From: Tabrizicola sp. | Lineage (GTDB): Bacteria > Pseudomonadota > Alphaproteobacteria > Rhodobacterales > Rhodobacteraceae | Assembly: GCF_016793705.1 (NCBI RefSeq) | Contig: NZ_JAEULO010000068.1 | Location: forward strand, 124,001 to 188,000 | Length of the DNA stretch: 64,000 nt | Direction of reading: 5' to 3' | Shown: in pieces, positions 1 to 64,000 of the stretch | Position numbering within the stretch: position 1 is the stretch's first letter | How the letters are laid out: each line of letters begins with the position of its first letter | Position numbers and translations under genes: made by a program | Notes under the pieces: generated by a model | Database searches by the model: none | The model's input: the letters and a program-made list of their open reading frames with translations, nothing else | What the model was told of the DNA's origin: nothing

Positions 1-248
1 CCCTGAAACGCGGCCTTGCCTCGGGGGTGATGACGGCGGTGGGCGGCCTTGGCCATGCGCTGCCCTATCTGATCCCGGATTTCTGGACCGCGACCACGCT
101 TGCGATGATCGTGGTCTTCGTCGAGCTTTGGGCGATTGCCTGGATCCAGAACCGCTTCATGGAGACACCCTTCCTGCGCGCGGCCTTGCAGGTCGTGGTC
201 GGGGGTGCTTTGGTCTTTGCCGCCGGGGTTTTGATCGGGGGCGGATGA
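1..248 (+). CDS. C-terminal end of a VIT/CCC1-type iron exporter (MbfA-like), partial
   Basis: The gene enters the window already open (frame starting at base 3) and only its last 81 residues are visible. They form two hydrophobic helices: one after the 'GLGHALPYLIPDF' turn and one ending in 'GGALVFAAGVLIGGG'. This tail resembles the membrane half of MbfA, a ferritin-like domain fused to a VIT1/CCC1 transporter that exports iron across the inner membrane of alphaproteobacteria. The ferritin part lies outside the window, so a plain VIT-family protein is equally possible. The stop overlaps the start of the nitroreductase in an ATGATG junction, suggesting co-translation. Confidence 0.65.
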   Translation, partial: LKRGLASGVMTAVGGLGHALPYLIPDFWTATTLAMIVVFVELWAIAWIQNRFMETPFLRAALQVVVGGALVFAAGVLIGGG

Positions 249-943
249 TGTATCGCAAGGGTGAGGTGAGCTACCAGCCGCTGCCGTTGCCGGACCGGGT
301 GCAACTGGACGACGCGCGTTCGCTGGCGGCGGCCGAGGCCTTCCTCGCCTACATGAGGAAGCGCCATTCGGTGCGCGACTATTCGACAAGGCCGGTGCCC
401 GAGGCGGTGATCGCGGCCTGCATCGCGGCGGCCGGCACGGCGCCGTCGGGGGCGAACCATCAGCCATGGCATTTCGTGGCGATCGGCGATCCGGCGATGA
501 AGGCCCGCATTCGCGAAGGGGCGGAGGAAGAGGAGAGCGCCTTCTACGCCGGCGGGGCGGGCGACGAATGGCTGGCCGCGCTGGAGCCGATCGGGACGGG
601 AGTGTCGAAGCCGCACCTGACCGAGGCGCCCTGGCTGATCGTCGTCTTCGCGCAGCGCTATGGCATGACCGGGGACGGCGCGCGCTACAAGAACTACTAT
701 GTGCCGGAAAGCGTGGGGATCGCCGTGGGGCTCCTGATCGCGGCGATCCATCATGCCGGGCTGGTCTGCCTGGAGCACACGCCGAACCCGATGAAATTCC
801 TGGGCCCGATGTGCGACCGACCGGAGCATGAGAAGCCGGTGATGATCCTGCCGGTCGGCTATCCGGCGGACGGGGCCACGGTTCCGGCAGTGGCCAAGCG
901 GAAGAAGCCGCTCGACGAGATCATGAGCATCTTCCGCGGCTGA
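245..943 (+). CDS. Nitroreductase family protein
   Basis: A 232-residue flavoprotein-type oxidoreductase of the nitroreductase fold. Family signatures are 'RHSVRDYSTRPVP' near residue 38 (phosphate-binding Arg/Ser of the FMN site), 'APSGANHQPWHF' near residue 65, and a C-terminal 'PVGYPAD' strand. Members transfer electrons from NAD(P)H to nitro compounds, quinones or iodotyrosine-like substrates, and the physiological substrate cannot be read from sequence. I take the start at 245, overlapping the stop of the upstream iron-exporter-like gene; the next ATG at 248 is an alternative. It is followed by a convergent PP2C gene. Confidence 0.88.
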   Translation: MMYRKGEVSYQPLPLPDRVQLDDARSLAAAEAFLAYMRKRHSVRDYSTRPVPEAVIAACIAAAGTAPSGANHQPWHFVAIGDPAMKARIREGAEEEESAFYAGGAGDEWLAALEPIGTGVSKPHLTEAPWLIVVFAQRYGMTGDGARYKNYYVPESVGIAVGLLIAAIHHAGLVCLEHTPNPMKFLGPMCDRPEHEKPVMILPVGYPADGATVPAVAKRKKPLDEIMSIFRG

Positions 944-970
944 CGCCCGGTCCCGCTGCCCCGCTTGCGC

Positions 971-2035
971 CTACCCCAGCGCCGCGAACCGCCGCGGCAC
1001 CACCGGCGCGGGCGCGCCATCCTCGGCGGCGGCGAGGGCCGCTTCCAGCGCGGACGGCTCTGCCGCAACCGGGTCGGCCGGGGCGGCAATCCCGGCTGCT
1101 GCCGGAGCCTCATCGGCGGCGGGCTGTTCCTGCGGTCCGGGCAGGGGCACAAGGACCGGCTCGGTCACCACCATCGTCAGCCCGCGCGGACGGTTCACGG
1201 CCAGGGATTGCCGGGGAGGCCGGTTCTGCTTCGGGCGGACCGAGGCATCGTTGACCTTGATCACGGTGAAGCTGATGTTGTCCTGGTCGGGATCGCCCAG
1301 CCGGGCCAGTTCCTCCAGCAGACGTTCGGCAATCTCGGTCGAGCGGGTCTTGCGGTATTTCGCCAGCACCTTCTCGATCTGGAGATTGGTCAGGAACTGC
1401 AACCCGTCCGAGGAGCAGATCACGATGTCGCCCGCCTTCAGCTCATAGGGCTGCGCCGGGCAGTCGATCTTGGCGATCTTCGACCCCATCAGCACCGACA
1501 CCAGGCAATTGCGGTCGGGATGGTTCACCGCCGCTTCGGCGTCGAGGAGCCCCGCCTGGACCATGAAGTCGATCTGCGGCGCCATCGAATGATCTTCGTT
1601 CAGCTGGCTCAGCCTGCCGTTGCGATACAGGAACAGCGGCGAATCGCCGATGGAGATCCACCACAGGCGGTTTTCCACCAGCGCGGGCACCACCAGCGTC
1701 GCGCCCATCCCGTCGGTTTCCGGATGGGTCTCTGCGTGCTGGCGCAGGGTTTCGTTCGCCAGATTCGCCACGCTGCGCAGGATTTCCGGTGCCCGTGCCT
1801 CGAAGGCCTCGACATCGGCATAGTGGAACTTCAGCTCTGAATAGACCTCGGTCAGCACCACCTTCGAGGCGACATCGCCCGCTGCATGTCCGCCCATCCC
1901 GTCGGCGAGGACGACAAAGCCCGCTTCCGCCCCGACGGGGAAGTCGGCGGTGATGGCATCCTCCTGATAGTCACGTGCACCTTGGCTGATGCCCGAGGCG
2001 ACGTCATAGCGTGGCTCACGCGATCGCCATATCAT
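971..2035 (-). CDS. PP2C-family serine/threonine protein phosphatase
   Basis: A 354-residue protein with a PPM/PP2C domain over roughly residues 1-245. Metal-binding motifs are present: 'ADGMGGHAAGD' near residue 44, 'GMGATLV' near 105, 'SSDGL' near 190 and 'DQDNIS' near 228. It should remove phosphate from Ser/Thr residues, most simply those placed by the kinase two genes upstream. The C-terminal ~110 residues are Ala/Pro-rich and look disordered. There is no signal peptide, so it acts in the cytoplasm. The start lies inside the 3' end of the FHA gene (20-base overlap), so it is the last gene of a kinase-FHA-phosphatase operon. Confidence 0.9.
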   Translation of the reverse strand: MIWRSREPRYDVASGISQGARDYQEDAITADFPVGAEAGFVVLADGMGGHAAGDVASKVVLTEVYSELKFHYADVEAFEARAPEILRSVANLANETLRQHAETHPETDGMGATLVVPALVENRLWWISIGDSPLFLYRNGRLSQLNEDHSMAPQIDFMVQAGLLDAEAAVNHPDRNCLVSVLMGSKIAKIDCPAQPYELKAGDIVICSSDGLQFLTNLQIEKVLAKYRKTRSTEIAERLLEELARLGDPDQDNISFTVIKVNDASVRPKQNRPPRQSLAVNRPRGLTMVVTEPVLVPLPGPQEQPAADEAPAAAGIAAPADPVAAEPSALEAALAAAEDGAPAPVVPRRFAALG

Positions 2036-2861
2036 GCCCGTCTCCTTCCGCCTCGAAGGTGGACCAGTTGAACGCGGGCGTACACAACACTTTCAGGACC
2101 AGCGTCGTCTCGCCGATCTGGATTTCATCACCATCTCCTGCAGGTTCGGTGGACAGAAGCGGATGGCCGTTCAGCCGCACCAGGTTCGACTTGCCGCCGT
2201 GGCCGACGTGGAACTGGTGCGAGGCCGGGTCATAGGCGATGGCGGCATGGTTCTGCCGCGAGATCGCCATGTCGCCGAAGTCGAGCGCAACCGTCTGGTC
2301 GTTGCCGCGCCCGATCTGCGACACGCCCTGCGACAGCGCGAAGGAGGCGCCTTTGCCCGGACCGTCCTTGACCACCAGCCAGCCGGCCGGGAACATCACA
2401 TAGCCCTTGCCGGGCGAGGGGGGAACCGTCGGGATCGGCACGCCGTCCTGCCCCTCGAACAGCGGCACCACCTCTGCCGGCTGCGCCTCGAATCCAAGGA
2501 CACGAGTCTTGGTCCGGGTCGGGCGACGCGGCGCGGCTTCCGCCCGTGCGGGCGCAGGCTCGGGCTTCGGCTCTTCGTCCTCGAGATCCCAGATGCTGCG
2601 GGCGGCGGGCGCGATGCCCTCGGGCAGCGGCGCCTTCGCCTTGACCACCCGATGCGGCCGGGCGACCGGCGCCTCTGGTTCCACTTCGGTCTCGATGGTC
2701 GCGACCGGGGCAGGGGCCGCAGCGGCGGCCAGAGCCTCGCGCAGGCGTTTCACTTCCAGTTCCGCAAGCGCGGTCATCACGGGATCGGGTCCGGCATCGA
2801 CCGTGCCGCCGGGATGGCCCGGCTCGTCGGACTCGCCAAAGATAGAGCGAAGGAACTTCAA
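2016..2861 (-). CDS. FHA-domain protein
   Basis: A 281-residue cytoplasmic protein starting at TTG, supported by a GGAGAG ribosome-binding site about 7 bases upstream. The first ~160 residues are low-complexity Ala/Pro/Glu-rich linker. A forkhead-associated domain covers about 165-260, with the expected phosphothreonine-binding residues in 'IGRGNDQ' and 'ISRQNHAAI' and an Asn in 'VRLNGHPL'. FHA domains bind phosphothreonine peptides, so this is the likely adaptor or target of the adjacent kinase. It lies 40 bases after the kinase gene and overlaps the phosphatase start by 20 bases. Confidence 0.88.
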   Translation of the reverse strand: MKFLRSIFGESDEPGHPGGTVDAGPDPVMTALAELEVKRLREALAAAAAPAPVATIETEVEPEAPVARPHRVVKAKAPLPEGIAPAARSIWDLEDEEPKPEPAPARAEAAPRRPTRTKTRVLGFEAQPAEVVPLFEGQDGVPIPTVPPSPGKGYVMFPAGWLVVKDGPGKGASFALSQGVSQIGRGNDQTVALDFGDMAISRQNHAAIAYDPASHQFHVGHGGKSNLVRLNGHPLLSTEPAGDGDEIQIGETTLVLKVLCTPAFNWSTFEAEGDGHDMAIA

Positions 2862-2901
2862 GGCTTTCTCTCCCCGTCCTCGTGTTTCGGCAAATGCAGG
2901 C

Positions 2902-4422
2902 CTAGCCGGTCACCCCAAGCCGGAATTCCGCATTCAGTGTACTTGCACCTCGACGAATACCAAAACTGTAAGTTGTGACACCGTTCGCGAATTCACGCGT
3001 CAGTATGTCCCGCAGGGCGGTTGCGGTTCCCAGGCTCTCGCCCGTGGGCGTGTAGACCAGGAGCACATCGCCCACCGCCAGTGATCCCGCGGCCTCGGGC
3101 GGCACTTCCGAAACCACCGTCTCGGTTCCGGTCGCGGTCTCGGCCATCTCGAAGGTCAGCCCGCCGGGCAGGCGCAGCATGTTCGTCACCAGCACCAGCC
3201 TGTCTGCCGCCGATGCGGACGCTGCCGCAGGCGTCGCTGCATTGGCCTCACGTTCGGTGCCCCCGGGCTGAAGCAGCCCCGGCAAGGACAGCAGCCCGAC
3301 CAAGAGCAGTACCGCCGCCGCCGAGGAGACCAGCAGATCGCGCGATCCCCCCGCCGCGGGGGCCGGCTGCACGACCGCCCCGACGTCGGACGCCGTTGCA
3401 ACGGGTGCGGTACGGACGGGCTGAGGCGCGGTCGCCGCCTCGGATTGCGTTGGCGAATGCGCCGTCACCGGATGCCGCCCGCCTGCGCCATCCAGCATCA
3501 TGCGCCATTCGGCCACCGATTGCAGGCGGTCGCGCGGGAAGATCTCCATCGCCTTGTCGATGGCTTGCAGGAATTCGTGCGGATAGGCGCGGAACCGGCC
3601 GGCCAGAGGGCGCAGCGGGTCGCCCTCGCGGCCGGCGATCGAGGAGAGCCGTTCCTGCGAGGTCCTCGGCGTCTCGCCCGAGATCAGGTGGTAGAAGCTG
3701 GCCGCCAGCGCATAGAGGTCGCTCGATGGGGTCTGCTTGCTGCCGTGAACGTAGAATTCCTGCGGCGAGTAGCCGTCCTTGACCACGCGAAGGCCGGACA
3801 CCGCCCGGCTCTTGCGCGTCACTTCCTTCCGCGAGGCGCCGAAGTCGATCAGGATCGGTTGCCCGGTCGTCTTGTCCAGGAGGATGTTGTCCGGCGAGAT
3901 GTCGCGATGCAGCAGGCCTTGCCCATGCACATGGTCCAGCGCATCCAGCATCGCGGTCAGGTGCGCGATGATTTCCTTGGGTGTCAGCGGCCGGGCGCTG
4001 CCTTCCACCGTCTGCAAGAGGTCGGGACCATCTATATAGTCCATCGCCATATAGGCGGTATCGTTCTCCTCGAAGACGTGCTGGACCTTGACGATATTCG
4101 GATGGTCAAGCTTCGACAGCGTCACCGCTTCTTGCAGGAAGCTCTGGACCGCGGCCTGGAAGCCTTCCTGCTGCTGGCGCGACCGCGCGCCGACCGTGGC
4201 GCCGATGCGGCGGCAGAAGGCCGACGGATAGCATTCCTTGATCACGACCCGGCGGTCCAGCGAATCGCGCGCCAGATAGACGATGCCGAAGCCGCCGCTG
4301 TTCAGGAAGGATTCGATGGTGAACTGACCGAACAGCAACCGCGACCCCGGCGGAAGCTCGTCATTGGTTCCGAATTCGATGTGGTCGATCTTGCGCGCGG
4401 CAGCCGTCATTCCGATACCCAT
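2902..4422 (-). CDS. Transmembrane serine/threonine protein kinase with a PDZ-like extracytoplasmic tail
   Basis: A Hanks-type kinase domain covers about residues 20-290: glycine loop 'GGFGIVYLAR', lysine in 'VVIKECYP', catalytic loop 'HRDISPDNILL' and 'DFGASR'. After a Pro/Ala linker, one transmembrane helix near residue 375 ('AAAVLLLVGLLSLPG') leads to a ~100-residue periplasmic segment. That segment contains 'VPPEAAGSLAVGDVLL', the pattern of a PDZ carboxylate loop and helix. It therefore looks like a sensor kinase reading a periplasmic peptide or lipid. I chose the ATG at 4422 for its GAGG site 8 bases upstream; 4446 and 4410 are alternatives. It is the first gene of the kinase-FHA-PP2C operon. 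Confidence 0.9.
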   Translation of the reverse strand: MGIGMTAAARKIDHIEFGTNDELPPGSRLLFGQFTIESFLNSGGFGIVYLARDSLDRRVVIKECYPSAFCRRIGATVGARSRQQQEGFQAAVQSFLQEAVTLSKLDHPNIVKVQHVFEENDTAYMAMDYIDGPDLLQTVEGSARPLTPKEIIAHLTAMLDALDHVHGQGLLHRDISPDNILLDKTTGQPILIDFGASRKEVTRKSRAVSGLRVVKDGYSPQEFYVHGSKQTPSSDLYALAASFYHLISGETPRTSQERLSSIAGREGDPLRPLAGRFRAYPHEFLQAIDKAMEIFPRDRLQSVAEWRMMLDGAGGRHPVTAHSPTQSEAATAPQPVRTAPVATASDVGAVVQPAPAAGGSRDLLVSSAAAVLLLVGLLSLPGLLQPGGTEREANAATPAAASASAADRLVLVTNMLRLPGGLTFEMAETATGTETVVSEVPPEAAGSLAVGDVLLVYTPTGESLGTATALRDILTREFANGVTTYSFGIRRGASTLNAEFRLGVTG

Positions 4423-4793
4423 TCCATCGCCTCTGCATGCCCCCATCAGAAGCGCGGTGTCTCATCGTCTAACCAATGAGTTGGGCCAAAACGTGAAGCC
4501 ATTTCGTTCCTTTTTCGCCACAATCCCGCAACTGGAAGCTGAGGCGGCCTTGGTTCCATGCAGCGTAAAGGCTTTCAATTCTGCTGCAAGTTGTGCGGTT
4601 TTGCCCGCATAGCGCCGAAACGGCCGGGTTTCGGTGCAACAATGCGCGATTCCAGGCTTGCCAAGCTTTTGCCACAACCTCGGGATGGTCGGCGCAGTCC
4701 GCGCCCGCCTGCTTCCGGTGCCGCGCTTGCGTTGACGCCCGATTCCCGGGGCGCGGCCTTGCCCTTTCGAGCGATGCGTGACACCACGGGACC
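4423..4793. other. Divergent intergenic region between kinase operon and AEC transporter
   Basis: About 370 bases without a convincing gene. Short open frames on both strands have no ribosome-binding site or recognisable product. The stretch from about 4490 to 4660 is less GC-rich than its surroundings and presumably carries the promoters of both flanking units. I could not identify a specific operator or terminator. Confidence 0.5.
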
Positions 4794-5729
4794 ATGCTGG
4801 CGATCTTCCTGAAAACCCTGCCGTTCTTCGCGCTGATCGGTGTCGGCTATGTCGCGGGCCGCACCCGCTTCTTCAGCGAGGAAGCGACAGCCTACCTCAC
4901 CCGCTTCGTCTTCTACTTCGCGCTCTCGGCCATGCTGTTCGGCTTTGCCGCCAATCTTGACGTGGCAGCGATCTTCAACTGGCCTTTCGTCTTTGCCTAC
5001 ACGCTGGGGACCGGGCTTGTCTGGCTTCTGGTCGCCACCGCGGCCCTTGGGCGCGGCACCAGCCGGGAAGAGGCGGTCTTCGAGGCGCATACCGGGGTGA
5101 TCGGCAATGTGGGCTTCCTGGGGATTCCCATGCTGTCGCTGCTTCTCGGCCCGCAGGCTGTCGGGCCGGTGCTCCTGGTTCTGGCGGTCGATCTCATCAT
5201 ATTCTCCTCGATCCTGACCATGGCGATCACCGGATTGCGCGCCGGAAGGGTCAGTGTGCAGACCTTCGGCATCCTCGCGGTCGGGCTTGCCAAGAACCCG
5301 ATGATCGTGTCCGTCATCCTTGGCATCGCCTGGGGCGCGACCGGCCTTGCGCTGCCCGGCCCGGTGGGCGAATTCATGACGCTCCTCGGCGCCGCAGCCA
5401 CGCCCTGCGCGCTGTTTGCCATCGGCGCCTCGCTGGCCGGAAGGTCGGCGGAACGGATCGAGGTCGCGGCCTGGCTATCCCTGTCCAAGCTGGCCCTGCA
5501 CCCCGCCGCCGTGGCAGCGGCCTGCTGGCTCTTCGGGGTTGGCGGCTATCCGGCAGGCGTGATGATCGCCGCGGCTTCCTTGCCGGTGGCGGGCAACGTC
5601 TTCATCCTTGCGCAGCACTACCGCGTTGCGCCACAACGGGTTTCCACCGCGATCCTTCTGTCGACCGCCGCGTCGGTCCTGACCGTGACGGCCGTGATCG
5701 CTCTGATCAGCCAGGGGGGCTACACATGA
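4794..5729 (+). CDS. AEC family transporter (auxin efflux carrier-like permease)
   Basis: A 311-residue integral membrane protein with about ten hydrophobic segments in two five-helix halves, as in the AEC/PIN family. Its N-terminus 'FLKTLPFFALIGVGYVAGR' is typical of bacterial members. Relatives such as MdcF or MleP move malonate or malate, but the substrate here is unknown. Its stop overlaps the start of the S-formylglutathione hydrolase gene (ATGA), so the two are co-translated. Confidence 0.88.
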   Translation: MLAIFLKTLPFFALIGVGYVAGRTRFFSEEATAYLTRFVFYFALSAMLFGFAANLDVAAIFNWPFVFAYTLGTGLVWLLVATAALGRGTSREEAVFEAHTGVIGNVGFLGIPMLSLLLGPQAVGPVLLVLAVDLIIFSSILTMAITGLRAGRVSVQTFGILAVGLAKNPMIVSVILGIAWGATGLALPGPVGEFMTLLGAAATPCALFAIGASLAGRSAERIEVAAWLSLSKLALHPAAVAAACWLFGVGGYPAGVMIAAASLPVAGNVFILAQHYRVAPQRVSTAILLSTAASVLTVTAVIALISQGGYT

Positions 5730-6556
5730 AAACCGTCTCGGAAAACCGGGCTTTCGGCGGCGTTCAGGGCGTCTATACCCATGCCTCGCAGGCGACCGGA
5801 GGCGATATGACCTTCGGTCTCTTCCTGCCAGAACAGGCCGAGGACGGGCCGGTGCCGCTCTTGTGGTTCCTCTCCGGCCTGACCTGCACGCACGAGAACG
5901 CGATGATCAAGGCCGGGGCGCAGCGCTGGGCGGCCGAGGCCGGGATCGCGCTCTGTTTCCCCGATACCTCGCCGCGTGGCGAAGGGGTGGCGAACGATCC
6001 GGACTTCGCGCTGGGCCAGGGGGCGGGCTTCTACGTCAACGCCACGCAAAAGCCTTGGACCCCGCATTTCCGCATGTGGGATTACGTGACGGACGAGCTG
6101 CCACGCCTGCTCTTCAACGCCTTCCCGCTGGCCGAGGAGGCGCAGGGGATCACCGGGCATTCGATGGGCGGCCACGGTGCGCTGACCATCGCGATGAGCT
6201 TTCCGGGCCGGTTCAAATCCGTCTCGGCCTTCGCGCCGATCTGCAACCCCACGGCGAGCGATTGGGGCCGTCCGCAATTTTCTGCCTATCTCGGGAAAGA
6301 CGAGTCGTCCTGGGCGGCGCATGATGCCACGCTTCTGATGCGGCGCCGGGGATTCGACGGGCCGATGCTGGTCGACCAGGGGACGTCGGACCAGTTCCTC
6401 GACAAGCTCCGCCCCGAGGCGCTGGCCGAAGCGATGGCCCAGGCGCGGCAGGGGGGGACGTTCCGGATGCAGAAGGGCTATGACCACAGCTATTTCTTCG
6501 TTTCGACCTTCATGGAAGACCATGTGTCGTTCCATGCACAGGCTTTCCTGGCTTAG
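5726..6556 (+). CDS. fghA: S-formylglutathione hydrolase
   Basis: A 276-residue alpha/beta hydrolase matching the esterase-D family in length and sequence. The nucleophile elbow is 'GHSMGGHGAL' (Ser146); Asp222 in 'DQGTSDQF' and His254 in 'GYDHSYFF' complete the triad. It hydrolyses S-formylglutathione to formate and glutathione, the last step of glutathione-dependent formaldehyde oxidation. The partner alcohol dehydrogenase (adhC) and Gfa are not in the window. The start ATG overlaps the AEC transporter stop. Confidence 0.93.
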   Translation: MKTVSENRAFGGVQGVYTHASQATGGDMTFGLFLPEQAEDGPVPLLWFLSGLTCTHENAMIKAGAQRWAAEAGIALCFPDTSPRGEGVANDPDFALGQGAGFYVNATQKPWTPHFRMWDYVTDELPRLLFNAFPLAEEAQGITGHSMGGHGALTIAMSFPGRFKSVSAFAPICNPTASDWGRPQFSAYLGKDESSWAAHDATLLMRRRGFDGPMLVDQGTSDQFLDKLRPEALAEAMAQARQGGTFRMQKGYDHSYFFVSTFMEDHVSFHAQAFLA

Positions 6557-7013
6557 CGCGACCCTTCTGGCCCTGTCGCTGGTGTCGCCGGTTGCTGCCG
6601 GACCGGCCGAATCGGTCCTGAGTGCGATCAACTCGGCGCGGGCCAAGGCGGGATGCGGGCCGTTGCGGCTGAACGGCAAGCTGGTGGCGGCGGCGAAGGC
6701 CCATGCCCGGGCGATGGCCGAGCAGAACTTCTTCGGGCATGCAGGGAAGGACGGCAGCCGGTTCTCGAACCGGATCAAGCGGCAGGGCTACAGCTACAGC
6801 ACGGCGGCCGAGAATATCGCGGCGGGGCAGAAGTCGGCGTCGCAGGTCGTCGCCAGCTGGATGAAAAGCTCGGGCCACCGGAGAAACATCCTGAACTGCC
6901 GGATGACCGAAACCGGGATCGCCGTGGTCTACCAGGCCGAGGACAGGCCGATCCGGGGCAATCCGGCCCCGCTGCGATATTACTGGGTACAAGTGTTCGC
7001 CGCGCCGGGGTGA
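6522..7013 (+). CDS. Secreted CAP-domain (SCP/PR1-like) protein
   Basis: A 163-residue exported protein. A signal peptide with hydrophobic core 'LSATLLALSLVSPVAAG' is followed by a CAP domain: 'NSARAKAGCGPLRLN', 'NFFGHAGKDGSRF', 'AAENIAAG' and 'SWMKSSGHRRNILN' are the four family motifs. Bacterial CAP proteins are periplasmic or secreted and mostly of unknown function. I take the ATG at 6522, which has GGAAG just upstream; the ATG at 6534 gives a shorter signal peptide. Its start overlaps the end of fghA by 35 bases. Confidence 0.85.
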   Translation: MCRSMHRLSWLSATLLALSLVSPVAAGPAESVLSAINSARAKAGCGPLRLNGKLVAAAKAHARAMAEQNFFGHAGKDGSRFSNRIKRQGYSYSTAAENIAAGQKSASQVVASWMKSSGHRRNILNCRMTETGIAVVYQAEDRPIRGNPAPLRYYWVQVFAAPG

Positions 7014-7188
7014 CGGGCTGTCCACCGTGGGCACTTTATCGCGCCAATGAAATCAATATCCTGTCTGTGGGCGTTTACGAACGGCTAACCAGGCTGCGGC
7101 GGAAACACCCATCCCTCGGGCAAGCCTTCGCTGTTGTGCGGTGGGCAGAATTGCGGGTAGCCTTTCGCCAAACGGAGGGGGTGACGCG

Positions 7189-7680
7189 ATGCGCAACTTG
7201 GCTACGATTGCACTGGTCGTGGTGGCTGTGATCCTGGGGTTCTTCGCCTACCAGTCCAGCCAGAAGGGCAATGCCGTCCAGGCCGATCTTGCGGCCAAGT
7301 CCGAGGCGGTCACGGCGCTGGAAGCCGAAAAGGCGACACTGACCGACGAGATCGCCAAGCTGAAGGCCGAGGGCGAAGCGGCGGCCAAGGCGGCCGGCGA
7401 TGCTGCTGCGGCGGTCGAGGTCGAGGCGAAGGGGCTGCTGGACAAGGTGACGGCGCTTGAGGCCGACAAGGCGAAGCTGAACGAGATGGCCGCGACCCTG
7501 GAGGGCGAGCGGACCGGCCTGTCCGAGAAGGTGATGGCCTTGGAAACCGAGAAGGCGCAGCTGAGCGAGCAGATCGCCGCACTTGCCGCAGAAAAGGCGG
7601 CGCTGACCGAACAGGCGGCGGCCTTGCAGGCCAAGGTCGACGAGTTGACGGCTGCGGCAGGCGCGACGACCAGCCCGTGA
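7189..7680 (+). CDS. Membrane-anchored coiled-coil protein of unknown function
   Basis: A 163-residue protein preceded by a GGAGGGG ribosome-binding site. Residues 4-20 form one hydrophobic helix. The rest is almost uninterrupted heptad-type sequence rich in Ala, Glu, Lys and Leu, with recurring 'ALEAEKA', 'LEADKAKL' and 'ALETEKAQL' units of about 30-40 residues. It probably forms an inner-membrane-anchored rod extending into the periplasm. I recognise no enzymatic or binding motif and cannot assign a function. The underlying sequence is internally repetitive, so unequal crossing-over could vary its length. Confidence 0.8.
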   Translation: MRNLATIALVVVAVILGFFAYQSSQKGNAVQADLAAKSEAVTALEAEKATLTDEIAKLKAEGEAAAKAAGDAAAAVEVEAKGLLDKVTALEADKAKLNEMAATLEGERTGLSEKVMALETEKAQLSEQIAALAAEKAALTEQAAALQAKVDELTAAAGATTSP

Positions 7681-7753
7681 GGCCAGCCTGCCCGCGTCAA
7701 GCGATGTCGCGGGCAGGACAGACGGAACCGGGCGGCGCGGATCATCTGCCCGC

Positions 7754-8689
7754 ATGGCCCGTTCCCCCGCCCTGACCGGCATCCTTTTCGCCATCGGCGG
7801 CACGCTGATCTTTTCGGTCAACGACGTCTCGATCAAGTTCCTGTCCGGCGGTTATGCGCTGCACCAGGTGATCCTGATCCGCGCCTTCGTGGCGATGACC
7901 TTCATCCTGGTGGTGATCGGCCAGTCGGCACGCGGCTTCGGCCAGTTGGCAACCAGTCGCCCCCTCACGCATCTGGTGCGGGTCTGCATCGTGATGGTTT
8001 CCAACCTGACCTATTTCACCGGGCTTGCCGCTCTGCCCTTGGCCGATGCGGCGGCGGTGGCCTATGTGAGCCCGATCGTCATCACGCTGCTGTCGATCAT
8101 CTTCCTGGGCGAGAAGGTCGGGCCGCGCCGCTGGGCGGCGGTGATCGTGGGGATGCTGGGAGTGATCGTCATGCTGCGGCCGGGGGCCGGGGTGATCCAG
8201 CCTGCCGCGCTGCTGGTGCTGATCTCGGCGGTGCTTTATGCCGGTGGCAACCTGCTCGCCCGGCACATGGGCGACACGGAAAGCGCCATGACGCTGGGCT
8301 TCTATGTGCAGGCGGGCTTCATCGTTGTCAGCCTCTCGATGGGACTTTGGGTCGGCGACGGGCATCTGGCGACCGACAACAAGCTGTGGGCCTTCCTGTT
8401 CCGGCCCTGGATATGGCCACCCCTGGCCGACTGGCCGGTATTCCTGGCCACCGGGCTTGCGGTGGGGCTTGGCGGGATGATGGTGACGCAGGCCTATCGC
8501 ACCACCGAGGCCGGGCTGATCGCACCTTTTGAGTATGTGGGGATGCCGCTCGCCATTCTTTGGGGGTTGGTGGTCTTCGGCACCTTCCCGGATGCGGTCT
8601 CCTGGGTGGGGATTGCGCTGATCTGCGGCTCCGGCCTTTATGTGATCTGGCGGGAAACGGTGCTGAGACGGGAAAGCGATGCAGCCTGA
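7754..8689 (+). CDS. DMT superfamily (EamA) exporter
   Basis: A 311-residue membrane protein with ten predicted helices in two EamA repeats; the second begins near residue 155. Helix-end motifs such as 'AYVSPIVITLLSIIFLGEKVGPRRW' and 'PFEYVGMPLAILWG' are diagnostic. Members export metabolites or amino acids, with substrate unknown here. Its 3' end overlaps the HAD hydrolase start by 11 bases. Confidence 0.9.
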   Translation: MARSPALTGILFAIGGTLIFSVNDVSIKFLSGGYALHQVILIRAFVAMTFILVVIGQSARGFGQLATSRPLTHLVRVCIVMVSNLTYFTGLAALPLADAAAVAYVSPIVITLLSIIFLGEKVGPRRWAAVIVGMLGVIVMLRPGAGVIQPAALLVLISAVLYAGGNLLARHMGDTESAMTLGFYVQAGFIVVSLSMGLWVGDGHLATDNKLWAFLFRPWIWPPLADWPVFLATGLAVGLGGMMVTQAYRTTEAGLIAPFEYVGMPLAILWGLVVFGTFPDAVSWVGIALICGSGLYVIWRETVLRRESDAA

Positions 8690-9302
8690 GGCAGTGATCT
8701 TCGATATCGGCAACGTTCTTACGCGCTGGCAGCCCGAGGCGTTCTATGACCGGGTGATCGGCGAGGACCGGCGGCGCGCGCTGTTTCAGGCCGTCGACCT
8801 GCACGGGATGAACGCGCTGGTCGATGACGGGGCGCTGTTCCGCGAGACGATCTATGGCTGGGCCGACCGTCACCCGGACTGGGCTCCGGAAATCCGGATG
8901 TGGTATGATCGCTGGATCGAGTTGGCCTCGCCCCGGATCGAGGGCTCCATCGCGCTGCTGCGCGCTTTGCGGGGCAAGGGCGTGCCGGTGTTCTGCCTGA
9001 CCAATTTCGGCAGCTACTCCTATGAGGAAGCCCGCGACAAGCTGGATTTTCTGGGCGAGTTCGACCGGGAATACGTCTCGGGGCGGCTGAAGGTGTCGAA
9101 GCCCGACCCGCGCATCTATCAGGCGGTGGAGGAGGAGTGCGGCATCACGCCGGACCGGCTGCTCTTCACCGACGACCGCGCCGACAATATCACCGCCGCC
9201 GCCCGAAGGGGCTGGCGGACGCATCAGTTCGAAAGCTGGCAGGGCTGGGCCGCGCGGCTGGTGGCCGAGGGGCTTTTGACCGCAGAGGAAGCAGGCATAT
9301 GA
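8679..9302 (+). CDS. HAD-superfamily hydrolase (subfamily IA)
   Basis: A 207-residue protein with HAD motif I 'VIFDIGNVLTRW', where the usual second Asp position of DxD is Gly as in many YihX-like members. Motif II is 'FCLTNFG', motif III Lys is in 'KVSKPDPRIY', and motif IV is 'LLFTDDRADNI'. It should hydrolyse small phosphate esters or haloacids; no specific substrate is visible. It sits between the DMT exporter (11-base overlap) and the ornithine cyclodeaminase homologue (4-base ATGA overlap), so the three form one transcript. Confidence 0.87.
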   Translation: MQPEAVIFDIGNVLTRWQPEAFYDRVIGEDRRRALFQAVDLHGMNALVDDGALFRETIYGWADRHPDWAPEIRMWYDRWIELASPRIEGSIALLRALRGKGVPVFCLTNFGSYSYEEARDKLDFLGEFDREYVSGRLKVSKPDPRIYQAVEEECGITPDRLLFTDDRADNITAAARRGWRTHQFESWQGWAARLVAEGLLTAEEAGI

Positions 9303-10195
9303 CCGAGATCGTTCCGAAGGAAGCCGAGGCGCTGCTGTCCTGGCAGGGGCTGCTGGCGGCGTTCGAGGCCGGGCACAAGCTGCCGCTGTCGGACATCAAG
9401 GATATGTTCCTGTACCGCGACAAGGACACGATCCTGAACCGCGGAGCCTGGATCGACGGGCTGGGAGCGCTGGTCAAGGCCGCGACGGTCTATCCAGGCA
9501 ATGCGGCCAGGGGCCTGCCGACGATCTTCGGCGTGGTGTCGCTGTTCGATGACGTGACGGGCGAGTTGAATGCGATCCTCGACTTCCATCTGGTGACCAA
9601 GTGGAAGACGGCGGGGGACAGCCTGCTTTCCGCCTCGCGGCTGGCGCGGAAGGATGCGCGGGAGTTCCTGCTGGTCGGCGCCGGGGCGGTGGCGCGCAGC
9701 ATGGTCGAGGCCTATTCCTCGGTCTTTCCCGAGGCGCGCTTCACGGTCTGGAGCCGGACGCGGGAAAGTGCTGCGGCGATGGGTCTGCCGGTGGCCGACG
9801 ATCTGGAGGCGGCAGTGCGCAAGGCCGACGTGATCTGTTCGGCGACAATGGCGACCAGCCCGCTGATCAAGGGCGACTGGTTGCGGCCCGGCCAGCACAT
9901 CGACCTGATCGGGGCCTACAAGCCGGGAATGCGCGAAGTGGACGACCGGGCGATGCAACGGGCGCGGATCTTCGTGGATTCGCGCGCCACGACGATCCAC
10001 CATATCGGCGAGCTGATCGACCCCATCGCCTCGGGCGCGATCACGGAAGCCGACGTGGTGGCCGATTTCTATGACGATCCCGCGCTGTATGCGCGCCGGT
10101 CCGATGACGAGATAACCCTCGCCAAGAACGGCGGCGGGGCGCATCTGGACCTGATGACGGCGAGCTACATCGCCGAGCGCTGGCGGACGCGCTGA
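9299..10195 (+). CDS. Ornithine cyclodeaminase / mu-crystallin family protein
   Basis: A 298-residue NAD(P)-binding protein. A Rossmann fold is seen around 'FLLVGAGAVARSMVEAYSS', followed by 'VICSATMATSPLI' and 'HIDLIGAYKPGMREVD', the family core. Members convert ornithine to proline, reduce ketimines or make amino-acid precursors such as diaminopropionate, and the exact reaction cannot be assigned. I chose the ATG at 9299 because it overlaps the HAD stop (ATGA). The convergent emrB gene ends 13 bases downstream. Confidence 0.87.
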   Translation: MTEIVPKEAEALLSWQGLLAAFEAGHKLPLSDIKDMFLYRDKDTILNRGAWIDGLGALVKAATVYPGNAARGLPTIFGVVSLFDDVTGELNAILDFHLVTKWKTAGDSLLSASRLARKDAREFLLVGAGAVARSMVEAYSSVFPEARFTVWSRTRESAAAMGLPVADDLEAAVRKADVICSATMATSPLIKGDWLRPGQHIDLIGAYKPGMREVDDRAMQRARIFVDSRATTIHHIGELIDPIASGAITEADVVADFYDDPALYARRSDDEITLAKNGGGAHLDLMTASYIAERWRTR

Positions 10196-10208
10196 CCCGG
10201 TCGCCGTC

Positions 10209-11747
10209 TCACGCCCGGGCCGGTCGCCGCAGGATCAGCGCCAGCGGCATGGCGAGCAGCGTGACCCACATCATCAGCTGGAAGTCGTCGACGTAGGAAA
10301 TCATCGCCGCCTGCACATTCACCAGACCGTCCAGCATTTGCAGGGTGGTCGGGTCCCCCGCGACAGCCGCCGGGTAGGCCTGCGCCACGGCCGGGTTGTA
10401 GGGCTGGATGAAGCTGCCAAGCTCGGCATGGTTGGTCTGGACGTTGCGCGCCAGCGCCGCGGTCACGATGGAGATCCCGATGGAAGAGCCGATGTTGCGC
10501 ACCAGGCTGAACAGGCTGGTCGCATCGGCGCGGAAGCGGGGTTCCAGCGTGGCGAAGGCGATGGTGGACAGGGGCACGAAGACAAGGCCGAGGCCAAGGC
10601 CCTGCACCACCCCGCTGCGGATGATCGGCCAGCTGTCCATCTGCGGCGTGAAGCCCGTCATCTCGTAAAGCGACAGCGCGGTCAGCGAGAGGCCGGCCAG
10701 CACCAGCGCGCGCGGGTCGACCACGCGCACAAGGCGGCCGACGATCAGCATCGAGATCATCGTCCCCACCCCGCGCGGGGCCATGACCCAGCCGGTGGTG
10801 ATCACCGGATAGCCCAGGATGCGCGACAGCATCGGCGGCAGCAGCGCGAGGCTGGCAAGGAGGATGATCCCCACCACGAAGATGAAGATCAGGCCGATGC
10901 GGAAGTTGCTGTCGCGGAACATCTGGGGGTCGAGGAAGGGATGCTCGCGGGTCAGGATGTGGACGCAGAACATCCAGAAGCCCGAGATCGAGACCATCAG
11001 GTAGACCCAGGTTTCGGCGGCCGAGAACCAGTCGACCTCGCCGCCGCGGTCGAGCATCAGCTGCAAGGAGCCGATGGCCAGCGACAGAAGCGCGAAGCCC
11101 GCCATGTCGAAGCTGCGCCGCTTGCGGGGCAGCTTGGGCAGGTAGGCAAGGCAGCCCAGAAGCGCCAGCGCGCCGACCGGCAGGTTGATCAGGAAGACCC
11201 AGCGCCAGTTGTAGCTTTCGGTCAGCCAGCCGCCCAGCGTGGGGCCGATGATCGGGCCGACCATGATCCCCGCGCCCCACATCGCCATCGCCTGTCCCGC
11301 CTTCTCGCGCGGGTTGATGTCAAGGAGGAAGGTCTGCGACAGGGGCACGATGGCGGCGCCGAAGACGCCCTGCAACAGGCGGAAGGCGACCATGGAAGGC
11401 AGGCTCCAGGCGATGCCGCAGGCCAGCGAGGAGGCGACGAAGCCGACGATGGAGATCAGGAACAGCTCGCGCTTGCCCAGCCGGTCGGCGAGCCAGCCGG
11501 TGACGGGGGTCATGATCGCCGAGGCGACGATATAGCTGGTCAAGACCCAGGTGATCGTGTCCTGCGAGGCGCCGAGGTCGCCGGTCATCGAGGGCAGGGC
11601 GACGTTGGCGATGGTGGTGTCCAGCACCTGCATGATCGTCGCGGCCATGATCGACAGCGTGATCAGGCCGCGATGCTTGACTTCGATGGCCGGGGCCGCC
11701 CCCGCCCCCGCAGGAGCGGCGGGTGCCGCTTCCGGGATGTCGGACAT
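10209..11747 (-). CDS. emrB: EmrB-type MFS multidrug efflux permease (DHA2 family)
   Basis: A 512-residue, 14-helix major-facilitator protein. Key motifs are 'LDTTIANVALPSM' in helix 1 (DHA2 signature), 'GWLADRLGKRE' after helix 2 and 'GPTLGGWLTESYNWRWVF' (motif C plus the DHA2 loop). It exports hydrophobic drugs or uncouplers by proton antiport through a tripartite pump with EmrA and an outer-membrane TolC-like channel, which is not in the window. It is the last gene of marR-emrA-emrB, 6 bases after emrA. Confidence 0.92.
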   Translation of the reverse strand: MSDIPEAAPAAPAGAGAAPAIEVKHRGLITLSIMAATIMQVLDTTIANVALPSMTGDLGASQDTITWVLTSYIVASAIMTPVTGWLADRLGKRELFLISIVGFVASSLACGIAWSLPSMVAFRLLQGVFGAAIVPLSQTFLLDINPREKAGQAMAMWGAGIMVGPIIGPTLGGWLTESYNWRWVFLINLPVGALALLGCLAYLPKLPRKRRSFDMAGFALLSLAIGSLQLMLDRGGEVDWFSAAETWVYLMVSISGFWMFCVHILTREHPFLDPQMFRDSNFRIGLIFIFVVGIILLASLALLPPMLSRILGYPVITTGWVMAPRGVGTMISMLIVGRLVRVVDPRALVLAGLSLTALSLYEMTGFTPQMDSWPIIRSGVVQGLGLGLVFVPLSTIAFATLEPRFRADATSLFSLVRNIGSSIGISIVTAALARNVQTNHAELGSFIQPYNPAVAQAYPAAVAGDPTTLQMLDGLVNVQAAMISYVDDFQLMMWVTLLAMPLALILRRPARA

Positions 11748-11753
11748 GGCCGC

Positions 11754-12869
11754 CTACTCCTTCGCGGCCAGCCGCGTGTCGGCAGAGCCGGAGGTGTCGA
11801 CCGTCACTTCCGCGCTGAGGCCCGAGGCCAGCATCGCCGCGCCCTCGGCATCGTCCAGCTTGATCCGTACCGGCACCCGCTGGGTGACCTTCACCCAGTT
11901 GCCGGTCGCGTTCTGCGCGGGCAAGAGCGAGAACTCGGCCCCGGTTCCGGCACCGATCGCCTCGACCGTGCCGCTGAAGGTCTTGCCGGGGGCCGCATCG
12001 AAGACCACCTCGGCGGGCTGTCCCTGCGCCAGATCGGCCAGCTGGGTTTCCTTGAAATTGGCGTCGACCCAGGCCTCGCCGGTTTCGACGAGCGCAAAGA
12101 CCGGCTGGCCAGCCGCCAGCATCACGCCTTCGTGGAACGAGGAGGCCTGATAGATCACGCCGTCCGCAGGCGCGGTGACGCGGGTGACGGAGAGGTTGTA
12201 GCGGGCGCGGTCCAGCTCGACCAAAGCGGCGCGGACGGCGGGATGGTCATCGGTCGCGGCCTTCGGATCGCCGCCGAGCGCGGCGCGGGCGGTGTCGGCG
12301 GTCAGTCGCGCCACTTCGGCCTTCTCGCGCGCCTGGCGGCTGGTATGGCGCACCTCGTCCAGCGCGCTGGTCGAGGTCACGCCCTTGCCCGAAAGCGCCT
12401 CCTGCCGGGCCAGCTCGTCGGCCTGATAGCTCGCGTCATCCTCGGCCAGCGCGGCCTGAGCTTCGGCCTGCGCCAGCGCCGCCTTCATCTGCTCGACCTG
12501 CAACCGCGCGGCATTGACTGCCGCTTCGGCCTGGGCGACGGCCAGTTCATAGGGCTGCGGATCGACCTGGAACAACAGGTCGCCGGCCTTCACCACCTGC
12601 AATTCGTGCAGGTTCACCGCGACGACACGGCCCCCGACCGTCGGCGCGATGGAGATGCGCGCCTGGTGCAGATAGGCGTTCTCGGTGCTTTCCCGGTCCG
12701 CGCCGGTCAGCCACCAGCCGCCGACGCCGGCGATCAGCAGCGCGGGAACCGACAGCATCAGCAGGGCCTTGCGCAGGGGGCGGGCGGGTTTGCCCACGGG
12801 GCCCGGCGCAGCGGCAGGGGCCGTCACGGCGGCGGCAGGTTCGACGGGGGTGGTGGTGCGGGCGTTCAT
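11754..12869 (-). CDS. emrA: EmrA-type membrane-fusion adaptor (HlyD family)
   Basis: A 371-residue periplasmic adaptor with one N-terminal transmembrane helix near residues 35-55 ('ALLMLSVPALLIAGVGGWW'). A lipoyl half-motif follows ('PTVGGRVVAVNLHELQVVKAGD'), then a coiled-coil hairpin (about 110-210) and a beta-barrel ending in 'VTQRVPVRIKLDD'. It links EmrB to an outer-membrane channel. The ATG overlaps the marR stop (ATGA at 12866-12869), which fixes this start; a longer open frame upstream is antisense noise. Confidence 0.92.
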   Translation of the reverse strand: MNARTTTPVEPAAAVTAPAAAPGPVGKPARPLRKALLMLSVPALLIAGVGGWWLTGADRESTENAYLHQARISIAPTVGGRVVAVNLHELQVVKAGDLLFQVDPQPYELAVAQAEAAVNAARLQVEQMKAALAQAEAQAALAEDDASYQADELARQEALSGKGVTSTSALDEVRHTSRQAREKAEVARLTADTARAALGGDPKAATDDHPAVRAALVELDRARYNLSVTRVTAPADGVIYQASSFHEGVMLAAGQPVFALVETGEAWVDANFKETQLADLAQGQPAEVVFDAAPGKTFSGTVEAIGAGTGAEFSLLPAQNATGNWVKVTQRVPVRIKLDDAEGAAMLASGLSAEVTVDTSGSADTRLAAKE

Positions 12870-13345
12870 GTCTGGGTCTCGAATGGGGTGGGAAGCGCCT
12901 CGGACTCCTTGCTCGGGTCGGGGGCCTTCAGGTTTTCGCTGATCTTCACCAGCGCGGCTTGCAGCACGCACCGGTCGTCGTCGCTCAGTCCGGCCAGCGC
13001 CTCGTCGTATAGCGCGTTGACGATGGCTTTCGCCTCGGGGCCGATCCGGCGGGCCTTGTCGGTCGCCACCACGATGCGCGCCCGGCGGTCGTCGGGATGC
13101 GCCTCGCGGTGCAGCCAGCCGCCCTGCTCCATCCGGTCGATCAGGCGCGAGACGCTGATCGGCTCCACCTCCAGCAATGCCGCAAGCGCGGTCTGGGTCG
13201 AGGGGCCTTCGCGCAGGAGATGGCCCAGCAGCCGCCATTGCGCCGCCGACAGCCCGTATGAGGCGGTCCGCTGTTCGAAGCGGCTCCATATCTTGCGGCT
13301 GGCGTCCTGCAGCAGCGGCCCGAGTTTTTCGATGCGGTAATTCAT
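12866..13345 (-). CDS. MarR-family transcriptional repressor of the emr operon
   Basis: A 159-residue winged-helix regulator. The recognition helix region is 'TQTALAALLEVEPISVSRLIDRMEQGGWLHRE' (broken here by the wing), and 'DDRRARIV' is the wing signature. It probably represses its own operon with emrA and emrB until a drug ligand binds. Two palindromes lie immediately upstream. No ribosome-binding site precedes the ATG, and a TATAGT -10-like element ends 11 bases before it, so the transcript may be leaderless. The divergent MFS gene at 13526 may share the control. Confidence 0.9.
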   Translation of the reverse strand: MNYRIEKLGPLLQDASRKIWSRFEQRTASYGLSAAQWRLLGHLLREGPSTQTALAALLEVEPISVSRLIDRMEQGGWLHREAHPDDRRARIVVATDKARRIGPEAKAIVNALYDEALAGLSDDDRCVLQAALVKISENLKAPDPSKESEALPTPFETQT

Positions 13346-13377
13346 TAAGCGTGCTTACTATAAGCGTTGCTAGCTTA
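13346..13377. promoter_or_regulatory. Twin TAAGC/GCTTA palindromes, likely MarR operators
   Basis: Two inverted repeats with identical arms lie directly upstream of marR. One is TAAGC-GT-GCTTA (13346-13357), the other TAAGC-7 bases-GCTTA (13361-13377). They overlap the presumed -10 element and the start of marR, as expected for an autorepressing MarR protein. Assignment to this regulator is inferred from position. Confidence 0.6.
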
Positions 13378-13525
13378 CAAGCGTCGTGACCGCGCCAGGC
13401 TGCATGGCTGCCCTGCGCGCATTGCATGGCATCTGTGCAGCGCTGCCCCTTCCAAAGCGGAAAGCTTGCCGTCACACTGCCCGCCGAGGGCGGCGCGCTG
13501 GTGCCGAGGGGCAGGAGAGCTAAAG

Positions 13526-14719
13526 ATGACGACGATGACCGCCCGGTCCGGGGGCGCCAGCTTCCTGCCGCTTCTGGTGGTGCTGGGGATCACGCATCTG
13601 CTGAATGACCTGATCCAGGCGTTGATCCCGGCGATCTATCCGATCCTGAAGGCGGAATTCGCGCTGGACCTGGTGCAGATCGGGATGATCACCCTGACCT
13701 TCCAGATCGCCGGATCGCTGTTTCAGCCGCTGGTGGGGCTTTACACCGACAGGCATCCGCTGCCCTATTCCTCGGCGGTGGGCATGGGCTTCACGCTGAC
13801 GGGGATCACCGCGCTCGCCTTCGCGCCGAGCTATGCGATGATCCTCGCCTCGGTCGCCTGCATCGGCATCGGTTCGTCGATCTTCCATCCCGAGGCGACG
13901 CGGATGGCGCGCTACGCTGCACAAGGAAGGGCCGGGCTGGCGCAGGGCATCTTCCAGGTCGGCGGGCAGATCGGCGGGGCGGTGGCGCCGCTGGTTGCGG
14001 CCCTGATCATCGTGCCCTGGGGGCAGCAAAGCCTTGCGGGTTTTGCCGTGGCACCGATCATCGCCATGCTTCTTCTGATCCGCATCGCGGGCCAGCACGA
14101 CCGCCTGCGCGAGGCGTTCCACGCGGCGGCAAAGGTGGCGCAGTCGCGAACGACAGCGGCCCTGAGCCGCGGCCAGGTCCGGCTGGGCCTTCTGATCCTG
14201 GTCCTGCTGATGGCCTCGAAGCTGGCCTATCTGGAAAGCTTCCGGTCCTTCTACACCTTCTATGTCATCGAGACCTTCGGCGTCTCGATCCCGCAGTCGC
14301 AGGTGCTGCTCTTCGTGATCTTCATCTCCTCGGCCATCGGCGTGCTGCTGGGCGGCATGGTGGGCGACCGGATCGGGCGGCACCGGATCATCTGGATCTC
14401 GATCCTCGGCCCGCTGCCGCTGACGCTGCTTCTGCCGCATGTCGGGCTGGCGGGGACGGTCGCGCTGACCGTGCTGATCAACCTGATCATGGCCAGCGCC
14501 TTCGCCTCGATCATGCTCTACGCGATGGAGCTGATGCCGGGCCGGATCGGGTTGATCGGCGGGGTGTTCTACGGGTTGAACTTCGCGCTGGGCGGGCTGG
14601 CGGCGGCCTTTCTGGGCGCGCTTGCCGACAGGATCGGCCTGCACGAGGTCTATGTGATCTGCTCGTTCCTGCCGGCGGTCGGGCTGGTGACTTGGTTCCT
14701 GCCGAAGACCGGGGCCTAG
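13526..14719 (+). CDS. MFS exporter, fosmidomycin-resistance (Fsr) type
   Basis: A 397-residue, 12-helix MFS protein. 'LLVVLGITHLLNDLIQALIP' near the N-terminus with 'AIYPILKAEFALDLVQIG' and 'GSSIFHPEATRMA' are characteristic of the Fsr subfamily, whose E. coli member exports fosmidomycin. The natural substrate here is unknown. The start at 13526 follows a GGAGAG site; the open frame extends further upstream without another good start. It is divergent from marR-emrAB with a 180-base shared promoter region. Confidence 0.9.
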   Translation: MTTMTARSGGASFLPLLVVLGITHLLNDLIQALIPAIYPILKAEFALDLVQIGMITLTFQIAGSLFQPLVGLYTDRHPLPYSSAVGMGFTLTGITALAFAPSYAMILASVACIGIGSSIFHPEATRMARYAAQGRAGLAQGIFQVGGQIGGAVAPLVAALIIVPWGQQSLAGFAVAPIIAMLLLIRIAGQHDRLREAFHAAAKVAQSRTTAALSRGQVRLGLLILVLLMASKLAYLESFRSFYTFYVIETFGVSIPQSQVLLFVIFISSAIGVLLGGMVGDRIGRHRIIWISILGPLPLTLLLPHVGLAGTVALTVLINLIMASAFASIMLYAMELMPGRIGLIGGVFYGLNFALGGLAAAFLGALADRIGLHEVYVICSFLPAVGLVTWFLPKTGA

Positions 14720-14898
14720 TGCCGGGCAGAGTCGGGCGTCGCCGATCTGTCGGCCATCGGCGCGACCCCATCCCGGGCGGCGAGATTTCGCAGGGCTCCG
14801 CTCGACCGGCCCCGGTATCGGCCCGAGCATGTACGGTTGTTCGGGCTTCCTCTAGCCGTTACACTCGGGGCATCTGACAGCGCGGATCGGAGGCAGTC

Positions 14899-15369
14899 AT
14901 GTATAGCACGATCGTTCTGGCTTACGATGGGTCTCTCGAGGGTCGCCTCGCGCTTCGCGAGGGAGCCCGTCTTGCCCAGATATGTCACGCCCGGGTGGTT
15001 CTGGTGGCCGTGGTCGAGCCGTTCTCGGAGGCCTTCGTCGGAGATTTTGGATCGATCCATATCCCCGTCGACAAGACCGACGACGTGCAGACCATCCTCG
15101 ACGAGGGTATCGCGCGTCTGAAGCGCATGGGTCTTGTCCCCGAGGCGAGACTGGAACGTGGGCAGCCATCAGAACGGATCAAAAGCGTCGCGGAGGACGT
15201 CGGTGCCGATCTGGTCGTCGTTGGACACCACAAGCAGGGCGCGCTGGCCCGGTGGCTGGTGGGATCGGTCACCGCATCCCTCAGCGACACGCTGTCGTGC
15301 AGCCTGTTGGTGGCGCGGATGGACATTGCCGAGGACGTGCTGTTCGAGACGGCTGCCTCGCCAGGGTAA
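14899..15369 (+). CDS. Universal stress protein (UspA family)
   Basis: A 156-residue Usp-fold protein preceded by GGAGG. N-terminal 'TIVLAYDGSLEGRLAL' and C-terminal 'LVVVGHHKQGALARWLVGSVTASLSD' match the family, and the latter resembles the ATP-binding G-x2-G-x9-G(S/T) motif. Such small cytoplasmic dimers accumulate during starvation or respiratory stress. It is a single gene with about 180 bases of upstream non-coding DNA. Confidence 0.9.
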   Translation: MYSTIVLAYDGSLEGRLALREGARLAQICHARVVLVAVVEPFSEAFVGDFGSIHIPVDKTDDVQTILDEGIARLKRMGLVPEARLERGQPSERIKSVAEDVGADLVVVGHHKQGALARWLVGSVTASLSDTLSCSLLVARMDIAEDVLFETAASPG

Positions 15370-15493
15370 ACGGCCAGCGCGCGCCCGATCTTATGCGCGT
15401 CGAGCGTGAACGGGCGCTCCCCGGCCAGGAACCTGAGCTTTGCGGTCGATCTGATCGGGGTGGTCGCGCTGCTGGTCGGCAGCGCGTGTCTAC

Positions 15494-16639
15494 CTAAGCC
15501 ACTCGCCGTCCCTGGACCCAGACTCCGCGCACGGCTCCGGCACTCCCGATCCTGGAAACCCGGACGAGGTCGGCTCGCGCGCCCAGTTCGATCTTTCCGC
15601 GATCCGACAGCCCCACGGCGTTGGCGGGGGCGGCGGTGACGGTGGAAATCCCGCGGGCGGTGTCTCCCCACAGATCGCCGAGCATCAGGGCGGCCGAGAG
15701 GAGCGATGATGGCACGTAATCGGAGGAGATGATGTCCAGAAGCGCGGCTTCGGCCAGATCGGCGGCAGCAACATTTCCGGAATGACTGCCGCCGCGAATA
15801 AGGTTGGGCGCACCCATCATGACCTTGATGCCGTGATCATTGCAGGCGCGGGCTGCCTCGACGGTCGTGGGAAATTCGGCGAAGTGTACGCCGTGTTCGG
15901 CCGAGCGGGCGACATGGGAAACGTCGGTGTCGTCATGACTTGCAAGGACAGCGCCGTAGCGGCGCGCGGCAGCAACGGCGGCTGCTTCGTGGTCGGCACC
16001 GTGGCGGGCCGACAGCGCCTTCTGGGTGGCGACATGCGTCTCGAACTCGGCTTCGCTGATACCGTGCTTGCCCATGACATACTTGCGCAGCTGGGCAATG
16101 TCGCGGAACTGCCGCTCGCCCGGCGTGTGGTCCATGAGGCTGACGATCCCGATGCGATCGTCCGGGCCAAACTTGTCCAGTTCCTCGACCAGTGTCTCGG
16201 AGCAGACCTCGGCCCGCAGGTGCAGGAAATGACTGATCTTCAGCGCGCCTTCGGTCCGCAGACCCAGGATCTCGTCGGCCAGCGACCGGGCATATTCACC
16301 GTAGTTCGCCTTCGCATTCGACACGACGGACCCCACGCGGAGGGCGTCGAAAACCGTGGTGATCCCGACGCTTGCAAGTTCCGCATCATGCGCGATGATC
16401 GCGGCGGCGTGCGGCCAGTCGACCTTGGGGCGCGGTTCGATGTGGCGTTCGAGGTTGTCGGTATGCAGCTCGATCAGACCCGGCATGATCAGGTCGCCAC
16501 CGCAATCCTCGGCCCCGGGCGGAAGGTCCGAGCCGCAAGCGATGTCAGAAATCCTCCCCTCGACGATCCGCACCTGCCCGCGCAGGGTCTCGCGCGGCAG
16601 GACCAGGGTGGCATTGGCAAGGATGGTTTCGCGGGTCAT
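15494..16639 (-). CDS. phnM: PhnM, alpha-D-ribose 1-methylphosphonate 5-triphosphate diphosphatase
   Basis: A 381-residue amidohydrolase-fold enzyme of the C-P lyase pathway. It removes pyrophosphate from ribose 1-methylphosphonate 5-triphosphate to give the 5-phosphate used by PhnJ. Metal-binding motifs are 'LIELHTDNLERH' near residue 60, 'LASHDDTDVSH' near 235 and 'SDYVPSSLL' near 320. I favour the ATG at 16639, which has AGAGGA 5 bases upstream; the ATG at 16657 is possible. It is transcribed away from the DUF1045 gene, with a palindrome between them. Confidence 0.93.
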   Translation of the reverse strand: MTRETILANATLVLPRETLRGQVRIVEGRISDIACGSDLPPGAEDCGGDLIMPGLIELHTDNLERHIEPRPKVDWPHAAAIIAHDAELASVGITTVFDALRVGSVVSNAKANYGEYARSLADEILGLRTEGALKISHFLHLRAEVCSETLVEELDKFGPDDRIGIVSLMDHTPGERQFRDIAQLRKYVMGKHGISEAEFETHVATQKALSARHGADHEAAAVAAARRYGAVLASHDDTDVSHVARSAEHGVHFAEFPTTVEAARACNDHGIKVMMGAPNLIRGGSHSGNVAAADLAEAALLDIISSDYVPSSLLSAALMLGDLWGDTARGISTVTAAPANAVGLSDRGKIELGARADLVRVSRIGSAGAVRGVWVQGRRVA

Positions 16640-16694
16640 CTGGTCCTCTGAGGTCATGCGGTCCGAAGGTCGTTCGCTTCTGGTGACATGGCCC

Positions 16695-16712
16695 TGTCAC
16701 ACCGGTGTGACA
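16695..16712. promoter_or_regulatory. 18-base perfect palindrome between phnM and the DUF1045 gene
   Basis: TGTCACACCGGTGTGACA reads identically on both strands and sits in the 77-95 bases separating the divergent starts. The same bases also read as a degenerate Pho box (CTGTCAC-4-GTGTGAC). It could bind a dimeric repressor, a CRP/FNR-like activator, or PhoB; sequence alone does not decide. Confidence 0.6.
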
Positions 16713-16734
16713 AAGCTGGTCTACCGGGGCTCAC

Positions 16735-17415
16735 ATGGACCAGATGAAGCGCTATGCGGTCTACTACGCCCCGCGCGAGGGGGCCTTCGCCTTCCGCGCG
16801 AACGAATGGTTGGGGCGCGAACCTGGCAAGGGACGCGACCTGCCGCAGCCGGTTCTGGCAGGCATCGGCGATCCCCGCGGCATCACCGCCGAGCCGCGAC
16901 GCTATGGCTTTCATGGGACGCTCCGTGCGCCGTTCCGGTTGGCGGAAGGGATGACGGAAGCCACTGTGCGCGACTGCGTGACCAGGCTTGCCAGCCGCCT
17001 TCCCCCGGTGGTCTGCGACGGGCTTCACCTGGAGACGCTGCGCGGCTTCGTCGCCCTGACGCCGATGGGCTGCGAGGCGGCGCTTCTGGACCTCGGCGCC
17101 GCAGTTGTCGAGGGAACGGATGCCCTGCGCGCGCCCTTGACCGAGGCCGAGATCGCCCGTCGTCGGCCGGATCACCTGTCCCGCCGACAGCGGCAACTGC
17201 TGGAGCGCTGGGGCTATCCCTTCGTGATGGAGGAGTTCCGCTTTCATCTGACGCTCACCGACCGGCTGGAGGCGCCCGATCCCGTCCGCGCCGCGCTGGA
17301 GGCCTTCTTCGCCCCGGTCCTGCCGCGCCCCTTCGTGATCGAGGACCTGTGTCTCTTCGGTGAAGACCAGTCGGGCCGGTTCCATCTCCTGCACCGCTAC
17401 GCCCTCGCTGGCTGA
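16735..17415 (+). CDS. DUF1045 phosphonate-metabolism protein, 2H phosphoesterase fold
   Basis: A 226-residue protein of the family found in many C-P lyase clusters. Two H-x-T motifs, 'FHGTLRAP' (His60) and 'FHLTLTDR' (His171), are the paired catalytic signatures of the 2H phosphoesterase superfamily, which opens cyclic phosphodiesters. E. coli uses PhnP to open 5-phosphoribosyl 1,2-cyclic phosphate, and no phnP is visible here, so this protein is a candidate replacement (inference). The start may be 16735 or 16744. Its last 19 bases overlap the convergent phnN. Confidence 0.85.
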   Translation: MDQMKRYAVYYAPREGAFAFRANEWLGREPGKGRDLPQPVLAGIGDPRGITAEPRRYGFHGTLRAPFRLAEGMTEATVRDCVTRLASRLPPVVCDGLHLETLRGFVALTPMGCEAALLDLGAAVVEGTDALRAPLTEAEIARRRPDHLSRRQRQLLERWGYPFVMEEFRFHLTLTDRLEAPDPVRAALEAFFAPVLPRPFVIEDLCLFGEDQSGRFHLLHRYALAG

Positions 17416-17921
17416 AGCGCCGCCAGCAACCGCGCTACCCCGATCTCGGGGCTGGTGTCGTTGATCACCGTCTGGAAGGCGATCCCGTCGGGCATCCGGA
17501 AAGTGGCGCGGGCCAGGCGGGCGCGGATATCCTCGGCGGATTCGCGGCCTCGGGCGGCAAGCCGGGCGGACAGCACGATGTCCGGCGCCGTGACGAGGAT
17601 CACGCGGAGGCCGGGGAAGGTGCGGACGGCCAGAGGCAGGGCCCCGCGGCTGCCGTTGAAGATCACGTCCCCGGGTCCCGGAACCTGGGCCTTCGGGATG
17701 CCATAGGACAGGCCATGCGCCTGCCAGGTCAGGGCAAAGTCGCCGCGCGCCTGGCGGTGGGCGAAGTCCTCGGGGGTAACGCCCTCGAAATCCTCGCTCC
17801 CGGCCTCGGTCGGGCGGGTGATGACGCGGCGGATGAGGCGGAGGTCGGGGCGGGCGGCCAGTGCCCCCCGGATCAGCGTGTCCTTTCCGGCGCCCGAGGG
17901 GCCGACGATGGCCAGGATCAT
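17397..17921 (-). CDS. phnN: PhnN, ribose 1,5-bisphosphate phosphokinase
   Basis: A 174-residue guanylate-kinase-like P-loop enzyme with Walker A 'GPSGAGKDT' at residues 7-15 and 'VITRPTEAGSEDFEGV' in the substrate lid. It phosphorylates ribose 1,5-bisphosphate to PRPP, returning the C-P lyase ribose moiety to nucleotide synthesis. Its start overlaps the phnL stop by 4 bases (ATGA), placing it last in phnGHIJKLN. The 3' end overlaps the convergent DUF1045 gene by 19 bases. Confidence 0.93.
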   Translation of the reverse strand: MILAIVGPSGAGKDTLIRGALAARPDLRLIRRVITRPTEAGSEDFEGVTPEDFAHRQARGDFALTWQAHGLSYGIPKAQVPGPGDVIFNGSRGALPLAVRTFPGLRVILVTAPDIVLSARLAARGRESAEDIRARLARATFRMPDGIAFQTVINDTSPEIGVARLLAALQPARA

Positions 17922-18601
17922 GCGGCAGCCTTCGGGGTGAAGCCGGTCACGTCGACCAGCCGGTCGCAGACCCGCGCCCGCGCGCCTTCGTCATGGAAGA
18001 TGCCCAGGATCGCCGCACCGCGCGCCTTGGCCTCTTCGATCAGGGTCAGCACGACCTCGCGATTGGCGGCGTCAAGGCTGGCGGTGGGCTCGTCCAGAAG
18101 CAGGGCCGGATAGGCATGGGCAAAGCCGCGCGCGATATTCACCCGCTGCTGCTCGCCGCCCGAGAAGGTGGTCGGCGAAAGGGCCCAGAGCCTGTCGGGG
18201 ATGTTCAGGCGCTTGAGGAGGCTCGCCGCCCGGCCCCGCGCCTCGGTTGCCGGGGTGCCAAGCGCCAAGAGCGGCTCGGCCACCACGTCCAGCGTCGGGA
18301 CGCGGGGGACGACGCGCAGGAACTGGCTGACGTAGCCGAGGGTATGGCGGCGCAGCGCGATGATCTGGCGCGGCTCGGCACTGGCAACGTCGGTGTCGCC
18401 CACGACAAGCCGGCCCCCGGCGGTCAGGTAGTTACCATAGACCATCCGCATCAGGGTGGATTTGCCCGCACCCGACTGGCCGGTAAGGCCGACGCATTCG
18501 CCAGCCGACACGGTCAGCGCCACCCCGGTCATCACCGGGATCACTGCGCCGCCCTGGTTGTGCAGCGTGAAGGACTTCGACAGGTTCTCGATACGGATCA
18601 T
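17918..18601 (-). CDS. phnL: PhnL, C-P lyase-associated ABC-type ATPase
   Basis: A 227-residue ABC ATPase without membrane partner, with Walker A 'GQSGAGKST', signature 'FSGGEQQRVNIARG' and Walker B 'ALLLDEPTASLD'. PhnL is needed, with PhnG, PhnH and PhnI, for coupling phosphonate to ATP and binds the C-P lyase core. It starts 4 bases after phnK and overlaps phnN. Confidence 0.94.
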   Translation of the reverse strand: MIRIENLSKSFTLHNQGGAVIPVMTGVALTVSAGECVGLTGQSGAGKSTLMRMVYGNYLTAGGRLVVGDTDVASAEPRQIIALRRHTLGYVSQFLRVVPRVPTLDVVAEPLLALGTPATEARGRAASLLKRLNIPDRLWALSPTTFSGGEQQRVNIARGFAHAYPALLLDEPTASLDAANREVVLTLIEEAKARGAAILGIFHDEGARARVCDRLVDVTGFTPKAAA

Positions 18602-18605
18602 GGGC

Positions 18606-19391
18606 TTACACCTGCAGGACGGAGGATACGAGAAGCTGCGTATAGGCGTGCTGCGGATCGTCGAGCACCTGATCGGTCAGGCCCTGCTCCACCACCCGGC
18701 CGGATTTCATCACCATCAGCCGGTGCGCCAGAAGCCGCACGACGGCAAGGTCATGGGTCACGATGATCACCGATAGGCCCAGGTCCCGGACCAGCCCGCG
18801 CAGGAGGTCCAGAAGGCGTGCCTGCACGCTGACATCGAGGCCGCCTGTGGGTTCATCCATGCACACCAGCCGCGGCGAGGTGACGAGATTCCGCGCGATC
18901 TGGAGCCGCTGCTGCATGCCCCCTGAAAATGCCGAAGGCCGGTCATCCACCCGGTCGGCGGCAATCTCGACCCGGCCCAGCCAGTCCAACGCCTTGCCCC
19001 GGATCTCGCCATAGTGCCGGGCCCCCACGGCCATCAGCCGCTCGCCCACGTTACCGCCCGCGCTGACGCCCATCCGCAGCCCGTCGCGCGGGTTCTGGTG
19101 GACATAGGCCCAGTCGGTGCGAGAAAGCCGTCGGCGCTCGGTTTCTGACATCGCGAGCACGTCGCGCCCGTCGTAGCTGACGCGACCAAGGTCCGCGCGC
19201 TGATGCCCCGCCAGGCAGGAGAGCAGCGTCGACTTGCCCGAGCCGCTTTCGCCGACAATCCCCAGCACCTCGCCCGGCCAAAGGTCGAAGGACACATCCG
19301 CACAGCCGATCCGCGGCCCATAGCGCTTGGTCAGCCCCTCGACCTTCAGCAAGGGCTGCTCGGTGGCAACCACCTTCCCCATCACCGTCAT
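18606..19391 (-). CDS. phnK: PhnK, C-P lyase core-complex ABC ATPase
   Basis: A 261-residue ABC ATPase resembling dipeptide-transport ATPases: Walker A 'GESGSGKST', signature 'FSGGMQQRLQIARN', Walker B 'LVCMDEPTGGLD'. PhnK docks on PhnJ in the PhnGHIJ core and uses ATP to drive opening or turnover. The start at 19391 overlaps the phnJ stop (ATGA); a longer frame upstream lies inside phnJ and is rejected. Confidence 0.94.
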   Translation of the reverse strand: MTVMGKVVATEQPLLKVEGLTKRYGPRIGCADVSFDLWPGEVLGIVGESGSGKSTLLSCLAGHQRADLGRVSYDGRDVLAMSETERRRLSRTDWAYVHQNPRDGLRMGVSAGGNVGERLMAVGARHYGEIRGKALDWLGRVEIAADRVDDRPSAFSGGMQQRLQIARNLVTSPRLVCMDEPTGGLDVSVQARLLDLLRGLVRDLGLSVIIVTHDLAVVRLLAHRLMVMKSGRVVEQGLTDQVLDDPQHAYTQLLVSSVLQV

Positions 19392-20278
19392 GCCGCGCCC
19401 TCCGGCTCGGGCGCCCAGAGACGCCCCTTCATGCCCCGCGCCCGTCGCCCCGCGCAGTAGTCGGTGTCCGAGCAGACGAACATCCGCCCGCCCTGATCGT
19501 CGGTGATCACCTCGTCCAGGTAGCTGTCCTTTGCCCCGCACAGATCGCAATCATGCGGCGCCTTCGAGGTCTCGAACGGGTGGTCGTCGAAATCGAGGCT
19601 CACGGCCTGGGTCCAGGGCGGCAGTGCATAGATCCGCTGCTCGCGCCCCGCGCCGAAGAGCTGGATCGCCGGATTGCCCGACAGTTTCGGATTGTCGAAC
19701 TTCGGGATCGGCGAAGGGTCCATCACATAGCGCCCCTCGACCCTCACCGGATAGGCGTAGGAGGTCGCGATCTGGCCGTGCCTCGCGATGTCCTCGTAAA
19801 GCTTCACATGCATCAGCCCGTATTCCTCCAGCTCGTGCATCTTCCGCGTCTCGGTTTCGCGCGGTTCCAGAAAACGCAGGGGTTCCGGGATCGGGACCTG
19901 ATAGACAAGGATCTGTCCCTGTTTCAGCGCGGACTCGGGAATGCGGTGGCGGGTCTGGATCACCGTCGCCTGGCCCGTGGCTTCCGTCACCGCGACCCCG
20001 GCCGTGCGCTGGAAGAAGCGGCGGATACTGACGGCGTTCGTCGTATCGTCCGCCCCCTGGTCGATGACCTTGAGCCGGTCCTCGGGGACAAGGCAGGCCG
20101 CCGTCACCTGCACCCCGCCGGTCCCCCAACCGTAGGGCATCGGCATCTCGCGGCTGGCAAAGGGTACCTGATAGCCCGGCACCGCGATCCCCTTCAGGAT
20201 CGCGCGGCGGATCATCCGCTTGGTCTGCTCGTCGAGGTAGGCGAAGTTGTAGGCCCCGGCTGCAAGATGTTCGGTCAT
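19388..20278 (-). CDS. phnJ: PhnJ, radical-SAM carbon-phosphorus lyase
   Basis: A 296-residue protein and the catalytic subunit that breaks the C-P bond of ribose 1-phosphonate 5-phosphate, releasing alkane and a cyclic phosphate. The unusual iron-sulfur cluster motif is intact: Cys244, Cys247, Cys269 and Cys275 (C-x2-C-x21-C-x5-C). The N-terminal 'KGIAVPGYQVPFASREMP' contains the conserved glycine region used as the protein radical site. Length matches the family. It overlaps phnI and phnK by 4 bases on each side. Confidence 0.96.
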   Translation of the reverse strand: MTEHLAAGAYNFAYLDEQTKRMIRRAILKGIAVPGYQVPFASREMPMPYGWGTGGVQVTAACLVPEDRLKVIDQGADDTTNAVSIRRFFQRTAGVAVTEATGQATVIQTRHRIPESALKQGQILVYQVPIPEPLRFLEPRETETRKMHELEEYGLMHVKLYEDIARHGQIATSYAYPVRVEGRYVMDPSPIPKFDNPKLSGNPAIQLFGAGREQRIYALPPWTQAVSLDFDDHPFETSKAPHDCDLCGAKDSYLDEVITDDQGGRMFVCSDTDYCAGRRARGMKGRLWAPEPEGAA

Positions 20279-21381
20279 TCCGCAGCCTCCTGCATTGCCC
20301 CGGCCTCGGCCCGCAGCTTGCGGACCAGCTCCAGCTCGGCCTGGAAGTCGACGTAGTGCGGCAGCTTGATATGTTCGAGGAACCCGGTGGCCTGGATGTT
20401 GTCGCAGTGCATCAGGACGAACTCCTCATCCTGCGCGGGCGCGCCGGTGAAGTCCTCGCCCAGCTCCTGCCAGCGCAGGGCCCGGTCGACGAGGGACATG
20501 GCGATGGCCTTGCGCTCCGACTGGCCGAAGACCAGGCCGTAGCCGCGAGTGAACTGTGGCGGCTCGGTGCGGCTGCCCTTGAACTGGTTCACCGTCTCGC
20601 ATTCGGTCAGCTCGACCTCGCCGACCTCGACCGCGAAGCCCAGCTCGGGGATGTCGACCTCGACCGCGACTGTTCCGATCCGCAACTCGCCGACGAAGGC
20701 ATGGGTCCGACCATAGCCGCGCTGGGTGGAATAGGCCATCGAGAGCACGAAGCCCTCGTCGCCCCGCGTCAGGGCCTGAAGGCGCAGCGCGCGGCTGGCG
20801 GGCAGCTCCATCGGCTCGCGCGTCAGGTCGGGTGGCATCGTGTCGGAAGGCGTCGCTTCTTCGATAAGCCCGTCCTGGTTCAGGAAGCCGGTCACATGCG
20901 GGGCGCGGGTTTCATCTTCACAGCGGCCCTGCCCCTTGAGGGGAGAGGGCGACCCTTGGTCAGGCGTCGCGCCTTCGGCCATCAGCGTGAAATCCAGAAG
21001 CCGGTGCGTATAGTCGAAGGTCGGCCCCAGCACCTGCCCGCCCGGCAGGTCCTTGAAGGTGGCCGAGATGCGCCGGTCCACCGCCATCGCACCCGTATCC
21101 ACCGGACGCGAGGACGCCAGCCGAGGCAGGGTCGTCCGATAGGCACGGATCAGGAAGACCGCCTCGATCAGGTCGCCGCGCGCCTGCTTGATCGCGAGCG
21201 CGGCGAGGTCGGGGTCGTAGAGCGAGCCCTCGGCCATCACCCGGTTCACCGCCAGCTTCATCTGCTCGCGGATCTGGGGGATGGTCAGCTCGGGCACCGC
21301 CGGATTCCCCCGGCGCTCCTCGGCCAACCACTCATGCGCATTGTCGATGGCGCGTTCGCCACCCTTCACGGCCACATACAT
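20275..21381 (-). CDS. phnI: PhnI, C-P lyase subunit (phosphonate ribosyltransferase component)
   Basis: A 368-residue subunit that with PhnG, PhnH and PhnL displaces adenine from ATP with phosphonate; PhnI also has nucleosidase activity. Family features include N-terminal 'MYVAVKGGERAIDNAH' and C-terminal 'MHCDNIQATGFLEHIKLPHY', the latter supplying metal ligands. Residues about 139-156 look like an in-frame insertion, 'PSPLKGQGR', encoded by a strong DNA hairpin. It is otherwise the usual length. The ATG at 21381 shares its A with the phnH stop (TGATG). Confidence 0.94.
   Translation of the reverse strand: MYVAVKGGERAIDNAHEWLAEERRGNPAVPELTIPQIREQMKLAVNRVMAEGSLYDPDLAALAIKQARGDLIEAVFLIRAYRTTLPRLASSRPVDTGAMAVDRRISATFKDLPGGQVLGPTFDYTHRLLDFTLMAEGATPDQGSPSPLKGQGRCEDETRAPHVTGFLNQDGLIEEATPSDTMPPDLTREPMELPASRALRLQALTRGDEGFVLSMAYSTQRGYGRTHAFVGELRIGTVAVEVDIPELGFAVEVGEVELTECETVNQFKGSRTEPPQFTRGYGLVFGQSERKAIAMSLVDRALRWQELGEDFTGAPAQDEEFVLMHCDNIQATGFLEHIKLPHYVDFQAELELVRKLRAEAGAMQEAAE
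20926..20950. repeat. GC-rich hairpin inserted in frame within phnI
   Basis: The + strand reads GCCCT-g-CCCCT-tg-AGGGG-ag-AGGGC, a nested inverted repeat with two 5-bp arm pairs. It encodes phnI residues 144-152. Such CCCCTTGAGGGGAGAGGG units occur as interspersed palindromes in many GC-rich genomes, so this may be a palindromic element that entered a coding region without breaking the frame. Confidence 0.5.
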
Positions 21382-21950
21382 CAGATCGCCTCCACGCGGG
21401 TGGACCGGGGCAGACCGGCGATGCGGTCGCCGGCGGTGAAAAGCGTGTCGAAGCCCAGGGGGAACAGCGCACGGTTGGCACGGAAGGCCGCCGTCTCGGG
21501 CAGGTTCAGCCAGGTTGCCGTCTCGATCCCCGGGCCGGTCAGACAGGCGCCGTGGTTCACCAGCCGGTCGCATTCGACGATCAGCGTGGCCGAACGGTCG
21601 GGATAGTCGGGCTGGCCGATCCGGAAGCGGAGGGACGGTTGCAGCGCCTCCCAGGTGCCGACCGCAAAGTCTGCGTCTTCGGCGACAGCCAGCGGCGCGC
21701 CGATGTGGAAGGCCACCCAGTCGCGCACCGCAGGGCAGTCGGCCTCGCCCGCCAGATGCAGGCGTGTCGTCGGGTCGGCAAGGACCAGAAGCGCCACGCC
21801 CGCCGCAATGGACAAGGGGGCGGGCGGGGTCGCTCCCTGGACGCGCCGGATCGTGCCCGGACGCGCCATTGCCTCCAGAATCTCGCGGAAGGCCCGGGCG
21901 GACTGGACGGGGGCCTCGGTGAAGCCGCCCTCAAGCGCGTCGGTGATCAT
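21381..21950 (-). CDS. phnH: PhnH, C-P lyase subunit
   Basis: A 189-residue PLP-transferase-fold protein without cofactor site, forming part of the PhnGHIJ core. Typical motifs are 'FREILEAMARPGTIRRV' near residue 21 and 'PGIETATWLNLP' near 143. It is required for forming ribose 1-phosphonate 5-triphosphate. The start overlaps phnG by 4 bases (ATGA) and the stop shares a base with the phnI start. Confidence 0.94.
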   Translation of the reverse strand: MITDALEGGFTEAPVQSARAFREILEAMARPGTIRRVQGATPPAPLSIAAGVALLVLADPTTRLHLAGEADCPAVRDWVAFHIGAPLAVAEDADFAVGTWEALQPSLRFRIGQPDYPDRSATLIVECDRLVNHGACLTGPGIETATWLNLPETAAFRANRALFPLGFDTLFTAGDRIAGLPRSTRVEAI

Positions 21951-22396
21951 TTGTCCTCTCCCCGGACCATGGTGAAGAAATCGACCCTGGTGCCTGCGGC
22001 CTTCGCAGCTCGGGTGGCCCGGGCGGCCCGGGCTTCGGCCTCCAGCGGCTGCACAACCCGCGACATCAGCTCGGCGGCCTGGCCGGTCTGCATCAACGCA
22101 TCCACCGCCGCCGCCCGCAGCGCATGGCCCTTGTCGCGGCCCTGCACCCAGGCATGCCCGACCTCACCGGTCGCAAGCCGGACCGACGCGCGTGTGACTG
22201 TCATCTCGCCAAGATTGAAGGCCGAGCCGGTGGCCCCGACCCGACCCCGCACCATCACCGCGCCGATCTCGGGCTGGCGAAGGACGGTATGCGCCGGAAG
22301 GTGCGGCACAAGTGCCACCAGACGGGCGGGCGGAGCCTTGGCAAGCGTGGCCATCCAGGTCTTGCGGGCCAGAGGCGAGGCGTCGGTCATTTTCAT
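21947..22396 (-). CDS. phnG: PhnG, C-P lyase subunit
   Basis: A 149-residue first subunit of the phnGHIJKLN operon. 'PEIGAVMVRGRVGATGSAFNLGEMTVTRASV' (a continuous match, split by a turn) and 'GHAWVQGRDKGHALRAA' are family hallmarks. It binds the PhnI-PhnH dimer in the core complex. The ATG at 22396 is preceded by GAGATG. The operator-like repeat at 22415-22442 lies about 20 bases upstream. Confidence 0.93.
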   Translation of the reverse strand: MKMTDASPLARKTWMATLAKAPPARLVALVPHLPAHTVLRQPEIGAVMVRGRVGATGSAFNLGEMTVTRASVRLATGEVGHAWVQGRDKGHALRAAAVDALMQTGQAAELMSRVVQPLEAEARAARATRAAKAAGTRVDFFTMVRGEDK

Positions 22397-22414
22397 CTCG
22401 ACAGGTTGAGGGGG

Positions 22415-22442
22415 TTGTCTAGTATCCTATACAACTATACAA
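22415..22442. promoter_or_regulatory. Likely PhnF operator in the phnG-phnF divergent promoter
   Basis: TTGTCTAG-tatc-CTATACAA forms an inverted repeat with one mismatch in 8-bp arms, and the right arm is repeated at once (CTATACAA-CTATACAA). Site shape and AT-richness suit a GntR/HutC-type dimer. It would cover the phnG promoter, giving repression by the adjacent PhnF. The binding assignment is inferred from position. Confidence 0.65.
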
Positions 22443-22508
22443 ATCATAACTGACGGTCGGCCCCCGGCCAACCGGAGAGTTGTGAATTTTTCATGACGGG
22501 ATAAGCCC

Positions 22509-23219
22509 TTGAAGGAATCCATCTGGTCCGCCATCGCGGCCGCGCTGACCGAAGAGATCGCGGCGGGTCATTACCGCCCCGGCGACCGGCTGCCCACCGA
22601 GGCGGCGCTGGCGGCGCGTTTCGGGGTGAACCGTCACACCGTCCGCCATGCGCTTTCCGCGCTGGCCGAGCGTGGCCTCGTCCACTCCCGCCAGGGGGCG
22701 GGGGTCTTCGTGGCACAGCGGCCGACCGATTATCCGCTGGGTCGGCGGGTGCGGTTCCATCAGAACGTGCTTGCCGCGGGGCAGACCCCCTCGCGCCGGA
22801 TCAGCCGGACCGAGACGCGACCCTGCGATCCCGAGGAAGCCCGTATCCTCCGTTTGAAGCCGGGCGATGCGGTGCATGTGGTCGAGGGAATCTCGCTGGC
22901 CGACGGGCAGCCCATTGCGACCTTCCGGTCGATCTTTCCGGCCGCCCGGTTTCCGGGCCTGCTGGCCTCGATCCGCGAGACGGGCTCGATCACCCGCTCG
23001 CTCGCAGCTTCAGGTCTCACCGACTACACCCGCGCCGAGACGCGGCTGACGGCGCAGCTGGCGGACCCGGTGCTGGCCGTGGCGCTGGCGGTGCGGCCCG
23101 GCGCGCCGGTGATGCGGACGGTGGCGGTGAACGTCGACCCCGGCGGGGTTCCGATTGAGCTTGGAACCACCTGGTTCGCGGGAGAGCGGGTCACGCTGAC
23201 GGTGGCGGATCAGCCCTGA
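22509..23219 (+). CDS. phnF: PhnF, GntR/HutC-family regulator of phosphonate metabolism
   Basis: A 236-residue regulator. An N-terminal winged helix (about 8-75) includes 'GDRLPTEAALAARFGVNRHTVRHAL', split by the turn of the GntR motif. A C-terminal UTRA effector domain follows, with 'HVVEGISLADGQPIATFRSIFPAARF'-type strands. It begins at TTG: the nearby ATG at 22493 is out of frame and stops at once, and no ATG within the domain is usable. A weak start suits low repressor levels. It is divergent from phnG; its 3' end overlaps the convergent acyltransferase gene by 10 bases. Confidence 0.9.
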   Translation: MKESIWSAIAAALTEEIAAGHYRPGDRLPTEAALAARFGVNRHTVRHALSALAERGLVHSRQGAGVFVAQRPTDYPLGRRVRFHQNVLAAGQTPSRRISRTETRPCDPEEARILRLKPGDAVHVVEGISLADGQPIATFRSIFPAARFPGLLASIRETGSITRSLAASGLTDYTRAETRLTAQLADPVLAVALAVRPGAPVMRTVAVNVDPGGVPIELGTTWFAGERVTLTVADQP

Positions 23220-23827
23220 TACTTCTCCAGGAACGCCTCGGCCTTCAGCGAGCGGAAGTCGAGAAGGGCGGCGCGAAGCCGGTCGTGGCTCCAGTCCCAC
23301 CAGGCGAGCGCCATGAGACGGTCGGCGATGCCGGTGGCGAAACGGGGCCGGAGAGGCTGGGCGGGGATGCCGGCCATGATCATGTAGGGCGGCACATCCT
23401 TGGTGACGACCGCCCCCGAGGCGATGATCGCACCGGCGCCAATCGTGACCTCGGGCTTCACGATGACGCCGTGGCCAAGCCAGGTATCGGGGCCGATCAC
23501 CGTGCGGCGGCTGGCGCGATGCGTCATGAACTCCGCGTCATCCGGCACATCGTCCCAATAAGAGGTCGAGCGGTAGAGGAAATGGTGGAGGCTGGCGTTC
23601 GCCATCGGATGATCGGTCGGGCCGATCCGGGTCATCGCGGCGATGTTGGCGAACTTTCCCAAGGTGGCATTGGCGATGTCCGAAAGGCGATCGCAGTAGG
23701 CATAATCCTCGAATGTCGAATTGAGGACGCGCGAGCCCTCGCCCACCTCGCACCAGGCGCCGAAGGTCGAACCGATGATCATGCATCCGGGGTGGACGAA
23801 GGGTTCGGTGGCCGAAAGCTTGGGCAT
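23210..23827 (-). CDS. Hexapeptide-repeat acyltransferase of the phn cluster
   Basis: A 205-residue left-handed beta-helix transferase: repeats 'IIGSTFGAWCEVGEGS', 'VIGPDTWLGHGVIVKPEVTIGAGAIIASGAVVTKDV' (two coils) and the 'PPYMIMAGIPAQPLRPRF' cap are typical of xenobiotic/chloramphenicol-type acetyltransferases. A subgroup of this family is specifically linked to phosphonate loci. It may N-acetylate aminoalkylphosphonates as PhnO does, although PhnO is an unrelated GNAT (inference). It follows phnE by 1 base, so it is the last gene of phnC-D-E-E. Confidence 0.85.
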   Translation of the reverse strand: MPKLSATEPFVHPGCMIIGSTFGAWCEVGEGSRVLNSTFEDYAYCDRLSDIANATLGKFANIAAMTRIGPTDHPMANASLHHFLYRSTSYWDDVPDDAEFMTHRASRRTVIGPDTWLGHGVIVKPEVTIGAGAIIASGAVVTKDVPPYMIMAGIPAQPLRPRFATGIADRLMALAWWDWSHDRLRAALLDFRSLKAEAFLEKYQG

Positions 23828-23828
23828 C

Positions 23829-25151
23829 TTACGTCCCCTTGATCAGCTTGCGGCGGAGCCAGCCCGACAAGCTGTCCATCAGCATCACCATCAGGACGAT
23901 GAGGACCATGTAATAGGCCACTTCCTCCCAGTCCTTCTGTGTGATGATCGCCTGGGTGAGAAGAAGGCCGATCCCGCCGCCGACGATCGCGCCGATCACG
24001 GTCGCGCTGCGGGTGTTGGATTCCAGATAATACAGCACCTGCGACAGCAGCACCGGTGTGATCTGCGGGATCACCCCGAACCGGGCGCGTTGCAGGGCGC
24101 CGGCACCGGTGGAGCGGATGCCCTCGACCTGCCTCTCGTCGATGTTCTCCAGCGCTTCCGAGAAGGTCTTTCCGAAGGTGCCGGTATCGGTGATCGCGAT
24201 GGCGATGGCGCCGGTCATCGGGCCGGGACCGAAGGCGCGCGAGAGGATGATCGTCCAGATCAGGCCGTCGACGCCGCGGATGAAGTCGAATATGCGGCGC
24301 GCGGCAAAGCGCAGGGGGCCAAGCGGGTTGAAATTCCGTGCCGCGAGGAAGCCCAGCGGCAGGGCGACCAGCGCGGAAGACATCGTGCCGAGGAAGGCCA
24401 TCAGAACCGTCTCGAACATCGCCCAGGCCACGTCGCCGTGACGCCACATCCGGTTGGTCCAGAAGTCATGCGCCATGTGGACAAGGTTCGACTGCGCCGG
24501 GTCGATCCGGTCAGCGCTGGCGGCCAACCTCACCAGTTCGCCGAAGGACTTGCCGTAGAACGGGCTGTCGAGGGTAAAGAACCACAGCTCCCAGCCAGGT
24601 TCATACTTGAAGGTCTCGACCTTGGAGCGAGAATAGCTGAAACGGCCGTGGTCGGTGGTGACAGAGACCTTGTTCTCGGACACGCTGATCCAGTCGGGGA
24701 TCGGCTGCGGCGCGGTCAGGACCGGCTTGCCGCCTTCGGGCCGGATGTCGATGGTGCCGTAAGCGGGGACGACGTAGCGTGCGCCCTGGTCGTCGTAGGT
24801 GATCACGTGACCGTCACCAAGGTCGATCGTCGTGGTGGTGCCGTTGATCGTGACCCAGTCGGGCAGCATGCCGTCGGGGTAGGTGCCCTTGGCCTCGCCC
24901 TCGATGGCGACGGTGACGCGGTCTGTCCGGTTGTCGCGGGTGACATGGGTCTTGTGCGACCAGAAGTCGCCCAGAAGAATCGCGGCATTGTCGAGGCGGG
25001 CGCGCTGCACGAGGCCAACGATGTCGAAGCTGATCGCAGCGTAGACGAGATAGGCCAGGATCGCGGCGGGGATGGCGAAGGCCAGCCGGGTCCTGGCCGC
25101 GAAGCGACGGGTCACCGTGTCGGCGAGACTGGCGGCGGGCGTTGCGGTCAT
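23829..25151 (-). CDS. phnE: PhnE, phosphonate ABC permease, long form with periplasmic insert
   Basis: A 440-residue permease. One N-terminal helix (about 20-42) is followed by about 150 residues of hydrophilic, beta-rich sequence, including 'HKTHVTRDNR' and 'TIDLGDGHVITYDDQGARY'. A five- to six-helix ABC permease domain follows with EAA-type loop 'EALENIDERQVEGIRSTGA'. The extra domain lies outside the membrane and may contact PhnD. I chose 25151; an in-frame ATG at 25193 has a GGGGGAGGA stretch but very close spacing. It pairs with the shorter PhnE upstream, giving a heterodimeric channel. Confidence 0.9.
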   Translation of the reverse strand: MTATPAASLADTVTRRFAARTRLAFAIPAAILAYLVYAAISFDIVGLVQRARLDNAAILLGDFWSHKTHVTRDNRTDRVTVAIEGEAKGTYPDGMLPDWVTINGTTTTIDLGDGHVITYDDQGARYVVPAYGTIDIRPEGGKPVLTAPQPIPDWISVSENKVSVTTDHGRFSYSRSKVETFKYEPGWELWFFTLDSPFYGKSFGELVRLAASADRIDPAQSNLVHMAHDFWTNRMWRHGDVAWAMFETVLMAFLGTMSSALVALPLGFLAARNFNPLGPLRFAARRIFDFIRGVDGLIWTIILSRAFGPGPMTGAIAIAITDTGTFGKTFSEALENIDERQVEGIRSTGAGALQRARFGVIPQITPVLLSQVLYYLESNTRSATVIGAIVGGGIGLLLTQAIITQKDWEEVAYYMVLIVLMVMLMDSLSGWLRRKLIKGT

Positions 25152-25255
25152 TGGGTCGCCCCTTGCGCTGGCATTGGCGTCGCCCCTCGCCATTCCTCCC
25201 CCCTGGTCGGCGGGCGATGGGTTTGGGGGGCTGCGGTGCAGATGAGGTGCATGAC

Positions 25256-26134
25256 TCAGGTCCCTTGGACCAGCTTCTGCCGGTAGCGGTCGGAAATCTG
25301 GTCGATCACGACGATGGTCACGAACAGAAGCGCGAAGATGGCGACGACTTCGTCATATCGGCCCTGGCCCCATTGCATCGCGATCTTGAGGTCATGCCCG
25401 ATGCCGCCCTCGCCGACGAAGCCGAGGATTGCGCTGGCGCGGACGTTGATCTCGAACCGCAGGAGCGCGTAGCTGAGCCAGTTCGGCGCGACTTGCGGCA
25501 GGACAGCCAGCCACATGCGCTGGCCCCAGGTGGCACCGACGGAGGCCAGCCCTTCGACCGGTTTCAGGTCGGCGTTCTCGGCCACTTCGGAGAAGAGCTT
25601 GCCCAAGGCGCCGCCGGTGTGAAGCGCGATGGCAATCACGGCGGGAACCGGACCGCCGCCGAGCATGAAGATCAGCACAAGCGCGATGACGATTTCAGGG
25701 ATCGCGCGCAGGGCGTCCATGAGGCGGCGAAAGAGCGGGATCAGGGCGGGCCAGCGGGCAAGGCCGCGCGTCGCAAGAAGCGAAAGCGTCATTGCGGCCA
25801 GCCCGCCGAGGAGGGTGGCGACGGCGGCGATGTTCAGTGTCTCGATCAGGGCGGGGATGTGGTCCAGGAAGATGCCGGGCAGAACCGCGCGCTTTTCCCA
25901 GGCTTCGGACAGGACTTCCAACGGGAAGGCGAAGATCTGGTGCAATCCGTCAAGAAAGCCGCCCGCGTTGCGGTCCTCGGCCAGCCGCCAGCCTGAAGCC
26001 ATGAGCGCCACGAAGACCACCAGCAGGATGCCGCCATACATCCGCTTGCGGCGGATCATGTCGAGATAGGCCTCGCGCGGGTCGGCAAGGTTCGGGCGGC
26101 GGCCCGGTTCGGGCCCGAAGGCGGCGTCAACCAT
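25256..26134 (-). CDS. phnE: PhnE, phosphonate ABC permease, short form
   Basis: A 292-residue inner-membrane permease with six predicted helices and a conserved cytoplasmic loop 'EVAENADLKPVEGLASVGA' contacting the PhnC ATPase. 'GFVGEGGIGHDLKIAMQ' near the end is the PhnE signature. The start at 26134 lies 64 bases after phnD; the open frame continues upstream through the hairpin without a likely start. The next gene encodes a second, longer PhnE. Confidence 0.92.
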   Translation of the reverse strand: MVDAAFGPEPGRRPNLADPREAYLDMIRRKRMYGGILLVVFVALMASGWRLAEDRNAGGFLDGLHQIFAFPLEVLSEAWEKRAVLPGIFLDHIPALIETLNIAAVATLLGGLAAMTLSLLATRGLARWPALIPLFRRLMDALRAIPEIVIALVLIFMLGGGPVPAVIAIALHTGGALGKLFSEVAENADLKPVEGLASVGATWGQRMWLAVLPQVAPNWLSYALLRFEINVRASAILGFVGEGGIGHDLKIAMQWGQGRYDEVVAIFALLFVTIVVIDQISDRYRQKLVQGT

Positions 26135-26157
26135 GGAGCGGTCCGGGAAAAGGGAAA

Positions 26158-26189
26158 GGCCGGACCCCGGGAAGCGTCGGGGTCCGGCC
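26158..26189 (-). terminator. Strong intra-operon hairpin after phnD (attenuator or 3' stabiliser)
   Basis: GGCCGGACCCCG and its exact complement CGGGGTCCGGCC flank an 8-base loop, giving a perfect 12-bp stem beginning 10 bases after the phnD stop. There is no T-run, so it is unlikely to be a full terminator. In this position hairpins commonly protect the mRNA of the abundant binding protein from 3' decay and lower permease expression. Confidence 0.7.
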
Positions 26190-26198
26190 GGGCAAGGC

Positions 26199-27095
26199 TC
26201 AGGTGCCTTCCTGCATCCGGCGGGCGGCAAGGATGCCGTCATAGGCGGAATGTTCGACCGGGACGAAGTCCTTGGCCTCGCCCGCAGCGACGGCATAGGC
26301 GCATTCGGGGTCGGTCTCCCAGAGGTCGGCGGTGAGCTGGGTCACCTTGTCCTTCACGTCCTGCGGGAGCGCCTTGCGGACCACCATCGGGCCTTCCGGG
26401 ATCAGCGCCGAGCGCCAGATTTCCACCAGGTTCGACATATCGACCAGCCCTGCGTCGGCGGCCTTGCGGAAGGCGCCGGAATTGTAGCCGTCCTCCCAGT
26501 TGCCGAGGCCATCGGCCCAGGACACGCCCGCATCGAAATCGCCGTTCGCGACGCCGACGATGGTCTGCTCATGCCCGCCCGACATCTTCACTTCGCCGAA
26601 GTAGGACTTCAGGTCACCGTATTTCGCGGCCAGTTCGGCGCCGGGGACAAGGTAGCCGGAGGTGGAGTTCGGATCGGCGAAAGCGAAGACCTTGCCCTTG
26701 GCCTCGTCCATCGAGGTGATGCCGGTGTCCTTGCGGGTGAAGCCGATCGAGTAATAGCCGGTCGAGCCGTCCATGTTCTGCTTGGTAAGCTTGACCTCCA
26801 CCGCTTCCGGGTCGGTCAGGTAGATCTTGGCATACCCCGAGGCACCCAGCCAGGCATAGTCGAGCGTGCCGCCCAGAAGGCCCTGGATCACCCCGTCATA
26901 GTCGGCGGGCGTGAAGAGCTTCACGGGGACACCCAGGGCTTCTTCGACCTTGGCGCGGAAGCATTCGTTCGAGGTCAGGCGGTCCTGGGCGTTCTCGCCG
27001 CCGAGGATGCCGATGTTGAACCCGGTGATTTCCTGCGCGCTCGCGGCAGAGGCGAGGATCGCGGTCAGGGCGGTTGCGGTCAGCAGCTTGTGCAT
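26199..27095 (-). CDS. phnD: PhnD, periplasmic phosphonate-binding protein
   Basis: A 298-residue exported solute-binding protein. Signal peptide 'LLTATALTAILASAASAQ' is followed by 'FNIGILGGENAQDRL' and 'TPADYDGVIQGLLGGTLDYAWLG', the phosphonate-binding lobe of the PhnD family. It captures alkyl- or aminoalkylphosphonates and delivers them to the PhnE pair. Start 27095 is preceded by GGAG. It sits between phnC (40 bases away) and a hairpin. Confidence 0.94.
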   Translation of the reverse strand: MHKLLTATALTAILASAASAQEITGFNIGILGGENAQDRLTSNECFRAKVEEALGVPVKLFTPADYDGVIQGLLGGTLDYAWLGASGYAKIYLTDPEAVEVKLTKQNMDGSTGYYSIGFTRKDTGITSMDEAKGKVFAFADPNSTSGYLVPGAELAAKYGDLKSYFGEVKMSGGHEQTIVGVANGDFDAGVSWADGLGNWEDGYNSGAFRKAADAGLVDMSNLVEIWRSALIPEGPMVVRKALPQDVKDKVTQLTADLWETDPECAYAVAAGEAKDFVPVEHSAYDGILAARRMQEGT

Positions 27096-27135
27096 GGGGT
27101 CTCCATGAAGGTTGAGGCCAGGGTGGCCAGGGAAG

Positions 27136-27954
27136 TCACGACAGCATGAGATCCGCGTAGCTGCGGTCTGCCGTGGTGTCTGCGGGGATCGCGGTGGAGG
27201 TCGCGGCCTCGTTGAAGCTCGCATCCGCGCCGTAGATGTCGCGGGCGACGCCGGTGGACAGTTGGTCGGGCGTGCCGTCAAAGACGATGCGGCCGTCGCG
27301 CATGCCGATCACCCGGTCGCAATAGCGGCGGGCGGTGTCGAGCGTGTGGAGGTTGGCGATGACCATCCGCCCGTCCTCGACGTTGATGCGCTTCAGCGCG
27401 TCCATGACCACCTGGGCGTTCATCGGGTCGAGCGAGGCGATGGGTTCGTCGGCGAGGATGATCTTCGGGTCCTGCATCAGGGCGCGGGCGATGGCAACGC
27501 GCTGCTGCTGGCCGCCGGACAGGGCCTCGGCGCGTTTCGGGGCCTGTTCGGCGATGCCGAGGCGATCGAGGATCTCCAGCGCGCGCAGGATGTCCGCGCG
27601 GGGCCAGAGGTTGAACATCGTCTGAAGCGTGGAGCGGCGGTTGAGGATGCCGTGCAGCACGTTGGAGGCGACGTCCATCCGGGGCACCAGGTTGAACTGC
27701 TGGAAGATCATCGCGCAGTGCGATTGCCAGGCGCGGGCCTCGGCGCCCTTCAGGGCGAGGACGTTGCGGCCGTTCACCCGGATCTCGCCCGAGGTGGCGT
27801 CGAGGAGCCGGTTCATCATGCGCAGGAAGGTGGATTTCCCGGCGCCCGAGCGGCCGATGATGCCCACGAAGGCCGGGCGGTCGATCTGGAAGCTGATGCC
27901 GTCGACGGCTGCCTTCTGGCCGAACATCCGTGTCACGCTCCGCACATCCAGCAT
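27136..27954 (-). CDS. phnC: PhnC, phosphonate ABC transporter ATPase
   Basis: A 272-residue ATPase with Walker A 'GRSGAGKST', signature '[15 protein letters not shown]', Walker B '[13 protein letters not shown]' and a switch His in 'NLHTLD'. It powers the PhnE channel. It is the first gene of phnC-phnD-phnE-phnE-acyltransferase. A CTGTCAT Pho half-site lies 46 bases upstream, suggesting phosphate-starvation control. Confidence 0.95.
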
Positions 27955-27999
27955 CGGTCATCCCTTCGCTTTGGTCTGGCACGGTCGTAGCGGGCGGAT

Positions 28000-28006
28000 A
28001 TGACAG
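28000..28006 (-). promoter_or_regulatory. Pho-box half-site upstream of phnC
   Basis: The minus strand reads CTGTCAT, an exact match to one repeat of the PhoB consensus (CTGTCAT-N4-CTGTCAT). The second repeat is poor, so this is a single good half-site. Position fits an activator of the phnCDEE operon. Confidence 0.45.
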
Positions 28007-28039
28007 TCGTCCGAAGGGTGGGTGAAGCTTGTGTGACTT

Positions 28040-28948
28040 CTACCACCTGATGTGGCTGGGCCAGACGAAGACCTCGTCGGGGTCCGCCAGCGCGGGAACG
28101 GCCAGCGCCATGCAACGGCGGCGAAGCTCGGTCGCCACCCGGTTGCGGTCGATCTGTGCGAGTTCGGAGGCCGAGATCGGCGCGCCGATCCGCAGGTTGA
28201 CCGGCTGGCCGATACGGCGCCGGGTTTCGTGGAAGATCAGCGCGACGCGCAGCGGATAGGCGGTATGGCTTGCGATCTGGAAGAGGCGCGAGTTCTGGCC
28301 GGAGAAATGCACCGGCAGCGTGGTCACGCCGGGAATCGTCGCCAGCCGCCCGACGAAGGGATGCCAGGGCGAATCCACCGCGCGGCCCGTAAGCGGCCGG
28401 TTCGCGGTCGCCACGCCCCCGGCCGGGAACACCGCAACGACCTTGCCCGCCTGGAGAAGCGCCGCCGCCCGCCGCCGGGTCTCGGCCGTCAGCCGTCGCG
28501 CCTCGGGCGTGCCGGAGAAATCGACGGGGAGCAGATAGGGGTCGACCTCGGGCACCCGGCAGAGCAGGCTGTTGGTCAGAATGCGGACGTTGCCGCGAAG
28601 CTGCATCCCCAGGTGGCCGATGGTCAACCCGTCGACGACGCCGAAGGGATGGTTCGCCACCAGAAGAAGACCGCCCGAGGCCGGAAGGGCATTCAGGTGG
28701 TCTTCCCCCGTGAGGATACGCGGCTGGATATCCAACTGGCGCAGCGCGGCAGAGAAGACGGGCACGCCGGGCATTCCGTCGCTCCACACCCAGTCGAGGT
28801 AGAGCCTTCGCAGCTTAGGCTGGCCGGTCAGCATTTCGACCGCCCGGATCAGGCCGCGTCGAAAGCGGGACTGGCCGGGGTGGGAATAGGTGAAATCGAC
28901 CTGGGGCGCGACCGGGAGACTGTCGAAGTTGGCAAGCGCGTCGAACAT
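28040..28948 (-). CDS. Lysophospholipid acyltransferase family protein (PlsC/hemolysin-like)
   Basis: A 302-residue protein with an acyltransferase motif 'LLVANHPFGVVDGLTIG' near residue 95 (His, acidic pair) and 'VVAVFPAGGVATANRP' near 165, as in the hemolysin-like PlsC branch that includes OlsA-type enzymes. These acylate a lysolipid at the inner membrane with acyl-ACP or acyl-CoA. It ends the second phn operon, 11 bases after the divergent phnM. The location suggests lipid remodelling under phosphate limitation or use of phosphonolipid-derived material, but the acceptor is unknown. Confidence 0.82.
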   Translation of the reverse strand: MFDALANFDSLPVAPQVDFTYSHPGQSRFRRGLIRAVEMLTGQPKLRRLYLDWVWSDGMPGVPVFSAALRQLDIQPRILTGEDHLNALPASGGLLLVANHPFGVVDGLTIGHLGMQLRGNVRILTNSLLCRVPEVDPYLLPVDFSGTPEARRLTAETRRRAAALLQAGKVVAVFPAGGVATANRPLTGRAVDSPWHPFVGRLATIPGVTTLPVHFSGQNSRLFQIASHTAYPLRVALIFHETRRRIGQPVNLRIGAPISASELAQIDRNRVATELRRRCMALAVPALADPDEVFVWPSHIRW

Positions 28949-28959
28949 CTTGGCTCTCC

Positions 28960-30195
28960 TCAGAGGGCAGGTTCGGGTTGGGGGAGTGAGGGCAAGGCGG
29001 AATAGCCGGGACGACCGGAAACCCAGGTTCGCAGAGGGGCCGGGGCATGGCCTTCGGGCCAGTCGAGAAGAAGGAGGTCCGCCCGCTGACCGGGCGCGAT
29101 GCGGCCCCGGTCGGCAAGGCCCATGGCACGGGCGGGATTCAGCGAGACGAGTTTCCAGAGCGCGGGAAGCGGAGCCACCCGGTCGGTATGCAGGCGGACC
29201 ATCGCTCCCAGCATGGCCGGGTAGAAATAGTCCGAGGCGAGGATGTCGCAGAGTCCTCGCGCGATCATCTGCGCGGCGCCGGGGCTGCCAAGGTGACTGC
29301 CGCCGCGCATGGCGTTCGGCGCGCCGAGGACGATGGCATCGCCTGCCTCGCGTGCGGCATGGAAGACCCGGTCATGCATCGGAAACTCGGCTACGGTGGC
29401 ACCGAGGCTGCGGTAGTAGCCGCGCGTCTCGGCCTGGCTGTCGTCGTGGGAGAGCATCGGGGCCCTGTGCGACCGGGCCAGTGCGGCCATCCGGGCGATA
29501 TGGGCGGGGACTTCGCCACGCCGGGTCCAGACGCCGGTCAGGAGGGCCACGTAGTCTTCGGGCAGGACATGGGCGCGACGGGCCTGGTCGGCCATCTTCT
29601 TCAGGAAGCGCGGGGCGTCGAAGGGCGTCACCGGATAGGGATCGGCCTGGTCGAAGGGCCGGTCCTGCACGGCCACGTCGGGGTGCAGAAGCATCGAGGT
29701 CGTATGGTCGTTGAACGCCAGCGCCGGGCGGTCGGGGCCAGAGAGGACATGGGCGATCAGCGGCTCCGCCTCATGGCAGAAGGTCTCCCACCGCAGTTGC
29801 AGGCGGTTCTCGGCGGTAAGACGGGGGCGAAGGCGTTCCAGCGCGCGAACAATCTGCCAGCCGGTATCCACGCTGCGCAGGCCCGGCTCCCAGGACAGGG
29901 TAAGGGCATGGTAGGCGGTCGCGATGCCGTTCGAGGCAAGCTGGCGGTCGGTTTCCAGAAGCGCGGTTTCCACCGGCACCATGACGCCGGGGCGCGGCAT
30001 GACTTGCCGCTCGAAAGCGTCGCCATGGATGTCGACGAAGGCCGGCGCCAGCAGGCGCCCCCGGGCAGGAACAAGGCTTGCCCCGTCGGGGGCCACATCG
30101 ATGCCGGTGATCCGCCCGCCCTCGATGCGGACCGAGGCGGTCTCGACCCGGTCTTCCAGGATGACACGGGCGCCTTCGATCAGTTCCGCGGTCAT
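28960..30195 (-). CDS. Second, divergent PhnM-like amidohydrolase
   Basis: A 411-residue amidohydrolase of the PhnM family but clearly different from the one at 15494. Metal motifs are 'FVDIHGDAFERQ' near residue 60 and 'MLSHDDSQAE' near 255; 'SDYFYPAMLGAMV' replaces 'SDYVPSSLL'. An insert near residues 110-215 ('TTSMLLHPDVAVQDRP' and neighbours) is unlike canonical PhnM. It may process a different ribosyl- or nucleotide-linked phosphonate. The ATG at 30195 overlaps the methyltransferase stop (ATGA). A longer start at 30222 lies inside that gene. Confidence 0.85.
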   Translation of the reverse strand: MTAELIEGARVILEDRVETASVRIEGGRITGIDVAPDGASLVPARGRLLAPAFVDIHGDAFERQVMPRPGVMVPVETALLETDRQLASNGIATAYHALTLSWEPGLRSVDTGWQIVRALERLRPRLTAENRLQLRWETFCHEAEPLIAHVLSGPDRPALAFNDHTTSMLLHPDVAVQDRPFDQADPYPVTPFDAPRFLKKMADQARRAHVLPEDYVALLTGVWTRRGEVPAHIARMAALARSHRAPMLSHDDSQAETRGYYRSLGATVAEFPMHDRVFHAAREAGDAIVLGAPNAMRGGSHLGSPGAAQMIARGLCDILASDYFYPAMLGAMVRLHTDRVAPLPALWKLVSLNPARAMGLADRGRIAPGQRADLLLLDWPEGHAPAPLRTWVSGRPGYSALPSLPQPEPAL

Positions 30196-30860
30196 GTCAG
30201 ACGCTCCGCCAGAAGATGCCAATGCCAGGAGCCGGGCTTGACATGGGGCCGGTCGAACAGCGTGAAGACCTCGAACCCCCAGAGCAGCGACAGAAGGTCG
30301 GTGCCGGTACAGAAGTAATGCGGGTGAACCTTGTCGCCCTCGCCCTCGAAGACCCAGGTGTTGCGGCTGATCTCCCGGCCCCTGGCCTTGGCCTGTTCGA
30401 CCGGCAGGCGGCGGGCGGACAGCATTGTCGCCATGAACGTACCGCCGGGCCGCAGGACGCGGGCGATCTCGGCAAGGGTGCGGCGGACGACGGATTCGTC
30501 GCCATGGTAGACGACGTTCCAGGCGAGCACGTGGTCGAAGCTGGCGGTCTCGAAGGGCAGGTCGGTCATCGGGGCCTGTACGGTGTCGATGGTCAATCCC
30601 TTGGTGAAGGCCGCAGCGGCAACGGCGGCCGTTGCGGCCTCGGATGCGTCAAGCGCGGTGACGTGGTGCCCGTCTGCCGCAAAGGCCAGCGCATGACGGC
30701 CGATCCCCGCGCCAAGGTCCAGTATGTGCGAACCGGGGGGAAGCGTGCTGACATGATCGATGGCCCATGGCTCGGGCATCGCCCAGGGCGAGGTGCCGTC
30801 GGCCTTCTGCCACTCGGCGTTCCAGTAGAGATGCGCGGTGTCGGTGAGCATGTGGTTCAT
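30192..30860 (-). CDS. Class I SAM-dependent methyltransferase in phn operon 2
   Basis: A 222-residue Rossmann-fold methyltransferase: motif I 'HILDLGAGIGRHALAFA' near residue 45, 'VTALDASEAA' (acidic ribose-binding residue), 'FDHVLAWNVVYHGDE' (motif IV region) and 'IARVLRPGGTFMATML'. It resembles TehB-like small-molecule methyltransferases. The substrate is unknown; a methylated phosphonate or phosphate ester is suggested only by the operon. The ATG at 30860 overlaps phnE (ATGA) and the stop overlaps the second phnM. Confidence 0.85.
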   Translation of the reverse strand: MNHMLTDTAHLYWNAEWQKADGTSPWAMPEPWAIDHVSTLPPGSHILDLGAGIGRHALAFAADGHHVTALDASEAATAAVAAAAFTKGLTIDTVQAPMTDLPFETASFDHVLAWNVVYHGDESVVRRTLAEIARVLRPGGTFMATMLSARRLPVEQAKARGREISRNTWVFEGEGDKVHPHYFCTGTDLLSLLWGFEVFTLFDRPHVKPGSWHWHLLAERLT

Positions 30861-31651
30861 ATCAGCTTCCTGCGGATCCAGCCCGAGCCCTGCTCGACGG
30901 CGATGACGAGGGCGAGCATCATCAGGATGATCGCGAGGGCCTCGTCGTAGTTGAACAGGTCGAAGGCGACCTTGAGGTCCACCCCGATGCCACCCGCGCC
31001 GACAAGGCCCAGGGCGGCGGAACCGCGCACGGATTTCTCCAGCGCGAACAGAGACGTGGCGGTGAACGAGGGCAGGCAGGCCGGGATGACGGCGGAGCCG
31101 ATGATCCCCAGCCGGGACGCCCCGATGGCACGAAGCGCGTCCTGTGGGCCGGGGTCGGTTTCCTCCATCGCTTCTGCGAAGAAGCGCCCCGCGAAGCCGA
31201 TCTTGTCGACCATGATCGCCATCACCCCGGCGGCGGGGCCGAGACCGACGATGATGATGAAGATGATGGCCCAGACCAGGTCTGGCACCGTGCGGAAAAG
31301 CGCGATGAGGGCGCGCGCGGCGTGGCGGACCAGCGGGTGCGGCGACAGCCGGTCGGTGGCGAGGATCGCGAAGGGAAGTGCGAGGATCAGCCCCAGAAAG
31401 CAGCCGGCGACGGCCATCTGCAGGGTCTCCAGAAGCTTCCAGCCGATGGGCACGATGCGGGTGAAGTCGGGCGGGAACATCTGGGTCAAAAGGCCCGAGG
31501 GCGCGAAGAGCCGCGCGATGCCGCTGCCCAGCTTGCCGGGCGCCGGGGCGGTGGCCGCGAGCGAAGCTGCGACCAGCGCCAGCACGGCCAGAAGCGCGGC
31601 ATATTCCACCAGGCTGCGGTGCTGGAAGCGGGCGGGGGCGAGGGTGGTCAT
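30857..31651 (-). CDS. phnE: PhnE-family ABC permease of phn operon 2
   Basis: A 264-residue permease with about six helices. The EAA-like loop 'EAMEETDPGPQDALRAIGA' and 'GLVGAGGIGVDLKVAFD' identify the PhnE family. It is the only permease of this system, so it presumably works as a homodimer, unlike the phnE pair at 23829-26134. It overlaps both phnC (4 bases) and the methyltransferase gene (4 bases). Confidence 0.9.
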   Translation of the reverse strand: MTTLAPARFQHRSLVEYAALLAVLALVAASLAATAPAPGKLGSGIARLFAPSGLLTQMFPPDFTRIVPIGWKLLETLQMAVAGCFLGLILALPFAILATDRLSPHPLVRHAARALIALFRTVPDLVWAIIFIIIVGLGPAAGVMAIMVDKIGFAGRFFAEAMEETDPGPQDALRAIGASRLGIIGSAVIPACLPSFTATSLFALEKSVRGSAALGLVGAGGIGVDLKVAFDLFNYDEALAIILMMLALVIAVEQGSGWIRRKLI

Positions 31652-32448
31652 GCGGCCTCCGCCTGATCGAAGAACTGCCGCAGGCTGGCGGCATTGGCGC
31701 GCCGGGTGGGAAGGTCCAGCGCGATCCGGCCGTTGGCAAGGCCGAGGATGCGGTCGGAAAAGCGCAAGGTGTGTTCCAGCCGGTGCGAGATGACCAGAAG
31801 CGACAGCCCCTCTTCACGCACCAGGCCGAGGAGCAGGGACATCACCTCTTCCCCGGTCTGCGGGTCCAGACTCGCGTCCGGCTCGTCGGCCAGGATGAAG
31901 GTAGGGCGCTGCATCAGCATTCGGGCGATGGCGATACGCTGCTGCTGGCCGCCCGACAGGCTGTCGACCCGCACGAGCGCGCGATCGGCAAGGCCCACGC
32001 GGGCCAGACAGGCCATCGCCTCGTCCCGGACTGCCGCCGGGGCCAGCGATTGCGTCCAGGCGCGGGGGCCGGTCATCCGCGCCTGCACGCCGTGGATCAC
32101 GTTCGACAGGGCCGAGAGGCGGGGCACGAGGTTGTGGCGCTGCCAGACGATGCCGACCTCGGCCCGCAGGCGGCGGAGCGCGCGGGGCGGAAGGGCGCGG
32201 ATGTCCCGCCCGAGCATGCGGATCTCGCCACCCGAGGGTTCGATCAGCCGGACGAGGCAGCGCAGGAGCGTGGACTTGCCCGACCCGTTGGCCCCGATCA
32301 GCGCCGTCGCCTGGCCGGGGGCCAGCGTGAAGCTCAGGTCCTGAAGCACGGTGCGGCCTGGGAAGTCCTTGGTCAGCCCCCGGACGGCAAGGACCGGCTC
32401 TGCCAGGGCAGAACCGGCCAGCGTCCGCGGCGGAAGCGGTGCGTTCAC
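31648..32448 (-). CDS. phnC: PhnC-family ABC ATPase of phn operon 2
   Basis: A 266-residue ATPase with Walker A 'GANGSGKST', signature '[15 protein letters not shown]', Walker B 'FILADEPDASLDP' and 'ISHRLEH' as the His switch. The most sensible start is GTG at 32448, 4 bases after the upstream phnD stop; an in-frame ATG at 32517 lies inside phnD. It overlaps phnE by 4 bases. Confidence 0.9.
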   Translation of the reverse strand: MNAPLPPRTLAGSALAEPVLAVRGLTKDFPGRTVLQDLSFTLAPGQATALIGANGSGKSTLLRCLVRLIEPSGGEIRMLGRDIRALPPRALRRLRAEVGIVWQRHNLVPRLSALSNVIHGVQARMTGPRAWTQSLAPAAVRDEAMACLARVGLADRALVRVDSLSGGQQQRIAIARMLMQRPTFILADEPDASLDPQTGEEVMSLLLGLVREEGLSLLVISHRLEHTLRFSDRILGLANGRIALDLPTRRANAASLRQFFDQAEAA

Positions 32449-32452
32449 CGGG

Positions 32453-33319
32453 TCACTCGCCGACGAATTCGGTGAACTCGGTGATGCCGATGTTCTCGAA
32501 CATCTTGCGCACCACATCGTAGTCGGCGTCGGTCACGGTCGGGTTGAACGTGCCGCCGATGTATTTGGCGTTCTCTTCGGTCGAGGTCAGCGCCTCCAGG
32601 ATTTCGGCGCCGTGATCGGCGAAGGTCCGGCGGACGGTCTCCACCACCTCGGGCGGGACCTTCTCCGAGGCGAGGAGGATGTCGTCGGGAAGCTGGTCGC
32701 CCTTTGCGAGAACCCGGAACTTCTGGTCGGGGAACTTGCCGGTGATGCTGTCGAGATGGGTGCGGTTCAGGCCGATCCCGGCGATCTCGCCCTTGATCAG
32801 CGCCTCGACCGCGACATTGCGGTTCAGGAAGACGGGCTGGTAATCTACCGCATAGGTCAGCCCCGCCTTGGCCAGCAGGTCGACCGGGCCGAGGTGCTGC
32901 GAGGTCGAGCCGATCTCGCCGAACGAGATGATCTGGCCCTTCAGGTCGGCGGGCGTCTTGACCGGGCTGTCCTCCAGCACGACGACGGTGGAGTAATAGT
33001 CCGGGCGCACCCAGGTCACGACCGGCTGCGCATCGAGCCGGGCGTTGAAGACCACATATTCCGCCGGGCCGGTCAGCACGAAGTCGATCTGGTCCGCCGC
33101 CATCGCCTCGACGGCCACCGTGCGGCCCGAGACCGGGAAGAACTCGACCTTCAGGCCCGAGGCGACCTCGAACGCCTCCTTGAACGGCCCCATCTCGCGC
33201 TGAAGCGCTTCCATCCCGTCGATGTCGGTGACGGCGAAGCGGATGGTCTCCTGAGCGGCGCAGGCGGTTGCCGAGACGATTGCAGCGGCGAGCAGGCCGG
33301 GGGCAAGAAGGTGTTTCAT
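32453..33319 (-). CDS. phnD: PhnD-family periplasmic binding protein of phn operon 2
   Basis: A 288-residue exported binding protein: signal peptide 'LLAPGLLAAAIVSATACAAQ', then 'FAVTDIDGMEALQRE' and 'ADQIDFVLTGPAEYVVF', matching the phosphate/phosphite/phosphonate binding family. It differs strongly from the PhnD at 26199, so another ligand is likely (phosphite, a phosphonate or a phosphate ester). I chose 33319, which gives a clean signal peptide; 33358 is less likely. A Pho-box-like site lies about 70 bases upstream. Confidence 0.9.
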   Translation of the reverse strand: MKHLLAPGLLAAAIVSATACAAQETIRFAVTDIDGMEALQREMGPFKEAFEVASGLKVEFFPVSGRTVAVEAMAADQIDFVLTGPAEYVVFNARLDAQPVVTWVRPDYYSTVVVLEDSPVKTPADLKGQIISFGEIGSTSQHLGPVDLLAKAGLTYAVDYQPVFLNRNVAVEALIKGEIAGIGLNRTHLDSITGKFPDQKFRVLAKGDQLPDDILLASEKVPPEVVETVRRTFADHGAEILEALTSTEENAKYIGGTFNPTVTDADYDVVRKMFENIGITEFTEFVGE

Positions 33320-33374
33320 GGGGGGCGTCCTTTCAGTGATCTGACGGACGGCTAGCAATCAAAGACTACAGTGA

Positions 33375-33569
33375 CGCGACGGAGAGGTCACAGGACTGCG
33401 ACAGTCCCTGAATGGACCGAACAAGGTGCCGATCGACCGGGTGAGGTCCATCGCGAAGGCTCCGGAAGTGGGCCGCGCATATCTGCGCCTGGACCCGGCA
33501 CGAGGCATCGACGCGCAGGGCGAGCCGGTTCCCGGACTCGAATCGGAAAACTCCGATCTTCGCGGATAG
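33375..33569 (+). pseudogene. Short open stretch with host-like codon use, possible gene remnant
   Basis: A 64-codon open frame with no ATG ends in TAG at 33567. Its translation (for example 'KVPIDRVRSIAKAPEVG' and 'RLDPARGIDAQGEPVPG') uses ordinary GC-ending codons and resembles a genuine C-terminus, but I recognise no family. GTG at 33426 is a possible start without a ribosome-binding site. It overlaps the Pho-box-like site, so chance is a real alternative. The rest of 33320-33701 holds no gene I can support. Confidence 0.2.
33387..33404 (-). promoter_or_regulatory. Pho-box-like direct repeat upstream of phn operon 2
   Basis: The minus strand reads CTGTCGC-agtc-CTGTGAC, two 7-base repeats separated by 4 bases as in the PhoB box (CTGTCAT-N4-CTGTCAT), with two mismatches in each half. 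Position and spacing fit activation by PhoB, but binding is not shown. Confidence 0.5.
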
Positions 33570-33701
33570 CTCCAACACCTCCAGGCGACTTTGCGGCGCG
33601 ATGCGAAGCCGCCAGACAGCCCCGCTTTCCCGTCTGGAAAACCGTACCGGTCGCGAAATCTGCGCTGCTCGAAACTATCGCGATTCCGGGATTTTTTCTA
33701 T

Positions 33702-33778
33702 TGGTCGGAGCGAGAGGATTCGAACCTCCGACCCCCTGCTCCCGAAGCAGGTGCGCTACCAGACTGCGCTACGCTCCG
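33702..33778 (-). tRNA. tRNA-Pro (anticodon CGG)
   Basis: On the minus strand a full cloverleaf of 77 bases folds: 7-bp acceptor CGGAGCG/CGCTCCG, D stem GCGC/GCGC, anticodon stem CCTGC/GCAGG around loop TTCGGGA (anticodon CGG), T stem GGAGG/CCTCT with one G-U pair, discriminator A and encoded CCA. It reads CCG proline codons. No integrase lies nearby. Confidence 0.96.
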
Positions 33779-33826
33779 ACCGATGACGCGGGGGTTATCC
33801 CGTCTGTCCGGCTTTGGCAAGGGGCC

Positions 33827-34792
33827 TCACGCCTGATCGCCGCCCCTTTCGAAGCGCTTCAGCCAGCTGGAAATCCGGGGAAAGGTTCCGATCTCCCAGC
33901 GCGAGCGGTTCTCCAGCACGGGGCGGTTCTGGCTGACCGAGGGGGTGCCTTCGCGCAGGACGATATAGATACCGGACAGGATGATCACACCCGAGCCGAT
34001 GGCGGTGTAGACATCGACCCCTTCGCGGAAGAACAGCCAGCCGTAGATTGCCGCCCAGATGATCTGGGAATACTGCATCGGCGCGACGATCACCGCCGGG
34101 GCGACACGGTAGGCGGCGATGCTGCCAAGCGCGCCCAGCGTGCCGAGCAGCGCCATCACGGCGGTCAGCGCGAGATGGGTCACCGGCATCGGCTGGTAGA
34201 CGAGCGGCATCAGCGCGCCGGTGGCGACGAAGGTCAGCACCATCGGATACAGCATCAGCACGACCGAGCGTTCGTCGCGCCCGATCTTGCGCACGATGAT
34301 CGAAGAGAGCGAGCCGGTGGTCGCCGCCCCCAGCGCCGCCAGGTGCCCGAGTGAAAAGCCGTCGCCGCTGCCGGGGCGCAGGACGATGATCACGCCGACG
34401 AGTCCCACGATGACCGCAATACCGCGCCGGAGGCCGACCTTCTCGCCCAGCATGGGGATCGCCATCAGGGTGATGAGGAGAGGCATGGCGAAGAAGATCG
34501 CATAGCATGTGGCCATCGGCAGGACCGAGAAGGCGTAGAAGCCCATCGCCCCCGTGACCACCGCGCTGACGGTGCGGATCGCGGTCCACCAGGGATGCCG
34601 GGGAATCAGCGTCCCGTCGCGCCGGTCGCTGAGCAGCAGGATCGTTACCAGCGGAAAGCCCATCAGGCCGGCGAAGAACATGGTCTGGAACGAGGAGTAA
34701 TGCCCGCCGAGATATTTCACCACGACATCATGCGTGGCGTAGGCGGAGAAAGCGGCAAGCGACAGGAGGGCGCCGCGCAGGGTGGGGGACAT
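33827..34792 (-). CDS. DMT superfamily (EamA) exporter, tandem copy 1
   Basis: A 321-residue membrane protein with ten helices; 'TCYAIFFAMPLLITLMAIPMLGEKVGLRRG' (two adjoining motifs) and 'VAPMQYSQIIWAAIYGWLFFRE' are EamA signatures. A hydrophilic 40-residue C-terminal tail follows the last helix. It is a diverged duplicate of the next gene: both share the opening 'MSP(T/S)L(R/K)GALL' and the 'PMQYSQI(I/A)WAA' type loop. I chose 34792 for similarity to that paralogue; 34831 is an alternative. Confidence 0.88.
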   Translation of the reverse strand: MSPTLRGALLSLAAFSAYATHDVVVKYLGGHYSSFQTMFFAGLMGFPLVTILLLSDRRDGTLIPRHPWWTAIRTVSAVVTGAMGFYAFSVLPMATCYAIFFAMPLLITLMAIPMLGEKVGLRRGIAVIVGLVGVIIVLRPGSGDGFSLGHLAALGAATTGSLSSIIVRKIGRDERSVVLMLYPMVLTFVATGALMPLVYQPMPVTHLALTAVMALLGTLGALGSIAAYRVAPAVIVAPMQYSQIIWAAIYGWLFFREGVDVYTAIGSGVIILSGIYIVLREGTPSVSQNRPVLENRSRWEIGTFPRISSWLKRFERGGDQA

Positions 34793-34901
34793 CGCGAAAA
34801 TTCCGGGGGCGGCGGGTGCCTTGTATGGCACCCCGTTGGCGGCAACACTTTCGCGCGAAACGGGGGCAGGCGCAAGGGCCGGAGCCCCGGTTGCGGCGCG
34901 G

Positions 34902-35765
34902 CTATTCGGCTGCGGCGGGCCGGGCCCTGTCCTGCCGCGCGATGACGAGCATCCCGGCGGCAGCGATGATCGCCATTCCGATCGCCATACCTGCCGTCAT
35001 CGGCTCGGCGAAGAACAGCGCGCCGAACAGCGCCGCCCAGGCGATCTGCGAATATTGCGTGGGCGCCACCACGACGGGTGGTGCGGCGCGGTAGGCGGCA
35101 AGCATCATCAGCGTGCCGCCGAACCCTCCCAGCGCCAGGGCGGCCATGGCGGCAAGGTCATGGAGCGGCATCGGCGCATAGCGCCCGGGCAGCAGCAGGA
35201 AGGCGGTCATCGTCTGGCCCAGTACGGGGTAAAGCAGCATCGGCACCGCCGCCTCGGCACCGCCGGTCTTGCGCACGATCAGATAGTGCACAGCGGCCAG
35301 AAGCATCCCCAGCACTGCCGCGAGGTGGCCCATGCCGAACTCGACCCGGCCGGGGTTCAGCGCCACGATCACGCCTATGAGCCCAAGCACCACCGCCATC
35401 CCGCCCGTCGCATCCACCCGGTCCCCCAGCAGGGGCCAGGCCATCAGGGTCAGGACCAGGGGCAGGGTGAAGAAGATCGCATAGGCCTGCGCCAGCGGCA
35501 GCGCGGTGAAGGCATAAGTGACGAGAAGGCCGTTGCCGACCACCGCCAGGGTGCGGATCGCCATCAGCCAGGGATGCACCGGCTTCAGCGGGACCGGCGA
35601 TTGCAGCCAGAGAAGCCCGATCAGGGGCAGGGTGAACAGGTTCATGAAGGCCACGATCTGTACCGGGTGATAGCTGCCACCCAGGAACTTGATCGTGGCA
35701 TCCGCCATCGAGAAGAGGCCGAACCCCGCCAGACCCAGCAGCGCGCCTTTCAGGGAGGGGGACAT
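34902..35765 (-). CDS. DMT superfamily (EamA) exporter, tandem copy 2
   Basis: A 287-residue, ten-helix EamA protein, paralogous to the gene at 33827 (shared 'AYAIFFTLPLVLTLMAWPLLGD' and 'APTQYSQIAWAALFGALFF', each resembling its counterpart). It lies upstream of that gene by about 110 bases and may be cotranscribed. Substrate unknown. It starts 7 bases after a GGAGC-type site and about 50 bases downstream of leuB. Confidence 0.88.
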   Translation of the reverse strand: MSPSLKGALLGLAGFGLFSMADATIKFLGGSYHPVQIVAFMNLFTLPLIGLLWLQSPVPLKPVHPWLMAIRTLAVVGNGLLVTYAFTALPLAQAYAIFFTLPLVLTLMAWPLLGDRVDATGGMAVVLGLIGVIVALNPGRVEFGMGHLAAVLGMLLAAVHYLIVRKTGGAEAAVPMLLYPVLGQTMTAFLLLPGRYAPMPLHDLAAMAALALGGFGGTLMMLAAYRAAPPVVVAPTQYSQIAWAALFGALFFAEPMTAGMAIGMAIIAAAGMLVIARQDRARPAAAE

Positions 35766-35815
35766 CGGCGGCTCCTGCCGGGGTGGGCCGGGGCGGTCGG
35801 CCCCGGCATCTGGTG

Positions 35816-36922
35816 TCAGAGGCTGGCGTCCAGCGCGGCGAGCACGGCATCGCCCATCTGGCTGGTCGAGACCGGCGTACCGCCTTCAGGGCCCATCAGG
35901 TCGGTGGTGCGAACGCCGTCGGCCAGCACCTTCTCCACCGCCTTCTCGACCCGCGTGGCTTCCTCGCCCAGGTCGAACGAATAGCGCAGCGCCATGGCGA
36001 AGCTCAGGATGCAGGCGATCGGGTTGGCCTTGCCCTGGCCCGAGATATCGGGCGCGCTGCCGTGGACAGGTTCATACAGCGCCTTCGGACGGCCATTCGC
36101 CATCGGCGCGCCAAGGCTGGCCGAGGGCAGCATCCCGAGGCTGCCCGTCAGCATCGCCGCGCAATCCGACAGCACGTCGCCGAACAGGTTGTCGGTCACG
36201 ATCACGTCGAACTGCTTGGGCCACCGCACCAACTGCATCGCGCCGTTGTCGGCATACATATGGCTAAGCTCCACATCCGGATAGTCGCGGTCGTGCACCT
36301 CCTGCACCACGTCGCGCCACAGGATGCCCGATTCCATCACATTGGCCTTCTCCATCGAGCAGACCTTGTTGCCCCGCTTCCGCGCCAGTTCGAAAGCCGA
36401 TTTCGCCACCCGGGTGATCTCGCTTTCGGTATAGCGCTGGGTGTTGATGCCCACGCGTTCGTTGCCTTCCTTGAAAATCCCGCGCGGCTCGCCGAAATAG
36501 ACGCCCGAGGTCAGCTCGCGCACGATCACGATGTCGAGGCCCGCCACCACCTCGCGCTTCAGCGACGAGAAATCGGCCAGCGCGTCGAAGCACTGCGCCG
36601 GGCGGAGGTTCGAAAACAGGTCCATCTCCTTGCGCAGGCGCAACAGTCCCCGCTCCGGTTTGACGGAAAAGTCCAGCTTGTCGTATTTCGGCCCGCCCAC
36701 GGCGCCCAGGAGGACCGCGTCCACTTCCTGCGCCTTGGCCATCGTCGCGTCCGTCAGGGGCGTGCCATGCGCATCATAGGCGCAGCCGCCCACCAGGTCC
36801 TCGTTGACGTCGAACCGGATGCCACGTTTCGCGCCCATCCAGCCGATGATCTTCTTCACCTCGGCCATGACTTCCGGGCCGATGCCGTCGCCGGCGAGGA
36901 TAAGGAGGGAAGGATTTGCCAC
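35816..36922 (-). CDS. leuB: 3-isopropylmalate dehydrogenase
   Basis: A 368-residue cytoplasmic enzyme that oxidises and decarboxylates 3-isopropylmalate to 2-oxoisocaproate in leucine synthesis, using NAD and Mg or Mn. Motifs: '[11 protein letters not shown]' at residue 9, '[14 protein letters not shown]' near 137, '[14 protein letters not shown]' (catalytic Lys) and '[27 protein letters not shown]' region (metal Asp residues), and '[10 protein letters not shown]'. It starts at GTG with AGGAG about 8 bases upstream. leuC and leuD are not in the window. Confidence 0.95.
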
Positions 36923-36991
36923 GCGCTTGCTCCTGGGAAAACTGTCGCGGAGGGCCTAGCTTTTCGCCGCGAAAACTTCAAGCGGCGAGCG

Positions 36992-37975
36992 TCAGGGCAT
37001 GGCGATGTCGACCCAGACCGGGAAGTGGTGCGAGGCGGCGGCGAGGTCGGTGAGCAGCGGGTCGCCCTTGGCGGGCCAGAGCACGCCCGCAGCAGTGACC
37101 GCCAGCCCGGCCGAAGGCAGCACATAGTCCAGCCGCAGCCCGCCAAGGTCGGGGTAGAGCACCGTATCAAGCCGCGGGTCGCCGCTCTGGCCGGGGTCCG
37201 TCCGGTCTTCTCGCCCCTTCGGCGCGGGGTCCTGCACGGCGGGATGCGCAAGCAGCCCCGCGATCCCCTCGCGCAGGCCATCGCCATCGGAGGGGTCGAG
37301 GTTGCCGTCGCCCAGCAGGACGAACGCCCCCTCCGGCGGGGCCATCGGCAGGGCGCCCTTCAGGAACAGCCGCCAGAACGCCGCCTCGTCATGGTTGCGG
37401 CGGCCGTTCCTGTCCTCCGGCCCGTCGAAGACCGGCGGGGTGGCGTGCCAGGCCAGAAGGTGCAGCGGGCCGGAGGCTGCCTCCACCGGCACGTCCCAGA
37501 ATCCGGTCGTCGCCAGCCGCTGCACCGCGGCCAGTTCCGGCGGGTCGTCCGAAAGCCCGCCCGGCAGGTCGCGCCAGAGGAAGCCCGAGAAATCCCGCGC
37601 CCCCGCCTCGTCCACCGGCAGCCGCGACAGGATTGCCATCCCGCCCTGCCCGGAGAACAGCCCGAACCCCTGCGCATCGCGCGGATCGCCGGGCCGCCCG
37701 TTGCCATCGAGATCGAAGCCGGTCTGCGTGCCGGTGTTCGGGCGGAAGGCGAAGCGATGCGGATAGTCCGCTCCCGCCGCCGCCAGTCTTTCCGCCAGCA
37801 GCCGCAGCGCCACCCCGCCGCGGTCATAATCGACCGAAGTCAGCAGGATCACGTCGGCGTCAAGCTGCGCCAGCACCCGGACGATGGCTGCGATCTGCGG
37901 GTCCTCGCCCCGGTCCAGATCCCGCACCAGGAGCCCCGGCCCCTTGCGGTCCAGCCCCAGGTTCCAGGTCGCCAC
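36992..37975 (-). CDS. Endonuclease/exonuclease/phosphatase-fold protein, atypical active site
   Basis: About 327 residues from a GTG at 37975. 'VATWNLG' and 'FVLLGDGNLDPSDGDG' identify the fold of exonuclease III-like nucleases and phosphatases. Three sites are unusual: the metal-binding Glu region reads 'LLTSVDYDRGG' where QE is expected, 'GDFN' is 'GDGN', and 'SDH' is 'SHH'. Upstream in frame, 38039-37976 encodes a signal-peptide-like stretch ('RRLLLLTALLGTPAAAETL') but no ATG, GTG or TTG begins it. The real start is therefore uncertain. It directly follows the membrane-protein gene and overlaps its stop if extended. Confidence 0.75.
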   Translation of the reverse strand: MATWNLGLDRKGPGLLVRDLDRGEDPQIAAIVRVLAQLDADVILLTSVDYDRGGVALRLLAERLAAAGADYPHRFAFRPNTGTQTGFDLDGNGRPGDPRDAQGFGLFSGQGGMAILSRLPVDEAGARDFSGFLWRDLPGGLSDDPPELAAVQRLATTGFWDVPVEAASGPLHLLAWHATPPVFDGPEDRNGRRNHDEAAFWRLFLKGALPMAPPEGAFVLLGDGNLDPSDGDGLREGIAGLLAHPAVQDPAPKGREDRTDPGQSGDPRLDTVLYPDLGGLRLDYVLPSAGLAVTAAGVLWPAKGDPLLTDLAAASHHFPVWVDIAMP

Positions 37976-38033
37976 CCGCAGCGTCTCGGCGGCGGCGGGC
38001 GTGCCAAGCAGCGCAGTCAGAAGGAGGAGCCGC

Positions 38034-39065
38034 CTAAAGATCGTCGTCCTCGTCTTCGTCGTGATCCAGCTGCGAAGGCTCGATCGCGCCCAGCACCGCC
38101 AGCTTCGCCGCCCGCTTGATGCGGATCATGTCGGCGATCCGCGCCATGGCGACCGCCCGCATGATCAGCGCCGCCGGCATGTAGGCCCAAAGCGCCATGG
38201 TCCAGATCAGCGTCTGCGGCGAGGTCAGGGTATCCGCCGGAATACCGGAGGTCAGCACTGCGACGACGGCCGGGATCACGAAGGGCAGCAGGAACCCCAC
38301 CGCCAGGTTGGCATGGGAATCGCGCACCAGCCGGTCGACCACATCGCCGCCCGCGGTCGGCTCGAAGGTGGGCAGGTTCACCCAGACGTTGAACGCGGCT
38401 TTCGTCGAGGGCCAGCCGACCAGCTTCAGCACGATCACGAAAAGCGCGAGCGAAAAGAGCGAGATCAGGTAGGCGGTCCCCGCCGCCACCTTGACCTGCA
38501 CGATCTGCGCGGCGGTGGCGGTGTCGTCCAGCATGTAGCTGGCCAGGCGGACCGGCGAATAGGGAAAGTCGAGCGAGGCGCCGATCAGCAGCCCGAGCGC
38601 ATGGAAGAAGCGCGAGACCGTGGTCGACGCCTCCATGTCCGCGACGATGGAGGAGAGCACGACCACTATGGTCAGCATCATCAGATAGCGGATGCGGTTG
38701 TAGGGCGCGCCGTCGCGGAACTCGATCAGGCTGGGGTAGACGGCGTTGTATTCGAAGAAGACCAGCGCCCCGCCGAACAGCGACAGCAGGGCGACGATCT
38801 GCTTGGTGTCGGTGCCGATCCCCGGCAGGATCACCGAAGGAGCGACGATCAGGATCATCACCAGGAAGGCGCGCACCGCCGCCGCGATCGCCCGCGAGGC
38901 CCAGGTTCGCGCCCAGCCGTCCGTCGAGGTTACGGCGGTCAGCCGCAGCTTGCTGCGCAGCGCCTCGATCCATGCGGTTCCGTTTGCCACAATTCCGCCC
39001 AATTCCGCACCGATTCCCGTAGTCACGCTCTGGTTGTGAGCATCTAGCCCAAGCTTTGTGGCCAT
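38034..39065 (-). CDS. Polytopic membrane protein of unknown function with acidic tail
   Basis: A 343-residue protein with a hydrophilic N-terminus of about 60 residues, then about six to seven hydrophobic segments. These include 'AFLVMILIVAPSVIL', 'IVALLSLFGGALVFFEY', 'MMLTIVVVLSSIV' and 'LFSLALFVIVLKLVGW'. It ends in a very acidic tail, 'LDHDEDEDDDL', that could bind divalent cations or a basic partner. I recognise no family. It is cotranscribed with the phosphatase-fold gene downstream. Confidence 0.78.
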   Translation of the reverse strand: MATKLGLDAHNQSVTTGIGAELGGIVANGTAWIEALRSKLRLTAVTSTDGWARTWASRAIAAAVRAFLVMILIVAPSVILPGIGTDTKQIVALLSLFGGALVFFEYNAVYPSLIEFRDGAPYNRIRYLMMLTIVVVLSSIVADMEASTTVSRFFHALGLLIGASLDFPYSPVRLASYMLDDTATAAQIVQVKVAAGTAYLISLFSLALFVIVLKLVGWPSTKAAFNVWVNLPTFEPTAGGDVVDRLVRDSHANLAVGFLLPFVIPAVVAVLTSGIPADTLTSPQTLIWTMALWAYMPAALIMRAVAMARIADMIRIKRAAKLAVLGAIEPSQLDHDEDEDDDL

Positions 39066-39135
39066 TTAAGGGTCAGTCTTGGCCCAATGGGCGGCGTCGT
39101 GCAGAATCCCCGCACAATCCTGCGACCTCCCCCCG

Positions 39136-40431
39136 TCAGCTTTCGCGGAAGGCATGGGCGAAGTAATCGGTGAAGGGCTTCACCAGATAGGCCAGTGGCG
39201 TGCGGCGCCCGGTCTGCAGGAAGACCTCGACCGGCATTCCCGGCACCAGCGCCCGGTCGCCCAGTCGCGCGCGTTCGCCCTCGGCCAGTTGCAACTCGGC
39301 GGTGTAATAGGTTGCGCCCGATTGCGGGTCGCTCAGCGCATCGGCCGAGACCCGCGTCACCCGGCCCGTCAGATGCGGGGTGTCGCGGGCCGAAAAGGCC
39401 GGGAAGACCAGTTCCGCCGCCTGCCCGACCGACACCTCGTCGATATGGATCGGCGCGATTCGCGCCGTGATGACCAGCGGGCGGTCCTGCGGGATGACAT
39501 AGAGCACAGGTTCCGCCGGGCGCAGCACCGCTTGCGGCGTGGTGACCTGAAGGCCAAGTACGATGCCGGCGACCGGCGCGCGAATCTCCAGCCGGTCGAT
39601 CCTTTCGCGGAGCGCGCGGCGGCGTTCGGCAAGCTCCAGCAGCATCGGCCCGACCTGGCGCAGCTCGGTCGTGGCCTCCTCGCGCCGGGCGGTGTCGAGG
39701 CTCGACATCTCGATCTCGATCTCGGTCACCTGGCCCTCGGTCCGCGCGAGTTCGGCCTGAAGCTCGCCGATCTGGCCCTCCAGCCGGGCCTCTTCGCGTT
39801 GCAGCGCCAGCACCGCCCCGGCTTGGGCCAGCCCCTTGTCGAGCAGGCTTTGCTGCGAGGCGAGCTCCTGTTCGATCAGGGCAAGCTGGCGGGTCAGCGC
39901 CGCGCTTTGCGCCGAGATTCCGTTCGATTGTGCGGCGATCTGGTCGATCCGCCGGGCCAGCAGCTCGCGTTGTTCGGCCAGCGTCGCAGCGCGGGCCTCG
40001 AACAGGCGGCGCTGGCCTTCAAGCTGGGCGGCAACCTCCTGCGAGGTTTCGGCGAGGCTCAGGATCTCGGCGGGAAACGCAAGCTCGGCCAGCCCGTCGC
40101 GCTCGGCGGTCAGCCGCGCCGCGCGTCCGGTCAGTTCCGAAAGCTGTCCCTCGACGATGGTCAGTTCCGACCGCAGGGCGGCGCCGTCCAGCCGCAGGAG
40201 AACCTGCCCCGCCTCGACCCGCGCCCCCTCGCTGACCAGGATTTCCGCGACGACGCCGCCATCGGGGTGCTGGACGACCTGGCGGTCGCGCTCCACCTCG
40301 ATCTGCCCCTGGGCGACGATCGCACCCGAGATATGGGTCAGCGTAGCCCAGAGGCCGAAGCCCGCGACCAGCGCCAGCGTGGCAGCCAGCCCCAGAAGCG
40401 CCGGGCGGCGGATGGAAAGGGCAGGGTTCAT
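39136..40431 (-). CDS. HlyD-family periplasmic adaptor of a type I secretion system
   Basis: A 431-residue membrane-fusion protein. One N-terminal helix (about 12-32) is followed by lipoyl motif 'HPDGGVVAEILVSEGARVEAGQ', a long coiled coil (about 85-270) and a beta domain with 'TPQAVLRPAEPVLYVIP' and C-terminal 'RRTPLAYLVKPFTDYFAHAFRE', diagnostic of PrtE/HlyD. It bridges the ABC exporter and an outer-membrane TolC. Start 40431 overlaps the ABC gene stop (ATGA). No RTX-type substrate or tolC lies nearby. Confidence 0.92.
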   Translation of the reverse strand: MNPALSIRRPALLGLAATLALVAGFGLWATLTHISGAIVAQGQIEVERDRQVVQHPDGGVVAEILVSEGARVEAGQVLLRLDGAALRSELTIVEGQLSELTGRAARLTAERDGLAELAFPAEILSLAETSQEVAAQLEGQRRLFEARAATLAEQRELLARRIDQIAAQSNGISAQSAALTRQLALIEQELASQQSLLDKGLAQAGAVLALQREEARLEGQIGELQAELARTEGQVTEIEIEMSSLDTARREEATTELRQVGPMLLELAERRRALRERIDRLEIRAPVAGIVLGLQVTTPQAVLRPAEPVLYVIPQDRPLVITARIAPIHIDEVSVGQAAELVFPAFSARDTPHLTGRVTRVSADALSDPQSGATYYTAELQLAEGERARLGDRALVPGMPVEVFLQTGRRTPLAYLVKPFTDYFAHAFRES

Positions 40432-42179
40432 GCCACCCCCCCGGGCGCGGCGGAGCGGACGAGTTCTGTCGCATTCCGCACGGTTTCGCGCAGGACGGCG
40501 TCGCGCGGGCCGAAGGCGGCAACGGCCCCCTCGTTCAGCACCAGAAGCATGTCGCATTCCTGGATCGCCGCCGGGCGGTGCGCCATGATAAGGACCGAGG
40601 CCCCCCCCGCCTTGGCGGTGCGGATCGCCTGGTTCAGCGCGTGCGAGCCGTCGTTGTCGAGGTTGGAGTTCGGCTCGTCCAGGATCAGCAGGACCGGGTC
40701 GCCGTAGAGCGCGCGTGCCAGGCCGATGCGCTGGACCTGCCCACCCGACAACCGGCTGCCGATGCTGGCGACCTGGGTGTCATAGCCATCCGGCAGGCGC
40801 AGGATCATCTCATGCGCGGCGGCGGCCTTGGCGGCGGCGATGATCTGCGCCGGATCGGCCTCCGATTGCAGGCGCGCGATGTTGTCGGCGATGGTGCCGT
40901 CGAACAGCGTCACCCGTTGCGGCAGGTAGCCGATATAGCCACCAAGCGTATCGGGATCGTATTGGTCGAGCGTCGCGCCATCCAGCCGGATGCGCCCCGC
41001 CGCGGGCCGCCAGACGGCGGTCAGGGCGCGGGCGAGCGAGGATTTCCCCGACCCCGAAGGCCCGATCACCCCCAGCGCCTGCCCCGGCGGCAGCTGGAAG
41101 GTCAGCCCGCGCAGCACCGGGGTGGCACCGCCGGGCGGGACGACGGCCACGCCCTGCACGTCCAGGATCGCCCTGGGACGCGGAAGCTCGGTCCGGGGCG
41201 GTGGCGGCGGGGTCTGGGCCAGGAGCCCGGAAAGTCGATCCCGGGCCTGCCGCGCGCGGGTGACGACCGGCCACTGGCCCACCGCCTGCTCCACCGGCTG
41301 CAAGGCGCGGCCCATCAGGATCGAGGCGGCGATCATCGCGCCCGCCGACAGTTCCTGCCGCAGCACCAGCCAGGCGGCAAGGCCGAGCATCGCCGATTGC
41401 AGGAACAGCCGGAAGGTCCGGATCGCGACCGCGTAGCGCCCCGAGATGTCCGAGGCGGCAAGCCCCGCCGCCAGCGCCCGGTCGCGGCCAAGCTTCAGCC
41501 GGGCAAAGGCGGCCCCTGACATCCCCAGCGCCTGGATCAGCTCGGAATCGGATTTCAGGTTCTCGGCCTGCCGGTCCGCCGCCAGGGTGGCAAGGTTCGC
41601 GCCCTTGAGCGGCGCCTCGGTGCCCTGCTGGTTCAGCCAGCTGAGGCCCACGATTACCAGCCCGCCGAAAATGGCCAGCCAGCCCAGCCAGGGGTGAAAG
41701 ACGAAGATCGCCGCGACGAAGACCGGGGCCCAGGGCGCGTCGAACAGCGCCAGAAGCACGGGCGAAGCCCAGAAGCGGGCGATGGCGTCGAGATCTTTCT
41801 GCGCCGCCAGCGCGGCGGTGTCCTGTGGTGCCACAGTCAGGCGGCGGAAGGCTGCCGTCAGCACCCGCCCGTCCAGCCGATCCTGCAACCGCGCACCGAC
41901 CCGCGCCATGATCCGGCCCCGCGCATGGTCCAGAATCCCCATCATCAGGAACAGGAATCCCATCAACAGCGTCAGCGCGAGAAGCGTCTCTTCCGAGCGC
42001 GAGACGAGCACCCGGTCATAGACCTGCAGCATGTAGAGCGGCGCGGTCAGCATCAGCAGGTTGACCAGCGCCGAGAAGAGGAAGGCGAGCGCCAACGCCC
42101 GGCGCGAGGCGGCGCGCGCGACGGCAATCTCGGACAGGCCGGCCGGGACTTCGGTGGACTGCTTCGCGGGCGCTGCCAT
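40428..42179 (-). CDS. Type I secretion ABC permease/ATPase (PrtD-like)
   Basis: A 583-residue half transporter: about six helices over residues 25-310, then an ATPase with Walker A 'GPSGSGKSS', signature 'LSGGQVQRIGLARAL', Walker B 'LLILDEPNSNLD' and a switch His in 'IMAHRPA'. It lacks an N-terminal C39-peptidase domain, so the cargo should carry an uncleaved C-terminal signal as with RTX proteins. The start at 42179 follows AAGGAA. Coupled by 4 bases to the HlyD partner. Confidence 0.93.
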   Translation of the reverse strand: MAAPAKQSTEVPAGLSEIAVARAASRRALALAFLFSALVNLLMLTAPLYMLQVYDRVLVSRSEETLLALTLLMGFLFLMMGILDHARGRIMARVGARLQDRLDGRVLTAAFRRLTVAPQDTAALAAQKDLDAIARFWASPVLLALFDAPWAPVFVAAIFVFHPWLGWLAIFGGLVIVGLSWLNQQGTEAPLKGANLATLAADRQAENLKSDSELIQALGMSGAAFARLKLGRDRALAAGLAASDISGRYAVAIRTFRLFLQSAMLGLAAWLVLRQELSAGAMIAASILMGRALQPVEQAVGQWPVVTRARQARDRLSGLLAQTPPPPPRTELPRPRAILDVQGVAVVPPGGATPVLRGLTFQLPPGQALGVIGPSGSGKSSLARALTAVWRPAAGRIRLDGATLDQYDPDTLGGYIGYLPQRVTLFDGTIADNIARLQSEADPAQIIAAAKAAAAHEMILRLPDGYDTQVASIGSRLSGGQVQRIGLARALYGDPVLLILDEPNSNLDNDGSHALNQAIRTAKAGGASVLIMAHRPAAIQECDMLLVLNEGAVAAFGPRDAVLRETVRNATELVRSAAPGGVA

Positions 42180-42319
42180 CGTTCCTTCCTTGGCGTCTTC
42201 CTGCCATGCGCGGCGCATCTGCCACGCTTGCCGGTTGTCTTGGGCAAGTCGGGGTTCTATGCCTTGCCAACGCCCGCGCAAGACTGTCGTTGGCGGCGTG
42301 GTGGCCGGACAGTAGGGAC

Positions 42320-43156
42320 ATGGGTCTGAACATTCCATTTATTTTCAGAAGCGGGACACGAATTTCGGCGCTTGTGGTGGCGGCGGGACTGCTGGCCGCC
42401 TGTGGCCCGGCCCCGGTTGCGAACGGGATCAACGACCCGTTCGAGCCTGCAAACCGCAAGGTCCATGCCTTCAACAAGGGGGTGGACCGTGCTTTGGTCG
42501 GCCCGGCCTCCAAGGGCTACGGCGTGGTGCCCGAGCCGGTGAAGCGCGCCGTGGGCAATGTGGCCGACACGCTGGACCTGCCCGGCGACATCGCCAACAA
42601 CCTGCTCCAGTTCCGTCTGGCCGATGCTGGCGAAAACTCTGTCCGCCTGTTGGCAAACCTGACCTTCGGCGTCTTCGGCCTGGTCGACTTCGCCTCCTAC
42701 GCCGGGGTCGAGGGCAAGCCGACCGATTTCGGCGAGACGCTGCATGTCTGGGGCGTGGGCGAGGGCCCCTACATGGAACTTCCGCTCGCCGGTCCCTCGA
42801 CCGCGCGCGACACGGTGGGCATGCTTGCCGACCTCGCGCTGAACCCGGTGCGTCTGGCCCTGCCGACGAAAGAGGCGAATGCCGCGACGATCCTCAAGCT
42901 CTTCTCACGGCTTGGTGATCGCGACCGCTTCTCGGCGACAGTGGATTCGCTCCTATATGAAAGCGCGGACAGCTATGCTCAGGCGCGGCTCCTCTACCTG
43001 CAAAACCGGCGCTTCCAGCTGGGCAAGGGCGGTGGAGCGGCAGGTGGCACCGGCGACGACGGTTTCATCGACCCCTATGCGGACGCCGCGAGCGATACGG
43101 CTGCCCCGAATGACGACGGCTTCATCGACCCCTACGAGGACCCCTATGCCCAATGA
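42320..43156 (+). CDS. mlaA: MlaA/VacJ outer-membrane lipoprotein
   Basis: A 278-residue lipoprotein. The signal peptide ends in lipobox 'LLAAC' with Cys28. 'NDPFEPANRKVHAFNKGVDRAL' (two linked motifs), 'LDLPGDIANNLLQ' and 'FGETLHVWGVGEGPYMELPLAGPS' are VacJ hallmarks. It removes misplaced phospholipids from the outer leaflet and passes them to MlaC. The last ~35 residues carry two copies of 'DDGFIDPY'. It overlaps mlaC by 11 bases; mlaDEF are not in the window. Confidence 0.94.
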   Translation: MGLNIPFIFRSGTRISALVVAAGLLAACGPAPVANGINDPFEPANRKVHAFNKGVDRALVGPASKGYGVVPEPVKRAVGNVADTLDLPGDIANNLLQFRLADAGENSVRLLANLTFGVFGLVDFASYAGVEGKPTDFGETLHVWGVGEGPYMELPLAGPSTARDTVGMLADLALNPVRLALPTKEANAATILKLFSRLGDRDRFSATVDSLLYESADSYAQARLLYLQNRRFQLGKGGGAAGGTGDDGFIDPYADAASDTAAPNDDGFIDPYEDPYAQ

Positions 43157-43754
43157 CCTGATCCTCTCGCGCCGCGGTTTCGTGACCGGCCTGGCCACCA
43201 CCGGCGCGCTGGCCGCGCTGCCGCTGCCCGCCCTTGCCCTGACCGCCGATGCCGCGAAGACGCTGGTCGACAAGACGGTGGGCGACATCAACGGGATCAT
43301 CAACTCGGGCAAGTCCGAAGGCGCGATGCTGAAGGATTTCGAGAAGCTCTTCGCGCGCTACGCCGATGTGCCGGCCATTGCCCGCTCCGTCCTCGGCACC
43401 GCGGCGCGCTCGGCCTCCAAGGCTCAGCTCTCGGCCTATACCAAGGCCTTTCAGGGCTACATCAGCCGCAAATACGGCCGCCGCTTCCGCGAATTCATCG
43501 GCGGGCGGATCGAGGTGTCGGATGCCCGCGCGCTGAAAAGCTACTTCGAGGTGATCTCGACCGCCTACATGACCGGCGAATCCCCGTTCGAGGTGCGCTG
43601 GCATGTGTCCGACAAGTCGGGCAAGAGCCTGTTCTTCAACATCATCATCGAGGGCGTGAACATGCTGGCCTCCGAGCGCACCGAGATGGGCGCGCTCCTC
43701 GACCAGCGCGGCGGCGACCTGGACCGGCTGATCGGCGATCTCGCCAAGCTCTGA
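43146..43754 (+). CDS. mlaC: MlaC, periplasmic phospholipid shuttle, with Tat signal
   Basis: A 202-residue MlaC/Ttg2D protein: 'DFEKLFARYADVPAIARSVLG', 'AYTKAFQGYISRKYG' and 'KSLFFNIIIEGVNML' are family motifs. Its N-terminus 'LILSRRGFVTGLATTGALAALPLPALA' contains the twin-arginine pattern S-R-R-G-F-V, so it is probably exported folded by Tat, whereas E. coli MlaC uses Sec. It carries phospholipid between MlaA and the MlaFEDB transporter. The start lies inside the mlaA 3' end. Confidence 0.92.
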   Translation: MPNDLILSRRGFVTGLATTGALAALPLPALALTADAAKTLVDKTVGDINGIINSGKSEGAMLKDFEKLFARYADVPAIARSVLGTAARSASKAQLSAYTKAFQGYISRKYGRRFREFIGGRIEVSDARALKSYFEVISTAYMTGESPFEVRWHVSDKSGKSLFFNIIIEGVNMLASERTEMGALLDQRGGDLDRLIGDLAKL

Positions 43755-43817
43755 CCAGCGGCTCCTCGTTCGGCTTCGCCTTCTCATCGCGAGAGCCCAG
43801 ATCGGCCAACTCGCGTG

Positions 43818-43890
43818 ACCTGTCATCCCCGCGAAAGCGGGGACCCATCGCGCCATCTGGCCCCCCCCGGCTTCCGCGGGGGTGACAGGT
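43818..43890. repeat. Palindromic intergenic element with ACCTGTCA / TGACAGGT ends
   Basis: A 73-base element lies between convergent mlaC and the membrane-protein gene. Its termini are perfect 8-base inverted repeats. Inside are a CCCCGC-gaaa-GCGGGG hairpin and a second GC-rich hairpin around CCGGCTTCCGCGG. The core TCATCCCCGCGAAAGCGGGGA is a widespread interspersed palindrome in alphaproteobacteria. It may also act as a bidirectional terminator. Confidence 0.65.
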
Positions 43891-43918
43891 TGAACTTGCC
43901 GCCGCGCTTGCACTCATA

Positions 43919-44524
43919 CTAGCGCGGCAGCTTGACCCCCAGCTTCTCCAGCGCGGCGGCGACTGCTGCCGTCTGGTCGCCCGTCAGATCGGAAAGTCCC
44001 GTCATCCGTGGCCCGAGCCAACCATTGATTGCCTCGACCGTCCGCGATGGTCCCGGGCCGCTGGTCGAATAGGGCGTCACCGGCACCTGCCCCGTCATGC
44101 CGGAGAAATGCATCACAGCCCGATAAGTGGTGCCGGAATTCCCGGACCGGCTCGCCGCCAGCGAGGCCCCTTGCAGATCGGCCAGCGGATAGGCCGCCTC
44201 GTTCCGGCCCAGCACGCCCCGGCTGACGACTGTCACCTTGCCGGAGGGGCGGTCAAAACTCAGCCGCCGGGTCTTGATCAGGAACACCCCGACCAGAAGC
44301 GGGATGACCGAAGCATAGCCCAGAAGATTCATCCCCGGCGCGCGGGGCAGGGCGGACAGGCCCATGTCGGACATCCCCATCAACCCGGCGATGGCGGGCA
44401 GGAACAGCCGCATCCCGAATCCGAGGACGAAGAACAACAGGAACAGCCCCACGCACAACACCATCAGCGCGACGGGGCGGATCTCCAGCACCAGACGGTC
44501 AGGGGTCTGTTCCACGATGCGCAT
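43919..44524 (-). CDS. Small membrane protein with PH-like cytoplasmic domain, unknown function
   Basis: A 201-residue protein. A short N-terminal strand segment ('MRIVEQTPDRLVLEIRP') precedes two or three hydrophobic stretches (about 18-60 and 68-84). A soluble region follows with 'SFDRPSGKVTVVSRGVLGRNEAAYPLADL', resembling the strand pattern of bacterial PH (bPH) domains. The layout of membrane hairpin plus beta sandwich fits that group, but this is a structural guess. Single gene, convergent to mlaC. Confidence 0.7.
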   Translation of the reverse strand: MRIVEQTPDRLVLEIRPVALMVLCVGLFLLFFVLGFGMRLFLPAIAGLMGMSDMGLSALPRAPGMNLLGYASVIPLLVGVFLIKTRRLSFDRPSGKVTVVSRGVLGRNEAAYPLADLQGASLAASRSGNSGTTYRAVMHFSGMTGQVPVTPYSTSGPGPSRTVEAINGWLGPRMTGLSDLTGDQTAAVAAALEKLGVKLPR

Positions 44525-44593
44525 GGCGCTCTCCGGTCAAGGCGGACCTGTCCGGAAGGCTATGCCCGGCGCGGCTGTCCGGCAAGCGCGGCG

Positions 44594-46900
44594 TCAGTTG
44601 TTCCCGCCCAGCATGCCATCCAGCAGTTGTTCGACGAGGTCGCCCCTGCGGGGCGCTTCGGTCACTGGCCCTTCCAGCACCGCGCCGTCCGGGGGCGGGC
44701 CGTCATAGACCGGGATGGATTCGCCGGTCGCCGGGTCGACGTAGACCTCGTCATAGGTCGGGGCGTTCGGATCGTCGAAATAGGGCACGTCCTCGGCTGC
44801 GATGGCACCCTCGCCGGTCCCGGTCCCGACCGGGGCATAGGTCGACTCGGGGATTTCCTTGATCAGCGGCTTCGCGGGCAGGCCCTCGTTGACCCGTACC
44901 ATGACCTCGTGCCAGATCTCGGCCGGCAGTCCGCCACCGGTGACCCCGGTCAAGGGGCTGTTGTCGTCATAGCCCATCCAGACGCCGACCACGTAATCCG
45001 CCGTGAAGCCCACGAACCAGGCATCCCGCGCGCTTTGCGTGGTGCCGGTCTTGCCCGCGGCTTCGCGGTCCTTCAGCCGTGCCCGGCCCCCGGTACCGGA
45101 GTTCAGCACCTCGGTCATCATGTAGGTCAGCGCATGCGCCGCCTTCTCGCTGATCACCCGCTCGCCGATCCCGCCGCCCGCGCCGAACAGGGGCTCGTCC
45201 ATCCCCTTCAGCTTCAGCGCGTTGAGCCCGTAGGGCGTCACCGAAGACCCCCCGTTCAGAATGCCCGCAAAGGCCCCGGTCATGTCGATCAGCGTCGATT
45301 CCGACACCCCGAGCGCCAGCGCCGGCCCGTCGGCAAAGTTCTGCGCCAGGCCGAAATCGGTCGCCACCTGCTTCACCAGATCGCGGCCCACGGCTTCCGA
45401 GACCCGCACCGCCGGGATGTTCCGGCTTTCGGCCAGGGCCTGCGTCAGGGTGATCTGGCCCTTGAAGGTCTTGTCATAGTTCTGCGGACACCAGTCGCCC
45501 GACCCTGCCGTGTAGATGCAGAGCGGCGTATCCTCGACATAGTCCATCGGGCTGTAGCCCAGATCCATCGCCACGGCATAGATGAAGGGCTTGAAGGTAG
45601 ACCCGGTCTGCCGCAGTGCCTGGGTCGCGCGGTTGAAGTCGCCGGCGTTCGGCAGGTTCCGCCCGCCCACCATCGCCCTGACCGCGCCATCCGCGCTCAT
45701 CACCACTATGGCGGCCTGCGCCTTGGAGCCGGACTTGACCTTGTTCTCGAAGACCCAGGCCAGCGCCTCCTCGGCCTTCTTCTGCAAATCCTGGTCCAGC
45801 GTCGTCTCGATGATCACGTCTTCCGTCGTGTCGCGCGCCAGATAGTCCGGCGTCGTCTCCATCACCCAGTCGGCGAAGTAGCCGCCCGATTTCTGCTTCG
45901 CAGCCTTCGACAGCACCGCCGGATTGGCCCGCGCCTCGTCGGCCTCGGCCTTGGTGAGGTAGCCCTGCTCCTCCATCAGCCCGATGACCACCGCCGCCCG
46001 GTTCCGTGCGCGTTCCATGCTTGCGGTCGGCGCATAAGTGGAAGGCGCCTTCAGCAGTCCCGCCAGCATCGCCGCTTCCGCCGCCGAGACATCCTTCGCC
46101 GATTTGCCGAAATAGCGCTGCGCCGCCGCCTCGAATCCCCGCGCGCCCGCGCCCAGATAGGCCCGGTTGAAATAGATCGTCAGGATCTCTTCCTTGGAAT
46201 ACTTCGCCTCCATCGCCATGGCGAAGGGCACTTCCTTGATCTTCCGCCACATCCCGCCCTTGCGGCAGTCCTTCTCGTAGTCGGCTTCCGACTTCCACTG
46301 CTTCGGGTCCCACTCGACCCCCAGGCACAGAAGCTTGGCCGTCTGCTGGGTGATCGTGGACCCGCCGTTGCCTTCGAACGCGCCCCGGCCTTCCGACAGG
46401 TTGATCCGGATCGCGCTGGCGATGCCGCGCGGCGAGATGCCGAAATGCCAGTAGAACCGCTTGTCCTCCGTCGCCACCACGGCGTCGTGCAGATAGGGCG
46501 ACACGCTTTCCGCCGTCACCATGCCCCCGAAGGTCTCGCCCCGCCAGGCGAAGACCTCGCCGTTGCGGTCCAGCATGGTGACCGACCCCCGCGCGCGCCC
46601 GTCGATCAGGTCGGTCACTTCGGGCAGCTGCGCGTAGAAATACCAGACGATCCCGCCATAGATCAGCGCGCCGATCGCCGCTCCCCGCCAGGCGATGCCC
46701 CACAGGACGCGCCAGATCGCCGCGATCAGCCCGATCACCAGCCCGTGCTGCCGCCGGGGCCGGGGCGTCCGGCTGCGCTTCGGCTTGGCCGCTTTCGGAG
46801 GCGCAGGCTTCTTCGGCCCGCCGCCCGACGGGGCCGCGCGCGAGGAGGAATACCGTCTGTCCGCCACAAGGGGGCCGCGCCCCCGGTCTTTCGCTGCCAT
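44594..46900 (-). CDS. Class A penicillin-binding protein (PBP1A type)
   Basis: A 768-residue bifunctional peptidoglycan synthase. A basic cytoplasmic tail (1-50) and one membrane helix (about 68-90) lead to a GT51 glycosyltransferase with 'VATEDKRFYWHFG' (catalytic Glu145) and 'GGSTITQQTAK'. The transpeptidase carries 'STFK' (Ser434), 'SRN' (Ser492) and 'KTGTT' (Lys617). All catalytic residues are intact. The C-terminal ~80 residues are Pro/Gly/Asp-rich. Monocistronic, divergent from glnK. Confidence 0.94.
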   Translation of the reverse strand: MAAKDRGRGPLVADRRYSSSRAAPSGGGPKKPAPPKAAKPKRSRTPRPRRQHGLVIGLIAAIWRVLWGIAWRGAAIGALIYGGIVWYFYAQLPEVTDLIDGRARGSVTMLDRNGEVFAWRGETFGGMVTAESVSPYLHDAVVATEDKRFYWHFGISPRGIASAIRINLSEGRGAFEGNGGSTITQQTAKLLCLGVEWDPKQWKSEADYEKDCRKGGMWRKIKEVPFAMAMEAKYSKEEILTIYFNRAYLGAGARGFEAAAQRYFGKSAKDVSAAEAAMLAGLLKAPSTYAPTASMERARNRAAVVIGLMEEQGYLTKAEADEARANPAVLSKAAKQKSGGYFADWVMETTPDYLARDTTEDVIIETTLDQDLQKKAEEALAWVFENKVKSGSKAQAAIVVMSADGAVRAMVGGRNLPNAGDFNRATQALRQTGSTFKPFIYAVAMDLGYSPMDYVEDTPLCIYTAGSGDWCPQNYDKTFKGQITLTQALAESRNIPAVRVSEAVGRDLVKQVATDFGLAQNFADGPALALGVSESTLIDMTGAFAGILNGGSSVTPYGLNALKLKGMDEPLFGAGGGIGERVISEKAAHALTYMMTEVLNSGTGGRARLKDREAAGKTGTTQSARDAWFVGFTADYVVGVWMGYDDNSPLTGVTGGGLPAEIWHEVMVRVNEGLPAKPLIKEIPESTYAPVGTGTGEGAIAAEDVPYFDDPNAPTYDEVYVDPATGESIPVYDGPPPDGAVLEGPVTEAPRRGDLVEQLLDGMLGGNN

Positions 46901-47039
46901 GCCTGCTCTGCCAACTCGTGACCTGGGCCTGTTCCAGCCCGTTTGGCGGCGACCATATCCCGGATTTGCCGGAAAGCGAAGTCAGGCCGACCACGATTCG
47001 CATCGCTTTGCCGCTCAAGAATTGGGCATCTGCCCCGAG

Positions 47040-47060
47040 AAGTGCAGAAATTGTGCACTT
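47040..47060. promoter_or_regulatory. Inverted repeat upstream of glnK-amtB
   Basis: AAGTGCA-gaaattg-TGCACTT is a perfect 7-bp-arm palindrome with a 7-base spacer, 114 bases before glnK. It resembles a nitrogen-regulator site by spacing, but the arms are in the opposite orientation to the enteric NtrC consensus (TGCAC-N7-GTGCA). I found no convincing sigma-54 promoter next to it. Confidence 0.45.
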
Positions 47061-47173
47061 AACGACCTCTCCGCCACCTCCACCCCCGTCCATTTCTTGT
47101 GCAGGTGCAGCATTCGACCGCCTCATTCCCCACGAAGGGTTCGCCCTGATGCAACGGAACGAGGGGACAGAAG

Positions 47174-47512
47174 GTGAAGCTCATCATTGCAGCAATCAAG
47201 CCGTTCAAGCTCGACGAGGTCCGCGAGGCGCTGACCGCCATCGGGGTGCGCGGCATGATGGTGACCGAGATCAAGGGGTTCGGCAGCCAGTCGGGCCACA
47301 CCGAGATCTACCGCGGCGCCGAATATGCCGTGAACTTCGTGCCGAAGGTCCGGCTGGAGATCGTGGTGGCCGATGCCCTGGCCGACCAGGTCGTCACCAC
47401 GATCCAGACCACGGCCCGAACCGACAAGATCGGCGACGGAAAGATCTTCGTCCTGGACGTTGAACATGCCGTGCGGGTGCGCACCGGCGAAACCGATGAC
47501 GACGCGCTTTAA
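47174..47512 (+). CDS. glnK: P-II nitrogen regulatory protein GlnK
   Basis: A 112-residue trimeric signalling protein starting at GTG behind GGGGACAG. The T-loop 'SGHTEIYRGAEYAVNF' carries Tyr51, the uridylylation site. The C-loop 'RTGETDDDAL' is typical. It senses ATP/ADP and 2-oxoglutarate and blocks AmtB when nitrogen is plentiful. It precedes amtB by 26 bases, so the pair forms the classic glnK-amtB operon; linkage to amtB favours the name GlnK over GlnB. Confidence 0.95.
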   Translation: MKLIIAAIKPFKLDEVREALTAIGVRGMMVTEIKGFGSQSGHTEIYRGAEYAVNFVPKVRLEIVVADALADQVVTTIQTTARTDKIGDGKIFVLDVEHAVRVRTGETDDDAL

Positions 47513-47538
47513 GGGGCGGGAAGAGGGGAACACCTGAG

Positions 47539-48897
47539 ATGAAACTGCAATCCAAACTTGCCGGACTTGGCGCGCTGTCTGCCGCGCTCCTGTCCAGCCT
47601 GCCCGCCTGGGCACAGGAAGCCACGGCCGAAGTTGCCGAAACCGTGACCGAGGAAGTCGTCCCGGTCATGGACAAGGGCGATGTCAGCTGGATGATGATC
47701 TCGACCGTGCTGGTCCTGTTCATGACCATCCCGGGCCTTGCCCTGTTCTACGGCGGGCTCGTGCGGTCGAAGAACATGCTGTCGGTGCTGATGCAGACCA
47801 CCGTCATCGCCTGCGTGATGATGATCGTCTGGGTGATCTACGGCTATTCCTTCGCCTTCGGCGGCTCGACCAGCGCCTGGTGGGGCGGCACGGCCAAGCT
47901 CTTCCTGTCCGGCGTCACCGCCGACAGCATGGCTGCGACCTTCTCGGCGGGTTACGTGATCCCGGAATACCTGTTCATCGTCTTCCAGATGACCTTCGCC
48001 GCGATCACCCCCGCGCTGATCATCGGCGCCTTTGCCGAGCGGGTGAAGTTCACCGCCGTCCTCGCCTTCTCGGTCCTCTGGGGCACATTCTCGTACTTCC
48101 CCATCGCCCACATGGTCTGGGATGCGAACGGCTATCTCTTCGTCAAGGGCGCCATCGACTTCGCCGGCGGCACGGTCGTCCACATCAACGCCGGGATCGC
48201 GGCGCTGGTCGGCTGCATGGTGATCGGCAAGCGTGTCGGCTTCGGCAAGGACAACATGGCCCCGCATTCGATGGTCATGACCATGATCGGTGCCTCGATG
48301 CTCTGGGTCGGCTGGTTCGGCTTCAACGTCGGCTCGAACCTGGAAGCCAACGGCGGCGCGACGCTCGCGATGATCAACACCTTCATCGCAACCGCAGCGG
48401 CGACGCTGACCTGGTGCGCCATCGAAGGCATGGCGCGGGGCAAGGCCTCGATGCTGGGTGCGGCCTCGGGCATGGTGGCGGGGCTTGTCGCCGTCACCCC
48501 GGCCTGCGGCACCATCGGCCCGATGGGGGCGATCCTGCTCGGCGTGATCGTCTCGCTGGTCTGCTACTTCTTCGTGACCACGGTGAAGCACAAGATGGGC
48601 TATGACGACAGCCTCGACGTCTTCGGCATCCATGGCATCGGCGGCATCATCGGTGCCGTCCTGACCGGGGTCCTGTCGGCGGCAGCCTTCGGCGGGGTCA
48701 AGGGCGACGACTATGCGATGATGTCCCAGCTCTGGGTCCAGATCGAGGGCGTGCTGATCACGATCGTCTGGTCCGGCGTGGTGTCCTTCGTCGCCTACAA
48801 GCTGGTCGACCTGACCATCGGCCTGCGCGTCGACAGCGACACCGAGCGTCAGGGTCTCGACCTCATCAGCCACGGCGAACAGGCCTACCATAGCTGA
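47539..48897 (+). CDS. amtB: Ammonium transporter AmtB
   Basis: A 452-residue inner-membrane channel. A cleavable signal peptide ('LGALSAALLSSLPAWAQ') precedes 11 helices. 'FYGGLVRSKNMLSVLMQ' (helix 1), 'DFAGGTVVHINAGIAALVG' (first pore His), and 'DDSLDVFGIHGIGGIIGA' (second pore His) are diagnostic. It conducts ammonium and is gated by GlnK from the same operon. A strong terminator follows 25 bases later. Confidence 0.95.
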   Translation: MKLQSKLAGLGALSAALLSSLPAWAQEATAEVAETVTEEVVPVMDKGDVSWMMISTVLVLFMTIPGLALFYGGLVRSKNMLSVLMQTTVIACVMMIVWVIYGYSFAFGGSTSAWWGGTAKLFLSGVTADSMAATFSAGYVIPEYLFIVFQMTFAAITPALIIGAFAERVKFTAVLAFSVLWGTFSYFPIAHMVWDANGYLFVKGAIDFAGGTVVHINAGIAALVGCMVIGKRVGFGKDNMAPHSMVMTMIGASMLWVGWFGFNVGSNLEANGGATLAMINTFIATAAATLTWCAIEGMARGKASMLGAASGMVAGLVAVTPACGTIGPMGAILLGVIVSLVCYFFVTTVKHKMGYDDSLDVFGIHGIGGIIGAVLTGVLSAAAFGGVKGDDYAMMSQLWVQIEGVLITIVWSGVVSFVAYKLVDLTIGLRVDSDTERQGLDLISHGEQAYHS

Positions 48898-48921
48898 GGG
48901 CATGGCCTGCCACTGAACCGG

Positions 48922-48957
48922 AACGGCCCGCGGAAACTCGCCGCGGGCCGTTTGCCT
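48922..48957 (+). terminator. Rho-independent terminator of glnK-amtB
   Basis: AACGGCCCGCGG and its complement CCGCGGGCCGTT form a perfect 12-bp stem with a 7-base loop, followed by TTTGCCTTTG. Position directly after amtB and before an unrelated gene supports termination. Confidence 0.85.
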
Positions 48958-49038
48958 TTGCGGGACCCCGATGGCACCGCATGGCCTTCCCCAAGCCAAG
49001 GGTGCGGTCTAGGCTGGCGCTGTAGGAAGGGGACCGAC

Positions 49039-49470
49039 ATGATGACAACCACCTGGCAGTTCTGGGCCTTCCTTTCGGCCATCTTTGCCGCCCTGACCGC
49101 GATCTTCGCCAAGATCGGCGTCAGCGGCCTTCCCTCCGACTATGTCACCCTGCTGCGCACCTGCGTCGTGCTGGCCGTCCTGGCCCTGATCGTCGCCGGG
49201 ACCGGCCAGTGGCAGAACCCCGCCCGGGTCTCCTGGACGACACTGGGGGCGATCGTCCTGTCCGGCCTTGCGACCGGCGCGTCCTGGCTCTGCTATTTCC
49301 GGGCGCTGAAGCTTGGCGATGCCTCGCGCGTGGCGCCGGTCGACAAGCTCAGCGTCGTGCTGGTCGCGATCTTCGCCGCCGTCTTCCTGGGCGAACGGAT
49401 GTCGGCGGCGAACTGGACCGGAGTCGTGCTGATCGCGGCCGGGGCGGTCCTGGTGGCGCTGAAGGTCTAG
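49039..49470 (+). CDS. Single-domain EamA membrane protein (half-size DMT)
   Basis: A 143-residue protein with five hydrophobic segments, equal to one EamA repeat rather than the usual two. 'WLCYFRALKLGDASRVAPVDKLSVVLVAIFAAVFLGER' covers the family core. It must dimerise to make a ten-helix transporter. The ATG at 49039 (or 49042) follows GGAAGGGGA. It is followed 22 bases later by a full-length DMT gene. Confidence 0.85.
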   Translation: MMTTTWQFWAFLSAIFAALTAIFAKIGVSGLPSDYVTLLRTCVVLAVLALIVAGTGQWQNPARVSWTTLGAIVLSGLATGASWLCYFRALKLGDASRVAPVDKLSVVLVAIFAAVFLGERMSAANWTGVVLIAAGAVLVALKV

Positions 49471-49492
49471 GCAGGGCAGGGCGGCTCCGACC

Positions 49493-50356
49493 ATGCATCC
49501 CGAAGGCAATCCCCTGAAAGGCGTGGCGCTGGTCGTGGCCGCGACCCTGCTTTTCGCCGGGGGCGATACGCTCGGCAAGCATCTCTCCATGCTCTATGCC
49601 GCGCCGCTGATCCTGTCGGCGCGCTACATCATCAATGTAGCCCTTGTCCTCGTCACCATGTGGCCCCGCCACCGCAGCGTCGTCTGGCGAACACAGCGCA
49701 CCGGCCTCGTGATCCTGCGCGGTGTCCTCCTCGCCTTCGCGACCATCACCATGCTTCTCGCGCTCCGGGTGATGCCGGTGGCCGAGACGGTGGCGATCAT
49801 CTACATCACCCCGGTCCTCCTCATGCTCGCCTCCGGTCCGATCCTGGGTGAAAGGGTCAGCCCGCTCGGCTGGCTCTGTGCGGCGCTGGGCTTCGCTGGT
49901 GTCCTCCTCATCGCCCGGCCCGGTTCCGGGCTCGACCCCTGGGGCGTGGCGCTCTGCCTCCTGAACGCCGTCCTCGGCAGCGGCTACCATCTGCTGACCC
50001 GCATCCTGACCCGGACCGAGACGACGATGGCGCTCCTCTTCCACACCGCGCTGGTCGGCTCGGTCCTGTCGGTCGGCATGGTGCTGGTCCTTGGCGTCCC
50101 ACGCTGGCCCGATGCCCCGGATGCCGGGTTGGTGCTGGTCTACGCCACCTGCGCGACCCTCGGGCACCTGCTTTTGACCTCCGCCTACCGCGAGGCCCCG
50201 GCCTCCACCCTTGCGCCGGTGAACTACATGCACATCGCCTTCGCGACAGCTCTGGGCTGGCTGGTCTTCCACCAGCTTCCCGACGTCCTGGCCTTCACCG
50301 GCATGGCGCTGATCGCCGTCTCGGGTCTCTTGGCGGCATGGCGGGCCAGCCGGTAG
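49493..50356 (+). CDS. DMT superfamily (EamA) exporter
   Basis: A 287-residue, ten-helix protein. 'ILRGVLLAFATITMLLALRVMPVAETVAIIYITPVLLMLAS' spans helices 3-4, and 'LAPVNYMHIAFATALGWLVF' is the second-repeat signature. It belongs to the group near RhaT/YdcZ-like uncharacterised exporters. It starts 22 bases after the half-size EamA gene, so both may share a transcript. Confidence 0.88.
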   Translation: MHPEGNPLKGVALVVAATLLFAGGDTLGKHLSMLYAAPLILSARYIINVALVLVTMWPRHRSVVWRTQRTGLVILRGVLLAFATITMLLALRVMPVAETVAIIYITPVLLMLASGPILGERVSPLGWLCAALGFAGVLLIARPGSGLDPWGVALCLLNAVLGSGYHLLTRILTRTETTMALLFHTALVGSVLSVGMVLVLGVPRWPDAPDAGLVLVYATCATLGHLLLTSAYREAPASTLAPVNYMHIAFATALGWLVFHQLPDVLAFTGMALIAVSGLLAAWRASR

Positions 50357-50441
50357 GCCCGCATCGCCTATGCGCCTCGACCCGAAATCCTCGACTTTCC
50401 TTTCACATTTGCCCAAGTATCCCCGCCGGAGGCCCATCCGA

Positions 50442-50470
50442 GCCGGCTTGTGTCCTTCACACAAGCCGGC
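50442..50470. repeat. 12-bp perfect hairpin in convergent intergenic region
   Basis: GCCGGCTTGTGT-ccttc-ACACAAGCCGGC lies between the convergent DMT and CoA-transferase genes. It has no T-run on either side. Just before it, bases 50407-50432 carry a TTTGCCCAAGTATCCCCGCCGGAGG-type stretch that recurs between genes in Rhodobacterales. Region 50357-50607 otherwise holds no gene; a further small palindrome (TGTCCACCGTGGACA) lies at 50590-50604. Confidence 0.65.
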
Positions 50471-50607
50471 GAGACAAGGAGTCTTCGCGCCGCAGGCGCT
50501 CGATTTGACAGGCGCCCCCAACTCGCGAGTCATTAAGAAATCCTGAATGAAAAATGCCAAGATATTGAATCTAATGCACTAACAGATTTTGTCCACCGTG
50601 GACACTC

Positions 50608-51927
50608 TCAGAAGAATCCCCGCGGGATCAGCCGATGCTCGTAGGCCTCCCGTTCCAGCTCCTCCCGGAAATCCGGGTGGGCGATGGAAATCAGGGCCCG
50701 CGCCCGCTCGGCGATCGACCGCCCCTTCAGGTTCGCCATCCCGTATTCCGTCACCACATACATGATGTCCGTCCGGGGCGTCGTCACCACGTTGCCCCTT
50801 GTCAGCGCCGTCACGATCCGGCTCCGCCGCTCCCCCTTCTTCTCGTAGGTCGAGGCGAGGCACATGAAGCTTTTCCCGCCCTTCGACCCATAGGCCCCCC
50901 GCACGAACTGGAGCTGCCCCCCGGTCCCCGAGATATGCCGGAACCCGTCCGACTCCGACGCCGCCTGCCCCTGCAAATCGACCTGGGTCGTGTTGTTGAT
51001 CGACACCACCTTGTCGTTCCGCATGATCATGTGCGGCAGGTTGGTATAGTCGACCGGATGGAACTCCACCTCCGGATTGCGGTGCAGGAAGTCGTACAGA
51101 TACTGCGCCCCGAGCGCGAAGGTGCAGACCATCTTGCCCGCGTTCATCTGCTTCCGCGCCCCGGTGATCCGTCCGGCGCGATACAGGTCGACGATCCCGT
51201 CGGTCAGCATCTCGGTGTGGATGCCAAGGTCCTTCACCGGGCTCTCCGCCAGCAGCGAGCAGACCGCGTTCGGCATCCCCCCGATGCCGATCTGCAGGCA
51301 GGCGCCGTCCTCCACCTCTGCCGCGATGAGCCGGGCGACGGCCTTGTCGACTTCGGTCGCCGGGGCCTTCGGCAGCTCTGCCATCGGGCGGTCATGGCCG
51401 GGGATGATGTAGTCGACTTCAGAGACGTGGACCCCGGTTCCCTGGCCCATGACGTAGGGCAGGGTCGGCGTCTCCTCGACGATCACCACCTTCCCCCGCT
51501 CGACCAGCGCCCGCATCCACAGCACGTTGGGGCCGAAGTTGAAGAAGCCCTTCTCGTCCATCGGGGCGGTCTTGAAGACCACGATGTCCGGCGGGTCGAT
51601 GAAGCGGCGGTAGTAGTCCGGCACCTCGCCCAGATTCACCGGCAGGTAATGCGCCATCCCGGCGTCATGCTTCCTTCGGTCGTAGCCGGAAAAATGGGTG
51701 GAGAACCAGTGGATGTGCTTCCCCTCCGGGTCCGCCTCCAGCACGGCGCGGGGGCGGGCGGTCAGGACCGACCGGAAGCGGATGTTCGTGAGGGGGCCAA
51801 GCCGGGCGGCCAGCGCCTCGTCGAAGGCGTCGGGCTGGCCCAGCACCGCCCCGTAGTCGAGCCACATGCCCGGCTGGACCAGCGCCGCCGCTTCCTCCGC
51901 CGTGATCCTGCGCGCCGCGCGTCCCAT
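50608..51927 (-). CDS. Acetyl-CoA hydrolase/transferase family CoA-transferase
   Basis: A 439-residue cytoplasmic enzyme of CoA-transferase family I. 'LQIGIGGMPNAVCSLL' near residue 212 and 'LGIHTEMLTDGIVDL' near 235 carry the region of the catalytic Glu that forms the CoA thioester. C-terminal 'YVVTEYGMANLKGRSIAERARALISIAHPDF' (two motifs) is typical. Relatives transfer CoA among acetate, 4-hydroxybutyrate, succinate and propionate; the pair used here is not deducible. Monocistronic. Confidence 0.9.
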   Translation of the reverse strand: MGRAARRITAEEAAALVQPGMWLDYGAVLGQPDAFDEALAARLGPLTNIRFRSVLTARPRAVLEADPEGKHIHWFSTHFSGYDRRKHDAGMAHYLPVNLGEVPDYYRRFIDPPDIVVFKTAPMDEKGFFNFGPNVLWMRALVERGKVVIVEETPTLPYVMGQGTGVHVSEVDYIIPGHDRPMAELPKAPATEVDKAVARLIAAEVEDGACLQIGIGGMPNAVCSLLAESPVKDLGIHTEMLTDGIVDLYRAGRITGARKQMNAGKMVCTFALGAQYLYDFLHRNPEVEFHPVDYTNLPHMIMRNDKVVSINNTTQVDLQGQAASESDGFRHISGTGGQLQFVRGAYGSKGGKSFMCLASTYEKKGERRSRIVTALTRGNVVTTPRTDIMYVVTEYGMANLKGRSIAERARALISIAHPDFREELEREAYEHRLIPRGFF

Positions 51928-51981
51928 CGCCGCCCCCCGGTTTCGGGCCAGTCAAGCACGGGCAGGGGGTTCTGCCAAGCC

Positions 51982-52857
51982 TCAGGTGGAAAGGCTGATC
52001 AACGCGGTTCCGACGACTGCCAGTACCGCCCCGACCCAGGCGAGCAGGCCGGGCATCCGGCCATGCAGGACCCAGACCATCGGCAGGATCAGGATGGGCA
52101 TCGTCGAGGAAAGCGTGGTCACGATTCCGACGTTGCCGCGCGCAAGGGCCGCCATCAGCAGCGACATGCCAAGCACCATGCCGGCGACGGAGGACAGGCC
52201 GATCCGCCGGATCGCGGGCAAGGACGGCAGCGCGGCAGGCCGAAGCCCCGGAAGCGCCAGAAGAAGGATGAAGAACAGGGCACCCGTTCCCGACCGCACC
52301 GCCATCGCCGCGACCGGATCGGCCCCGGCAAGCATCGCCGGGCGGGCCAGCAGGCTTCCGGTTGCCTGGGCAAGCGAGGTCAGGAGGCCGAGCCCGATCC
52401 CGATCCACAGGGGCTTTGGCACCCGTGCGCCCTCATCCCGCTTCGGGCCGATGACCGCCAGCATGATCCCGGCGACGATCAGCCCGACGCCGGCCGCCTG
52501 CTCAAGGCTGACGGTTTCGCCCCGGAACAGGAAGCCCAAAGCCAGGGCGAAGGGCGAGGCGGTGGTGAAAAGCAGCGCCGAAATGCGCGGGCCGGTGAAC
52601 TGGATGGTCGCGATGAAGGTCAGCGAGCCCAGCATGATGCCCGATACGGACGAGGCGGCAAGCCAGAGGATCATCGACCCGTCCATCGTCCGCCAGCCGC
52701 CCGTCACAAGGACGATCGCGCCGGTCATCAGGAAGGCAAGGCCCATCTGCCAGCGGGACAGTTGCAACGGCCCGACCCGGCCCGAAACCGAGTTGATGAA
52801 CATCGCGGAAGCAGCGAAGCAGACCGCCGCCCCAAGTGACAGGACGATGGCCAGCAT
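51982..52857 (-). CDS. DMT superfamily (EamA) exporter
   Basis: A 291-residue, ten-helix EamA protein opening with 'IVLSLGAAVCFAASAMFIN'; 'RISALLFTTASPFALALGFLFRGE' and 'GNVGIVTTLSSTMPILILPMVWVLHGR' are the equivalent loops of the two repeats. It lies 6 bases after the aminotransferase gene, so it may export an aromatic or acidic amino acid made or used by that enzyme (inference). Confidence 0.87.
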   Translation of the reverse strand: MLAIVLSLGAAVCFAASAMFINSVSGRVGPLQLSRWQMGLAFLMTGAIVLVTGGWRTMDGSMILWLAASSVSGIMLGSLTFIATIQFTGPRISALLFTTASPFALALGFLFRGETVSLEQAAGVGLIVAGIMLAVIGPKRDEGARVPKPLWIGIGLGLLTSLAQATGSLLARPAMLAGADPVAAMAVRSGTGALFFILLLALPGLRPAALPSLPAIRRIGLSSVAGMVLGMSLLMAALARGNVGIVTTLSSTMPILILPMVWVLHGRMPGLLAWVGAVLAVVGTALISLST

Positions 52858-52863
52858 GATGCG

Positions 52864-54042
52864 TCAGAGGACCTGCGCGATGGCGGCGGCCAGCACAGGA
52901 ACGGTCCTCGCGTTCAGGCCCGCGATGTTGATCCGGCTGTCGCCGACCATGTAGATGCCGTGCTCTTCCCGCAGCCGGTTGACCTGCGCTTCGGTCAGGC
53001 CAAGGCGGCTGAACATGCCGCGATGGCTGGCGACGAAGTCGAAGCGGTCGGTGTTGGTCGCGCGGCGGAGTTCATCGGCCAGCTGTTTGCGCAAGGAAAG
53101 CATGTTCTGGCGGACGTCTTCCAGCTCCGCCTTCCAGTCTGCGGTCAGCGCGGCGTCTTCCAGTATCATCGTCACCAGCCGCGCGCCGTGGTCGGGCGGG
53201 AAGCTGTAGTTCTGCCGGTTGAGGAAGTTCAGGTTGCCCTGCACCACGGCTTTCCGGTCGGGGGAGGTCAGGGCGATCAGGATACCCGTCCGCTCGCGGT
53301 AGATGCCGAAGTTCTTGCTGCACGAGGCGGCAATCAGCACCTCGGGGAAGGCGGCTGCAATCTTGCGGGTGGCAGCCGCGTCTTCGTCCAGCCCGTCGCC
53401 GAAGCCCTGGTAGGCGAGGTCGACGAATGGGATGGCGCCCTTCTTCTTCAGAAGCGCGATCACCTGATCCCATTGCGAGCCGTCAAGGTTCGCCCCTGTC
53501 GGGTTGTGGCAACAGCCATGCAACAGCACGGCATCCCCGGCGCTGACGCCTTCCAGGTCGGCCATCAGGCCGGGAAAGTCGATGCCCGAGGTGGCGACGT
53601 TGAAGTAGCGATACTCGACCCCGGTCATGCCGAGGTACTTCACGATCGACGGGTGGTTCGGCCAGGTCGGTGCCGACATCCAGACGCGAGCCTTGGGGTT
53701 GGCCATCCGGATCAGCTCCAGCGCCTGTCGGATCGCCCCGGTCCCGCCGGGCGTCGCCACCGAGGCGGCGCGGTCGGCATAGCCCTCGCCCAGGATCATT
53801 CCCACCAGCGCGGCGTTGAAGGCGGGCTCGCCTGCAAGGCCGGTGTAGGTCTTCGTCGTCTCCGTCTCCCACAGTTTGTGCTCGGCCGCCTTCACCGCGC
53901 GCATGACCGGGGTCAGGCCGGTCGCGTCCTTGTAGACGCCGACGCCAAGGTCGATCTTCGTGGTCCTGGGATCGTCGCGGAACATCGCGATGAGTTGCAG
54001 GATCTTGTCCTGCGGCTGGGGGTTCAGGGTCTCAAGCATCAT
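52864..54042 (-). CDS. Aromatic / aspartate aminotransferase (class I, subgroup alpha)
   Basis: A 392-residue PLP enzyme of the AspC/TyrB type. 'KIDLGVGVYKDATGLTPVM', 'YTGLAGEPAF', 'HGCCHNPTGANL' and 'SCSKNFGIYRERTG' (PLP Lys243) match the family. It exchanges amino groups between 2-oxoglutarate and aspartate, tyrosine or phenylalanine; the Cys-Cys before HNPTG is common in the TyrB branch. It lies 12 bases after the sulfurtransferase gene and 6 before a DMT exporter. Two ATGs open the frame (54042, 54039). Confidence 0.92.
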   Translation of the reverse strand: MMLETLNPQPQDKILQLIAMFRDDPRTTKIDLGVGVYKDATGLTPVMRAVKAAEHKLWETETTKTYTGLAGEPAFNAALVGMILGEGYADRAASVATPGGTGAIRQALELIRMANPKARVWMSAPTWPNHPSIVKYLGMTGVEYRYFNVATSGIDFPGLMADLEGVSAGDAVLLHGCCHNPTGANLDGSQWDQVIALLKKKGAIPFVDLAYQGFGDGLDEDAAATRKIAAAFPEVLIAASCSKNFGIYRERTGILIALTSPDRKAVVQGNLNFLNRQNYSFPPDHGARLVTMILEDAALTADWKAELEDVRQNMLSLRKQLADELRRATNTDRFDFVASHRGMFSRLGLTEAQVNRLREEHGIYMVGDSRINIAGLNARTVPVLAAAIAQVL

Positions 54043-54054
54043 GTCCTCTGGCCG

Positions 54055-54918
54055 TCACGGCCCGGTTGCGACCCGCAGGTCGTCGTACATGCCCCATTCG
54101 GCCCAGGAGCCGTCATAGAGCGCATGGTTGCGGTGGCCGATCCGTTCCAGCGCAAGACTGAGGACGGCCGCCGTCACGCCCGATCCGCAAGAGGTGATCG
54201 CCGGCTTCTTCAGGTCCACCCCGGTCGCCTCGAATACTGCCTTCAGCGCGGCGGGCGGTTTCATCGTGCCATCGGGGTTCAGCACCTCGGCGAAGGGAAT
54301 GTTCTTCGACCCCGGGATGTGACCCGAGCGCAGACCGGCGCGGGGTTCCGGCGCCTCGCCACGGAAGCGGGGTGCGGCGCGGGCGTCGAGGATCTCGGCC
54401 TCGCCCAGCTTGGCCGCATGGGCGACCTGGGTCACGTCCTTCACCAGATGGTTCTGGCGGGAGACGGTCATGTGCCGGTCGCGGATCACCGGCGGCATGT
54501 CCTCGATCTCGCGGTTCTCGGCCTGCCATTTCGGGAAACCGCCGTCCAGCACCGCCACGTCGGTCTTGCCCATCAGCCGGAAGGTCCACCAGACCCGCGC
54601 GGCCGAGAAGATCCCGGCGCCGTCGTAGACCACCACCTGATGCCCGTCGCCCACGCCCATCGCCCGCATCCGGCTGATGAACTTCTCGGGCGGCGGGGCC
54701 ATGTGCGGCAGGCTGGAGCGCTGGTCGGAAATCTCGTCGATGTCGAAGAAACGCGCGCCGGGGATATGGGCGGCGGCATATTCCGCCTTCGCGTCGCGGT
54801 TCTGCGCCGGTAGATACCAGCTGGCATCCAGCACCCGCAGGTCGGGGTCGCGCAGGTGCCTCGCCAGCCAGTCGGTCGAGACCAGGGTCTTGGGGTCGTC
54901 CTGCGGCGAAGGGGTCAT
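54055..54918 (-). CDS. sseA: 3-mercaptopyruvate sulfurtransferase
   Basis: A 287-residue protein with two rhodanese domains (about 10-135 and 165-285). The active loop is 'CGSGVTA' with Cys244, the mercaptopyruvate-type signature rather than CRKGVT of thiosulfate sulfurtransferases. It transfers sulfur from 3-mercaptopyruvate to cyanide or thiols. Mercaptopyruvate arises by cysteine transamination, which the aspartate-type aminotransferase 12 bases downstream can perform, so the pairing makes a plausible cysteine-degrading unit. Confidence 0.93.
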   Translation of the reverse strand: MTPSPQDDPKTLVSTDWLARHLRDPDLRVLDASWYLPAQNRDAKAEYAAAHIPGARFFDIDEISDQRSSLPHMAPPPEKFISRMRAMGVGDGHQVVVYDGAGIFSAARVWWTFRLMGKTDVAVLDGGFPKWQAENREIEDMPPVIRDRHMTVSRQNHLVKDVTQVAHAAKLGEAEILDARAAPRFRGEAPEPRAGLRSGHIPGSKNIPFAEVLNPDGTMKPPAALKAVFEATGVDLKKPAITSCGSGVTAAVLSLALERIGHRNHALYDGSWAEWGMYDDLRVATGP

Positions 54919-55032
54919 GGCGCATCTCCCGGGATCACCGGGATATATCCGCGCCTTTGCGCCGGGCGCAAGCGGCCTCGGCCGTGGTCAGGTCGCGCGG
55001 GGGCTCGCCTTCGCGCGACCTGTCGTATCGTG

Positions 55033-55326
55033 TTACTTCACCAGCGCCTTTTTCAGCATCCCGAGGATCGCCGTCAAAATGGCACCGCCGGCACCGCCGC
55101 CGACGACCGACTGGATGATCGAGCCGATGTCGAGGCTGGCAGCCGCATCCGCTGCCGCGCCCGCGTCACCGCCGAGCATGCCCATGAGCAAACCACCAAG
55201 GCCACCACCAACTGCACCCGCGACGGAATTGCCCGCCGTCCCGAGGCTCAGATTCTTCAGTCCCGCGCCTGCGGCGTTGCCGCCAAGCAGACCCGCGATG
55301 ATCTGGATGATCAGGTCCATACCCAT
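55033..55326 (-). CDS. Small Gly/Ala-rich hydrophobic protein of unknown function
   Basis: A 97-residue protein with a good GGAAAGG site 7 bases before ATG. Nearly one quarter is glycine, with motifs 'LLGGNAAGAG', 'VGGGLGGLLMGMLGG' and 'VVGGGAGGAILTAILG', ending in a basic 'MLKKALVK'. The pattern suggests membrane insertion with GxxxG-type helix packing, or a glycine-zipper peptide. I recognise no family. Single gene upstream of smpB in the same direction but separated by about 130 bases from it. Confidence 0.7.
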   Translation of the reverse strand: MGMDLIIQIIAGLLGGNAAGAGLKNLSLGTAGNSVAGAVGGGLGGLLMGMLGGDAGAAADAAASLDIGSIIQSVVGGGAGGAILTAILGMLKKALVK

Positions 55327-55458
55327 GACATTACCTTTCCCTACTGTCGCCGGTTCCCTGTCCGGTTGACCCGGCTTATGCCCCGGACTTTCTGTCCGGT
55401 ATGGGAAATTCTGCCAGATGAACGCAATTCCGGCAAGAAATGTATGATTTGTGCAAAT

Positions 55459-55938
55459 TCAGTCGCGGCTGTTCTGCTTCAAAAGCCGCGCCTTCTGCCG
55501 GTCCCAGTCGCGCTTGGCGCTGGTTTCCCGCTTGTCGGCCAGCTTCTTGCCCTTGGCGATGCCAAGCTTCAGCTTCACGATGCCGCGGTCGTTGAAATAC
55601 ATCTTCATCGGCACGATGGTCATGCCTTCGCGCCCCACGGCGGACCAGAGCCGCGACAGTTCCTTCTTTGACACCAAGAGCTTGCGCCGCCGCCGCTCCT
55701 CATGCCCGAAGGTCTTGGCCTGGAGATAGGGCGCGATGTAGCCGTTGATCAGCCACAGCTCGCCCCCTTCGACCGAGGCATAGCTTTCCGCGATGTTCGA
55801 TCCGCCCTGGCGCAGGCTCTTCACCTCTGACCCCAGCAGCATGATGCCGGCCTCCAGATCGCTTTCGATGTGGTAATCGAAACGCGCCCGCCGGTTTTCG
55901 GCGATGAGTTTGGAGTTGGGATCGGACTTGGCCACCAT
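55459..55938 (-). CDS. smpB: SsrA-binding protein SmpB
   Basis: A 159-residue OB-fold protein that delivers tmRNA to stalled ribosomes. '[34 protein letters not shown]' spans the family core, and the basic C-terminal tail '[25 protein letters not shown]' (two parts) inserts into the mRNA channel. The tmRNA gene itself is not visible in the window. dapA and the lytic transglycosylase nearby are frequent neighbours in this order. Confidence 0.96.
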
Positions 55939-55986
55939 GATCGCCGTGAGATAAGGTCTGGGACGGGCTTAGTCCAGAAGGTTCAC

Positions 55987-56427
55987 ATGCTTCTCCAAAT
56001 CCTCCTGGGCTCCGGCCTTCTGGTCCTGAACGTGCTGGTGATGGCGCTGGCCGCGCTGGTGCTGGAGATCGCCTTTCGCGCCACGCACCCGTGGCTTGTC
56101 CGGCCGCCACAGCGCCCCAAGCTGGTGCTGATGCTGGTGGCCGTCGGCCTCTGGGTGCTGGCGGTGCTGACGCTGGGCATCTGGACCTGGGCCTGGGTCC
56201 TGTTCGAGACCGGCGTTTTCAAGTCGCTGGAGGAATCGCTCTACTTCGCCATCGAGGCCTTCTCGACGCTGGGACTGGGCGACGTGGTGCCGCACAAGGA
56301 CTGGCGTATCCTGGCGGCGATGGCGGCGGTCAATGGCCTGTTGAGTTTCGGCCTCATGACCGCGCTTCTGGTCGAGGCGCTGCGGCAGGTGCGGCTGGCG
56401 CAACTGGAACGACGGCACAAGCCTTAG
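55987..56427 (+). CDS. Small two-to-three-helix ion channel (potassium-channel pore family)
   Basis: A 146-residue membrane protein. Two N-terminal helices (about 5-27 and 46-72) are followed by a pore loop 'SLYFAIEAFSTLGLGDVVPHKDWR' and a final helix. The filter reads T-L-G-L-G-D instead of T-V-G-Y-G-D, so potassium selectivity is uncertain. No cytoplasmic regulatory domain is present. Divergent from smpB by 48 bases; its 3' end overlaps the convergent transglycosylase by 4 bases. Confidence 0.82.
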   Translation: MLLQILLGSGLLVLNVLVMALAALVLEIAFRATHPWLVRPPQRPKLVLMLVAVGLWVLAVLTLGIWTWAWVLFETGVFKSLEESLYFAIEAFSTLGLGDVVPHKDWRILAAMAAVNGLLSFGLMTALLVEALRQVRLAQLERRHKP

Positions 56428-58343
56428 CCCTTGAGTTCCTCGGTGATCCTGACCGGCCCGACCGCGCCCTTCAGTTTGGCGCGGTAGATCACCACGCCTT
56501 CGGCCACCCGCATGACGTAGGTGCGTGTCTCGGCGAAGGGGATCGTCTCGATCCAGTCGACCACATCCACATCGGCGCGGCGCGGGTCGCCGAATTCGGT
56601 CATCCAGCGTTCCGGGCGGCGGGGGCCGGCGTTGTAGCCCGAGGCAACAAGCGCGATGGAGGGACCGAATTTTCCGACCATCTCGGCCAGATAGGCCGAT
56701 CCCATGGTGACGTTGTAGGCCGGGTCCGAGATCAGCTTCGCCGCATCGAAGGGCTTGCCCAGCTTCTCGGCCATATGCTTCGCGGTGCCGGGCAGCACCT
56801 GCATCAACCCGCGCGCATCGGCCGAGGACCGCGCGGCAGGGTCGAACTCGCTTTCCCGGCGCGAGATCGACAGTGCCAGCGCGCGGCTGACCTGCAAGCC
56901 ATCGGGCACGAAGTCCGGCACCGGGTAATAGGCATGCGGCAGGATCAGCCCGCGTTCGGCGGCCTGCTTGGCGATCAGCACGGCCAGATGCGGCTCGCCC
57001 CAGTCCAGCACCATGTCGGCCATCTGCGCCAGCCCGATCTCGTCCTGACTTTCGGCAAGATGCAGCAGGAACCGCTTGGCCAGCGTCCGGTCCCCCGCCT
57101 TCAGTAGCAGTTGCGTCGCCGCCAGCACCGAGGATTGCGCGTAACCCGCATCGCGCCAGTCCGGTGCCTTTGGCTTTGCCAAAAGCCGTTCGTCCAGCGA
57201 CAGGCCCAGTCGTTCCGCCGCCAGAAGCCCGTAGAAGGCCGTCTGGTGTTTCGCCGCGGCCTTGTAGCTGGCGCTGCCGTCCTGCCCTGCGGCCTCTTCC
57301 GCGCGGCCGATCCAGTACTGCGCGCGGGCCAGGCTGATCGGGGTCGTCACCCCCGCCAGCAGGTGCTTGAAATGCTTCAGCGCCACCGCCGGGTCGTTGA
57401 GCCGCCGCAAGGCGATGAAGCCCGACAGGAACTCCAGGTCGGCATAGGCCGAGGCGCCGCTGTCGGTTTGCAGATGGTGGTTGGCGGCGATCCGGTAGGC
57501 CTCTTTCGCCCGGCCGTTCCGCATCAGATAGCGGGCCAGCACCGCGCGCCGTTCGGCCCAGGCTTCCGGGCGGCCCAGGCTTTCGGCGGATTTCGACCGT
57601 TCCAGGATCAGCTCGGCTGCCTCGTCATACAGGTCCTTCTTCATCCGCCAGATGAAACGGTCATAGGCAAGGCCCGCATCCGAGGTCTTCGCCTTCGGCA
57701 CCGCCTCGATCAATCCGGTGACGCCCTTGCTTTGCGCCTGCAAGGCCAGCCGCGCCCGGGCCAGCGCGCGCAGGTCCTCGGGCACCCGCTTCAGCATCCG
57801 CTCGGCTTCCTTCGACCGGCCTTCCCACAGAAGGTTCTCCAGACGTAATTCATGCACGAAACCCACCGCTTCCGGGGCAAGGTCGATCAGCGCCTGCTCT
57901 TCGTCAGCCGCGAAGGGCAGGGTGGACCAGGCCCGCATCGCCTCGGTCTCGGCATCCGCCGCCCGGCCCGCGGCCAGAAGCGCCGTGACATAGGCGATGG
58001 CGCCCTTTCCCGTTTCCGGCGGACCGGCGTCGAACCAGGCGATGACTCGCGCCGGATCGGTCGACCGCGCCACGGCTTGCTCGCCCTTTTCGCGTAGCAG
58101 CGGCAGGCCGGGCCAGTCCGGGCGGCGCGAGAGGAACTCCTCATACTCCCCCAGCCGCCCCTCGCCCGCCCGCAGGCGCTGCCATTCGATCACGTCGCGC
58201 CCGACGCCCGAGGGGGCGACCGACAAGGCGCCCGCCCAATCCTTCTTCGCGGCCAGCTCCAGCGCCGTCCGCATCGATTGTGTGGTATCTGCCGCGCCCG
58301 GGTTCGCAAGGATGGCCAAGGCCACCGCCAGCGCCCGGATCAT
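56424..58343 (-). CDS. Soluble lytic transglycosylase (Slt70-like)
   Basis: A 639-residue periplasmic protein. Signal peptide 'IRALAVALAILANPGAAD' is followed by a long alpha-helical superhelix (about 30-470). The C-terminal SLT domain has 'ISRRESEFDPAARSSADARGLMQVLP', carrying the catalytic Glu, and 'NVTMGSAYLAEM' with 'ALVASGYNAGP'. It cleaves peptidoglycan glycan strands to 1,6-anhydro products. I chose 58343, which has AGGA 5 bases upstream and gives a clean signal; ATGs at 58367 and 58382 are alternatives. Divergent from dapA. Confidence 0.92.
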   Translation of the reverse strand: MIRALAVALAILANPGAADTTQSMRTALELAAKKDWAGALSVAPSGVGRDVIEWQRLRAGEGRLGEYEEFLSRRPDWPGLPLLREKGEQAVARSTDPARVIAWFDAGPPETGKGAIAYVTALLAAGRAADAETEAMRAWSTLPFAADEEQALIDLAPEAVGFVHELRLENLLWEGRSKEAERMLKRVPEDLRALARARLALQAQSKGVTGLIEAVPKAKTSDAGLAYDRFIWRMKKDLYDEAAELILERSKSAESLGRPEAWAERRAVLARYLMRNGRAKEAYRIAANHHLQTDSGASAYADLEFLSGFIALRRLNDPAVALKHFKHLLAGVTTPISLARAQYWIGRAEEAAGQDGSASYKAAAKHQTAFYGLLAAERLGLSLDERLLAKPKAPDWRDAGYAQSSVLAATQLLLKAGDRTLAKRFLLHLAESQDEIGLAQMADMVLDWGEPHLAVLIAKQAAERGLILPHAYYPVPDFVPDGLQVSRALALSISRRESEFDPAARSSADARGLMQVLPGTAKHMAEKLGKPFDAAKLISDPAYNVTMGSAYLAEMVGKFGPSIALVASGYNAGPRRPERWMTEFGDPRRADVDVVDWIETIPFAETRTYVMRVAEGVVIYRAKLKGAVGPVRITEELKG

Positions 58344-58501
58344 CTTTGTCCTGCCTGTCATGGCCATGAATCTGCCTGACACGACGCCCCTTCACAACCC
58401 ACGAGTGCGTTAGCGGCAAGACTTGGCTTTGTGCCGGTCTGCCGCTATGAGAGGCGCGCTTTGCTCGGGCAATTTCGCCCCATCACGATAGGAGAAGCGT
58501 C

Positions 58502-59374
58502 ATGATCAGAGGGTCCCTTCCTGCCCTGGTGACGCCGTTCAAGAACGGCGAGCTGGATCTGGTGACGCTGAAGAAACTTGTCGACTGGCACATCGCCGAA
58601 GGCTCGCACGGGCTGGTGCCGGTGGGCACCACGGGCGAAAGCCCGACGCTGAGCCACGCCGAGCACCAGAAGGTGATCGAGGAAGTCGTCGCTGCCGCCG
58701 CGGGCCGGGTGCCGGTTATTGCCGGGGCGGGGTCGAACAACACGGTCGAGGGCATTTCCCTCATGCGCCATGCCGAAAAGGTGGGGGCCACCGCCGCGCT
58801 GGTCGTGACCCCCTATTACAACAAGCCGACGCAGGCGGGCCTGATCGCCCATTTCACCGCGCTGCACGACTGCTGCGCGCTGCCGATCGTGATCTACAAC
58901 ATCCCGGGCCGGTCGGTGATCGACATGACGCCCGAGACGATGGGGACGCTGGCCAAGCTGCCCCGGATCATCGGGGTCAAGGACGCCACCGGCAAGATCG
59001 AGCGCGTCAGCCAGCAGCGCGCCTCTTGCGGGGCCGATTTCATCCAGCTTTCGGGTGAGGATGCGACTGCTCTTGGCTTCAATGCCCATGGCGGTGTCGG
59101 CTGCATCTCGGTGACGGCCAACGTCGCGCCTCGCCTCTGTGCCGAATTCCAGGAGGCGACGCTGGCGGGCGACTACGCCAAGGCGCTGGAGTATCAGGAC
59201 AGGCTGATGCCGCTGCACGAGGCGATCTTCATCGAGCCCGGCCTCGTCGGCGCCAAATACGCGCTCTCGATGCTGGGTTTGTGCAGCGAGGAGGTCCGCC
59301 TGCCGCTGGTCGGGCTGACCGACGGGACCAAGGCGAAGATCAAGGCGGCGATGAAGCACGCCGGGCTGATCTGA
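58502..59374 (+). CDS. dapA: 4-hydroxy-tetrahydrodipicolinate synthase
   Basis: A 290-residue TIM-barrel aldolase condensing pyruvate with aspartate semialdehyde in lysine and diaminopimelate synthesis. Schiff-base Lys160 lies in 'IIGVKDATG', 'GTTGESPTL' binds the substrate (Thr43, Thr44), and Tyr132 is in 'VIYNIPGRS'. The adjacent transglycosylase gene gives a cell-wall theme. A GGAGAAG site precedes the ATG. Confidence 0.95.
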
Positions 59375-59434
59375 GACAAGCTGCCTCGCGTCTGACCGCA
59401 TCACGGCCGGCCAAGCGCAAGCGCGGCCGAAATC

Positions 59435-61279
59435 CTACAGCGGCCAGACGATCAGCAGCAGCGGCAGGCTGACCGCAAGCAGCACGATTTCCAGCGGCAG
59501 GCCCAGGCGCCAGTAATCGCCAAAGCCAAAACCCCCTGGGCCCAGGATGAGCGTGTTGTTCTGGTGCCCGATCGGCGTCAGGAAGGCGCAGGACGCGCCG
59601 ATGGCCACGGCCATCAGGAAGCTGTCGGGATTGACGCCCAGCGCTGCGGAGATGCCGATGGCGATGGGGCAGAGGACGGCGGCGGTGGCGGCGTTGTTCA
59701 TCACGTCGGACAGGAACATCGTCGTGACCAGCACGACAGCGAGGGCCGCAACCGCATTGTCGCGCGCGATCGTGTCGACCAGAAACCGCGACAGGACATC
59801 TGCGGTGCCGGTCGATTGCATCGCCTCGGCCACCGGGATCAGGGCGGCGAGAAGCACGATCACCGACCAGTCGATCGCCCGGTAGACCTGCTCCAGCGGC
59901 AGGGTCCGCGCCAGCATGGACGCGATCATCCCAAGGGTGAAGGCCACGGCGGCGGGCAGAAGGCCGAAGGTCACCAGACCCACCGAACCCAGCATGATCG
60001 CCCCGGCAATCAGTGCCTTGCGCCTGTCGGGGATGCGCAACTCACGTTCGCCCAGGGGCACGCAGCCGGTGTCGCCGATGAAATCCGCGATCACTTCTGT
60101 CGGCCCCTGCATCAGCAGAAGATCACCCGCCTTGAGCTTCAGCGTCCGCAATCGTGCCCGGGGCAAAGTGCCCTGACGCGAGACGGCCAGAAGGTTCAAC
60201 CCATAGCGCGTGCGCAGGTGAAGGTCGCTGGCCGACGACCCGGCAATGCTTGAACCGGGCAAGACGACCAGTTCGCGCAGGACAATGTCCTCGGTGGCTC
60301 TTGCCTTGTCGGTCCCATCCTCGCCAGCTTCGGTCGTTGTCCCCGGATGGGCGCTGCCTTTGCCGGTTGGGCTGTCCTTGCCGGATGACGATCCCTGCTC
60401 CTCCAGCTTGATGCCGTAGACCGACAGAGCCTTGCCGACCGTATTCACATCCGCCTCCAGCACCAGGATGTCATCGGCACCGATGCGACGTCCGCCATGC
60501 GGCGCGTTGATGCGCACGTCGTTCGAAACGAGGCCGACGATCTGCGCGCCGCTGTTCTCGATCCCGCGCTCGAAGGCCCGGAGCGTCAGGCCGATGGCCT
60601 TGCTGCCCTTCGGCACCCGGACTTCGGTCAGATACTGGGCGGTCTCGAACTCGCCGCCCGAGATCGACTTGCGCGCCGGCACAAGGCGCCAGCCGAAAAG
60701 CGCGATGAAGGCGACGCCTGCCAGGGCGACCGCCACGCCGACCGGGGCAAAGTCGAACATGCTGAACGCGGCCCCGCCGGCCTCGACCCGGAAGCCCGAG
60801 ACGATCAGGTTCGGCGGCGTGCCGATCAGCGTGGTCATGCCACCCAGGATCGTGCCGAAGGCCAGCGGCATCAGCACCTGTCCCGGGGCCAGGCCAAGTT
60901 GTCCCGCCAGCCGCACGGCAATCGGCATCAACAACGCCATCGCGCCGACGTTGTTCATGAACCCCGACAGAAGCGCGCCCAGACCCATGAGGGCGGTCAT
61001 GCTCCTGAACCTCCCGGCCTTCTGCGGCAGGACCTTGCGCGCCAGCCAGTCGACCGTGCCCGAATATTGCAGCCCCTGGCTCAGGACCAGAACGCAGGCC
61101 ACGGTGATGACGGCGGGGTGACCGAATCCCGCAAAGGCGTCGGAGGCCGGCACCAGCCCGCCGATCACGCAGGCCATCAGAGCGATCAGCGCGACGATAT
61201 CGTGCCGGAACCGTCCCCAGAGAAACAGCACCATCGTCCCGGCTAGGATCGCCAGCAGCAGGATCTGGGGGGCCGTCAT
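59435..61279 (-). CDS. SLC13-family permease with two internal RCK-C domains
   Basis: A 614-residue permease of the CitT/arsB-like superfamily. Two membrane halves contain '[17 protein letters not shown]' and '[19 protein letters not shown]', the twin re-entrant SNT-type motifs. They are separated by a cytoplasmic region (about 205-400) with two TrkA-C regulatory domains ('[23 protein letters not shown]' and '[15 protein letters not shown]' are their first strands). Relatives carry sulfate or dicarboxylates. The start at 61279 is the best ATG; the open frame extends well upstream without support. Confidence 0.9.
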
Positions 61280-61534
61280 CCCGACACTTTCGCAGGGGCG
61301 GACGGGGCGACGGCAAGGCGGGGCGGATGCACGTTCTTGGGCCTTCTTCTGGGGGACAGGGCGGCGTCGGCACGGCGAAGGATGATCGGCACCACCGGCC
61401 CGGATGCCGACAGGATCGATCCATCGGCGCGCAAGATCAAGACCTTGAGCCGACGGGCGGGCGGGTCGCCTTGGCCGGTCCTTGCCATTCCCGCGCTGCT
61501 GGCACAGGTTGGCCGCCAGGCCCGGAGGCGTTCC

Positions 61535-62563
61535 ATGCGCAGTTCGAAGACCATCCATGTCATCTCGGCCCATGCCGAGGGTGAGGTTGGCGATGTCATC
61601 GTCGGCGGCGTCGCGCCACCTTCCGGCACAACGCTCTGGGAAATGCGCGAGGCACTCTGGCGCGACCAGACCTTGCGCAACTTCGTCCTGAACGAACCGC
61701 GCGGCGGCGTCTTCCGGCATGTGAACCTCCTCGTCCCGCCCAAGGACCCCCGCGCGCAGATGGGCTTCGTCATCATGGAGCCCGAGGACAATCCGCCGAT
61801 GTCCGGCTCGAACTCGATCTGCGTCGCGACCGTGCTCCTCGACAGCGGGATTCTCCCGATGACCGAACCCGTCACCGAAGTGCTGCTGGAAGCCCCCGGC
61901 GGGCTTGTGGCCGTCCGCGCCGACTGCAAGGACGGCAAGGCCGAGCGCATCCATGTACGGAACCTCCCCTCATTTGCCGACAGGCTTTCCGTGCCGTTGG
62001 ACGTGCCCGGCCTCGGCAGGATCACCGTCGACACCGCCTATGGCGCCGACAGTTTCGTTGTCGTGGACGCCGAGGTGCTGGGCTTCACCCATTCGCCCGA
62101 AGACGCGCATGAAATGGCGAAGCTCGGCGTGCAGATCACCACCGCCGCCGATGAACAGCTTGGCTTCAGCCACCCCGAAAACCCCGACTGGCGGCATTTC
62201 TCCTTCTGTCTCTTCGCCGGCCCCCTGACCAAGGTGGCTGACGGCTGGGAGACGAAGCACGCGGTTTCCATCCGTCCCGGCAAGATCGACCGCTCGCCCA
62301 CCGGCACCGCCGTTTCCGCCCGCCTCGCGATCCTCGCGGCGCGTGGCCAGATCGGACCGGGCGAGGTGCTGCGCGCCCGCTCGCTGATCGGCGGCCAGTT
62401 CGAGGGGCGGATCGTGGGTGCCACCAGGGTCGGGGACCTGCCCGCGATCCTGCCGGAAATCTCGGGCCGCGCCTGGATCACCGGCACGCACCAGCACATG
62501 CTCGATCCCGCCGATCCGTGGCCCGAGGGTTATCGGCTGAGCGACACCTGGGGCGCGCGGTGA
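61535..62563 (+). CDS. Proline racemase / hydroxyproline epimerase family protein lacking both catalytic Cys
   Basis: A 342-residue protein of the proline racemase superfamily: '[20 protein letters not shown]' and the two symmetrical catalytic segments. At the first site the usual 'MCGHG' is 'MSGSNSI' (Ser90), and at the second 'SPCGTG' is 'SPTGTAV' (Thr256). Cys-Cys pairs are racemases or epimerases and Cys-Thr pairs are trans-3-hydroxyproline dehydratases, so this Ser-Thr pair is neither. The start at 61535 has GGAGG 8 bases upstream. The next gene is a DMT exporter. Confidence 0.88.
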
Positions 62564-62651
62564 TCCTTTCCGGCCCGCTCGCCGAACCCTTCGTACCCGC
62601 CTCGCCGTGGGCCGCCGAGCGGCGCGCGATGTGCTTGAGGAGGGTGCAGCG

Positions 62652-63494
62652 ATGACCGACAACCACCGCGGCGCGCTCTACATGACCGCTTCGATGGCGG
62701 GGTTCGCGGTCGAGGATGTCTTCGTCAAGGCGGCCGCGCGGGGCCTCCCCCTCGGCCAGGTTCTGCTGACCATCGGCCTGAGCGGGATGCTGATCTTCGC
62801 CGCCATGGCCGCCCGCCGGGGCGAGGCGCTCCTGCCACCCGCCTTCCTGTCCCGTCCCATGCTGGTCCGCTCTGCCTTCGAGGTGACGGGCCGCCTCTTC
62901 TATGGCCTCGCCATCACGCTGACCGCGCTGTCCACCACCTCGGCGATCCTGCAAGCCACGCCCCTCGTCGTCGTCGCCGGGGCGGCGCTGGTCTTCGGCG
63001 AAAGGGTCAGACCGCATCGCTGGCTGGCCGTGGTGCTGGGCCTCATTGGTGTGCTGGTGATCCTGCGACCGGGATCGGATTTCTCCGCCCTCTCGCTCCT
63101 CGCCGTCGTTGGCCTCCTCGGCTTCGCGGGACGCGACCTTGCGACCCGCGCCGCGCCAAAGGGCCTGTCGAACCGCCAGCTCGGCGCGCTCGGCTTCGCG
63201 ATGCTCGCCAGCGCCGGGGCGATCCTGCTGGTCGTCACCGGTGGCGCGACGATGCCGACCGGACTCGGGCTGCTCTACCTGGCAGGCGGCACGGTCTTCG
63301 CGGTGGCGGGCTATCACGCCCTCACCTATGCCATGCGGACAGGCGAGGTCTCGGCCGTCACGCCTTTCCGCTACACCCGGCTCATCTTCGCCATGGTCCT
63401 GGCGATGGCGCTCTTCGGCGAACGCCCCGACCTCACCACCTGGATCGGCGCCGCGCTGGTCGTGGGCTCCGGGATATTCGCCCTGAAACGGTAG
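62652..63494 (+). CDS. DMT superfamily (EamA) exporter
   Basis: A 280-residue, ten-helix EamA protein starting at 62652 after GAGGGTG. Loops 'TSAILQATPLVVVAGAALVFGERVRPHRW' and 'SAVTPFRYTRLIFAMVLAMALFGERP' are the two repeat signatures. It follows the proline-racemase homologue by about 90 bases; a role in moving that enzyme's substrate or product is possible but unproven. Confidence 0.88.
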   Translation: MTDNHRGALYMTASMAGFAVEDVFVKAAARGLPLGQVLLTIGLSGMLIFAAMAARRGEALLPPAFLSRPMLVRSAFEVTGRLFYGLAITLTALSTTSAILQATPLVVVAGAALVFGERVRPHRWLAVVLGLIGVLVILRPGSDFSALSLLAVVGLLGFAGRDLATRAAPKGLSNRQLGALGFAMLASAGAILLVVTGGATMPTGLGLLYLAGGTVFAVAGYHALTYAMRTGEVSAVTPFRYTRLIFAMVLAMALFGERPDLTTWIGAALVVGSGIFALKR

Positions 63495-63511
63495 GGTGGG
63501 TGAAACCCACC
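63495..63511. repeat. GGTGGGT-gaa-ACCCACC hairpin
   Basis: A 7-bp stem with a 3-base loop touches the stop codon of the DMT gene. The string TAGGGTGGGTGAAACCCACC occurs as an interspersed palindrome in many unrelated bacteria. It may also serve as a terminator or mRNA end between these convergent genes. Confidence 0.6.
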
Positions 63512-63540
63512 AGACGCCGGGTTCAGCCCGATCCGATCCC

Positions 63541-64000
63541 TCAGAACTCCACCTCCGCCACCACGGCCCGGTGATCCGACGGCCAGGGCATGACCACGAT
63601 GTCGCTCCTCGGCCCGTCCTCGCCGACGATGGCGGCGTCCCTCACCCGCAAGCCGTCGCCCTTTGCCAGCACGAAGTCGATCCGGTCGGGATGGTCGTCG
63701 GTCGCCGCCTCGTCATAGCTCGGCGTCCAGGTATAGGCCGGTTTCGCCACCGGGTCGGCATGGACGGCCCGGTAGGCATCGACGAACCCGGCCGCCACCA
63801 GTCGCCCCGTCGTGGGCCATTTCACCGCCACCGGGTGATGCCCCGCAGCAACCGCCTCGGGCGTCCAGTCATGCACCGAAGGCTCGTTGAAATCCCCCGT
63901 GACGAAAACCGCCGCAGCCCCCTCGGCAACCGCCATCTCCGCCTCCAGCAGGTCCAGCGCCGGCCCGCGGGTCTCGGTCGCAAACTTCAGCGCTTCGGCC
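63541..64000 (-). CDS. Endonuclease/exonuclease/phosphatase family protein, partial
   Basis: Only the C-terminal ~152 residues are in the window; the frame stays open to base 64000 and the N-terminus is missing. 'AVFVTGDFNEPS' and 'MPWPSDHRAVVAEV' are the canonical catalytic GDFN and SDH motifs, so it is probably an active metal-dependent phosphoesterase or nuclease. 'DHPDRIDFVLAKG' is the usual DxID element. This contrasts with the degenerate family member at 36992. Confidence 0.85.
   Translation of the reverse strand, partial: AEALKFATETRGPALDLLEAEMAVAEGAAAVFVTGDFNEPSVHDWTPEAVAAGHHPVAVKWPTTGRLVAAGFVDAYRAVHADPVAKPAYTWTPSYDEAATDDHPDRIDFVLAKGDGLRVRDAAIVGEDGPRSDIVVMPWPSDHRAVVAEVEF

What the first reader, a model, noticed from the sequence alone, without database searches (positions are those of the whole stretch)
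28040..33319. Second phn operon: PhnDCE transporter, methyltransferase, divergent PhnM and lipid-type acyltransferase
Six same-strand genes are translationally coupled (three ATGA overlaps, gaps of 4 and 11 bases). Transport genes for a phosphorus compound are fixed to a SAM methyltransferase, an unusual PhnM paralogue with an insert, and a PlsC-type acyltransferase. No phnG-L duplicates occur, so the module must either feed the neighbouring C-P lyase or act on something else, such as methylated phosphonates or lipid-derived phosphodiesters. I know of no described pathway with this combination.
Basis: partly seen in the sequence, partly recalled or inferred. Interest (0 to 1): 0.75.

Follow-up and report, generated by a model that had tools for sequence, protein, structure and literature searches.

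The report
Methyltransferase-PhnM accessory module for C-P lyase
Next to the enzymes that break carbon-phosphorus bonds, this bacterium carries a real, shared and probably phosphate-starvation-controlled gene set (its own importer, a methyltransferase and a second PhnM enzyme) that looks like an undescribed side branch for using some organic phosphorus compound; the lipid-type gene at its end is a local add-on.

Summary
In detail: six minus-strand genes, 28040-33319, three ATGA overlaps, gaps of 4 and 11 bases. The conserved unit is five genes, PhnD2-C2-E2-MTase-PhnM2. Of 83 distinct PhnM2 loci with enough flank, 41 have the complete order, 7 lack the MTase, 1 is partial and 34 have neither directly upstream. 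The acyltransferase follows PhnM2 in 13 of 83. The MTase has PhnE2 directly upstream in 54 of 54 evaluable loci. PhnJ is in 19 of 20 PhnM2+ family genomes (69 of 149 overall) and 28 of 29 MTase+ family genomes. Pho-box-like repeats precede the operon. PhnM2 is a monophyletic paralogue that keeps the PhnM-invariant residues but has a 22-residue longer, rewritten loop. Its sister type is the only PhnM in two genomes that have C-P lyase. PhnD2 lacks the aromatic residues diagnostic of phosphite and hypophosphite binders. Best reading: an accessory branch that imports, methylates and PhnM-processes a substrate for C-P lyase. The substrate is unknown and nothing was tested biochemically. Prior art: an MTase beside phnDCE in a HIMB59 C-P lyase island and a second phnM in a Rhodobacteraceae fosmid, both without assigned function.

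The parts
33387..33404 (-). Pho-box-like direct repeat CTGTCGC-AGTC-CTGTGAC, 67 nt upstream of PhnD2; further 11-bp-spaced half-sites follow by eye
   Evidence: 10 of 14 consensus positions. Alone not significant (p 0.095 against shuffles); supported by 59 upstreams of orthologous operons.
32453..33319 (-). PhnD2, periplasmic binding protein of the PhnD/PtxB/HtxB family
   Evidence: PF12974; closest solved relative PtxB 5o2j; D213 invariant and R66 nearly invariant in 35 rows, compared with E. coli PhnD
31648..32448 (-). PhnC2, ABC ATPase
   Evidence: TIGR02315 230 bits, below its cut-off of 266
30857..31651 (-). PhnE2, permease
   Evidence: TIGR01097 250 bits, above cut-off
30192..30860 (-). 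Class I SAM methyltransferase of a distinct, highly conserved family
   Evidence: Pfam Methyltransf_25/11; 48-sequence alignment A5; model pLDDT 94; 54 of 54 evaluable loci with PhnE2 directly upstream
28960..30195 (-). PhnM2, HGD-type PhnM paralogue with a 22-residue longer loop
   Evidence: NF011987 357 bits, over cut-off 253; TIGR02318 286 bits, under 390; monophyletic 99/99; alignment A1; loop; model pLDDT 95
28040..28948 (-). PF19576 acyltransferase related to the N-terminal half of OlsF and to GlsA; lineage-specific tail gene
   Evidence: follows PhnM2 in 13 of 83 loci
23829..27954 (-). Neighbouring first phosphonate transporter phnC1-D1-E1a-E1b
   Evidence: NCBIfam
15494..22396 (-). Neighbouring C-P lyase region with canonical PhnM1 (15494-16657), PhnL (17918-18601), PhnJ (19388-20278), PhnI (20275-21573)
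   Evidence: PhnM1 and PhnL by NCBIfam; PhnJ and PhnI by Pfam; the remaining phn genes of the stretch were not scanned one by one

Best explanation
A probably Pho-regulated accessory branch of the C-P lyase pathway. PhnD2-C2-E2 imports a phosphonate-type compound that the main PhnC1D1E1E1 importer does not serve well. The MTase methylates that compound or an intermediate made from it. PhnM2 does the PhnM-type hydrolysis (removal of pyrophosphate from the ribosyl-phosphonate 5-triphosphate) for that substrate, and the product joins the normal PhnJ step. The acyltransferase is a Pi-starvation lipid enzyme of the OlsF/GlsA kind that shares the operon in one lineage and is not a catalytic step of the branch. 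Shown: conservation, linkage to C-P lyase, Pho-box-like sites as a group signal, retained PhnM residues, altered binding pocket. Inferred: import of a phosphonate, the methylation target, the PhnM2 reaction and the role of the acyltransferase.
For: Five-gene order in 41 of 83 loci. MTase behind PhnE2 in 54 of 54 evaluable loci; of 29 MTase+ family genomes, 27 have PhnM2 directly downstream. PhnM2 with PhnJ 19 of 20 against 50 of 129 (Fisher p 1.2e-6); MTase+ family genomes with PhnJ 28 of 29; 4 of 4 in other families. In G606 PhnDCE2-MTase and an HGD-type PhnM lie beside phnG-H-I-J-K-L and phnN, with no other PhnM in the genome; G779 also has a single, HGD-type PhnM; in G467 the M2-like gene overlaps phnN. 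PhnM-invariant residues are kept, while the canonical loop DHTPGQxQ is in 0 of 110 PhnM2, 9 of 9 canonical and 14 of 25 type-2 PhnM. Pho-box-like sites: 18 of 59 upstreams score 11 or more of 14, against a shuffled mean of 0.8, maximum 3.
Against: 34 of 83 PhnM2 loci have neither transporter nor MTase directly upstream (of these L050 has PhnDCE2 downstream and L099 a PhnE2 8.4 kb away), and 7 have the transporter without the MTase, so the parts are separable. Only 13 of the 20 PhnM2+ family genomes have the MTase. The 83 loci include ones fetched because they have the MTase, which raises the share with full order. G172 and G699 have PhnDCE2-MTase without a PhnM2-clade gene. PhnJ was not found in 4 of 50 further PhnM2+ genomes. 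No substrate is indicated by sequence: PhnD2 also lacks the ligand His of PtxB (N168 there), and the nearest folds of the MTase and PhnM2 are generic. The Pho box of the window is not significant alone. No expression or biochemical data.
Confidence: 0.5

Rival explanations
1. PhnM2 is only a redundant PhnM isozyme and the second PhnDCE a redundant importer; the MTase, acyltransferase and other tails are unrelated members of the phosphate-starvation response that hitchhike.
For: PhnM2 without transporter or MTase directly upstream in 34 of 83 loci; variable tail genes; HGD-type PhnM serves alone in G606 and G779.
Against: MTase-PhnE2 linkage is 54 of 54; the MTase is very conserved (67% mean column identity in 48 sequences); the PhnM2 loop is rewritten in a conserved way.
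Confidence: 0.22
2. Capping branch, in analogy to PhnO: the MTase N-methylates an aminoalkylphosphonate so that C-P lyase can take it or is spared its toxicity.
For: Asp205 of E. coli PhnD, which contacts the amine of 2-AEP (PMC12718374, passages), aligns with PhnD2 D213, invariant in 35 rows; a Rhodobacteraceae C-P lyase fosmid did not grow on aminomethylphosphonate or 1-aminoethylphosphonate (PMC3840354, passages).
Against: The partner Glu177 is not kept, and the hypophosphite binder HtxB has the same Asp, so it does not prove an amine.
Confidence: 0.13
3. Lipid-derived phosphodiester or glycerophosphate utilisation.
For: OlsF/GlsA-like acyltransferase; plcP- and agt-like genes beside PhnDCE2-MTase in G172 and G467.
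Against: The acyltransferase follows PhnM2 in only 13 of 83 loci; no phosphodiesterase belongs to the core; the window genome has its own olsBA-like pair.
Confidence: 0.07
4. Phosphite route: PhnDCE2 imports phosphite, which the MTase turns into methylphosphonate for C-P lyase.
For: PtxB is the closest solved relative of PhnD2; the Rhodobacteraceae fosmid B3_TF_MPn_2 did not grow on phosphite (PMC3840354, passages).
Against: Capping Tyr208 of PtxB and Trp52 of HtxB, needed for P-H contacts (PMC5700983, passages), align with Asp213 and Arg66, and His160 with Asn168. P-methylation by this fold is unprecedented to my knowledge.
Confidence: 0.05
5. Arsenic side-function: handling arsenicals taken up under phosphate starvation.
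For: ArsK-like exporter behind PhnM2 in 8 of the 41 complete loci, 11 of 83 in all; aquaporin-family genes nearby in G172 and G467.
Against: Only one invariant Cys in the MTase, C184; the ArsK-like protein scores 290 against a cut-off of 400.
Confidence: 0.03

Closest known systems
fGIphn-A phosphonate island of HIMB59 (PMC10734472, passages and section 9 read)
   Same: phnDCE and phnCDEE flanking phnGHIJKLM, with an MTase among the auxiliary genes; G699 (1.4 Mb; order PhnDCE2-MTase-HAD-phnG...M-phnCDE) looks like the same island, with the same MTase family
   Different: No PhnM2-clade gene and no acyltransferase seen there; no function was proposed in the parts I saw; that G699 is HIMB59 is my inference
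B3_TF_MPn_2 Rhodobacteraceae C-P lyase fosmid (PMC3840354 and PMC5649143, passages read)
   Same: Second phnM-like gene (phnM1) and a transferase in a C-P lyase cluster; role left open
   Different: No PhnDCE2-MTase is mentioned in the passages; its phnM1 may be the other HGD-type paralogue (L039:15543-16727), which I could not check
Canonical PhnM of E. coli C-P lyase
   Same: Homology over 367 columns, invariant H/D/E/R residues, C-P lyase linkage
   Different: HGD in place of HTD motif, 22-residue longer rewritten loop, own clade
PtxB / HtxB phosphite and hypophosphite binding proteins
   Same: Family, STS loop; LPND motif shared with HtxB
   Different: Both aromatic P-H contacts replaced, and the ligand His of PtxB

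Membership tests
Canonical PhnM (TIGR02318) | Score above the curated cut-off of 390.55 bits | tested here: not met
   285.6 bits
Canonical PhnM (TIGR02318) | Residues invariant across PhnM types (H57, D59, E62, R68, R135, E137, D163, H164, H250, D251, D322) | tested here: met
   A1, 23 sequences; A6, 73 sequences
Canonical PhnM (TIGR02318) | Hydrolysis of ribosyl-phosphonate 5-triphosphate | not testable with these tools
   Indirect only: HGD-type sisters are the sole PhnM in G606 and G779 (next best hit 29 and 33 bits; placement)
C-P lyase-linked accessory module | PhnJ in the same genome | tested here: met
   19 of 20 PhnM2+ and 28 of 29 MTase+ family genomes; 46 of 50; the one family genome without PhnJ (G091) still has a canonical PhnM over cut-off
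Phosphite (PtxB) or hypophosphite (HtxB) binding protein | Aromatic residue for the P-H...pi contact (Tyr208 or Trp52; PMC5700983, passages) | tested here: not met
   Asp213 and Arg66 at these positions
2-AEP-binding PhnD | Glu177 and Asp205 around the amine (PMC12718374, passages) | tested here: inconclusive
   Asp205 equivalent invariant, Glu177 equivalent not kept
ArsM arsenite methyltransferase | Several conserved cysteines (recalled) | tested here: not met
   One invariant Cys, C184
OlsF / GlsA O-acyltransferase | Curated cut-off (620 and 260 bits) | tested here: not met
   108.4 and 64.9 bits
PF19576 acyltransferase | Gathering score 27 and the NHPxG..DG block | tested here: met
   45.8 bits; block in 13 of 13 rows
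Pho regulon | Pho box upstream (consensus recalled) | tested here: inconclusive
   Clear group signal in 59 upstreams, but the window site alone is not significant and regulation itself was not tested

The most novel reading that the evidence does not exclude
The C-P lyase pathway has an unrecognised methylation branch: a dedicated importer delivers a phosphonate that is methylated by SAM before or during coupling to ribose, and a dedicated PhnM isozyme with a rebuilt substrate loop processes the resulting ribosyl triphosphate. Its products (methylated amines, esters or hydrocarbons) would be new outputs of phosphonate breakdown.
Probability: 0.3. Interest if true: 0.8.

Novelty: new variant of a known kind. 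Interest (0 to 1): 0.55.

Why it matters
C-P lyase drives phosphorus recovery and methane release in phosphate-poor water. A conserved methyltransferase with its own transporter and a PhnM isozyme, preceded by Pho-box-like sites and seen from Rhodobacter-like strains to a small-genome lineage that resembles HIMB59, means that part of the pathway is unassigned. It gives directly testable questions: what PhnD2 binds, what the MTase methylates, and why a second PhnM is kept. It also shows that part of the genes annotated 'PhnM' form a separate clade and should not be counted as pathway markers without care.

Tried and rejected
Lipid pathway for all six genes: rejected for the core because the acyltransferase follows PhnM2 in only 13 of 83 loci, and because 332 of 388 family genomes have some acyltransferase matching the profile while only 12 have one of the high-scoring group, above 340 bits. 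I fetched 8 stretches around acyltransferases of that group that are not behind PhnM2: in 2 (G285, G022) the gene is directly upstream of phnC1 while the PhnM2 operon is on another contig; G155 looks the same but its contig ends there; 3 lie by a yebC gene (one confirmed by Pfam; two by their identical first residues), and in one of these, G368, PhnM2 is the convergent neighbour; 2 lie elsewhere.

Missing OlsA: rejected, an olsBA-like pair is present elsewhere in the genome (the OlsA name is my reading). Phosphite transport: the nearest solved relative is PtxB, but both diagnostic aromatic residues are replaced. ArsM: rejected on cysteines.

Fold searches of the MTase and of PhnM2 gave only generic relatives. 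Papers: 8 searches gave no functional description of the combination; most subscription papers are not in that library. Unresolved lead: R. pomeroyi SPO0891 'phnM' is listed among reduced-fitness mutants (PMC10041152, passages); I could not tell whether it is PhnM2.

Rows dropped before counts: of 114 loci with PhnM2, 106 were distinct and 83 had at least 4 kb upstream and 3 kb downstream. L064 and L074 have no PhnM2 in the fetched stretch and were left out of that census. L058 (49% identity, 45%) was excluded from PhnM2 by a 50% identity line. The scan was capped at its best 80 loci. The 50 genomes were 50 of those 80 and overlap with the family genomes; L125 appears to be the same genome as G091.


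Full report
What is there. The six genes lie on the minus strand exactly as described, with three ATGA overlaps and gaps of 4 and 11 bases. They encode a PhnD-family binding protein, PhnC ATPase, PhnE permease, class I SAM methyltransferase, PhnM-like amidohydrolase and PF19576 acyltransferase. Downstream lie a first phosphonate transporter and a C-P lyase region with its own canonical PhnM. The genome has two full-length PhnM genes and one PhnJ.

Conservation. PhnM2 orthologues at 50% identity or more occur in 20 of 149 same-family genomes, and 13 of these 20 have the MTase. The MTase occurs in 29 of 394 family genomes; in 27 of the 29 PhnM2 follows directly. A scan of named genomes kept its best 80 loci, in Rhodobacterales, Rhizobium and Hoeflea among others. 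In 83 distinct PhnM2 loci with enough flank, 41 have PhnD2-C2-E2-MTase-PhnM2, 7 have the transporter without the MTase, 1 is partial and 34 have neither directly upstream; of the 34, L050 has PhnDCE2 downstream and L099 a PhnE2 8.4 kb away. Some of the 83 were fetched because of their MTase, so 41 of 83 overstates the natural share. In 54 of 54 evaluable loci the MTase has PhnE2 directly upstream (2 more were too close to a contig end). Two family loci have PhnDCE2-MTase without PhnM2 next to it: in G368 PhnM2 lies elsewhere, and in G172 the best match to the PhnM2 profile (142 bits) belongs to another HGD-type paralogue.

The tail varies. After PhnM2 in the 41 complete loci come the acyltransferase (11), a xylose-isomerase-like TIM barrel (11), an ArsK-like exporter plus TIM barrel (6), the exporter alone (2), a second methyltransferase (2) or none of these (9). 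The acyltransferase is therefore lineage-specific. Its high-scoring group (above 340 bits) occurs in 12 of 388 family genomes, while 332 of 388 have some matching protein. In two genomes it sits directly upstream of phnC1 without the PhnM2 operon; in G172 a homologue sits beside plcP- and agt-like genes (these two names are recalled, on top of Pfam Metallophos and glycosyltransferase hits). Its best NCBIfam matches are OlsF and GlsA, far below cut-off. A lipid role under phosphate starvation is plausible but untested; the genome already has an olsBA-like pair.

Link to C-P lyase. PhnJ occurs in 69 of 149 family genomes, in 19 of 20 with PhnM2 and 50 of 129 without (Fisher p 1.2e-6). Of 50 genomes of the named loci, 46 have PhnJ. 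Of the 29 MTase-bearing family genomes, 28 have PhnJ (12 of 13, 16 of 16); four genomes of other families all have it. The exception, G091, still has a canonical PhnM over cut-off, so an assembly gap is likely. A second, lower-scoring PhnJ (about 380 bits) occurs in 8 of 149, 7 of them with PhnM2 (p 2.0e-6).

PhnM2 itself. It forms one clade with 99/99 support, apart from canonical PhnM and from the PhnM of the second C-P lyase type (100/99). It keeps the residues invariant across PhnM types. The canonical loop DHTPGQxQ[FY][RK]D is in 9 of 9 canonical, 14 of 25 type-2 and 0 of 110 PhnM2 sequences, and PhnM2 is 22 residues longer than canonical PhnM between the DH and SHD motifs (85 against 63, medians). 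Outside the family, G606 has an HGD-type PhnM divergent from PhnDCE2-MTase and next to phnG, H, I, J, K, L and phnN. It is the only PhnM in that genome (next best hit 29 bits), and G779 likewise has a single one (next best 33 bits) of the same HGD type, there on another contig than the MTase. The trees put these near PhnM2 (fork 89/84, 91/88, both runs warning of long branches). So the HGD type probably can act as PhnM, but this is an inference from gene content, and the sister for which the spacing could be measured lacks the long loop (G467, 62 residues). In G467 the M2-like gene overlaps phnN.

Binding protein and regulation. PhnD2's closest solved relative is the phosphite binder PtxB. Diagnostic residues from PMC5700983 and PMC12718374 (passages read) were compared on the alignments: the capping Tyr208 of PtxB aligns with Asp213 (invariant in 35 rows), Trp52 of HtxB with Arg66 (nearly invariant) and the ligand His160 of PtxB with Asn168 (nearly invariant). 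Asp213 aligns with Asp205 of E. coli PhnD (my conversion to mature numbering, assuming a 26-residue signal peptide), but the Glu177 partner is not kept. HtxB has the same Asp. Phosphite is thus unlikely and the ligand stays open. Pho-box-like repeats: best scores average 10.1 of 14 in 59 upstreams against 8.6 in shuffles; 18 score 11 or more (shuffled mean 0.8, maximum 3); 45 lie on the coding strand 35-115 nt from the start (shuffled mean 13.2, maximum 22). Related sequences are not independent, so these are not exact probabilities, and the window's own site is not significant alone (p 0.095).

Methyltransferase. 48 aligned sequences share 67% mean column identity, with K177, H179, H181 and H215 invariant and R150, R151 and H213 nearly so, suggesting an anionic substrate (inference). 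The model is confident (pLDDT 94), but the fold search returns many generic small-molecule methyltransferases, with a phosphatidylethanolamine methyltransferase at rank 12.

What is known. PMC10734472 (passages and section 9 read) reports an MTase among auxiliary genes of a HIMB59 island with phnDCE, phnCDEE and phnGHIJKLM; the G699 locus matches that layout and carries this MTase family. PMC3840354 and PMC5649143 (passages) report a second phnM in Rhodobacteraceae C-P lyase clusters, role undefined. PMC9381506 (passages) notes second phnM copies outside the operon. I found no functional account of the module in 8 searches.

Verdict. A real and conserved accessory module of C-P lyase, new as a defined unit and unassigned in function; the acyltransferase is a local passenger or regulon partner.

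Noticed in passing
L040:3392-8125, L046:10710-17894, L117 and others: A second, divergent type of C-P lyase cluster in Rhodobacteraceae (PhnJ about 380 bits against about 475, with its own PhnI, PhnL, PhnM and phnCDEE), often side by side with PhnM2; 8 of 149 family genomes.
   Followed up: partly
L046:9340-10155, L054:6067-6882: A xylose-isomerase-like TIM-barrel gene recurs behind PhnM2, and relatives of it also lie inside some type-2 C-P lyase clusters (L110, L112, L130); no role known to me.
   Followed up: partly
L054:6869-8074: An ArsK-like MFS exporter directly behind PhnM2 in 11 of 83 loci, below the ArsK cut-off (290 of 400 bits).
   Followed up: partly
L039:15543-16727, L121, L178:725-1882: A third PhnM-like paralogue (HGDGFER motif), in L039 beside the hexapeptide acetyltransferase; it may be the phnM1 of the published fosmid B3_TF_MPn_2.
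   Followed up: partly
L074:4805-6774, L174:14074-15839: plcP- and agt-like lipid-remodelling genes and an aquaporin-family gene close to PhnDCE2-MTase in two alphaproteobacteria of different families.
   Followed up: partly
window 27955-28039: A CTGTCAT half-site upstream of phnC1, so the first transporter may have its own Pho-controlled promoter behind the acyltransferase gene.
   Followed up: no
L043:11999-12874, L046:4924-5790 and similar PhnD2 genes; position 142 in the numbering of the window protein: The second residue after the STS loop of PhnD2 is His in the Rhodobacter-like type and Met in most genes of the other type; meaning unknown.
   Followed up: no
window 33702-33778: tRNA-Pro (CGG) on the minus strand just upstream of the operon.
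   Followed up: no
window 33827-35765: Two adjacent EamA-family transporter genes upstream of the operon.
   Followed up: no
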